A stretch of DNA of 29,809 nucleotides from a virus. Numbering within the stretch: the first letter of the stretch is position 1; each line of letters opens with the position of its first letter. The stretch spans positions 1-29,809 of the IMG/VR virus record IMGVR_UViG_3300044953_000253; one strand, written 5' to 3'. This document shows positions 1-29,809 of this stretch, one piece after another. The notes beneath the pieces were generated by a model. That model saw only the letters and a list, made by a program, of their open reading frames with translations, was not told the DNA's origin and did not search any database. The translations under genes were made by a program, and so were the position numbers.

Positions 1-577
1 AGCCAGACTCAGTAAACTGTGCGTTGAGAGATCCATCTGCGTTAATAGCTAGTTGATCCCCAGCGCCATCAAACAGACCCACCTTTAACGCGCCCAAAGA
101 GTTAACTTGGAGCGGTGCATAGTCACCATCCGCGCTTACAAGCGAAGTATTGGCATCCCTACGCACTGATAAAATTTGAACCCCAATATCGGCCGACACA
201 TGGGCGGAATCTTCGGCATAAAATCCAGCCAAAGTACCGTCAACAGTGATGGATCCACCGCCGTCGCCGATAACCCATGGAGAGGTTGACTGAGTAACAG
301 CAACGGTTCCAGTGATTGACACGGAGCCATCAACAGTAATTGAGTTACCGCCGTCCTGAATATTTACAGCGCTCGCGCCACCCGGATTCTGCACCGTGAT
401 CGACTCAAGAGCAGCAAGAGACGCCGCACCAAGTTCCACTGTACCGTCAACAGTTAACGACCCGCCGTTATCTGTTACCGCAATGCTACCGTCCGCCGCT
501 ATTGCAAGAGCATCTCCCGCGCTATCAATAATAGCAATGCTATGATTTAAGTGACTAATTGAATCAATAGTTATCAT
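1..577 (-). CDS. Repeat-containing virion protein, N-terminal part (3' end outside window)
   Basis: The minus-strand frame opens at an ATG at 577 behind a GGGGG-rich Shine-Dalgarno and stays open to the window edge, giving 192 residues. The protein is built from short beta-type repeats: GGSLTVDG (about 38-45), GNSITVDG (77-84) and GGSITVDG (107-114). A second repeat, GDALAIAADGS (21-31), recurs as GDQLAINADGS (173-183). Repeats of this kind are common in phage head-fibre, decoration and tail-appendage proteins. The gene follows a run of small capsid-type genes in the same direction, which fits a virion appendage. The exact role is inferred, and the C-terminal domain that would settle it is missing. 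Confidence 0.72.
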   Translation of the reverse strand, partial: MITIDSISHLNHSIAIIDSAGDALAIAADGSIAVTDNGGSLTVDGTVELGAASLAALESITVQNPGGASAVNIQDGGNSITVDGSVSITGTVAVTQSTSPWVIGDGGGSITVDGTLAGFYAEDSAHVSADIGVQILSVRRDANTSLVSADGDYAPLQVNSLGALKVGLFDGAGDQLAINADGSLNAQFTESG

Positions 578-591
578 TTATTCCCCCTTTT

Positions 592-906
592 TTACGTCCA
601 TTCAAGTATTTCAGCAATTTGTGACCCGACATCACTCCTTAGATAAACCGTTGTTGTTGATAGATCTAAGTTATCATCTGAGTATACAGCACCGGCTTCT
701 ATCGTAAAATAAAGAATTGCAGTATCTCCAGAAACAAAAGCAACACGGCACTTACCTTTAGTCCGCATCCTAATCATGAGCCTTTTTGTTGAGTTATTCA
801 AAACTTGTGAATACTCATTGTTCGCCGTGGGCATTGAAAGATTGTATATCGTCGGGTTAGTCGCAAGTATCGGTTTGACTCTGGCTGTTTGTGTTTGATT
901 ACTCAT
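592..906 (-). CDS. Small virion-type protein (decoration-like), 104 aa
   Basis: The ATG at 906 overlaps the stop of the preceding gene (TAATG), so the two are probably translationally coupled. The protein is beta-rich without membrane segments. Its second half (VLNNSTKRLMIRMR, then VAF, then an acidic turn, ending AEILEWT) follows the same pattern as the 94- and 97-residue proteins upstream, which also end in EW plus one residue. I infer a divergent paralogue in a family of small beta-sandwich virion subunits, perhaps head decoration or fibre-base proteins. No named family was recognised. Confidence 0.68.
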   Translation of the reverse strand: MSNQTQTARVKPILATNPTIYNLSMPTANNEYSQVLNNSTKRLMIRMRTKGKCRVAFVSGDTAILYFTIEAGAVYSDDNLDLSTTTVYLRSDVGSQIAEILEWT

Positions 907-1274
907 TAGGCGACTTCCATAACCTTAATTTTTATCGTTTTACCTGTTTCAGCTATTCCGAATAAAACTATAGCATCCGTAATGTTAATATTGAAAGACT
1001 CTAAGGGTCCAATTTCATGACCCGCTGTTGTTCCGTTCACTCTATTTGCAGTTACGCCTGCTGAGCTCGAAATAAAAAGCGTTTCTGTGGTTGATAGGTT
1101 TGAAATAGTTATGGAGTTTCTATCGGTTAACGCAACAAGCGGCAATGCGGACGCAACGTCTGTCACATCTTTAGTGGTAACAACCATTGCAGTAAATAAA
1201 CCAGAAACGACTACTGTTGAGCCGTCCGCTAGTGTTACTGTACTCCGCCCTGGTCCACCGCCTAGCCTGGACAT
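906..1274 (-). CDS. Small virion-type protein (decoration-like), 122 aa
   Basis: The ATG at 1274 directly follows the stop of the 40-residue gene (TAAATG), and the stop overlaps the next start. The N-terminus is glycine-rich (MSRLGGGPG) and includes VTLADGSTVVVSG, like the repeat units of the protein at the window edge. The C-terminal half (SITISNLSTTETLFISSS and onward to IKIKVMEVA) matches the pattern seen in the neighbouring small proteins: N-S-x, a beta strand, a GP turn, two strands. It is probably a member of the same virion family with an added N-terminal arm. The assignment is by pattern and context only. Confidence 0.68.
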   Translation of the reverse strand: MSRLGGGPGRSTVTLADGSTVVVSGLFTAMVVTTKDVTDVASALPLVALTDRNSITISNLSTTETLFISSSAGVTANRVNGTTAGHEIGPLESFNINITDAIVLFGIAETGKTIKIKVMEVA

Positions 1275-1397
1275 TTAAACCAGCCTACCAAGAGCAAAGC
1301 CAATGATTAAAGATATTATGCAGCAAATAGGAATAAGGCTTTGAGCCCTTTTCCATCTTCTGTAAAAAATATCTTGAGGAGCTCTAATCCCGCCCAT
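1275..1397 (-). CDS. Small single-pass membrane protein, 40 aa
   Basis: A 41-codon frame fits exactly between two genes. Its ATG overlaps the upstream stop (TAATG at 1399-1395), and its TAA is followed immediately by the next ATG. The protein starts MGGIRAPQDIFYRRWKRAQ, a basic cytoplasmic-type N-terminus, and continues into a hydrophobic helix at about residues 20-40 (LIPICCIISLIIGFALG). The perfect packing between coupled genes supports it being real. Function is unknown. A membrane peptide inside a capsid gene cluster is unusual. Confidence 0.62.
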   Translation of the reverse strand: MGGIRAPQDIFYRRWKRAQSLIPICCIISLIIGFALGRLV

Positions 1398-1690
1398 TAT
1401 CGCCACTCCCTTATAAGTAGTTTCTTATTCCCCGTTCCACCGTGAATTGCAAAAACATCGCCTAACCAAAGGTTAGCAAAGTCTATTTCGTAGGAAAAGC
1501 CGTCCGCGGATATTCTCACCCCATCATCCACGGCTGCGGCGCTTCCGAAGGATAGGAAGATATTTTCATCTGAATTGTTTATAAACTCAGCAAATTTTCT
1601 TTGCTCATTTGCAGCTAATACAAGCTGAGAGGTCGTTGTTACGTTAAACGGCGCACTTAGAATCGTTCTAATCGGTCTATGACCAAACAT
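1397..1690 (-). CDS. Small virion-type protein (decoration-like), 97 aa
   Basis: The ATG at 1690 has an AAAGG ribosome site upstream. The protein visibly aligns with the 94-residue protein two genes upstream. Shared features in order are A-x-NE-x-RK, an N-x-S turn, an LSFG/IAFG strand, GV then an A-x-G-x-x-E-x-D turn, a GD-x-x-x-I segment and a final EW plus one residue. The two are therefore paralogues. A single beta-sandwich domain of this size in a late operon after the major capsid gene suggests a capsid decoration or fibre-base subunit, but this is inference. Confidence 0.72.
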   Translation of the reverse strand: MFGHRPIRTILSAPFNVTTTSQLVLAANEQRKFAEFINNSDENIFLSFGSAAAVDDGVRISADGFSYEIDFANLWLGDVFAIHGGTGNKKLLIREWR

Positions 1691-1702
1691 GTTTAGCCTT
1701 TC

Positions 1703-2134
1703 TTAAAAGAAAGGGTAACCAATAAGCCTTTCAATTACGAAAGTGCTAAGCGCTCCGACCGTGTATGCTATTAAACAAAAACAAGCGAGTTTCTTTTTGT
1801 CAAGGGTCTTTACTTGTACCTCTTTGACAACTTCTTTTACAACTTCCTTAATTACAGGATCGCTCGCCTTTGAATTTGGTAAATATACAACCTTGCCCGA
1901 TTGCTGTTTAAGTTCCCCTAATTCTTTTAGTGTCTGGTTTAATCTTGCAATCAAAGAGGGATCGTCTTTGTATATGATCTTCTCTTCGATCTTTATAACT
2001 TCCTTGATACCACTTCTCTTGATTGCCTTTTCTTTGACTAATTCCATCTCCAAAAAGGCAATCTTCTCTTTTACTTCCTCTGGTACTTCGAAAACTACGG
2101 TCTTGATTGGGTTGTTTACTAGCTTGCGTCCCAT
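1703..2134 (-). CDS. Tail-anchored coiled-coil membrane protein, 143 aa
   Basis: I place the start at the ATG at 2134, where GGAG sits at a good distance in the end of the upstream gene. A longer frame from 2176 would overlap that gene and lacks this signal. Residues 15-100 are highly charged and helical, with heptad-like runs (VKEKIAFLEMELVKEKAIK) and a short repeat EVVKEVVKEV near residue 105. A hydrophobic segment around residues 115-137 forms a probable C-terminal membrane anchor. It is neither a recognised spanin nor a holin. A membrane-anchored coiled coil between decoration-type genes is odd; a role in entry, lysis or assembly at the membrane is possible but not shown. Confidence 0.68.
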   Translation of the reverse strand: MGRKLVNNPIKTVVFEVPEEVKEKIAFLEMELVKEKAIKRSGIKEVIKIEEKIIYKDDPSLIARLNQTLKELGELKQQSGKVVYLPNSKASDPVIKEVVKEVVKEVQVKTLDKKKLACFCLIAYTVGALSTFVIERLIGYPFF

Positions 2135-2138
2135 TAAA

Positions 2139-2423
2139 TTAGCTCCACTCAACAACACCGATTTTATTAGCCGCACCTAATTCAGATATACCGCGAATAT
2201 CTCCACAGTATACTTCGCTCGGATCGACTTCAAACGTACCGCCAGAAGGAGCCAAGAAAACTCCCTTTCCAACAACCGCGGTTTCACCGAAAGCGATCCA
2301 AACGTTATTAGCTGAACCATTGCAGATAATAAGTCTTTTTCTCGACTCATTCTCTGCAACGATTGCCGCATCCGAAGTGCCAAGAGTGACAGCTGTTGAT
2401 ACTGCTCTTCTTAGCTTAATCAT
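2139..2423 (-). CDS. Small virion-type protein (decoration-like), 94 aa
   Basis: The ATG at 2423 lies one base after the upstream stop with GGAGT in front. The protein is a single beta-rich domain: a variable arm, then A-x-NE-x-RKRLIICNGS, NNVWIAFG, GVFLAPSGGTFEVD, a CGDI segment and a final VVEWS. It aligns along its length with the 97-residue protein at 1397-1690. Tandem divergent copies after the capsid gene are typical of decoration or fibre-base subunits. No enzyme motif or membrane segment is visible. Confidence 0.72.
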   Translation of the reverse strand: MIKLRRAVSTAVTLGTSDAAIVAENESRKRLIICNGSANNVWIAFGETAVVGKGVFLAPSGGTFEVDPSEVYCGDIRGISELGAANKIGVVEWS

Positions 2424-2424
2424 A

Positions 2425-2769
2425 TTACTCCAATACTAGAGCGCTGAAACAAAAGCCTACGTTATCAACTAGCACACCGTCTGTTCCATCTGCTTGGTAG
2501 ATGGAAACAATGAAGTCTGAGCTAGATGGAACGCCGTGAATCTTGCAGCTAAAGCCAGTTGCGTCTGTGGACTCCACAGGGATTGCAACAGGGATAATTA
2601 CAGATCCAGGCTTGCTGATTGTTACTGTTACTTTTCCAACGGCAGTGTCAGCAATGGTAAAGCCAGTACCAGCAGCAATAGACGGAGTACTTGCGCTGAT
2701 CGCAACTCTTCCATGCACCATATAGCCCTTCGGCTCTTTTGGTGCTCTTTTCATAATTCTTGTGGGCAT
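2425..2769 (-). CDS. Capsid cement/decoration-like protein, 114 aa
   Basis: The ATG at 2769 follows GGAGG closely. After a basic N-terminus (MPTRIMKRAPKEPKG) the protein runs V-x-GRVAISASTPSIAAG, then GFTIADTAVGKVTVTISKPG. This is the serine/threonine/glycine-rich beta pattern of many small podoviral virion proteins. The next upstream gene has the same layout (TAGTPSIAWN, then SITLTDNGAGDLTMTFA), so the two are paralogues. I infer a structural cement or head-fibre protein placed right after the capsid gene. It could equally be a tail accessory. Confidence 0.72.
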   Translation of the reverse strand: MPTRIMKRAPKEPKGYMVHGRVAISASTPSIAAGTGFTIADTAVGKVTVTISKPGSVIIPVAIPVESTDATGFSCKIHGVPSSSDFIVSIYQADGTDGVLVDNVGFCFSALVLE

Positions 2770-2783
2770 AAAACCTCCAAAGT

Positions 2784-2801
2784 AGGGGAGTTGCCTCCCC
2801 T
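2784..2801 (-). terminator. GC-rich intergenic hairpin with GNRA-type loop
   Basis: On the minus strand GGGGAG, a GCAA loop and CTCCCC form a perfect six-pair stem, extended by one A-T pair. It lies just after the stop of the gene at 2810-3178 and before the Shine-Dalgarno of the next gene. The T-tract after it is short and broken, so it may be a leaky attenuator or an mRNA-stabilising or processing hairpin and not a full terminator. Confidence 0.5.
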
Positions 2802-2809
2802 TTATGTCA

Positions 2810-3178
2810 TTAAGCTACTACGAACTTTCCAATTAGCATGTCACAAGCAGCGGGATCTGTTTCAGTCGCGCCATCTGCACCGCTATTGAATACTAGCTTC
2901 ATTACAGTTGTGGTTGCTGCTCCGTCCAAGTTCATTTCCAAGGAAAGAGTGTTTGCGTCTGCTACTTCGATTCCGTAGCCCAACAATTTAAGTGGGATAA
3001 GGGAAGCGCTAGCAAAAGTCATGGTCAAATCACCCGCACCGTTGTCGGTTAAGGTGATCGACTCATTCTCTGGGTTCCAAGCAATGCTTGGTGTTCCAGC
3101 GGTCCAAATTACTCTTAGTGGAATTAGCTTAAGAACTCGGTGTTCCATTCCTTCGGCTTGAATTTTATTGTTTGCCAT
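2810..3178 (-). CDS. Capsid cement/decoration-like protein, 122 aa
   Basis: It starts at an ATG at 3178 with AAAGG upstream and is the first gene after the major capsid gene. The order of features is a basic N-terminus, RVIWTAGTPSIAWNPEN, SITLTDNGAGDLTMTF and a beta-rich C-terminal half ending IGKFVVA. The SITLTDNGAGDLTMTF type of strand-turn-strand is common in small virion proteins of podoviruses. It is paralogous to the next gene downstream. Hairpins on both sides (3218-3238 and 2784-2801) could set its dose relative to the capsid protein. A structural role is likely; which one is inferred from position. Confidence 0.75.
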   Translation of the reverse strand: MANNKIQAEGMEHRVLKLIPLRVIWTAGTPSIAWNPENESITLTDNGAGDLTMTFASASLIPLKLLGYGIEVADANTLSLEMNLDGAATTTVMKLVFNSGADGATETDPAACDMLIGKFVVA

Positions 3179-3217
3179 TTTTGTATACCTTTCTAAGTTA
3201 GAGTTTTTAAAGTTAAG

Positions 3218-3238
3218 AGGGGGACTTAGCGTCCCCCT
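3218..3238 (-). terminator. Hairpin after the major capsid gene
   Basis: A perfect 8-pair stem (AGGGGGAC against GTCCCCCT with a 5-nt loop) lies seven bases beyond the major capsid stop. On the minus strand it is followed by TTAACTTT, a weak T-rich tail. I read it as a partial Rho-independent terminator, or a stability hairpin limiting read-through into the cement genes. Confidence 0.6.
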
Positions 3239-3245
3239 GTGTCAA

Positions 3246-4197
3246 TTAAACAACGAAGTTTCTTACCCGACCAACGGAGTTGGGCTTTGAACAGAAGAGC
3301 TCAAAGTACCCTCCATAACGCGCCGCAAGAACATCTTTGTTGGGATCCCTGAGCAAAATGGTTCCGTCATCGTCAAACCACCCAAAGTCTTCACGCATAA
3401 CTAGCTGCATAAATTTTGTGTTTAGGAAGTAAATCTCATTATCTTCGCACATTTGGGAGGAAATCATGGCAAATGGACCCTCATCGCCCATTAGCTCGAT
3501 TCCTTTAAAGCCGATCTTTGTATCCGACGATTTTACTTCTAACACGTTGTATCGTTTGTGCTCTTCAGCCTGAGACTTAAGAGCCGCTTTGGTAGCGTGT
3601 GAACATACAGCCAAGTTAGGAGACATTCCCAACTCATCTTCTAGGTCACTAACGATTTGGTTTAAATCGTCAAACGCAAGAGTGTTTCCGTTTAGGTTGT
3701 TTACGATACCGCGGAACTCTGGGTTAGAGCTCTGGCTGATACCATAAAGCGTTCCAGCGGAAACTGGAGCAATCTTCTTTAGTCCAACGCACTCTTGGTC
3801 TTTGTTACCTTCCCAGTAAAGAAGATCGGCAGCTGTAGGCTGTACAGCGGATCCAGTGGACACAAGTACAAAACTAACGGTTGTGGTCGTAAAGGAAACA
3901 ACCTTAGCGGTCAATTGATAGGTTCCGCCAGAGGTAAAGAAGTCAATCTTTGCTCCTCTTGGGAAGTATCGCTTTTTGTACTTAGGAGCGTTTGTTCCAG
4001 AGGTTGACATTGTAACAACCCATGGAGACGCCTCGGTTCCAGCGCCGGAAGAAAGAGCGGAAACTTCGCCCAACTTGCCGGATCCGTCTCCGAATAGAGC
4101 TCTTTCGATCATGTGTAAATTGTACCCTTCTAGTACACTTTCAACTTCATCGATTGTTACCTTGGCGAAGGCGCCGCGGTCATTTCTGCTTGCAATG
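3246..4197 (-). CDS. Major capsid protein, exon 2 (C-terminal 316 residues)
   Basis: This is the second part of the capsid gene. It completes codon 100 (AT from exon 1 plus C here, Ile), then continues I-A-S-R-N-D-R-G-A-F-A-K and on to the stop at 3246-3248. The spliced frame is 299 + 952 = 1251 nt, exactly 417 codons, giving a 416-residue protein of normal size for HK97-fold capsid proteins. The segment EREAIIASRNDRGAF created by splicing matches the usual pattern of such capsid proteins, in which a helix (REAI-x-AS) precedes a charged turn. Residues from about 129 include HMIERALFGDGSGKLG and a conserved-looking C-terminus. Read alone, this frame would start only at the internal Met 129 and lack its N-arm. 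Confidence 0.85.
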
Positions 4198-4434
4198 CGT
4201 TTTGTTACCGTGTGGGCTTTTTATCCCTCACTTCTAGTCCTTTCGTTCGGACTAGCTCAGCGTACATTTTCAACCCGTTTACTGGTTGTCTCCGACTCTT
4301 GGGATCTTTTCTTCCAGATCCTACGCGTTACGGTCGATTAACTCCTTTAATTCGACCTCGGTATTAGCATTTCAGCTTTCACCGATTTTCGGAGATTCTT
4401 AAACATAGCTGCTTACGCAGCTAGGCGACCATTG
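4198..4434 (-). ncRNA. Probable self-splicing group I intron (237 nt, no endonuclease ORF)
   Basis: This segment separates two pieces of one capsid protein. At the 5' site, exon GCGAT pairs with intron GTCGC to form P1, with the required U.G wobble at the cleavage site. The P1 loop CAATG is fully complementary to the first bases of exon 2 (CATTG), a perfect P10. The last intron base is G (omega-G) at 4198, and removal restores the frame exactly. Internal helices include a P2-like hairpin with a GTAA loop (4407-4422), a 7-pair long-range helix resembling P3 (4389-4395 with 4289-4295), and hairpins at 4332-4357, 4302-4321, 4272-4287 and 4234-4255. I could not confidently assign P7 by eye, so the subgroup is open. 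Unspliced RNA stops at a TAA at 4413-4415, truncating the protein at 106 residues. Confidence 0.87.
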
Positions 4435-4733
4435 ATCGCTTCACGCTCATACTCAGCGGTGGCATAGGCTCTAACTGCGCTGAATATCGCACTGTCTCTA
4501 GGAGCAGATACAGGCTGAGGCAAGTTTTGTCCGCTTGCTCTGTAACCTAGACCTACTGCGCTTCCGAAGCGTACAGGTTGAACGAATTGCTTTCCTACAA
4601 AGTCAACTTTCTTGTTTTTCATCAAGATAGCCGCCAAAGGTGACTTAGCGTTTACCAATGATTGATCTGCGCCCGATCCATAAAACTCTTTAAATAGCGC
4701 ATTTTCCATGTTTACTGCTCTAGGCTGTGCCAT
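4435..4733 (-). CDS. Major capsid protein, exon 1 (N-terminal 99 residues plus 2 nt)
   Basis: The ATG at 4733 follows AAAGGA after the scaffold gene, the classical scaffold-to-capsid order. The protein begins MAQPRAVNMENALFKEFYG and includes KKVDFVGKQFVQPVRFGSAV and GLGYRASGQNLP, a pattern seen in phage major capsid proteins of the family found with P22-like and other podoviral heads. The reading frame is open only to ATAEYEREA plus AT of codon 100. The genomic frame then runs into intron sequence (NGRLAA, stop). Joined to exon 2 it gives a complete 416-residue capsid protein. Confidence 0.87.
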
Positions 4734-4751
4734 AAAATTCCTTTCTTATGT

Positions 4752-5522
4752 TTATGCTCTACCGGCTAGACGCTTTACATCTTCTAGTGTCATTCCTTTA
4801 CCGCTCGATGTACTCGAAGGGGGAGGAGTGATTACCGGAGAGCGTTTCTTGTTTTCTTCCAGCTTGGTTTCAATTCTTTTTTGCTTTTCTTGTGTTTCGG
4901 ATCGGAGATCTTGAGCAGCAAGAAATGCAACGTCCTCAAGGGAGACATCAAGGCCATTATTTAAAGCCCTTCTGTATTCATCTCTTACAAACGTCTTAAA
5001 CAGTTTAGAGTTAAAATCGGGATACTTTTCAATAGCAGCATTGAGCTCCTGCTCAATGGCTTGTTTCTCCCGTTCAATATCTTCCCGCTCTAATCTATCT
5101 TTGATTTGAGCGAGTTCATGTCTTGTCGTTTGTAGTTCTAAGTCCCTTGGATCAATTTCTTGCGCCTGGGTATCCTGAGGAGCCGCTGTGCGCTTTTGAC
5201 CTGTGATAACTTCCAGGAAGCCGTCGGGGTCTCGCATCGCAGCTTCTCTCATCTGCGTATAGATTTCCCGTTGTTTCTTTTCGAGGGAAGCGGCCTTTTG
5301 CATGGCTTGTTGGCCAGCTTTGCCTAGTTGGGCGTACCGTTTTGTGGTGTCCCAGTCCCACTCTTCCTCAACCCCATTGATCTTGAACTTTTCTTTTCCA
5401 GACGCAAAGGGAGAGTATTTTTCTTCCTGCTGCTGTGGAGCCTCATGCGTTGTTTCTTGTAGAGTCGATTGCTCGGTGTCTACTGTTGTTCCTGCTGTGG
5501 TATCTACAACTTCATTTTCCAT
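4752..5522 (-). CDS. Capsid scaffolding protein, 256 aa
   Basis: The chosen start is the ATG at 5522 with AAAGGA about ten bases upstream. A TTG nine codons earlier is possible but has no ribosome site. The N-terminus is acidic and glutamine-rich, followed by a short beta segment (KFKINGVEEEWDWD) and an ARYAQLG-like turn (RYAQLGKAGQQAMQKA) typical of phage scaffold proteins. Long charged helices with coiled-coil character follow (about 70-225), and the C-terminus is basic (LEDVKRLAGRA), as in the capsid-binding tail of scaffolds. Position between the large terminase and the major capsid gene strongly supports the role of guiding procapsid assembly and then leaving the shell. Confidence 0.83.
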   Translation of the reverse strand: MENEVVDTTAGTTVDTEQSTLQETTHEAPQQQEEKYSPFASGKEKFKINGVEEEWDWDTTKRYAQLGKAGQQAMQKAASLEKKQREIYTQMREAAMRDPDGFLEVITGQKRTAAPQDTQAQEIDPRDLELQTTRHELAQIKDRLEREDIEREKQAIEQELNAAIEKYPDFNSKLFKTFVRDEYRRALNNGLDVSLEDVAFLAAQDLRSETQEKQKRIETKLEENKKRSPVITPPPSSTSSGKGMTLEDVKRLAGRA

Positions 5523-5603
5523 TGTTCCGTCATCCTTTTCTATTGTCAAGCGTGATTGCTTGAGTGACTATATATTAGCTAATCGTTTTTCTGCTTTGTT
5601 GAG

Positions 5604-5624
5604 GCCGGAGCTCCTTACTCCGGC
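5604..5624 (-). terminator. Intergenic hairpin after large terminase
   Basis: A perfect seven-pair inverted repeat (GCCGGAG against CTCCGGC, 7-nt loop) lies ten bases after the large terminase stop. There is no T-run after it on either strand. It may be a stability or processing element that separates terminase from scaffold and capsid expression. Confidence 0.4.
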
Positions 5625-5633
5625 TTCAAACCT

Positions 5634-6881
5634 TTACCCGAAATCCTGTGAGTAAGTGTCGTATCGATTAGGTCTGTATTCCTCCTCATCGTCCTTTTTC
5701 TTCATTTCAATCTTGTTGTTGTTATAGGCGTATAAGAGAGCGTCGATTAAGTGATCGTTTCCATCTTGCTCCCACTCGTAAGCGGCCATTTCTTTTAGGA
5801 GCATTTTGCAGTTGTCGGCAATCTTAAGCCGTCCTGCTTTGAGCGCGTTTACTAGGAGCAGGAGCCTAGCCTGTTTGTCGTACTTGCCCGCTGGGGTCAT
5901 TGAGAGCCCAATGTTATCGTACTCTGCGATAACTTGCGGGTCGATGTCAGCGATTGTCTCGTTAATGATAAACGGCTCTTGTTTGGTGATGATTTCTTTG
6001 TGTTGGTGAATGAGTAGCTTTGTTTGCTTGTACTCGGAATAAAGGAGCCAGTAGCCTTTCCTATCGTTGTAGGCAAGCCACACGCAAGCCGTTGGGTCTG
6101 GGGAAAAGCCGTGGTCTACTCCGCGAATGTGGTAGGAGTGATCTAGATCCGCTTGGTCCCAGCGCTTTGTTGTGTAGGATTCAGCAGGGAGAGCGAACAC
6201 CATACCCTGGAAAGTGACCCACTCGTTTTTGATCTCTTGCCGGTAGAGGGGATCGTCCTCTGATTCATACTCTTTAAGTATTCTTTGTTTACCCTTTTCC
6301 GAGATGTAAGGGTTATCGAAGATTGTGAACTCTTGAACCAGGTAATCGTCCTCGTTTCTCTTTGCTCGCTCGACTAGCTCGAAGAAATGGTTTTTCCCAC
6401 GCTTAGAGGAGCCGAACATTATTTGCCCGTTGTAGTCGGCAATCATCGGCACTAGGATTTGTTTAACTGTGAGCTCCGGGTCTCTCTTCCAGAGAGCGTA
6501 CTCATCGGCAACAACCACTCGATATGCTTTACCTGCTAAGTTATCGACTTTCTCTACTCCGCGGATACGGATCACGGCCTTACTTCTAAGGTGCTCGGCT
6601 TCCATCTTTGACTCGTTAATCTTCCAGTTCCTATTGTTTAGTATGCGAGCGTATAGCTTGGGCCACATGATTTCCCTGGCTGATTCTTGAGTGGAGGCTA
6701 AGTACAGGCATGGCTTTTTATACTTCTCAACGTCTTCAATGAGGATTTCAGCAAAGAAGTCTGATTTCCCTGCGCGCCTTCCAGCTGGGAGAATAACAGT
6801 AAGCCCGGCCTTATATCCAAGATAAGCTAGGCACTGTTTATAATGAAATCGACCGCCTAAGGCATCAACCAGTTTTTGCAC
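5634..6881 (-). CDS. terL: Terminase large subunit (DNA packaging ATPase/nuclease), 415 aa
   Basis: This is the motor that pumps DNA into the procapsid through the portal and cuts concatemers. The ATPase half has a Walker A (PAGRRAGKS, 32-40) and a Walker B with catalytic acid (VVVADE, 122-127), with a coupling motif GSS at 157-159. The nuclease half has the RNase H-like acids: D256 in RGVDHGFS, D312/D314 in ADIDP and D380 in HLIDALLY. The length fits compact terminases. The start is a GTG at 6881, overlapping the small terminase by 17 nt, which suggests coupled translation. The ribosome site is weak. Confidence 0.93.
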   Translation of the reverse strand: MQKLVDALGGRFHYKQCLAYLGYKAGLTVILPAGRRAGKSDFFAEILIEDVEKYKKPCLYLASTQESAREIMWPKLYARILNNRNWKINESKMEAEHLRSKAVIRIRGVEKVDNLAGKAYRVVVADEYALWKRDPELTVKQILVPMIADYNGQIMFGSSKRGKNHFFELVERAKRNEDDYLVQEFTIFDNPYISEKGKQRILKEYESEDDPLYRQEIKNEWVTFQGMVFALPAESYTTKRWDQADLDHSYHIRGVDHGFSPDPTACVWLAYNDRKGYWLLYSEYKQTKLLIHQHKEIITKQEPFIINETIADIDPQVIAEYDNIGLSMTPAGKYDKQARLLLLVNALKAGRLKIADNCKMLLKEMAAYEWEQDGNDHLIDALLYAYNNNKIEMKKKDDEEEYRPNRYDTYSQDFG

Positions 6882-7272
6882 GGAGCTCTTTCAGTAGTTC
6901 TTTTGCAGTTTCTTCGGTAATCACTTCAGCTTTAGGCTTTTCCTCGACTACAGGAGCGGGCGCCTCTGACATCTTTAGTTTAGCCTTAAGCATAAACATA
7001 ACTAATTGACGATCTTTCTCTCTAAGGGCGAGCTCCATGCCTGTGTGTCGCAGTTGTTCGTCTAGCTGCATATCAGCAATCTTGTCTATTTTTGTCCGAA
7101 TGTCAGGATATTTGTCGAAGTATTCGTAAAAGGTTGAACGTGAAATCTTTAGTGTTATCGCTATGTTACGCCAGGAAGTGCCGAAAGTTCGCTGTTCTAT
7201 GAGCCATTCAGCAAAGGCGTCATGGTCTTCGATGGGCCAAGAGGGAATTTTTGCTTTGTCAACTGGTTCCAT
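6865..7272 (-). CDS. terS: Terminase small subunit, 135 aa
   Basis: The ATG at 7272 follows AAAGGAGA. A helix-turn-helix is visible at about residues 33-60 (SWRNIAITLKISRSTFYEY), followed by a helical oligomerisation region and a Pro/Glu/Lys-rich linker (about 105-120) leading to a charged C-terminal helix. This layout and its position directly upstream of the large terminase fit the DNA-recognition subunit that selects phage DNA for packaging. It is the first gene of the minus-strand packaging and capsid block, so late transcription of that block probably starts just upstream. Confidence 0.85.
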   Translation of the reverse strand: MEPVDKAKIPSWPIEDHDAFAEWLIEQRTFGTSWRNIAITLKISRSTFYEYFDKYPDIRTKIDKIADMQLDEQLRHTGMELALREKDRQLVMFMLKAKLKMSEAPAPVVEEKPKAEVITEETAKELLKELRAKTG

Positions 7273-7354
7273 GCGTCTCCTTTCCTTGAGATAGCACTAA
7301 ATACAGTTTATTTATGGTTAACGTGTAACCTGTTTTCTGTAGCTTTTCTAATCT

Positions 7355-7379
7355 TTGAACGCACCGAGCCTTGCGTCAA
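7355..7379. promoter_or_regulatory. Divergent promoter/operator candidate between packaging genes and rusA
   Basis: The 132-bp gap between two divergent genes contains a near-palindrome: TTGAACGCA at 7355-7363 and TGCGTCAA at 7372-7379. The arms match apart from one extra A. Each arm doubles as a -35-like box, TTGACG for the minus strand and TTGAAC for the plus strand. The corresponding -10 boxes are weak, so this may be an operator or an activator-dependent late promoter. Confidence 0.38.
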
Positions 7380-7425
7380 GTAAAAATGTTAACTTTTCCT
7401 CTAATTGTTTGCTACTTTTAACGAT

Positions 7426-7905
7426 ATGGACAAAACCATTCTCATTCAATCTTTCCCGTTTCCGCCTAGCATCAATGAGGCGTATAGGAACGTGCCTAAA
7501 GTTGGGCGCGTTAGTTCAGCCGTTTTGAAGGAATACAAGGCGGAGGTTGAGAGATGGCGCCTGGCTAATTTAACGGGCCTAGAAGCCTATAAGCAAATGA
7601 TAGCCGCGGAGTGGGGGGAAAGCCCTTCCTTTCAGATCGACGCCTTTCTAGTGTGCAAGCCTGAGCGCATATGGACGAAGCAGAATAAGCCTAAGCGCTT
7701 CGACGTTTCAAACCGTATTAAATGCTTTGAGGACCAATTCTGTCCCCTATTTGGCTTTGACGATAGAGACGTTTGGTCTATCTCTATGAGCAAGGTTATG
7801 GGAGAGCGTGAGTGCGTCATTGTCATGCTCAGTGCAACGGTTCCCCAGACAGCCGTTGAGGTCCTGGACGTGCTCTCTGTTGGCTCGCCCAAGAAAGTTC
7901 AATAG
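7426..7905 (+). CDS. rusA: RusA-like Holliday junction resolvase, 159 aa
   Basis: RusA enzymes cleave Holliday junctions and branched DNA during phage recombination and before packaging. The sequence shows the family N-terminus (PFPPSINEAYRN, 11-22) and the acidic core K-x-RFDVSNRIKCFED (90-103), followed by FDDRDVW (111-117) with D93, D103, D112, D113 and D115 as likely metal ligands or DNA contacts. The start is taken as the ATG at 7426. A TTG seven codons earlier is possible and neither has a clear ribosome site. It stands alone on the plus strand, away from the main recombination cluster, and its last 7 nt overlap a convergent small gene. Confidence 0.85.
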   Translation: MDKTILIQSFPFPPSINEAYRNVPKVGRVSSAVLKEYKAEVERWRLANLTGLEAYKQMIAAEWGESPSFQIDAFLVCKPERIWTKQNKPKRFDVSNRIKCFEDQFCPLFGFDDRDVWSISMSKVMGERECVIVMLSATVPQTAVEVLDVLSVGSPKKVQ

Positions 7906-8096
7906 CCTTTCCTGAACCCGAAGAGATCTAGCTGCTCTTCGGCGGGCGGGGATGGTTTCTTTCCTTGCTGAACCTTACTGTCACTTTTGGCCAGCTGCGA
8001 CTTGGCCTCGCTTGCTGCGCCAAATATCTCTTCGCACATTTGCAGCGCCCGAATGAGCGCGGGCGGGAGTCTTTTGCTTACGCTTGCCTTTTTCAT
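7899..8096 (-). CDS. Small protein with beta-clamp-binding motif, 65 aa
   Basis: The frame starts at an ATG at 8096 without a strong ribosome site and ends inside the last codons of the convergent rusA gene. The protein has a basic N-terminus, a helix-forming middle (about 12-45, ALIRALQMCEEIFGAASEAK), a flexible Lys/Ser/Pro linker and a C-terminal EEQLDLFGF (53-61). QLDLF matches the established QL[SD]LF consensus with which polymerases and other factors dock on the bacterial sliding clamp. Location beside the origin-like region and primase supports a replication or repair role. Existence is moderately certain; function is inferred from the motif alone. Confidence 0.55.
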   Translation of the reverse strand: MKKASVSKRLPPALIRALQMCEEIFGAASEAKSQLAKSDSKVQQGKKPSPPAEEQLDLFGFRKGY

Positions 8097-8110
8097 TTGT
8101 CGCTTTTTTT

Positions 8111-8135
8111 CAGCAAGTGTTCACACCACTTGCTG
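8111..8135. repeat. Perfect 9-bp inverted repeat
   Basis: CAGCAAGTG and CACTTGCTG are separated by seven bases. The adjacent T-run lies on the wrong side for a plus-strand terminator (it precedes the hairpin), so an operator or origin element is more likely than a terminator. Confidence 0.6.
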
Positions 8136-8163
8136 TAAATGTTTAATTTTATTAAGTAAACTG

Positions 8164-8183
8164 GTGTTTAGTACCCTAAACAC
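8164..8183. repeat. Perfect 8-bp inverted repeat
   Basis: GTGTTTAG and CTAAACAC flank a four-base loop TACC. The right half contains ACCCTAAA, which recurs at 8202-8209 as part of a shorter palindrome (ACCCT-AA-AGGGT, 8202-8213). The repeats could be binding sites for an initiator or regulator. Confidence 0.6.
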
Positions 8184-8307
8184 AAAAGCACGCACATGTG
8201 AACCCTAAAGGGTATCACTAGAGGTATAAGGGTTTGAGGGACGGATGTAAAGGGGAAAAGTGATAACGCGGTGTTTATTGTTTTAGGGGAAAAGGGATAT
8301 ATATATT

Positions 8308-8427
8308 ACCGACACCAAATTCACCGACACATGTTTTTTTTGGTCTGTAAGGTTATGATATGATTACGTTTACACGCCGCGCATTGCGTCGGTTTTTGCT
8401 CACCGACACGTTCACCGACACCGACAC
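8308..8427. repeat. ACCGACAC iteron-like repeats (two clusters)
   Basis: The octamer ACCGACAC occurs at 8308-8315, 8323-8330, 8402-8409, 8414-8421 and 8420-8427; several copies extend leftwards to TTCACCGACAC. A one-mismatch inverted copy (GCGTCGGT) lies at 8386-8393. The clusters sit on either side of a T8 run and end five bases before the stop of the primase-helicase gene. Confidence 0.72.
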
Positions 8428-8432
8428 ACGTT

Positions 8433-10649
8433 TTAATGATCCTGACTTAGAACAAGCAATTCCTGGGTTTTTCCCTTATTTTCGCTTTGCGCAAGGGTTA
8501 TGGTTCCGCGTTCCAGCATTGTTGAGACCAACTCTTTCATCTCGCTGGCTCGAAGATTTAAGTCTCTGCATATTTGTCGCTTCGGTAGGGTATGGCCGGG
8601 CGACTTCTTTAGCTTTTCAAGTATTTTGATAATCTTTCTCTCTCCGCCGTCCGAGCTAGATTGCGCTAACAGGGATCTAGATTGCTCATTTGCCGTGAAT
8701 ACAATCTCCTTTGCCAGGCTTACATGCTCTTCCGTAATGGTGCGCTCGCCGTTACAAGCGGCTATTATGTAAGTAATCCGCTCAATCATCATTCCGGCAC
8801 GCGACAAAATTGTCGCTTGGATCACGTCTCCGCCTTTAGTGAGCTCCTTTTCCTTTGTATAGTTATCGCGGTCTATATCCTCTAGGAGTTGCTCCGCCTT
8901 AGGCGAGAGGGTAAGAGGAGATCTAACCGGCTTGTGCAGCCCTGTGTCTTCAATAGGCTTTCCGAAGATGTCCTTACCTACCATTGAATAAGCTGGCAAA
9001 ACTTCGTTTATGCTCTTTGTTATATAGTCCATTGCGTAGGTTAGGTCGTATCGCTGATTGCCTAGGTACTCAGCCGCCGGGTCCCCCACAAAATACATAA
9101 AGCGGCCCATAAAGCCGGAGTACAGGGTTTCCGGGCTTGCGTACTTAATCATGATCTCATTCTGAATTGAGGCCAGGATTGTAATAGACGGATCATAGCA
9201 AGCGCCCTTTAAGCCGGTCGTTTTAGTATAGTGCCCGCCGTACCAGCCTCTTGTGGTGTATAGCTTGTTTAAGCAGCCCTCAACCCTAGACTTCACGTCC
9301 GAGTTCTTACTGTTAAAAGCCCTGAACATTTCACCAAATTCATCAATGAGATCAATTCTTGTGCGCTGCTCTCCTAGTGACTCAACTATTGCCGCATCGG
9401 AGGAGTAATTGCTTAAGCCAAGGAAGTTATTCTCTCCCAAACCCTCTTTGCCGAATAGCTTATATATAAAGACGTATGGAGCATTTTTGCCAATGCCTGA
9501 ATTTCCAACGTTTAGAGTGTAAAGGCTTGTCTGTACAGCACTCCCGTTTAGAGAAAAGCGGTTTGCACATAGAACGCTTCCAATGCTTAGAGCTCCGCCA
9601 AGGGCCAGGGCGTCCTGCTTTGTTCTACTGATAGAAATGATCGCATCTTTGAACAGTTTTAAAATGCCCCCAACTTCCGGGAAACTCTTTGGGGGCAAAA
9701 TAATTGCCTCTTTCTCTACTTTTCCTGTAAACTCCACGACCGGAAGAGCCGTCGGTATCTCAACGGGCTCCCTTTTCCTAGAATGATTTCTGTTTACCGT
9801 CTCAAGTAGGTTTGCATAGAACTTGAGCGCATTTGAGTATGGATCTGCTTTACAGTCCGATCTTGTTTTATCTTCGAAGTAAGAAATGCCTAGGTGATTT
9901 TTCTTATCGTAATCCAGTAATTTCTCAACTGCCTGGTTAATGCTCGTTTTTCCCGCAATTAAGCCCATGGCAAGGGTCTTCAGCCTATTCTGCGAGCCGT
10001 GTGCGCAGCGTGTTTTATCCGTTTGAGGAAATGGGCCCCCAGTGAGGGGGGAAGTCGTTACGCTTGCGTTTGTTATTCCCTCTCCAGAAATAAAACTAAA
10101 TGCGTTTAGGTCTTCAATTGTGAAGTCCGGTATATCGGACAGATCAAAGGATTCAATTGAGGGGCCTCTCCACTTGTAGGGCTCTTTTGAGTCGGGGTGA
10201 ATACTGGGAGGAATAACTAGATATTGACCAACGGCTCTTAATTCAATTCCCTCGATTGGTTTCTTGGAGGGATCAATAGAAAGACTCTTATTTTGCCTCT
10301 CCCTTGCTGTATTAGTTAATCCATCTTTATTTATAAACACGGCTCCCCAGCCTCTTACGCCGATTCTCTCTAAGGGGGAACGTCTAGCCGCCTTTTGTAT
10401 GTCCTCGCTGATTGAATCTATATCTAAAAGAATAATGTTATTTGAAGCGGGTCCAGCCACCAGGCCGATACCATATTCTGGAAATTTATATTTATTGAAA
10501 AACTCTTCGGCTTTCCCTTCGGGCATCCCATCAATTGCCCAATGATTAAAGTCCTTTACAAACGTTGCCTTTCCCTTAACCGGGATCACAACATAGCCCA
10601 TTTCGCTCAGTTCTATGAAAGGGAGGTGTTTACTTTTGTCAAATGCCAT
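8433..10649 (-). CDS. Primase-polymerase / DUF3987-type helicase fusion, 738 aa
   Basis: This is probably the central replication protein, which primes and unwinds DNA. The N-terminal third is a bifunctional primase-polymerase (Prim-Pol) domain: GIGLVAG (60-66), the catalytic acids in LLDIDS (D76, D78) and the S-x-H motif in PPSIHP (S149, H151). The region from about 320 is a DUF3987-type P-loop ATPase with Walker A VGNSGIGKNAP (G382-K388) and Walker B LIDEFGE (D436, E437). The residue after the Walker A lysine is Asn, not Ser/Thr. A winged-helix-like tail (about 665-738) may bind DNA. It lies alone on the minus strand beside an iteron-rich origin-like region. Confidence 0.86.
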   Translation of the reverse strand: MAFDKSKHLPFIELSEMGYVVIPVKGKATFVKDFNHWAIDGMPEGKAEEFFNKYKFPEYGIGLVAGPASNNIILLDIDSISEDIQKAARRSPLERIGVRGWGAVFINKDGLTNTARERQNKSLSIDPSKKPIEGIELRAVGQYLVIPPSIHPDSKEPYKWRGPSIESFDLSDIPDFTIEDLNAFSFISGEGITNASVTTSPLTGGPFPQTDKTRCAHGSQNRLKTLAMGLIAGKTSINQAVEKLLDYDKKNHLGISYFEDKTRSDCKADPYSNALKFYANLLETVNRNHSRKREPVEIPTALPVVEFTGKVEKEAIILPPKSFPEVGGILKLFKDAIISISRTKQDALALGGALSIGSVLCANRFSLNGSAVQTSLYTLNVGNSGIGKNAPYVFIYKLFGKEGLGENNFLGLSNYSSDAAIVESLGEQRTRIDLIDEFGEMFRAFNSKNSDVKSRVEGCLNKLYTTRGWYGGHYTKTTGLKGACYDPSITILASIQNEIMIKYASPETLYSGFMGRFMYFVGDPAAEYLGNQRYDLTYAMDYITKSINEVLPAYSMVGKDIFGKPIEDTGLHKPVRSPLTLSPKAEQLLEDIDRDNYTKEKELTKGGDVIQATILSRAGMMIERITYIIAACNGERTITEEHVSLAKEIVFTANEQSRSLLAQSSSDGGERKIIKILEKLKKSPGHTLPKRQICRDLNLRASEMKELVSTMLERGTITLAQSENKGKTQELLVLSQDH

Positions 10650-10682
10650 GTTACCTGCTTTTTATTAAGTATTCTCTGTTGC

Positions 10683-10723
10683 AACCGCTGGGTTATTATC
10701 TGTCATAGCCCGGCGGTTTTTTT
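10683..10723 (+). terminator. Rho-independent terminator facing plus-strand transcription
   Basis: AACCGCTGGG (10683-10692) pairs with CCCGGCGGTT (10709-10718), ten pairs including one U.G, followed by an unbroken T-run ending at 10723. The run overlaps the stop codon of the minus-strand regulator gene. No plus-strand gene lies immediately upstream, so it may stop antisense or read-through RNA before it enters the regulator and early promoter. Confidence 0.72.
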
Positions 10724-10910
10724 ATTTAACCCAGGAATACAAGTCTACTTCGCCCTTGGTATACTTCTCAATCTTGTAAGCATTGGCAAGGCTTGGCTTT
10801 GTCTTTCCAGTCATCCAACTATATACAGCATTTGGAGACACTCCAGCTTCTACTGCAAAGCGGTAATGAAGTTTTTTGTTCTTTTTCAAATAAGCGTTTA
10901 GCTTTTTCAT
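10722..10910 (-). CDS. Cro/CI-type helix-turn-helix regulator, 62 aa
   Basis: The ATG at 10910 follows AAAGGAAAA. The protein is almost entirely a single DNA-binding domain. A basic N-terminal helix leads into FAVEAGVSPNAVYSWMTGK (about 18-36), a typical turn with recognition helix, then PSLANAYKIEKYTKGEV, the pattern of YdaS/Cro-like repressors. There is no peptidase or oligomerisation domain, so it is more Cro-like than CI-like. It is divergently transcribed from the early recombination block, with a 52-bp intergenic space, and probably controls that block and itself. No integrase is visible, so lysogeny cannot be claimed. Confidence 0.82.
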   Translation of the reverse strand: MKKLNAYLKKNKKLHYRFAVEAGVSPNAVYSWMTGKTKPSLANAYKIEKYTKGEVDLYSWVK

Positions 10911-10938
10911 TTGATTTTTTCCTTTATTGTTTTATGTT
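10911..10938 (+). promoter_or_regulatory. Candidate early promoter
   Basis: TTGATT (10911-10916) and TATGTT (10933-10938), 16 bp apart, each match four of six sigma-70 consensus bases. They sit in the divergent gap beside the Cro-like gene and just upstream of the ribosome site of the first early gene. The site is the natural place for repression by the small regulator. Confidence 0.38.
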
Positions 10939-10962
10939 TTTGGGACAGGAGAAAACTTAAGC

Positions 10963-11694
10963 ATGAAAGTTCAATCAACTCAACAAATAAACTCGCACAA
11001 AATTAAACTTGCCGTGTATGGGCAATCAGGCGCGGGGAAAACAACCGCTGTTGCTGGCCTTCTCGCAGCTGGTTATAAACCAATTGTTGCCAGCTTCGAG
11101 GGAGGTCTTCTCTCTCTGCATAATCACAATATTCCTTTCATCGACGGAACACGCGACGATAACGATATTGAGATTGCCAAAGAGAGCCGAGCCGAAAGAC
11201 TAAAGGAAATATTTAAGTTCCTGCGAACGGACGAAGCTAAAAAGCAATATGACACAATTGTTTTAGATTCGCTTACTGAAATAAGCCAGTGTCTATATGA
11301 CAAGCTAAAAATGAAATATCCAGACCGGAAAGACTCTTTGGTTTTGTTCGGCGAACTTGGGCAAGCGACAAGAGACGTGGTTAAGATCTTTAGAGACCTA
11401 GATTACCACGTTGTCTTTACCATTCTAAGCAAGATCGAAAAAGACGACTCAGGCCGAAGGTTTGTAGGCTTTGACCTAATCGGAGGCATTTCCGATAAAC
11501 TTCCACAGTTTCTAGATATTGTTACTTACTTAAAAGTAGATAACGACGGCAAGCGCAGTTTTATCTGCGCACCAACGGACGCAATTCTAGCTAAGGATAG
11601 ATCCGGCAAGCTAGACGCGGTTGAATATGATTTGGGCACTATGTTCAATAAAATAAACAAAAAAGGAGAAAATAATAATGTTCGATCTAAGTGA
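10963..11694 (+). CDS. Sak4-like recombination ATPase, 243 aa
   Basis: This is a RecA-fold nucleotide-binding protein of the phage Sak4/AAA_24 type, which promotes single-strand annealing together with an SSB. Walker A is YGQSGAGKTTA (19-29) and Walker B is TIVLDSLTE (98-106). A VVFTILSKIE strand and a GFDLIGGISDKLPQFLDIV segment follow, as in this family. The start is the ATG at 10963, preceded by GGAG; the frame extends 12 codons upstream without a better site. The last 17 nt overlap the SSB-like gene and contain its ribosome site, so the two are co-translated. Context with DUF669 and YqaJ genes strengthens the assignment. Confidence 0.86.
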   Translation: MKVQSTQQINSHKIKLAVYGQSGAGKTTAVAGLLAAGYKPIVASFEGGLLSLHNHNIPFIDGTRDDNDIEIAKESRAERLKEIFKFLRTDEAKKQYDTIVLDSLTEISQCLYDKLKMKYPDRKDSLVLFGELGQATRDVVKIFRDLDYHVVFTILSKIEKDDSGRRFVGFDLIGGISDKLPQFLDIVTYLKVDNDGKRSFICAPTDAILAKDRSGKLDAVEYDLGTMFNKINKKGENNNVRSK

Positions 11695-12103
11695 AGTTGA
11701 ATCAGTAACAAATGAAGTTATCCCGGTAGGCAAGTATATTTGCACGGTGTCTGACGCCATTGTGAAGGACACGAAGGACAGGACGGGAGAATATATTGCT
11801 GTTAGCCTCAGGGTAGCCCACGGAGGTTATGCTGGCCGAGTTATTTTTCATAACTTTCATATTAAAAACACAAATCCAAAGGCCACGGGGATTGGGTTAG
11901 GACAGTTGAAAACAATGTTGGAAAAAATGGGGATGGGGCTAACGTTTGAAACTCCTTTCGACTGCTGTGAAGCCATTTTTGGAAAAAGTGTTGGGGTGCG
12001 TACAAAGATTAGGCGGGATGAAACCTACGGAGATAAGGCCGAGGTTAGTAGCTTTTTCCCAGTAACAGAAACAGCAGAAGAAGAAGAAGAAGTTTCTTTT
12101 TAA
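11678..12103 (+). CDS. DUF669-family single-stranded DNA binding protein, 141 aa
   Basis: It begins at an ATG with AAAAGGAG at ideal distance, inside the end of the Sak4-like gene. The order of features is a short N-terminal helix, an OB-fold-like beta segment (VGKYICTVSDAIVKDT through YIAVSLRVAHGGYAGRVIFHNF), a helical insert (LGQLKTMLEKMG) and a final acidic tail EEEEEVSF. That pattern is typical of DUF669 proteins, which act as phage SSBs, and acidic tips are common in SSBs for recruiting partners. It would coat single strands for the Sak4-like annealing protein and the exonuclease next door. Confidence 0.82.
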   Translation: MFDLSEVESVTNEVIPVGKYICTVSDAIVKDTKDRTGEYIAVSLRVAHGGYAGRVIFHNFHIKNTNPKATGIGLGQLKTMLEKMGMGLTFETPFDCCEAIFGKSVGVRTKIRRDETYGDKAEVSSFFPVTETAEEEEEVSF

Positions 12104-12117
12104 TTTTAGGTGGGAAT

Positions 12118-12984
12118 ATGAACTGGTTACTAGACGAAGATAAAAACGCTCAAGTACAAAGATCAAGTGAATGGCATGAATTTCGCCGCAAGCATATTGG
12201 AGCAAGCGACGTTCCGGCCATCATGAATGAATGCGACTTTAAAAAGCCGCTAGATTTGTGGCTTGTAAAAACGAAGCGCAAAGAGCCGTTTGCCGGGAAC
12301 TTTGCAACTCAACGCGGTATCGACGCCGAACCAGCTATTAGAAAACTATATGAGGAGCTCATGGGCGTTCCCCTTGAGGCTCCCGTTTTAGAGTTTAAGG
12401 AATGGCCAGTTCTTTCCGCCTCCCTGGACGGACTAAATAGAGAGGCTGAGATAGTAGTAGAGTTTAAGTATCCCAGCGCGGAAAAACATAAACAAGCCGT
12501 ATTAGGCAAAGTTCCCAAAACATACGCCGCCCAGCTTCAGGCTCAAATGTTAGTTACGGGCTACGACACCGCCCACTATGTTTCCTATGATGGCACTGAC
12601 ATTGCCGTTGTTGTTGTTAAAGAGGATAAGGAGTATCAGGCCAGGATTCTGGAAGAGTGTAAGAAGTTTTGGAACTACGTCGAGACGGATACCGAGCCGC
12701 CTAGCGAGTATATTGAGCTAACCGGAGCCGATCTTGAGCTAATGGCGAAAGAATACATTAGCGTTGTTTCAACTATCAACGAACTAAAAGAAAAGCAGGA
12801 TGAACTAAAAAAGGCGATACTTGCCAAAACGGAAGCGAGTAAGGCAAAATTTTATGGCCTCCGCTTGCTTCGTACAAGCCGCAAAGGAGCGGTTGACTAT
12901 TCTAAAGTGAAGGAACTTAGCGGGGTTGACTTAGAAGTGTACAGAAAGCCGTCTATCACTGTTGAGACTCTAGAGGTTCTATGA
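12118..12984 (+). CDS. YqaJ-like viral recombination exonuclease, 288 aa
   Basis: The protein resects double-stranded ends to give single strands for annealing, like lambda Exo. The PD-(D/E)XK core of the YqaJ family is complete: SSEWHEFRRKHIGASD (17-31), RGIDAEP (E71), SASLDGLN (D104), VEFKYP (E115, K117) and the helix YAAQLQAQM (136-144) that packs on the active site. The C-terminal 90 residues form charged helices, as usual in phage members. It starts at an ATG 14 nt after the SSB gene with AGGTGG upstream. Its stop overlaps the start of a tiny membrane protein gene (ATGA). Confidence 0.9.
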   Translation: MNWLLDEDKNAQVQRSSEWHEFRRKHIGASDVPAIMNECDFKKPLDLWLVKTKRKEPFAGNFATQRGIDAEPAIRKLYEELMGVPLEAPVLEFKEWPVLSASLDGLNREAEIVVEFKYPSAEKHKQAVLGKVPKTYAAQLQAQMLVTGYDTAHYVSYDGTDIAVVVVKEDKEYQARILEECKKFWNYVETDTEPPSEYIELTGADLELMAKEYISVVSTINELKEKQDELKKAILAKTEASKAKFYGLRLLRTSRKGAVDYSKVKELSGVDLEVYRKPSITVETLEVL

Positions 12985-13091
12985 CCTGGCAAAACTTGGC
13001 GATCTATTACATTGTCGGCGGGATCATGTTTGTCAATATTGTTATAATTATTTGTGCCGTTAGTGACTATTTTTGGAGGGGAAAAAAATGA
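12981..13091 (+). CDS. Tiny single-pass membrane protein, 36 aa
   Basis: A 37-codon frame is bracketed by two ATGA overlaps, with the exonuclease upstream and the transglycosylase downstream, which argues for a real, translationally coupled gene. It starts MTWQNLAIYYIVGG and is hydrophobic to about residue 27 (IMFVNIVIIICAV), then ends in a short polar, basic tail (FWRGKK). One membrane helix with a cytoplasmic positive tail is likely. Position before a lipoprotein transglycosylase suggests a membrane partner or holin-like role, but no family is recognised. Confidence 0.65.
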   Translation: MTWQNLAIYYIVGGIMFVNIVIIICAVSDYFWRGKK

Positions 13092-13681
13092 AAAACGTAT
13101 CAATTGGAGCGGTAATAGGGAGCATTTTAACTTACACGTTGCTAAGTTGCACAACGGTCCCCCCTCCCACGCCGCAAGAGGTTAAGAAGTCGTACCCCGC
13201 TCTCGAAGGATGGAAGCCCGAATGGTCGCCCATTGTAGTTGACGCCCTTGAAACTTATGGCAAAGAGCTCCTAGCCTTTAATCCAAGAGATAGATTGGAG
13301 TGGTGTTTTGGGGAAGACAATAAGCTGAACTATTTGCGGCTAATACAGGCCATTGCAAAATTTGAATCTAACTTTGATCCCTCTACAACCTATAGAGAGA
13401 CCTTCCATGACCGCCAAGGGCGAAATGTTATTTCCACTGGAATCATGCAAGTCTCTGCTGAATCCTGCAACGGCTACGGTATGAGTAAGAAACTCACACG
13501 GTATGAGGAGCTCCTAGACGTTCACGCAAACATGGAGTGTACAGTGCGGATTATGAATAAATGGATTCGTGAGCATGGCGTGATTGCCCAAGAGCCCAAA
13601 AGGGGAACGGCAATCTATTGGAGCGTGATGCGCGAGAGCGGCAAACGAAAGTTTGTTAAGCAAATAATGTGTAATAAATAA
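13088..13681 (+). CDS. Lipoprotein lytic transglycosylase (SLT-like), 197 aa
   Basis: The start is the ATG at 13088 with GGAGG upstream. A signal sequence (MKNVSIGAVIGSILTYT) ends in a lipobox LLS-C21, so the mature protein is probably lipid-anchored facing the periplasm. A proline-rich linker (PPPTP) follows. The catalytic domain has the SLT pattern: AIAKFESNFDPS with the likely catalytic E93, STGIMQVS (116-123) and a later helix with CTVRIMNKWI. It would cleave the glycan strands of peptidoglycan. It is placed in the early block, far from the lysis genes, so wall modification after entry or superinfection exclusion are possible alternatives to lysis. Confidence 0.82.
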   Translation: MKNVSIGAVIGSILTYTLLSCTTVPPPTPQEVKKSYPALEGWKPEWSPIVVDALETYGKELLAFNPRDRLEWCFGEDNKLNYLRLIQAIAKFESNFDPSTTYRETFHDRQGRNVISTGIMQVSAESCNGYGMSKKLTRYEELLDVHANMECTVRIMNKWIREHGVIAQEPKRGTAIYWSVMRESGKRKFVKQIMCNK

Positions 13682-13690
13682 GGAGAGAAA

Positions 13691-13915
13691 ATGGAAAATA
13701 CTAATGAATTAAACGTAAGGCCTGAGTTTGCAGTACATATGCTCAATCAAGAGGGCAAAGAAAAAGCCGCTAAAATTGCAATTGCGTTTCACAATCTTTT
13801 AGAGGAAATCTCGTCAATTTGTCCAGAAGGCAGAGAAATGTCTATTGTAAAAACAAAACTTGAGGAGGCTTCGTTTTTTGCCAAAAAAGCCATGGCAAAA
13901 AATAACTGCCAATAA
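13691..13915 (+). CDS. acb2: Acb2/Tad1-type cyclic nucleotide sponge (anti-CBASS/Thoeris), 74 aa
   Basis: The ATG follows AAGGAGAG nine bases after the transglycosylase gene. The protein is a small helical protein whose C-terminal half reads FHNLLEEISSICPEGRE (33-49) and KTKLEEASFFAKKAMAKN (54-71). This matches the Acb2 domain signature as I know it: a helix, C-P-x-S/G-R-E, then TKLEEA and a second helix with A-x-x-A-x-A. Known members sequester cyclic nucleotide signals of CBASS (and some of Thoeris), blocking effector activation. The ligand pocket cannot be verified by eye. Location in an early block among tiny accessory genes fits anti-defence. Confidence 0.72.
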   Translation: MENTNELNVRPEFAVHMLNQEGKEKAAKIAIAFHNLLEEISSICPEGREMSIVKTKLEEASFFAKKAMAKNNCQ

Positions 13916-13984
13916 TTTCCAGAGGGTTTTACCCAAGCAAGTCGGATATATTTGAGCAGACTTATGAAGTTGTGAGGAAGTAAA

Positions 13985-14170
13985 ATGAAAGAGATGACAC
14001 GGGAAGAGTTATTGGAGGAGATAAAAATCCTCCAACAAAATTATCTAGGCTCAGAGGTAGATCGGAAATACTTCGAGCATGAACTTGTTCCCCAACTTCT
14101 TAAGGAGATTGAGGAGTTAAAGGAACAACTTAAAAAATATAATGAATTCCGACAAGAGACAAACTATTAA
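13985..14170 (+). CDS. Small coiled-coil protein, 61 aa
   Basis: Starts at an ATG with GAGGAAG upstream, 69 nt after the Acb2-like gene. The whole protein is predicted helical with heptad hydrophobics (LLEEIKILQQNYLG and LLKEIEELKEQLKKY). No family, catalytic motif or membrane segment is recognised. Early accessory position suggests a host-interaction or phage regulatory peptide; function unknown. Confidence 0.6.
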   Translation: MKEMTREELLEEIKILQQNYLGSEVDRKYFEHELVPQLLKEIEELKEQLKKYNEFRQETNY

Positions 14171-14183
14171 GATTAAACAAGAT

Positions 14184-14211
14184 TTTACCTGGTAAGGGGC
14201 TGTTTTATAAT
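14184..14211 (+). promoter_or_regulatory. Sigma-70-type promoter candidate inside the early block
   Basis: A perfect TATAAT (14206-14211) lies 16 bp after TTTACC (14184-14189, four of six consensus bases). It starts the run of tiny genes from 14249 and would give them a transcript independent of the recombination genes. Confidence 0.55.
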
Positions 14212-14248
14212 GAATAAGGAGAGCAATTTATAAAGGGAGAGGAACAAC

Positions 14249-14650
14249 GTGGGTGATTACGTTAAAAACTATGAATCAGAAGCAAAGTTTTCTGACCTCA
14301 AGGGCCAAACAATTATTGAATTAGATGGATTACAGAAAGATTCAGATTACGTTTCTGTGAAAACAAAAGAGGGGAAAGAATATCAATGGTGTTATCACGA
14401 CGATTGCTGTGCAAAATGCAGCATAGAGGATATTACTGGAGACGTTGAAGACGTTATTGGAAGCGAAATTCTTTTAGCAGAAGAGGTTTCGCAAAAAGAG
14501 CTTAAAGAAAGTGACGAAGGAAGTTTTACTTGGACGTTTTATAAGCTGAGTACAATCAAGGGGTCGATCACAGTTAGATGGTATGGGTCATCTAATGGTT
14601 ACTATTCTGAATCGGTCTCGTTTGAGGATATGCCAATTATTGAGGAATAA
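14249..14650 (+). CDS. DUF7448-like phage protein, 133 aa
   Basis: The start is a GTG at 14249 behind GGGAGAGGA; no in-frame ATG is near. The sequence follows the pattern of a common phage family: FSDLKGQTIIEL, KTKEGKEYQWCYHDDCCAKC (about 38-57; an HDxDCC-like segment), SIEDITGDVEDVIGSEIL, and a beta-rich C-terminus. The paired cysteines and histidine could bind metal, though this is not established. Such proteins are usually in accessory early regions and have no firm function. Family assignment is from memory of its motif and is moderately certain. Confidence 0.68.
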   Translation: MGDYVKNYESEAKFSDLKGQTIIELDGLQKDSDYVSVKTKEGKEYQWCYHDDCCAKCSIEDITGDVEDVIGSEILLAEEVSQKELKESDEGSFTWTFYKLSTIKGSITVRWYGSSNGYYSESVSFEDMPIIEE

Positions 14651-14821
14651 ATGAATAAAGAAACAGTAGAAACAATTAGAGACATTCTTTTATGGGTGCA
14701 ACTAGCAATATCTGTTGTTGCCGTTTTCTTCGCGACTCGATTTGTAATAGAAGCACACGGGTTTAAAAAGGCGGTTAAGAATTTAAAGGGCGTAAAAGAT
14801 GAATCATCGCGAACCAATTGA
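14651..14821 (+). CDS. Small single-pass membrane protein, 56 aa
   Basis: The ATG at 14651 directly follows the previous stop (TAA-ATG) and shares its GAGG ribosome site. A polar start (MNKETVETIRD) leads into a hydrophobic helix at about residues 12-33 (ILLWVQLAISVVAVFFATRFV), then a basic tail (FKKAVKNLKGVKD). The stop overlaps the next gene by 23 nt. This is typical of tiny phage membrane peptides; function unknown. Confidence 0.6.
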   Translation: MNKETVETIRDILLWVQLAISVVAVFFATRFVIEAHGFKKAVKNLKGVKDESSRTN

Positions 14822-15008
14822 TTATGTGCTTGTTATTGGTTTTGCAATACTGTTTTTAGTAGCTGTTACGATGATTTTATCAATAGTCATTTCTGCATAT
14901 TCAAGATACTCATACTGCAAATCGAAAGGCGTTCCTTACGGTATTTGCAGCGAATACATAAGGGAAGAATTTGCAACACAGAATATTAAGTTGAGGGTGA
15001 AAGAATGA
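14799..15008 (+). CDS. Small membrane protein, 69 aa
   Basis: It starts at an ATG inside the end of the preceding gene, with AAAGGG about eleven bases upstream. One strong membrane helix spans about residues 9-33 (YVLVIGFAILFLVAVTMILSI). A cysteine-containing polar tail follows (SYCKSKGVPYGICSEY). No family is recognised. The gene is part of a train of overlapping tiny genes. Confidence 0.62.
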   Translation: MNHREPIDYVLVIGFAILFLVAVTMILSIVISAYSRYSYCKSKGVPYGICSEYIREEFATQNIKLRVKE

Positions 15009-15238
15009 ACGAGCAAACTCCATTCTTATGGAAGCAAACAAGAAACAGTTGGGAATACTTCCTTGAAGAGTCACATGACTTTGACGGTTGCTTGAATTAT
15101 GACGTGAAGACACAACTAAATGAATTAGGGAGCAAAGGGTGGGAATTGGTTTCTACTGAAGTAAAAGAATATCACACGATTGGCAGGAGTGTACCAGTTC
15201 GGAACATGGTTATGTTTTTCAAAAGGGTAAAGGAATGA
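15005..15238 (+). CDS. DUF4177-like small protein, 77 aa
   Basis: The start overlaps the previous stop (ATGA). Key segments are NSWEYFLEES near residue 14, a helix TQLNELGSKGWELVSTEV (about 36-53) and a final strand VMFFKRVKE. This is the pattern of DUF4177 proteins, where a short antiparallel sheet packs on a helix containing LNxLGxxGWELV. The domain is widespread in phages and bacteria without a defined reaction. The inference is structural only. Confidence 0.68.
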   Translation: MNEQTPFLWKQTRNSWEYFLEESHDFDGCLNYDVKTQLNELGSKGWELVSTEVKEYHTIGRSVPVRNMVMFFKRVKE

Positions 15239-15474
15239 TTAGGGACCACAAAATCAAGGTCATTAGCAACTGGGGAAAAGAAACGGTATATCTTTGTTTT
15301 GAAGAGCCGCAAAAAGAAATACAACTGGAACCAGAGCAGGACTTTACTTTCTGTGAGACGTGCTATGATAAACCCATTTCGTATTATTGCCCGACTGGTA
15401 AAGGGGAAGTAAGAATAATGGAGTACGTTTCCTACAATTGTGGCGGGGTTTACAAGGTAGGTAAAAAGGAATGA
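15235..15474 (+). CDS. Hypothetical cysteine-containing protein, 79 aa
   Basis: The ATG overlaps the previous stop (ATGA), so translation is coupled. The protein is beta-rich and acidic with five cysteines, among them FCETC (about 39-43), YC (51) and NCGG near the end. Spacing could suit a metal site but no known zinc-finger pattern is complete. No family recognised. Confidence 0.58.
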   Translation: MIRDHKIKVISNWGKETVYLCFEEPQKEIQLEPEQDFTFCETCYDKPISYYCPTGKGEVRIMEYVSYNCGGVYKVGKKE

Positions 15475-15575
15475 GCAACGAATCACTAATCTATAAAGCC
15501 ATTTGCTGGCTAATCGAAAAGAGTAAGTATCTTAATCCTGAAATTTTAATACGAGAATGGATAGAGAAGAAATGA
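15471..15575 (+). CDS. Micro-protein, 34 aa
   Basis: A 35-codon frame is linked by ATGA overlaps on its 5' side and on its 3' side with the next gene, with AAAAGGA upstream. The sequence (MSNESLIYKAICWLIEK, ending IREWIEKK) is amphipathic and helical with several tryptophans. The exact fit in the overlap chain supports it as a gene. Function unknown. Confidence 0.55.
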   Translation: MSNESLIYKAICWLIEKSKYLNPEILIREWIEKK

Positions 15576-15853
15576 ACGAGCAATCAATCGGTGAAAATTT
15601 AATAAAGTGCGCCCATTGCGGGATTCTATATTCCTCCAGAGAAAACCATTCTATGTGCACCGGCACTGGAACATTTCTCCAAATAGACACTGAAAGCAGA
15701 CTCCTCTGTGAGTGCCCAAAGTGCGGGATACAATTTGAAAAAGATCTAGGAGATCCAGACTTAGAAAACTGCACCATTCGAGAACTAGAAATGTTCAAGA
15801 TCGGATTTGAGCATGGAAGGAGAGTAGCAAATGGAAAAAACACAAATAATTAA
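15572..15853 (+). CDS. Zinc-ribbon-like protein, 93 aa
   Basis: I choose the ATG at 15572 because it overlaps the preceding stop (ATGA) like its neighbours. An ATG five codons earlier is also possible. CAHCG (about residue 13-17) and CECPKCG (about 46-52) form two knuckles of a probable zinc ribbon, with a helix-rich C-terminus (TIRELEMFKIGFEHGRRVA). Small zinc-ribbon phage proteins often bind nucleic acid or host factors; here the role is unknown. Confidence 0.62.
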   Translation: MNEQSIGENLIKCAHCGILYSSRENHSMCTGTGTFLQIDTESRLLCECPKCGIQFEKDLGDPDLENCTIRELEMFKIGFEHGRRVANGKNTNN

Positions 15854-15968
15854 CATCATAGGGTCAATGTTTTTCTTTGCAATGCTGATATTTGGAGAGT
15901 TAAAAACTAAACTAGCTATATTCATGACGATTTTGTTTGCGCTAATGTTTCTTTGGGGTGCGCTATGA
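15831..15968 (+). CDS. Small two-helix membrane protein, 45 aa
   Basis: Starts at an ATG inside the end of the zinc-ribbon gene, preceded by AAGGAGAG. Two hydrophobic stretches (about 6-22 and 28-44, the latter IAIFMTILFALMFLWGAL-like) are separated by a short GELKTK loop, giving a probable hairpin in the membrane. The stop overlaps the next start (ATGA). Function unknown; a small holin-like size, but it lies in the early block. Confidence 0.6.
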   Translation: MEKTQIINIIGSMFFFAMLIFGELKTKLAIFMTILFALMFLWGAL

Positions 15969-16156
15969 AAGCAACAATTAGTTTCAACTTACCTGAAGAT
16001 CGGGAAGACTTTGACTTTGCCTTAAATGGAGTCGAATACTACCTTACAATCAAGGAATTGGATGACTGGCTTAGAGGCTTAGCAAAATACGAAAATAAAG
16101 AAACAGTCAAAATTCATGAAGTAAGAGCAAGGCTCAGGGAACGTGTGTCTTTTTGA
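15965..16156 (+). CDS. Hypothetical small acidic protein, 63 aa
   Basis: The ATG at 15965 overlaps the preceding stop (ATGA); a TTG four codons earlier is less likely. The protein starts KATISFNLPEDREDFDFALNG and continues into a helix YLTIKELDDWLRGL. This opening resembles a widespread small phage protein that carries the same F-N-L-P-E-(D/E)-x-x-x-F pattern. No enzymatic motif is seen and the role is unknown. Confidence 0.62.
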   Translation: MKATISFNLPEDREDFDFALNGVEYYLTIKELDDWLRGLAKYENKETVKIHEVRARLRERVSF

Positions 16157-16186
16157 TAGCCTAAAGCGTGTATAAACACAACCAGT

Positions 16187-16217
16187 TTGCCATGGATTTG
16201 GTCTACCATGCTATAAT
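16187..16217 (+). promoter_or_regulatory. Promoter candidate with flanking direct repeat
   Basis: TTGCCA (16187-16192) and TATAAT (16212-16217) are 19 bp apart. A direct repeat TTTGCCATGGAT (16186-16197) / TTTGCCCATGGAT (16217-16229) brackets the space and contains two NcoI-like palindromes CCATGG. A regulated promoter for the last part of the early block is plausible. Confidence 0.5.
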
Positions 16218-16223
16218 TTGCCC

Positions 16224-16328
16224 ATGGATGAGACAGATCTTTGCGGCATCATGAAATCGGAGCTCGCCAAGCTAAAACGCGGTCGACACCGCCGAAAGCG
16301 ATCTTTTCATAAAAAAAGAAGAAAATAA
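16224..16328 (+). CDS. Very basic micro-protein, 34 aa
   Basis: The frame begins at an ATG six bases after the TATAAT candidate and so would have almost no leader; no ribosome site is present. The second half is strongly basic (KRGRHRRKRSFHKKRRK) and could bind nucleic acid. Occupying an otherwise gene-free 208-bp gap, it may be real, but the missing Shine-Dalgarno keeps confidence low. Confidence 0.38.
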   Translation: MDETDLCGIMKSELAKLKRGRHRRKRSFHKKRRK

Positions 16329-16364
16329 TTATTATTTGTCATTGATTTCCATCACTATTATGGA

Positions 16365-17153
16365 ATGGCGCCAAAGAATGGACCCAAAATCCTGCTTGTC
16401 GACATTGAGGTTATGCCTATGGAGGTCTTTTGCTTTGACCTCTATGACCCAAAATTAAACCACAAGAATATTGTTAAAGATTGGTCAATCATTTCATACG
16501 CGGCCCAATGGGTAGGCGAAAGTAAGGTATATTATCAAGATCAACGTAACGCCAAAGACTTAAGGGACGAAAAGAAAATACTGCAAGAGATTTGGGATCT
16601 AATAAATGAGTGCGACATTTTCTTAGGCCACAACTCCCAAGGCTTTGACTTTCCAAAACTTAACACCCGCTTTATTAAACACGGCTTTAAACCAATTAAG
16701 CCAGACAAGCACATTGATACGCTAAAGATGGCTAAGAAACATTTTAAAGTCTCCTCAAACTCCCTCGAATATCTCCTAGAGTTTCTAGAGTGTAAAAACC
16801 GCAAAACAAAGCATGAGAAATACCCTGGAATGTCCCTTTTTCACGCTTTAAGAAGTGGAGAAAAGGGCGCTTGGGAAGAGCTCAAAAAGTACAATATCAA
16901 TGACATTGCAGCGACAAGGGAGCTCTATGAGCGGATCTATCCGTGGTCTAATCACATTAACTTCAACCTGTACACTAAAGAGCTAGACATTGTTTGCAGC
17001 TGTGGATCCACTGAGTTTGTTAAAAACGGCTTTACTTGGAAAGAAAGCGGCAAGTACCAGGTTTATATTTGCGTAAGCTGTGGAGCCCGTGAGAGGGGAA
17101 GAGTTAACCTTATCTCTGCAACTAAGAAGGATACGCTAAGAAAGCGCGTTTAA
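16365..17153 (+). CDS. DEDDy-type 3'-5' exonuclease with C-terminal zinc ribbon, 262 aa
   Basis: The protein has the RNase H-like proofreading-exonuclease fold. The acids are in LLVDIEV (D13, E15), in FLGHNSQGFDFPKLNTR with D in GFD (about residue 95), and in KKYNINDIAATRELYER with the Y-x-x-x-D pattern near 180. Residues from about 210 (CSCGSTEFVKNG and CVSCGARERGR) form a four-cysteine zinc ribbon. It probably degrades or proofreads single-stranded DNA, or RNA, during replication. The in-frame ATG at 16365 lacks a ribosome site. The gene ends four bases from the convergent endolysin gene. Confidence 0.84.
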   Translation: MAPKNGPKILLVDIEVMPMEVFCFDLYDPKLNHKNIVKDWSIISYAAQWVGESKVYYQDQRNAKDLRDEKKILQEIWDLINECDIFLGHNSQGFDFPKLNTRFIKHGFKPIKPDKHIDTLKMAKKHFKVSSNSLEYLLEFLECKNRKTKHEKYPGMSLFHALRSGEKGAWEELKKYNINDIAATRELYERIYPWSNHINFNLYTKELDIVCSCGSTEFVKNGFTWKESGKYQVYICVSCGARERGRVNLISATKKDTLRKRV

Positions 17154-17157
17154 CACT

Positions 17158-17598
17158 TCACCTAGCCTCATCAACAATAGTAAAATGCATTGGATCTGGA
17201 CGGCGATAGTCACCTCCCCAATAAAATCCTGCGTCTTTAAAGCACTTAACAAAGAGCCTGGAAAGTGTACTTTGAGCCCCCAGCGGATTTCTAGAGCCGT
17301 TTACATCAATAGCTAGGCCCCATGAGTGCACCGACATAAGGCCAGGCACTCCTCTAACTGAGCGAATATTGAAGCATCCGTTAAACTCATCTAGTTCATG
17401 GGCAATGTTAAATACTCTTAGGTTATTGAGAGCGGCGTCCATATTTAAGAACATGGCTCTATTCATGTAAATGTTCTTTTTTCCCATATTTATAAAATTG
17501 GGAACTTGGTAGGCGGCCATCCATAGCCTTTCATCCGGCCATTCCTGGCCGGTTATCTTTCCGAACTTTTCTGGAAGCTGTGAGCGTTTGATTGTCAT
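17158..17598 (-). CDS. M15-family peptidase endolysin, 146 aa
   Basis: The zinc site of VanY/M15 peptidases is present: SVHSWGLAIDVN (89-100) with H91 and D98, and DPMHF with H138, plus the FYWGGDY segment just before it. Such phage enzymes cut peptide cross-bridges or stems of peptidoglycan for lysis. There is no signal peptide, so export would need a holin. It is the last gene of the late minus-strand block, in front of the convergent exonuclease, and lies far from the holin-like gene at 29280. The ribosome site is weak. Confidence 0.86.
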   Translation of the reverse strand: MTIKRSQLPEKFGKITGQEWPDERLWMAAYQVPNFINMGKKNIYMNRAMFLNMDAALNNLRVFNIAHELDEFNGCFNIRSVRGVPGLMSVHSWGLAIDVNGSRNPLGAQSTLSRLFVKCFKDAGFYWGGDYRRPDPMHFTIVDEAR

Positions 17599-17601
17599 TT
17601 T

Positions 17602-18534
17602 TTATTCTTTTAATCCTAATTCTTTAAGCGCCTTTATTAGCGCACTCATAGATGGCTTTTGTAATTCAATTGAATTAAAGGCATTGCTTTCTGGATTAAA
17701 CGTATCTAGAAAAAATGGATCTCCCCTGTGAAGCGTATTATGTTTTGGAATTATGCGCCTTATTTGAATTTCTGTTGGCGCTCTCATTGTCTCCATTCCA
17801 ACGCCAGGATAATTTCTTATGATTTTACCGCCGTACATAAAGAGCCTTTTTAATGGGTCATCTCCAAGCAATCTTGAGGTCTCTTCATTGTAGATCAATT
17901 CCTCTGGGATCTCGTTTTTTATAATATCAATTGCTGCGTCTGGAATTTCTGAGTGATCTACCATTCTTTGATTATAAAATTGAGAGGGAAATCTAGCCGC
18001 TTCCTCTCTATTCCAATGCCTACCACTTAAATCATAATAGTCGCCAGCGTGTCCTACATATCCAGCTTCGTTAAAATTTGACGTTTTTCCGTAAAAGTCT
18101 TTGGCGGCCTTGTTTAAGGCAAACTTTACATTTTCATTTTCTAGTTTTTTCAATCCAGAAAGTATTTTAAGCGGCTCAAGGTCAATCCCACCTGCTTGGT
18201 TTAACGCTTTAATCCGCTTTATCGCTTGAGGGCCAAGTTTTGCCGCTCCACTAGCAGCCCCAAAAATAGAAGTTGGATCCAAAGCAATGTTTTCCAAGGT
18301 TCCAAAGTCTGGAGCCAATTCTGGGTCCTCTCCAAACTGTCTTTGCATCGCTGGCAAGATGGGCTCATTTGTAATAGCCGCGCCTATTCCAGCGCGGATA
18401 GGTGCGTTTACTAAAGATTCGTAAATATTCACTGGTATCTGAGCGATGTCTAAAGGAGACAATACATTAGCGACATCTTCGGGCTCATAGCCCATGATTT
18501 TATTGAGCGCCTGTAATCTCTTTTCGTTTCTCAT
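17602..18534 (-). CDS. Putative internal virion protein, 310 aa
   Basis: The start ATG at 18534 follows the portal stop directly (TAG-ATG), with GGGGGA as ribosome site. The N-terminal region has APIRAGIGAAI then MQRQFGEDPELAPDFG. The same RAGI...QFG..P..AP module starts the 601-residue protein upstream of the portal. The C-terminal half has GYVGHAGDYYDLSGRHWN and several Arg/Asp-rich stretches that I do not recognise. I infer an ejected or portal-associated virion protein from the shared module and gene position. Enzymatic activity cannot be excluded. Confidence 0.62.
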   Translation of the reverse strand: MRNEKRLQALNKIMGYEPEDVANVLSPLDIAQIPVNIYESLVNAPIRAGIGAAITNEPILPAMQRQFGEDPELAPDFGTLENIALDPTSIFGAASGAAKLGPQAIKRIKALNQAGGIDLEPLKILSGLKKLENENVKFALNKAAKDFYGKTSNFNEAGYVGHAGDYYDLSGRHWNREEAARFPSQFYNQRMVDHSEIPDAAIDIIKNEIPEELIYNEETSRLLGDDPLKRLFMYGGKIIRNYPGVGMETMRAPTEIQIRRIIPKHNTLHRGDPFFLDTFNPESNAFNSIELQKPSMSALIKALKELGLKE

Positions 18535-20418
18535 CTATCCCCCAATGAGCTCCTCTATTTTTGCCTCAGGAGGTGCAAGTTGCTCGGATAGATCTAGCTT
18601 TTGTGGGCTAGATACCTGATCCGGCGGAACTGGTTGTTGCGGCAATCTCGATTTATGAATGTTTATGTGATCTTCAAATAGCTTTTTAATAAACGGCGGA
18701 AAGCTCTTGTATTCCACGGTCATCATTTCAACGGCGTGCTCGTTAATGTGAATTGGGTCAATATCTTCGCTCTCAACCTCAACAAATATCCCCTTTTTAA
18801 GCAGTTCATTCTCTTTTTGAGCCGTTGCTCTAGCAATGGTTTGCTCTTTGTATGCAGAATTTGGATTGTTTAGCTTTAACATCTCTAGCACTTGATCGTT
18901 ATCTTTTAGGACTCCAGCCTGTACTAAGTTTTGTACGGCTTCGATTCGACCGCTTGCCGTCCAGCCTAATGGATTAGTGTCCTCTAGCCAAACGTCTAGC
19001 TCAGAGGGGACCATTCCGCCGTGGAAAGTAGCGGTTTCAAACCTATTCAGCTTTTCAACTTTAATCACTCGCGGATCGTCTTCTGTGAAGTATTGAGCCG
19101 CAATATCTAGTATCCCTCGGTTTGTTTCCTGAATTGAACGATAGAATAGCTTAACAAATGGAGCCCATTGCGATCTATCTTGCTCAAGTACAAGCTGCAA
19201 CGCTAAAGCCGTCTTGGTAGCCGCTGGGATCTCTCCTCTGGAGGCTGAGCTCATACCAGAAACTTGCTGTAAAGCCGCTCTCACGTCCGCCTTGTGGTTT
19301 GCGAGCTCCGTAAAGTTAAAGTTTGGAACATAAAACTCTGGCTTTCCGCCCGATTGCTTATAGCGGATAATATCACCAGGACGATCTGAAAACGCTTGGC
19401 CTGGTATCTTTGCCTCTTCCGACACTAAAACCCGCGGGCGAGCAATAAGGTTTCTGGCTTCAATAATCATCGAAGCGGCCCTATTTACTTGCTCTTGCAA
19501 ATCCATTACTTGATCTATAGTTGATAAGCCCCAAAAGCACATGGGAGGCTTGTCAAATGACAAATGCTCAATTGGAAGGGAGTGCGACTTGTATGGCCAG
19601 GTCATTCCCTTTAGAACCTTTTTGCCAGCATAACAAACATAGATTCCCTCATCGCACCAACTCGTAGGCTTATGATAATAGTGGTGTACTTGTATTAAAT
19701 CATCGTCCGTTCGGAGTTGCCCATTGTAAGCATTGATAGCAACAACGGATTCAGAATCTATAGATCCATGTTCCGCCTCTAGCTCAGACTTGTTTGCTGG
19801 AACGGATCTAAAAAAGTCGTACATATCAGACATTTCATCTATTCCAAGCCGTACAGCAATGCGGAATGGATCGTCGATCTCAATCTTAACATCGCCGCGC
19901 CATTTCTTTATTTTATTCTCTCCGCCCTCATCTTCGCTTAATAGCATTGATCCGCCCGCATAAGGGTCGTATTGCCTAAACAAAAAAGCATTTCCGAAAA
20001 TGGTGCAACTCTTTACGAACTTCGCGTACTTGTTTTCTAGGTCTTTTGTTTTGTAAAAATACTTGATGTAAGATTCGCAGTTTTCAGCATCCTTTACGTC
20101 CTTAGATGAATCCGAAGCAGGAAAAACCCTAGTGATCGGCATGTTTTGAACAAATACAGAGACCATTCGCTGTACAATGTTATTGGTATGGTTTTCTTTT
20201 AACTCGACCCTGTACTGGTTCCCTGTCCTAGAGAAGTTTCTAATGTTATGATGGCCAGCATAGAACGCTAGAGATTGACGCCACCTTTGATCGTGCTCAT
20301 TTTGCCTTTGCTGTGTCCAATTACTTCTCATCTTTTCTAGACAAGAAATCAAATCAGAGGCGCTAAGATCGGGATCTTTTAAGTAGGCATTAAAGTGGTC
20401 GTAAACGGTTTTTTTCAT
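18535..20418 (-). CDS. Portal protein, 627 aa
   Basis: The portal forms the dodecameric ring at the capsid vertex through which DNA enters and leaves. The size fits podoviral (P22-like) portals. Visible features are a helical N-terminus (WTQQRQNEHDQRWRQSLAFYAG), a long stem/wing region with GDIIRYKQSGGKPEF, a helical crown-type section (LQQVSGMSSASRGEIPAATKTALALQLVLEQD) and a C-terminal acidic/Pro-rich tail. The ATG overlaps the preceding stop (ATGA). It is separated from the terminase and capsid genes by most of the late block, which is unusual. Confidence 0.88.
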   Translation of the reverse strand: MKKTVYDHFNAYLKDPDLSASDLISCLEKMRSNWTQQRQNEHDQRWRQSLAFYAGHHNIRNFSRTGNQYRVELKENHTNNIVQRMVSVFVQNMPITRVFPASDSSKDVKDAENCESYIKYFYKTKDLENKYAKFVKSCTIFGNAFLFRQYDPYAGGSMLLSEDEGGENKIKKWRGDVKIEIDDPFRIAVRLGIDEMSDMYDFFRSVPANKSELEAEHGSIDSESVVAINAYNGQLRTDDDLIQVHHYYHKPTSWCDEGIYVCYAGKKVLKGMTWPYKSHSLPIEHLSFDKPPMCFWGLSTIDQVMDLQEQVNRAASMIIEARNLIARPRVLVSEEAKIPGQAFSDRPGDIIRYKQSGGKPEFYVPNFNFTELANHKADVRAALQQVSGMSSASRGEIPAATKTALALQLVLEQDRSQWAPFVKLFYRSIQETNRGILDIAAQYFTEDDPRVIKVEKLNRFETATFHGGMVPSELDVWLEDTNPLGWTASGRIEAVQNLVQAGVLKDNDQVLEMLKLNNPNSAYKEQTIARATAQKENELLKKGIFVEVESEDIDPIHINEHAVEMMTVEYKSFPPFIKKLFEDHINIHKSRLPQQPVPPDQVSSPQKLDLSEQLAPPEAKIEELIGG

Positions 20419-20735
20419 AAGCCCTCAACGTAGTCAAATTTTCCGCCTTTTCTATCATAGCCAAGGGGGACTCCATTAACTTCATACTCTTTTACAATTG
20501 TTCCCAAATCCGTGTGGGCCTTAAGTATGAACTCGCTTTGAGCGTTCAATGACTCTTGAATTAGAATTTGCCCGTCTTTTATCTCTTTTGTACATTTCAA
20601 AAAGTCGATTATCGCCTCATGAAGCGCTCTAATGTTCGCATCATTTATCTTGTTTTGCTTTTGCACCTGATAAGACTTCCACTCTATCCAGCCGACAATG
20701 AGTGCAAAGAAAATAGTGATTGATATAAATTCCAT
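20415..20735 (-). CDS. Membrane-anchored coiled-coil protein, 106 aa
   Basis: The ATG at 20735 follows the previous stop directly (TAAATG) and the gene ends in the portal start (ATGA). A hydrophobic N-terminal helix (about 3-17, FISITIFFALIVGW) is followed by a helix with heptad hydrophobics (about 25-85). N-terminal helix plus coiled coil resembles an inner-membrane spanin, but its place beside the portal suggests a virion or ejection role. No family recognised. Confidence 0.6.
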   Translation of the reverse strand: MEFISITIFFALIVGWIEWKSYQVQKQNKINDANIRALHEAIIDFLKCTKEIKDGQILIQESLNAQSEFILKAHTDLGTIVKEYEVNGVPLGYDRKGGKFDYVEGL

Positions 20736-22541
20736 TTATTCCTCTAATGCTTTGATTCTATTGTTTTTAACTTTGTTTTCTTCTGTTAATCCTACTTTGG
20801 CCCTAGTAGCGCCAAGAGAAACCATACCAGGCTTTTTGCCTTTTTCTGCTATTTTTTGAGCCATATTAAAAGCATCCTCATAGGTCGTTGCCTTGCCGGA
20901 TAGATATAGCCTAAGCGCCGCATCTCGAATGTTTGTAGTAGCAGCGGCAAATGGATTTCTGAAGAAAGAGAGATATTCTTGAGCAATTGCCGTCTTAGAC
21001 GGATTCAAGTGCGGCGGCATTGAATATAGGTATTTTCCCATATCTTCTAGCTTGTTCAATTCACTAGCATTGAACATCATTTCTTTTATCTCTTTTGGAA
21101 TATTATTAACTTCCTTAATAAGTCTCTTAATATTTATCTCATCTCCAGTTGTAACCTTTTTCAAAATTTCTGACTTTTGTAATTGAAATATTGAATTTAA
21201 TTGCTCTGGGTGCTTTCCTTTTAAAAATTGCATAAACTCAACGTTGTTTTTCTGAAACAATCTGTTGGCTATTTTTTCAGAATCCAATCCGCTTATGAAC
21301 CGGATTGCATCGTCTGAAGATTTAATTTTAGATTTTCCCATTCCCTTAGACAGTTTACTAAGGCCATCCATAAACTCTCTATATTGGGCATCCGTTGCTC
21401 TTCTTGTGTCTATAAGAGACAATATCATCTGCTTTACAGCTGGGTCTTTTGTATCTCTAGCCATTATTTCAGCGGCCCTGATTACGGTTCCTTCTTCTAG
21501 GGCTTTTAGTCTTCTAGAAATGTCTCCTACTGCGCTGTATTCAGCGCGACTGGCTGTTTGAGAAAGAGCTCGATTTAACTCTGTTCTAAGTAGTTTAATA
21601 TCATCAACGGTCTGTATTTTGTTAATGTCTCCTGCTACTTTTTCGATTAGTGATTTTGCTGGAGATAAATCAAATTTTGTGCCTGGTAATCTAGAGACAT
21701 TTCTTGAAATAGCTTTGCGTGATCTTTCTGAAACGGGAATGTGTTGAGTTGATTCTCTTATTGTTTCATATAATTTCGAAAACAAGGCTTTCTGTTCGTT
21801 AGCTTGTTTTAGCATGGCCTCTTTTGCCCCAGATCCGGCCTCGTATGCAGTAACTCCAGAGGGGGGGACAATACTTCTAGCTTGATCTTGTAAAGACTCT
21901 AGTGCGCGTAATAATTTATTTTGTCTTGATCTAGCAAGATGTGACGGAGAGGTTTGCAATACACCCTCCGCGGCCTGAGTGAAAAGATCTTTATATAATT
22001 GGCCCTCAAACACAGGGACGTTGAGCCGTTTTGCGACTTCTTTGATTTCCGGCGCAGATTCTCGAACAACCTGTGCAGCCTGGGCCGTTTCTGCTCCCTG
22101 TTTAAGTGTTTTTCCTCCAAGAGCGCCGGATTGAGAAAGTTTACCAATATTTTTTGCCCCCCGAAGCGCCGGGCCAACAAGAGGAATTAAATTTGTCCAA
22201 TCCGCTACCATAGAAACAGGAATAGCCGCCATTTCAGCCGGAGAAACCTTAACCGGCGGAGCGTCTTCAAATCCTATCGTTTTTGGTAGTTCAATGGGCT
22301 CTGTAGAAAATCCCAAACTAGCCGCGGTCTCTTCAGCGCTTGGAGCTCCCTTTGGGTTTCTACCAAATTGCGAGAAAAATGCTTTTGGACCATGAACTAT
22401 TCCGGCTCTAGTTGGAGCTCCAGAAACCGAATCAATAAAATCAAGGAATTTGAAAAAAGCATTTTGGTCATTGTCTGCCTGTGGCTCTTCAGCGAAGCCG
22501 AGATCACTTTCTTCAACAAAACCAACGTCGTTGTGTTTCAT
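20736..22541 (-). CDS. Putative internal virion/ejection protein, 601 aa
   Basis: The start ATG overlaps the upstream stop (TAATG). Near the N-terminus comes the module GAPTRAGIVHG, FFSQFGRNPKGAPS (about 40-72), also found in the 310-residue protein. A short hydrophobic segment follows (AAIPVSMVADWTNLIPLVGPAL), then a long helical region rich in Lys, Glu and Gln with coiled-coil character to the end. This arrangement is typical of internal virion or ejection proteins of podoviruses, which leave the head with the DNA to form a conduit. Assignment rests on layout, length and position between portal and tail genes. Confidence 0.68.
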   Translation of the reverse strand: MKHNDVGFVEESDLGFAEEPQADNDQNAFFKFLDFIDSVSGAPTRAGIVHGPKAFFSQFGRNPKGAPSAEETAASLGFSTEPIELPKTIGFEDAPPVKVSPAEMAAIPVSMVADWTNLIPLVGPALRGAKNIGKLSQSGALGGKTLKQGAETAQAAQVVRESAPEIKEVAKRLNVPVFEGQLYKDLFTQAAEGVLQTSPSHLARSRQNKLLRALESLQDQARSIVPPSGVTAYEAGSGAKEAMLKQANEQKALFSKLYETIRESTQHIPVSERSRKAISRNVSRLPGTKFDLSPAKSLIEKVAGDINKIQTVDDIKLLRTELNRALSQTASRAEYSAVGDISRRLKALEEGTVIRAAEIMARDTKDPAVKQMILSLIDTRRATDAQYREFMDGLSKLSKGMGKSKIKSSDDAIRFISGLDSEKIANRLFQKNNVEFMQFLKGKHPEQLNSIFQLQKSEILKKVTTGDEINIKRLIKEVNNIPKEIKEMMFNASELNKLEDMGKYLYSMPPHLNPSKTAIAQEYLSFFRNPFAAATTNIRDAALRLYLSGKATTYEDAFNMAQKIAEKGKKPGMVSLGATRAKVGLTEENKVKNNRIKALEE

Positions 22542-23599
22542 TATTCAACCACCCTGTATCCTTGAGTTAGTGCTTTTTTAAGATTTTCCTTTGGTATTCT
22601 GCCTATTTTACCCTCTGGAGAAACCACCCTTACTGTGTTTTCGAACTCAATTCCAGAAACGCCTATTTTACTAAGAACACTTGGAGTTGCTCCATATACA
22701 CTGAGTTTATTCATAAACTCTTTTCTAAGATTTGCTAGCTTTCTGCGAGCATCAACGTCACTGTCGCCGGATCTCGGTAACATTTGCAAAAATCTAGCTT
22801 CCTCGTCTTGAGTAACAGCACCGCCGGATCTCATCCTTCCAATGTCATCAACTAATTTTGTTGTCGCCTCATCAATCGGAGAGGAGCTAATAAAAGAGCC
22901 AATTCCCCATGTGTCAGGATTTATTCTACCCCTCCGGCCACCTCTATCAAAAGCGGCCTCATAATCAGTTAGAGACCTAAGCGCATCGGAAAGAGCAGCG
23001 ACTTTTTCCTTTGAACCTTGAGCAATTCCTCCGTCATCTTTTCCTTTTCCTCCGCCTGCTGCTTTTTGCTTTTTAACCTTCAAGTTTTCGTTGAACTGCC
23101 TGATTTTTTCTTGAAACTCTCTTTCTTTTTGCTCAAGTTCTTTTTCTTTTTGCTCTCTTAATTGCTGCGCCTTTTGTGACTCAACGCCTAGCTGAGCTCT
23201 CTTTATCTCTCCAGTTTGTTCCATCATTGCTTTTCTATATTCAGCCATAATCTCAGCGTTTTTGCGCCTTGTGGCTTCAGCTTCTAATGTTTTAAGCATA
23301 GCGCCTTGATCTAGGGCTCTTTGTCTATTTGCGTTTTGAATTGCTGCAAATTCTTCTCTTGCGTTTGTTGTGTACCCTGGAGAGGACGAAATTCCGGTAA
23401 GAATTTCCATGGGCCTTCTGTTCGCATAGTATCTTGAAAGCGTATCAATACCGCCTCCAGCTAACTTGATTGCCATGTTAGCCATAGGGTTATTTGATTG
23501 CTCTAATGAGCTCAAATATTGCTGCCTTAGTTTTCTTCTAAGAGCGAGATCCTCTAGTGGGTCATCATAACTTAGCTCGTTTTGATCTAATTCTTCCAT
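22541..23599 (-). CDS. Putative internal virion protein with coiled coil, 352 aa
   Basis: An ATG with GGGAG upstream. The N-terminus has DLALRRKLRQQYLSSLEQSNNP, and residues about 105-190 form a strong coiled coil of E/K/Q repeats (EQKEKELEQKEREFQEKIR). A glycine-rich linker (AAGGGKGKDDGG) follows. The C-terminal region is globular and ends with a short strand/helix (EGKIGRIPKENLKKAL). No motif identifies an enzyme. The position inside the head-to-tail gene run suggests an ejection or virion protein. Confidence 0.62.
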   Translation of the reverse strand: MEELDQNELSYDDPLEDLALRRKLRQQYLSSLEQSNNPMANMAIKLAGGGIDTLSRYYANRRPMEILTGISSSPGYTTNAREEFAAIQNANRQRALDQGAMLKTLEAEATRRKNAEIMAEYRKAMMEQTGEIKRAQLGVESQKAQQLREQKEKELEQKEREFQEKIRQFNENLKVKKQKAAGGGKGKDDGGIAQGSKEKVAALSDALRSLTDYEAAFDRGGRRGRINPDTWGIGSFISSSPIDEATTKLVDDIGRMRSGGAVTQDEEARFLQMLPRSGDSDVDARRKLANLRKEFMNKLSVYGATPSVLSKIGVSGIEFENTVRVVSPEGKIGRIPKENLKKALTQGYRVVE

Positions 23600-23608
23600 A
23601 ATTCTCCC

Positions 23609-24433
23609 TTAACGGTATTGGTAAGAAGGTTTGTATCCGCCAGCGGAAACGCCTGGCCCAAAGCCTCCAGCGCCAGCAACGGACCCAGACGGAGAGCCGT
23701 ATTGATAGCCGCCATAAGTCTTTCCGCCAGCCGAAGAAATGTTATCAACTCCAGCCTTAGCTGTTCCTGGGCTTCCTGCAAATGCACCAACTCCAGTTTG
23801 GATTCCTCCCAACAGTAATTGCTGCGATCTTGCTCTAATTGCGTCTTTTGCAGCATACGCTTGGTTTAGGGCCGCCATCATTGCTTGCGTGTCTCCAGCT
23901 TCAATTGCCGCCTCTGCGTCTTTTAGTGAGTTTTCATAAGCAATTTGGGCGTCCGCTATGTCCTGTCTAGCCGCTGCTGCTATGTCTCTCTTTTGCTCTT
24001 TCATTACCTGTTGTTTTTGTCCTAGGTCTGCTAGCTGAACGCCCAAACGGTCGTAAACGTCCGAGATCGAACCAACGTTAGAAAAGCCCCCGCGGGCTCC
24101 ACTTGCAAGCTGTTCGTTTTGAATACCAGAAAGGGCCTGAGCTCCGCCTACTGTTGCCCGCCTATAGTCCGCTTGCACGTTTGGATCTAGGTGAAACGGC
24201 AATTTGGACTCATCTTCCAATGCCTTAATTCTAGCTTCCATTTGTGGAGTAACAACAGGGCCTCTTTTGGATCTTAATAGCTCAAGCTGCCTTCGCTTTC
24301 CTTGAGTGCGCAAGTCCGCTTGTCTTCTTTGAAGTTCGTCGGCTTCAGATCTTGCCCGGTCTCCAAACAAGTCAAACTCTTTTGCAACTAATCCGGCTGG
24401 AGTATATCCAAAGACTTTTTTAATAAATCCCAT
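23609..24433 (-). CDS. Putative internal virion protein, Gly-rich C-terminus, 274 aa
   Basis: It begins MGFIKKVFGYTPAGLVAKEF behind GGGAGAG. The central 50-200 region is alanine-rich and helical (DELQRRQADLRTQGKRRQLELL and AAAARQDIADAQIAYENSL). The last 60 residues are Gly/Ser/Tyr-rich and disordered (for example SPSGSVAGAGGFGPG). The order, small N-terminal hydrophobic start, helical body and low-complexity tail, is common for internal virion proteins of podoviruses. It sits next to the other two candidates. No direct homologue can be named here. Confidence 0.64.
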   Translation of the reverse strand: MGFIKKVFGYTPAGLVAKEFDLFGDRARSEADELQRRQADLRTQGKRRQLELLRSKRGPVVTPQMEARIKALEDESKLPFHLDPNVQADYRRATVGGAQALSGIQNEQLASGARGGFSNVGSISDVYDRLGVQLADLGQKQQVMKEQKRDIAAAARQDIADAQIAYENSLKDAEAAIEAGDTQAMMAALNQAYAAKDAIRARSQQLLLGGIQTGVGAFAGSPGTAKAGVDNISSAGGKTYGGYQYGSPSGSVAGAGGFGPGVSAGGYKPSYQYR

Positions 24434-24443
24434 TTTTCTCTCC

Positions 24444-24740
24444 CTAGAAAATCAATAGTGTTATTTTACCAGCAACACGCTGTTTTATAAACAATTTCTG
24501 GTTTGTCGGTTCCTGCGTCCATGACATTTCTGTAATGTTGTTCGGGTATTGCAAAATTGGTATAATTCCACGGGGAACACGTCCAAGCGTATGGTCAACA
24601 ACGGTTTCAGTAGTAGCAACGTTCACGCTTAGAATAATACAGTCAAGATTATCATCAATGGAAATCTTTTTGCGAGACCATTCCAAGATCTGCTGAAACC
24701 AAGAGCGGTTTTGATCGTCTCCATAATCAAATAGCTTCAA
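24444..24740 (-). CDS. Small tail-type protein, 98 aa
   Basis: The start is a TTG at 24740 behind GAGGAGAG, overlapping the upstream stop (TTGA); no ATG alternative exists. The protein is beta-rich with TVVDHTLGRVPRGIIPILQY near the middle. This H-x-LGR-x-PRG pattern is typical of a small podoviral structural protein encoded next to the tail hub genes. A tail or head-tail accessory role is likely. Confidence 0.68.
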   Translation of the reverse strand: MKLFDYGDDQNRSWFQQILEWSRKKISIDDNLDCIILSVNVATTETVVDHTLGRVPRGIIPILQYPNNITEMSWTQEPTNQKLFIKQRVAGKITLLIF

Positions 24741-26929
24741 CCGAACTCTCCTCTGTTTCTTATGAGGTCATAGCCTAGAGCTAGACCTTTCAAGTTAAAA
24801 TCCTGATTAAGTGTATTGTTTGAAAACTTATAGCGAATGGATCGGCACTTTCTTCTAGCGATTGCAATGTTCCTTGGCGTGGCATTGGATCCAGCCGCCC
24901 AAATAAAGTCGCCCCAATTATTGTCACCCCATAAATGATTAGAGGTAACAGAGATCACATGCGGGTCAAAAAAACTCTCATACCAATCAACCGCGATAGT
25001 CATATCTAGGTTAATTAAAGACGCCGAGGCGTTAAGTAGTACCATTGGCTTTTGTAGCTTTTTAACCTTGGAGACAGTATTGAAGTTGATCCAGTTCGTT
25101 GAATAAAAGGCACTTATTGCCTGTTTAGAAACTAGCGTGTGCGTTCCAGTTCCCTGGCTTGTGATATTTATCGCTATTCCATTTGTTGCGTTAGCTGAAG
25201 AAGTAGCCAGCTTAATTACGGTTGAAGAGACACGGATCACAAACAGGTTACTATTTGCAGTTAAGCCGCCTGGAATTGTTCCGGTTGTTCTTATCGTTAT
25301 TTCATCTCCAGTTTGATAAGAGGTCGCAACAGTTATTTGGTCGCTTCCAGTGTTGATTGACGCCGCTGCAATATATTCTGTTCTTATATCGGAGAAATCT
25401 GAAGCAGTGCCGGAAGTTCTTTCAACGGCACAAAATCCAGTATTATTTCCAAATATATATTTATCATCGTCCCAATGAATACACGTTGGATTTATATTAA
25501 CTACATTAAACCAGCCGACTTTTGTTTGCTTATCCTTTGTAACGTCTAGAATCCAGCCGTCTTTACTGGAAGCGGTTCCTACAAAGCAGTAATAGAAGCC
25601 GTCTCTTGCGTGGTAAAAAGAGACCGATAGCCTTTTATTAGAGAGAGAAACCGGGACAACCTGAGTTTCAATATCTTCTCCTATTCGAAGCGGAGTATCT
25701 CCATTCGAAGCATAAAACCCCTGGTTTGAAAGCCATACAAGGTAATTGTTTGTGGTTTCATCGTCTCCGACTACCTGAATCGACTTCCCGGCAACGCATC
25801 CAATCCCATTTGTTTCTATTCTTCTAAATGTGAAAGCGTTGTTTGCGGTATCATCCGGCCCGACGCCTCCAAACGCTGCTAGCTTTGTGTCTTTAAACAC
25901 ATAAAGGGACTCTTTATAAGACTTGCAAACTGTTATGTTTTCGCCGTCTCCAGTAAAAAAACCATATGTAAATGCCTCCCTTAACGCCGAATCAGATGGC
26001 CATGAATCTGAGTTTGTAACCTTAGAGCAAAATACAGAGGAGCCTTTCCATCCGACTAAACGGCCATAATGCGCCGTGATCCCTGTTAAAGCTGTTGGTG
26101 CGCTTGTGTTAATTGCTACTCCAAGATCGGTGTATAAAACTATAGAATCTTCCGTTAGTGCAATTGTGCTTATTTCATAGGGAGGTGTCGCTGTTGAGGT
26201 TATTGTTGCGTATCCTCCAGAGGCATCGCTCGAAAAGGAGAGCTCAGCCGTTGAACCACTTGTAGGTGTTACGTTTCTCCATTGAGCCACGGTTGACGTT
26301 GGCTTAGAATATACCCTTATTCTATCTCCAATTTGCAAAGTTTGCGGGCCGGTGTTTGCTGGAATGGTAGCAACAATAGTTGCGCCTTGATTTAAGGGAA
26401 AGTTATTCGTATTTATCGGAGATTCACCAAGCCCATTGTCTACTGTGTAGGAATAATCAAATCCGGTTCCGCCGGACGATGTCATTGTGACAGTTGGTCT
26501 CTGGTAAATCAGGCTAGTTTTTATTGTTGTTCCGTCAAAGAACTTTAAGGCACTAGTTCCATCAACAAAATACAATTTATTGTTTAGCGTTGCCCAATAT
26601 ATATCGCCGGAAGCCGCGACCGCGCTTGCAATCTCAGTGGTTACAGCCGTTGAATCTGAGGCTGTAGCGTGAAAGAAGGAAGTTCCGATAAACTTAAAGT
26701 AGAACTTTGTTCCGTTTATTATACAAGATCCAATTTCTCGGACAGGACTAGAGGACGTGTGATCTTTCTCAAAAGCAACAGAGTTTCCCCGTCTCTTTGC
26801 TATTACACCAATATTATTTTGAAAAACATTCTCGCACCCAAGGGAAAAGCCATCTGTAACGTCAACAACGTTTGTTTTCAGGTCTAAACCATACAATCTA
26901 GGAATTGATAGTGTACTCCATGAAAACAC
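24737..26929 (-). CDS. Tail nozzle / hub protein (P22 gp10-like position), 730 aa
   Basis: The start is a GTG at 26929 overlapping the adaptor stop (TAGTG), behind GGAGGGAG. The protein is large and beta-rich with many TSG/GTG turns and repeated short strands (for example DIYWATLNNKLYFVDG, LYVFKDTKLAAFGG, KDGWILDV) that suggest a beta-propeller-like fold. In P22, gp4 (adaptor) and gp10 (tail hub) are adjacent and similarly ordered; here the adaptor gene is directly upstream. I infer the same role: closing and extending the portal channel. Fold and role are by context and pattern, not by a unique motif. Confidence 0.72.
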   Translation of the reverse strand: MFSWSTLSIPRLYGLDLKTNVVDVTDGFSLGCENVFQNNIGVIAKRRGNSVAFEKDHTSSSPVREIGSCIINGTKFYFKFIGTSFFHATASDSTAVTTEIASAVAASGDIYWATLNNKLYFVDGTSALKFFDGTTIKTSLIYQRPTVTMTSSGGTGFDYSYTVDNGLGESPINTNNFPLNQGATIVATIPANTGPQTLQIGDRIRVYSKPTSTVAQWRNVTPTSGSTAELSFSSDASGGYATITSTATPPYEISTIALTEDSIVLYTDLGVAINTSAPTALTGITAHYGRLVGWKGSSVFCSKVTNSDSWPSDSALREAFTYGFFTGDGENITVCKSYKESLYVFKDTKLAAFGGVGPDDTANNAFTFRRIETNGIGCVAGKSIQVVGDDETTNNYLVWLSNQGFYASNGDTPLRIGEDIETQVVPVSLSNKRLSVSFYHARDGFYYCFVGTASSKDGWILDVTKDKQTKVGWFNVVNINPTCIHWDDDKYIFGNNTGFCAVERTSGTASDFSDIRTEYIAAASINTGSDQITVATSYQTGDEITIRTTGTIPGGLTANSNLFVIRVSSTVIKLATSSANATNGIAINITSQGTGTHTLVSKQAISAFYSTNWINFNTVSKVKKLQKPMVLLNASASLINLDMTIAVDWYESFFDPHVISVTSNHLWGDNNWGDFIWAAGSNATPRNIAIARRKCRSIRYKFSNNTLNQDFNLKGLALGYDLIRNRGEFG

Positions 26930-27624
26930 TAATAGCTCCCTCCAGTGTAATAATCTGAATCATCTGTAACAATCATCTGTTCAGGTGAGTGCACACGGTG
27001 CAAGGAAGATGAAATAAGATTTTCTAGATCAATTTGGAAGTGTTCCATGTTTTCACGCCAAATTGATTCGCCTGATTTCTTTAAGCACATAATAGAGGCA
27101 TAAGAGGCGATCAACTCATGGTATTCAACCGGAATAGACGGCTCATCCGTTGTTGCTGTTAACTCTGTTAGCCTTGGAATAAACCAAAGTCTTAAGTGAA
27201 AACCACTAGAAGGCACTGGCCTTAAAAAGATCTTGTTTCCAGCAATAAAATAACCAAAGCCAAGATCTCGACCCTCTCTTACAGGGTAATAGTCATTCAT
27301 TTGGTCATTGCCAATATTGTTTCTCTCTAGGATTCTCCAATTGTTTTCATTGGTATCATTTGAATCCCGTCGCTCAACTCGCACTAGCTTTTGGTGAGTA
27401 GTTGGCAAGCTATACTCGTTTGTACCGGAAACAACCGTTATGAGCCCGCCGTTTCCAACGGTCCCCTTAACAATGAAATAATCCTGAAACTGAGTGATTA
27501 GCTTGGAATATACATAGCGAAACCCGCGGTTAATGAACGTGTCGAGCTCAGCGTCTCCAATGAAGCCAGTACTTTGCTCATCCGCCTCCGCTCTTGCCAT
27601 TGCTCTTAATTGGCTTAAGTTCAT
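26929..27624 (-). CDS. Head-tail adaptor protein (gp4-like), 231 aa
   Basis: The sequence starts MNLSQLRAMARAEADEQSTGFIGDAELDTFINRGFRYVY-like, a helix with DAEL and NRG that is typical of podoviral adaptors (P22 gp4 type), and then has the GTNEYSLPTTHQKLVRVERRD strand region and a helical C-terminus (VEYHELIASYASIMCL). It connects the portal ring to the tail hub and seals the packaged DNA. The ATG has AAGGGG upstream, and the stop overlaps the hub gene start. Confidence rests on the recognisable N-terminal pattern and location. Confidence 0.78.
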   Translation of the reverse strand: MNLSQLRAMARAEADEQSTGFIGDAELDTFINRGFRYVYSKLITQFQDYFIVKGTVGNGGLITVVSGTNEYSLPTTHQKLVRVERRDSNDTNENNWRILERNNIGNDQMNDYYPVREGRDLGFGYFIAGNKIFLRPVPSSGFHLRLWFIPRLTELTATTDEPSIPVEYHELIASYASIMCLKKSGESIWRENMEHFQIDLENLISSSLHRVHSPEQMIVTDDSDYYTGGSY

Positions 27625-27633
27625 TTTTTCCCC

Positions 27634-27969
27634 TTAAAAATATTTTAATGCTCTTAATCTTCTTCCCCTGAAAATATAGTCTTTTTGCCATTCCGGCATA
27701 AATCTTGGGTGCCATTTTGATAGAGATTCCATCTCCTCCTTTGTTGGCATCCTCTGTTCCCTCGCAGGACCGGTCGGCAGTATTGTTTGATTAGAAACCA
27801 ACCTACTATTAAAATTCATATTTTGCGGAGGCAAAGCGGGCATTGGCTGGACTTGAGGAGGCTGGACGTTTTGGCCCTCCTCTAGTGCTCTAATCCTAAC
27901 CGTATTTTCGGTATTTTCGATCGGTCTATACTGTCTTATTATTCCCTGAAACCGAGGATTAAGGCCCAT
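27634..27969 (-). CDS. Small proline-rich virion-region protein, 111 aa
   Basis: The ATG at 27969 directly follows the preceding stop (TAA-ATG) with GGAG in front. A proline-rich middle (PPQVQPMPALPPQNM) is flanked by a charged N-terminus (NPRFQGIIRQYRPIEN) and a basic C-terminus (WQKDYIFRGRRLRALKYF). Mostly disordered; no recognised family. Its place between fibre and adaptor suggests a virion or assembly factor. Confidence 0.58.
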   Translation of the reverse strand: MGLNPRFQGIIRQYRPIENTENTVRIRALEEGQNVQPPQVQPMPALPPQNMNFNSRLVSNQTILPTGPAREQRMPTKEEMESLSKWHPRFMPEWQKDYIFRGRRLRALKYF

Positions 27970-28224
27970 TTAATACTCCTTCATTCCTTTTTTCATCATG
28001 GGAATTTTTTCTTCCATGGAATCGTCTTCCATTTCTTCCTCTTCTTCTCCACGCATTTCAAGAATCATTTTCTTCTCTTCGGGAGTAACCATCATGGATA
28101 CAAAGCCCTTGCCTTCTTCCATTTCATCCATTTTGCTCATTTTGCCCATTTTTAGCTTGGAATAATCCAGCATAGGCTTTTCTTTTCCCATCATTTTCAT
28201 GGCCATCATTTTTTTGTTCATCAT
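27970..28224 (-). CDS. Methionine-rich protein, 84 aa
   Basis: An ATG behind GGGGGG opens a protein in which 21 of 84 residues are methionine and most of the rest are Lys, Glu and Asp. It begins MMNKKMMAMKMMGKEK and has an acidic run EEEEEMEDD near residue 61. No globular fold, catalytic motif or signal is visible. Similar Met-rich low-complexity proteins occur near tail genes of some environmental phages, but their function is unknown. It is translationally adjacent to the genes on either side and is therefore probably expressed late. Confidence 0.6.
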   Translation of the reverse strand: MMNKKMMAMKMMGKEKPMLDYSKLKMGKMSKMDEMEEGKGFVSMMVTPEEKKMILEMRGEEEEEMEDDSMEEKIPMMKKGMKEY

Positions 28225-28238
28225 TTTAACGTTCCCCC

Positions 28239-28883
28239 CTATAATTCGTAAGCCGCTAAGCGTACATCATTGATTGCGTATGCTTGACCCGAAGCTGTAT
28301 TGGCCACGGCTCTAATTTTGTAAGTGTAAGTTCCAGCCGCTATTGGATCAATATGAATAATTGAGGGTAACATTGTTACTGAATGACCTGTTGACCCAGT
28401 ATGAGAGGCCACCCAAATAGCAATGTCTGTTGCTCCTCTGGTTAATGTGATTGTCATAGACGTGTTACTTGCAGCATTTGAGGACATGATAAAATTACCA
28501 GAAACGCCAGCTAAATTAGTTGGAATTAAGAAAATCATTACTGGTCGTCCAGTAGTTGTAATGTTTATAGAAAGATTGGTTACGTCAGCCAGTGTTGTGA
28601 CAGAGTGCGATCCACTAGAAGATGATATTTGTTGACCAACAGATTCTAGCTTTGCTCTTGTAACGTTGGCGTCTGTTATCTTTGTCGTGATAACTGCGCC
28701 AGCTGCTAACTTTGCCGAAGTCACAGCCAAATCGGTGATTCCGCCCGTTATGATTTGCGTTCCCTTACCGCTTGAGTGATCGTGGTTATCAACGTTTGTG
28801 AAGGAGGTTGAAACAGAGGTGGCATAGTCGCTCTCTCCAGCGAGAGGGATCTTAAGATCCATGTTTGAGGTACTTGTAGGCAT
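28239..28883 (-). CDS. Tail fibre-type protein, 214 aa
   Basis: The sequence opens with NMDLKIPLAGESDYA and FTNVDNHDHSSGKG, followed by GGITDLAVTSAKLAAG and ITDANVTRAKLESVG. The HDHSSGKG and AVTxAKL repeats are characteristic of phage tail-fibre or fibre-tip precursors. The C-terminal half is beta-rich and threonine/serine-rich. It would form part of a fibre or a receptor-binding appendage. Start ATG behind GGAGAG, adjacent to the preceding lipoprotein stop (TAAATG). Confidence 0.77.
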   Translation of the reverse strand: MPTSTSNMDLKIPLAGESDYATSVSTSFTNVDNHDHSSGKGTQIITGGITDLAVTSAKLAAGAVITTKITDANVTRAKLESVGQQISSSSGSHSVTTLADVTNLSINITTTGRPVMIFLIPTNLAGVSGNFIMSSNAASNTSMTITLTRGATDIAIWVASHTGSTGHSVTMLPSIIHIDPIAAGTYTYKIRAVANTASGQAYAINDVRLAAYEL

Positions 28884-29177
28884 TTAACGTCTCTCCTTCA
28901 CAACCAAAACGAAGCCAATATCAATAAGTTTATTATTAACACTAGGGTCTTTAAGATCATAAAAATCTTTTTTCATTTTGTACTCTGTACACCAAATAAA
29001 ATGAGCAACACATACACGGTACTGGTACTCAGCAAATCCTGGTTTTTCACGGCTTAGGCGGAGTGTTCTTTTCTCCAACGCGGGCACTGAAGCTATCACT
29101 GAGGAGGCGCAGCTCGAAATATAAATTATCGAGCACACTGTCATCAATATCAGCGGGATTTTTATTTTCTTCCTCAT
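28884..29177 (-). CDS. Putative outer-membrane spanin-like lipoprotein, 97 aa
   Basis: The start is placed at the ATG at 29177 with GGAGG. A longer frame from 29279 begins with TTG and has no ribosome site. A basic N-terminus and hydrophobic segment end in lipobox YISS-C23, so a periplasmic lipoprotein is likely. Its 5' part overlaps the 78-residue gene in another frame by 131 nt, the nested architecture known for Rz/Rz1-type spanins, and a holin-like gene sits just upstream. The mature part (ALEKRTLRLSREKPGFAEY and onward) lacks the proline richness of many o-spanins. Role inferred from gene layout. Confidence 0.6.
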   Translation of the reverse strand: MRKKIKIPLILMTVCSIIYISSCASSVIASVPALEKRTLRLSREKPGFAEYQYRVCVAHFIWCTEYKMKKDFYDLKDPSVNNKLIDIGFVLVVKERR

Positions 29178-29283
29178 ATATCCTCCGCCTAAGTTCGATA
29201 TACCTGTCTTGGTACTTACTTTTTTCTTTGTTATCCCAAAGAGAAAGGCCCGCTCCCAATAGGTTAATGATTGAACCAATCAC
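29047..29283 (-). CDS. Putative inner-membrane spanin-like protein, 78 aa
   Basis: The start is a GTG at 29283 overlapping the holin-like stop (GTGA). A short hydrophobic N-terminus (IGSIINLLGAGLSLW) precedes a helical, charged region (YQDRYIELRRRIYEEENK and DNLYFELRLLSDSF) with coiled-coil character. An N-terminal anchor and periplasmic coiled coil is the classic i-spanin plan, and the gene overlaps the lipoprotein gene as spanin pairs do. The hydrophobic segment is short for a membrane helix, so the assignment is moderate. It could instead be a different small lysis protein. Confidence 0.5.
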   Translation of the reverse strand: MIGSIINLLGAGLSLWDNKEKSKYQDRYIELRRRIYEEENKNPADIDDSVLDNLYFELRLLSDSFSARVGEKNTPPKP

Positions 29284-29477
29284 AGTACAACGTTTGACTT
29301 AAATAGACGCAAAACGATATTGATTAGCGCCCATCCGATTGCCGCCTCTGTTCCAAGGTATTGCTTAAGCACTTCAGCTAGCTCTGGGCTAAACTGAGAG
29401 ACCATCATAACCATACCCATCACAAGGTTTACAAGTACGACTTTCGACTGATACCACGGCTTTTGTTCTATAGGCAT
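29280..29477 (-). CDS. Holin-like protein, 65 aa
   Basis: The ATG at 29477 follows GGGGGGAAT. The order is a polar start with QKPWYQSKV, hydrophobic helix one (about 12-28), a short loop with a GTEAA turn, and hydrophobic helix two (about 45-60) ending RLFKSNVVL. The beginning SKxxxxNLV and the ending NIVLRLF are typical of small phage holins. It would time lysis by forming lesions in the inner membrane to release or activate the endolysin. The downstream spanin-like gene overlaps its stop (GTGA). Confidence 0.7.
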   Translation of the reverse strand: MPIEQKPWYQSKVVLVNLVMGMVMMVSQFSPELAEVLKQYLGTEAAIGWALINIVLRLFKSNVVL

Positions 29478-29486
29478 ATTCCCCCC

Positions 29487-29606
29487 TTATGGTTTTTCAC
29501 AAACGTAAAATTCCCCGTCTACGTTTTTGCAATTCTTCATTATCTTTTTCGATGCGCAAGACGTGAGCACAAAAAATAAACTCAAGATAAGCAAACATCT
29601 AATCAT
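29487..29606 (-). CDS. Small lipoprotein, 39 aa
   Basis: The ATG at 29606 overlaps the stop of the preceding gene (ATGA). MIRCLLILSLFFVLTSC is a complete lipoprotein signal with lipobox LTS-C17, followed by only 22 residues with two more cysteines (NCKNVDGEFYVCEKP). Small lipoproteins of this size occur as Rz1-type o-spanins, and this one is just upstream of the holin-like gene. A role in the lysis cassette is plausible but unproven. Confidence 0.62.
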   Translation of the reverse strand: MIRCLLILSLFFVLTSCASKKIMKNCKNVDGEFYVCEKP

Positions 29607-29809
29607 AGCCTCCCCCTCATCCGTTTAGCAAATAAATGATCTTTGCTGTAATAAATGCCAAATACGCTTCCCATTAAATCAGGATAGCCCTCTTTTATTG
29701 CTTTTTCAAAGCGGGCAACGGCCCAATCTAAAATCTTGTACCTGTATGGCTGAGTTTGATACAAATCGACCATTACAAACGAAAGCTGTTTCCCGCTCTC
29801 AGATCCGCT
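29603..29809 (-). CDS. C-terminal part of an unknown protein (5' end outside window)
   Basis: The minus-strand frame is open from the window edge for 68 codons to a TGA at 29603. The visible part reads GKQLSFVMVDLYQTQPYRY, then WAVARFEKAIKEGYPDL and FGIYYSKDHLFAKRMRG. It is partly helical with a basic C-terminus, and I do not recognise the family. It is coupled to the small lipoprotein gene (ATGA). Confidence 0.6.
   Translation of the reverse strand, partial: SGSESGKQLSFVMVDLYQTQPYRYKILDWAVARFEKAIKEGYPDLMGSVFGIYYSKDHLFAKRMRGRL

Follow-up and report, generated by a model that had tools for sequence, protein, structure and literature searches.

The DNA analysed here, referred to as the window, comprises a whole IMG/VR virus record of 29,809 bp, in which positions 8097-8432 lie between two ORFs on the minus strand, a 738-aa primase-helicase (8433-10649) and a 65-aa ORF (7899-8096). 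Since genes for terminase, portal and major head proteins are encoded in the window, it belongs to a phage and not to a satellite island. The sole close relative found, IMGVR_UViG_3300044957_000484 (34,259 bp), is 99.9% identical to window 4667-16649 and extends 9116 bp beyond the window end, adding 7148 bp of new sequence followed by 1968 bp that correspond to window 1-1968 at 98% identity. Due to this 1968-bp overlap, the two records represent circular permutations of a genome of approximately 36,957 bp. Their differences are unevenly distributed: 10 out of 12 over 4667-16649 are packed into 66 bp (window 12859-12924) at the 3' end of the YqaJ exonuclease gene, resembling a small recombination patch, window 1-1968 with its 98% identity is a locally diverse stretch, and the sole four differences over 15000-29809 cluster at 29621-29801. 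Additionally, two ORFs on the minus strand 300 bp apart, 3246-4112 and 4413-4733, match one major head protein family, covering its C-terminal residues 129-387 and its N-terminal residues 10-74, respectively, as in a split or interrupted capsid gene. Sak4, DUF669 and YqaJ genes adjoin the primase gene, and together with a RusA-like resolvase ORF (7405-7905, plus strand, in-frame ATG at 7426), which scores below the Pfam cut-off and has no match in the phage collection, they fit a replication-recombination block.

Within 8097-8432, exact copies of ACCGACAC start at 8308, 8323, 8402, 8414 and 8420, all on the plus strand and the last two sharing 2 bp. They form two clusters 71 bp apart, 8308-8330 and 8402-8427, the latter adjoining the primase stop codon, with the last copy ending at 8427, 6 bp from the gene end at 8433, and all five lying outside the primase ORF, directly downstream. 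Between the clusters lies a T8 run (8334-8341, plus strand), and outside them a 12-nt AT-only tract of the TATATATA type (8297-8308), a candidate unwinding element, as well as two AGGGGAAAAG repeats on the plus strand (8251-8265 and 8285-8299, 93% over 15 nt). An inverted iteron-like unit, ACCGACGC, with one mismatch (8386-8393, minus strand) may be due to chance. The preliminary description had reported the five units in two clusters that flank the T8 run and stop just before the 3' end of the replication gene, the repeated AGGGGAAAAG, the AT-only tract and the lack of a gene in these 336 bp, all of which we recovered, and the observation is confirmed. Of the two inverted repeats, one is a perfect 8-bp hairpin (8164-8171/8176-8183, minus strand) that forms a weak terminator-like site on the primase strand, and the other, of 13 nt (8107-8119/8127-8139), contains one mismatch, its inner 9 bp being perfect. 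Two small ORF calls overlapping the stretch on the plus strand, 7987-8208 and 8360-8629, are antisense to other genes and were rejected as not credible.

The five sites are all the exact copies of ACCGACAC in the window, compared to 0.28 expected, and none of 100 shuffles contained five, nor did any of 5000 dinucleotide shuffles of 8097-8432 match the observed repeat score or the five copies. Using the 8-mer score, the top 250-bp windows are located here with a score of 6, followed by 4 at position 28001 (1459 windows, covering the window and the 7148 bp closing the circle, L012), whereas the best score in 60 whole-window shuffles was 3; by a 7-mer pair score, however, 8097-8432 is not the top of the window. 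A reading as chance repeats in a non-coding gap finds some backing in the one-mismatch count, as 15 ACCGACAC-like copies in the whole window against 10.4 expected are unremarkable, but given the exact copies and the shuffles we consider its probability negligible. All five copies are retained in IMGVR_UViG_3300044957_000484, and one extra copy, on the minus strand, occurs within the 7148 bp beyond the window. The absence of any second ACCGACAC cluster, with this single further copy, speaks against the repeats being a secondary element, i.e., copy-control or incompatibility iterons or a hotspot for Sak4/YqaJ recombination, with the main origin elsewhere. The Sak4, DUF669 and YqaJ genes next to the primase would suit such an element, and P4 offers a precedent by having a separate iteron region (crr) in addition to its ori; nevertheless, we hold this to be very improbable.

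Concerning duplex stability, two segments rank among the least stable of the window, namely the 100 bp from 8273 (lowest 2%) and the 50 bp from 8136 (lowest 0.65%), but the DNA between the clusters is only partly AT-rich (AT fractions of 0.71, 0.50 and 0.46 in 24-nt blocks). An exact TTATNCACA DnaA box is absent from both strands of the window, which fits a phage-encoded initiator, and the looser TTWTNCACA has one match per strand in the window, neither inside 8097-8432. An Rfam search gave no match, and a large (~100 nt) stem-loop was not found 3' of the primase, where the best short-loop inverted repeat has 13-nt arms. Cumulative GC skew, which had been suggested as a check on the origin, does not mark the site: on the circle, the raw skew has its minimum at 35798 and its maximum at 16612, the detrended skew at 5712 and 17107, respectively, and the skew tracks gene direction, with no residual signal after correction for it (P 0.59). 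GC skew is therefore uninformative, neither supporting nor refuting an origin.

The primase-helicase carries a Prim-Pol domain (residues 16-164) and a DUF3987 domain (residues 419-661) according to Pfam, with no TOPRIM match, and PHROGs labels it as DNA primase. A profile built from five sequences matches the Prim-Pol structure of pRN1 ORF904 (E 6e-5) and, at its C-terminus, weakly the winged helix of RPC6 (E 0.04). Residues D76-I77-D78, S149-I150-H151, G387-K388, D436-E437 and R516 are invariant in 11 sequences and fit the Prim-Pol metal and histidine motifs and Walker A and B; judged by sequence, the primase and ATPase motifs are intact. The model of the whole protein is poor (pLDDT 38) except for the C-terminus, of which the last 79 aa modelled alone reach a pLDDT of 85 with the order H-E-H-H-E-E. 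Their closest solved folds are winged helices, several of them DNA-bound (8cli, E 7e-4; Z 12.2), pointing to a winged-helix domain at residues 669-738 (8433-8645, minus strand), which we propose as the iteron-binding part. Such a predicted fold would suit the recognition of double-stranded DNA and would equally suit a repressor. Winged helices are in fact commonest in repressors and, on the minus strand, 8097-8432 is located upstream of the 65-aa ORF, so that the repeats might be operators through which a regulator, or the primase itself, controls leftward transcription into 7899-8096 and beyond. We consider this unlikely, as no sigma-70-like promoter was found in 7880-8700 and arrays elsewhere follow primase genes while the genes downstream vary; moreover, autoregulation and origin function are compatible with each other.

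The 65-aa protein on the other flank (P0002) contains QLDLF near its C-terminus, which we take to be a clamp-binding motif, and ends in EEQLDLFGFRKGY. Across the window and the circle-closing L012, a QLDLF-like motif occurs only in this ORF, barring an unlikely 35-aa frame. The search for relatives in phages returned one match (E 2), which was set aside, and the clamp-motif protein is a single unreplicated case. In phages C7 and L3, a beta-clamp subunit is annotated 5' of the primase.

The only close relative, being 99.9% identical, is uninformative on conservation of the repeat sequence; in diverged relatives, the position of the array is kept and the repeat sequence is not. Searches of viral contigs with TerL, the primase, P0003 and A2 yielded only the near-identical record and the contig of L015, and no diverged relatives of the phage were found in genome contigs. 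The L015/L021 contig, reached via an exonuclease search, shows the same order of primase, divergent Sak4, DUF669 and exonuclease; its primase locus L021 is the nearest diverged relative (32% identity of the primase) and has a dense array of 9-bp TTGAATTTC/GAAATTCAA units, direct and inverted, between the primase stop and the next small ORF. The spaced ACCGACAC pattern itself occurred in at least 120 stretches of viral contigs, but none of the 80 loci examined carried a relative of five primases, hence ACCGACAC alone finds no kin. In Moraxella phage Mcat11, GCAGACA units start at the primase stop codon and recur in another group 200 bp further on, TATATATA lying in between. Uniting ACCGACAC and GCAGACA into one motif was considered and dropped. 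The annotated attL of Mcat11 (3801-3813; L113:3552-3813) starts no more than a few bases from the last GCAGACA, so the attachment site and the origin candidate adjoin. Another possible reading of the repeats is a packaging (pac) site recognised by the small terminase subunit. Against it, the array of Mcat11 adjoins the primase stop, its terminase genes being 2.3 kb further on, and the comparative signal across the panel came from anchoring on the primase. Although terS and terL are 0.8-2.8 kb from 8097-8432 and the circular permutation of the two contigs is compatible with headful packaging, we regard a pac site as a marginal alternative.

Further examples come from Vibrio phages 1.207.B and 033B, in which AGGG(G)AA units surround TATATATA tracts 3' of the primase, and from Loktanella phage pCB2051-A, whose 512-bp primase-3' gap (L019:4782-5292) holds inverted repeats of 41 nt (93%) and 56 nt (79%) and is a candidate stem-loop origin. 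In Roseobacter phages CRP-901/902, by contrast, the next gene follows approximately 10 bp after the primase, leaving no gap, and in H40/1, C7 and L3 the largest gap is 5' of the primase. Repeats were also observed at some distance: Dickeya phage Sucellus has a strong array of eight ATATATAC copies, with a score of 37, that is 1.3 kb away from the primase on its 3' side and not next to it (L110, ~7000-7250), and in the CRP-902-like contigs L062, L056 and L061 ATTTATTG/ATTTATGG repeats are found ~1.2-1.6 kb 3' of the primase and not adjacent to it, while in L080 and L052 ATTTATTG is adjacent.

The association was quantified in two sets of primase loci. The first consisted of 28 loci, namely 21 out of 22 dereplicated ones (L048 was dropped due to a misassigned ORF of 27 aa) and seven more phages; before dereplication, 80 out of 94 loci had the stop codon and 300 bp beyond. 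In this set, for which the tests are partly circular since L021, L019, L108 and the window had been inspected before they were written, a score of at least 3 was found just 3' of the primase in 8 out of 28 loci compared to 7 out of 336 background blocks (P 2e-6), and in 5 out of 25 when the window, L052 and L114 were removed (P 6e-4); 20 loci had no such array. The 8-mer score misses degenerate arrays, e.g., the AGGGAAA repeats beside TATATATA in Vibrio phage 033B, which scored 0. TATATATA occurred 38 times in the 500-bp 3' regions, against 3.1 expected, and was present in 7 of the 28 loci. A gap-matched test gave z of at least 5 in 6 out of 10 primase-3' gaps and in 0 out of 62 other gaps (P 1.3e-6), the six being L021 (27.1), L108 (19.0), the window (9.8), L114 (7.3), L115 (7.1) and L019 (5.4), of which L114 and L115 are close kin; L080, L052 and L119 contributed no primase-3' gap, as the simple ORF caller fills some gaps with spurious ORFs.

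The second set comprised 24 new loci, 23 with the stop codon in view. Here the gap test was not significant (2 out of 5 primase-3' gaps against 4 out of 39 others, P 0.13), and primase-3' gaps had a lower median z than the other gaps. A rank test, chosen after the first set had been seen and assuming all positions to be equally likely although gaps are more repeat-prone, used the 20 second-set loci whose ORF reaches 500 codons and is followed by 300 bp or more. In 8 of them the top-scoring repeat window was located immediately 3' of the primase (0.81 expected, P 5e-6), as it was in 6 out of 17 with kin collapsed (0.68 expected, P 5e-5). The corresponding words were GTTAACA (seven copies, L243), GAGGTTA (nine, L249), GCGGTAC (five, L255) and CTGGACA (four, L263). 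Applied to the first set, the same test gave 6 out of 28 loci against 1.28 expected (P 0.0013) and, with the window, L052 and L114 removed, 4 out of 25 (P 0.029). Two of these second-set loci from uncultured phages are origin candidates in their own right, L249 with GCGAGGTTA units in two clusters ~210 bp apart and L255 with GCGGTACA units in both orientations, each just 3' of the primase. Overall, the association of repeats with the 3' side of primases looks real from these comparisons but not universal, given the exceptions of CRP-901/902 (no gap) and of H40/1, C7 and L3 (largest gap on the 5' side).

Together, the ORF list, the repeat scores and the shuffles lead us to propose 8097-8432 as a replication origin, and we consider it probable that this is the origin of the phage and that the adjacent primase-helicase is its own initiator. 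The iteron-type origin named in the preliminary description is the best-supported reading, given the different repeat arrays 3' of related primases and the predicted C-terminal winged helix; binding, melting, priming and the status as main origin are what we infer. In the proposed mechanism, the winged helix would bind the ACCGACAC iterons just past the stop codon of its own gene, helicase rings would assemble on the two clusters at 8402-8427 and 8308-8330, and the AT tract at 8297-8308 with its neighbours would open. The helicase would then unwind the DNA, the Prim-Pol domain would prime, and phage and host proteins would subsequently elongate. More tentatively, and with slightly less than an even chance in our estimate, Prim-Pol/DUF3987 primase-helicases might form a broad class of self-contained phage initiators, with a fast-evolving iteron or stem-loop origin past the stop codon and a private repeat for each winged helix. 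If so, gene and origin would move as one portable replicon, and the origin of many uncultured phages could be read from sequence. Should primase-3' gaps hold the origin, each genome would name its initiator-binding site, and the last 80 residues of the primase together with the repeat would form a testable pair. The occurrence of iteron arrays in some phages and of large inverted repeats in another means that the switch between both can be studied. The most useful outcome is a cheap and testable rule, with clear exceptions, by which origins might be located in uncultured phages that have this type of primase. Among open-licence PMC papers, none that we found describes iteron arrays 3' of the phage Prim-Pol/DUF3987 primases as a general feature of this class, which is weak evidence for novelty.

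The arrangement recalls several known replicons. For SaPI Rep and SCCmec Cch2, the origin iterons immediately follow the helicase gene and are read by the C-terminal, dsDNA-binding domain of its product (PMC7581432). Gram-negative PICIs have an AT-rich region between two sets of iterons, and a rep-ori assay with cloned DNA has been reported for them (PMC6092414). The phage shares with SaPIs and PICIs the iterons directly downstream of a rep-type gene, its C-terminal DNA-binding domain being predicted, and differs from both in combining a putative DUF3987 helicase with an archaeo-eukaryotic Prim-Pol. Unlike PICIs, it is a whole phage, one that encodes a terminase, a portal and head proteins and is known from sequence alone, and its AT-only tract is beside the clusters and not between them. 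For pRN1 ORF904, an essential origin was located just 3' of the gene, and its authors suggested in 2014 that stem-loops are what Prim-Pol/SF3/winged-helix proteins act on, including that of Bordetella phage BIP-1; the pRN1 origin and the one proposed for BIP-1 rely on a large stem-loop, and origin iterons were not found in that study (PMC4234260). The primase-helicase here likewise joins Prim-Pol, a putative helicase (DUF3987) and a predicted winged helix, but its gene is followed by iterons and only 8-13 bp hairpins, while pCB2051-A, whose primase belongs to the same family, carries large inverted repeats instead, which resemble the stem-loop origins put forward for pRN1 and BIP-1. In the P4 alpha protein, a winged helix binds origin repeats, followed by unwinding and priming (PMC4234260), a scheme that by analogy we propose here as well, with a Prim-Pol in place of the TOPRIM primase of P4. 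Phage lambda offers a further likeness in its iterons and AT-rich DNA read by a phage initiator, as we assume here. Its iterons lie inside a replication gene, namely O. PMC11447400 places the lambda iterons inside the helicase gene, in contrast to the phage here, in which all five are outside the replication gene. Overall, the best reading of this layout, by analogy, is that it would work like the SaPI/PICI, P4 and pRN1 replicons.
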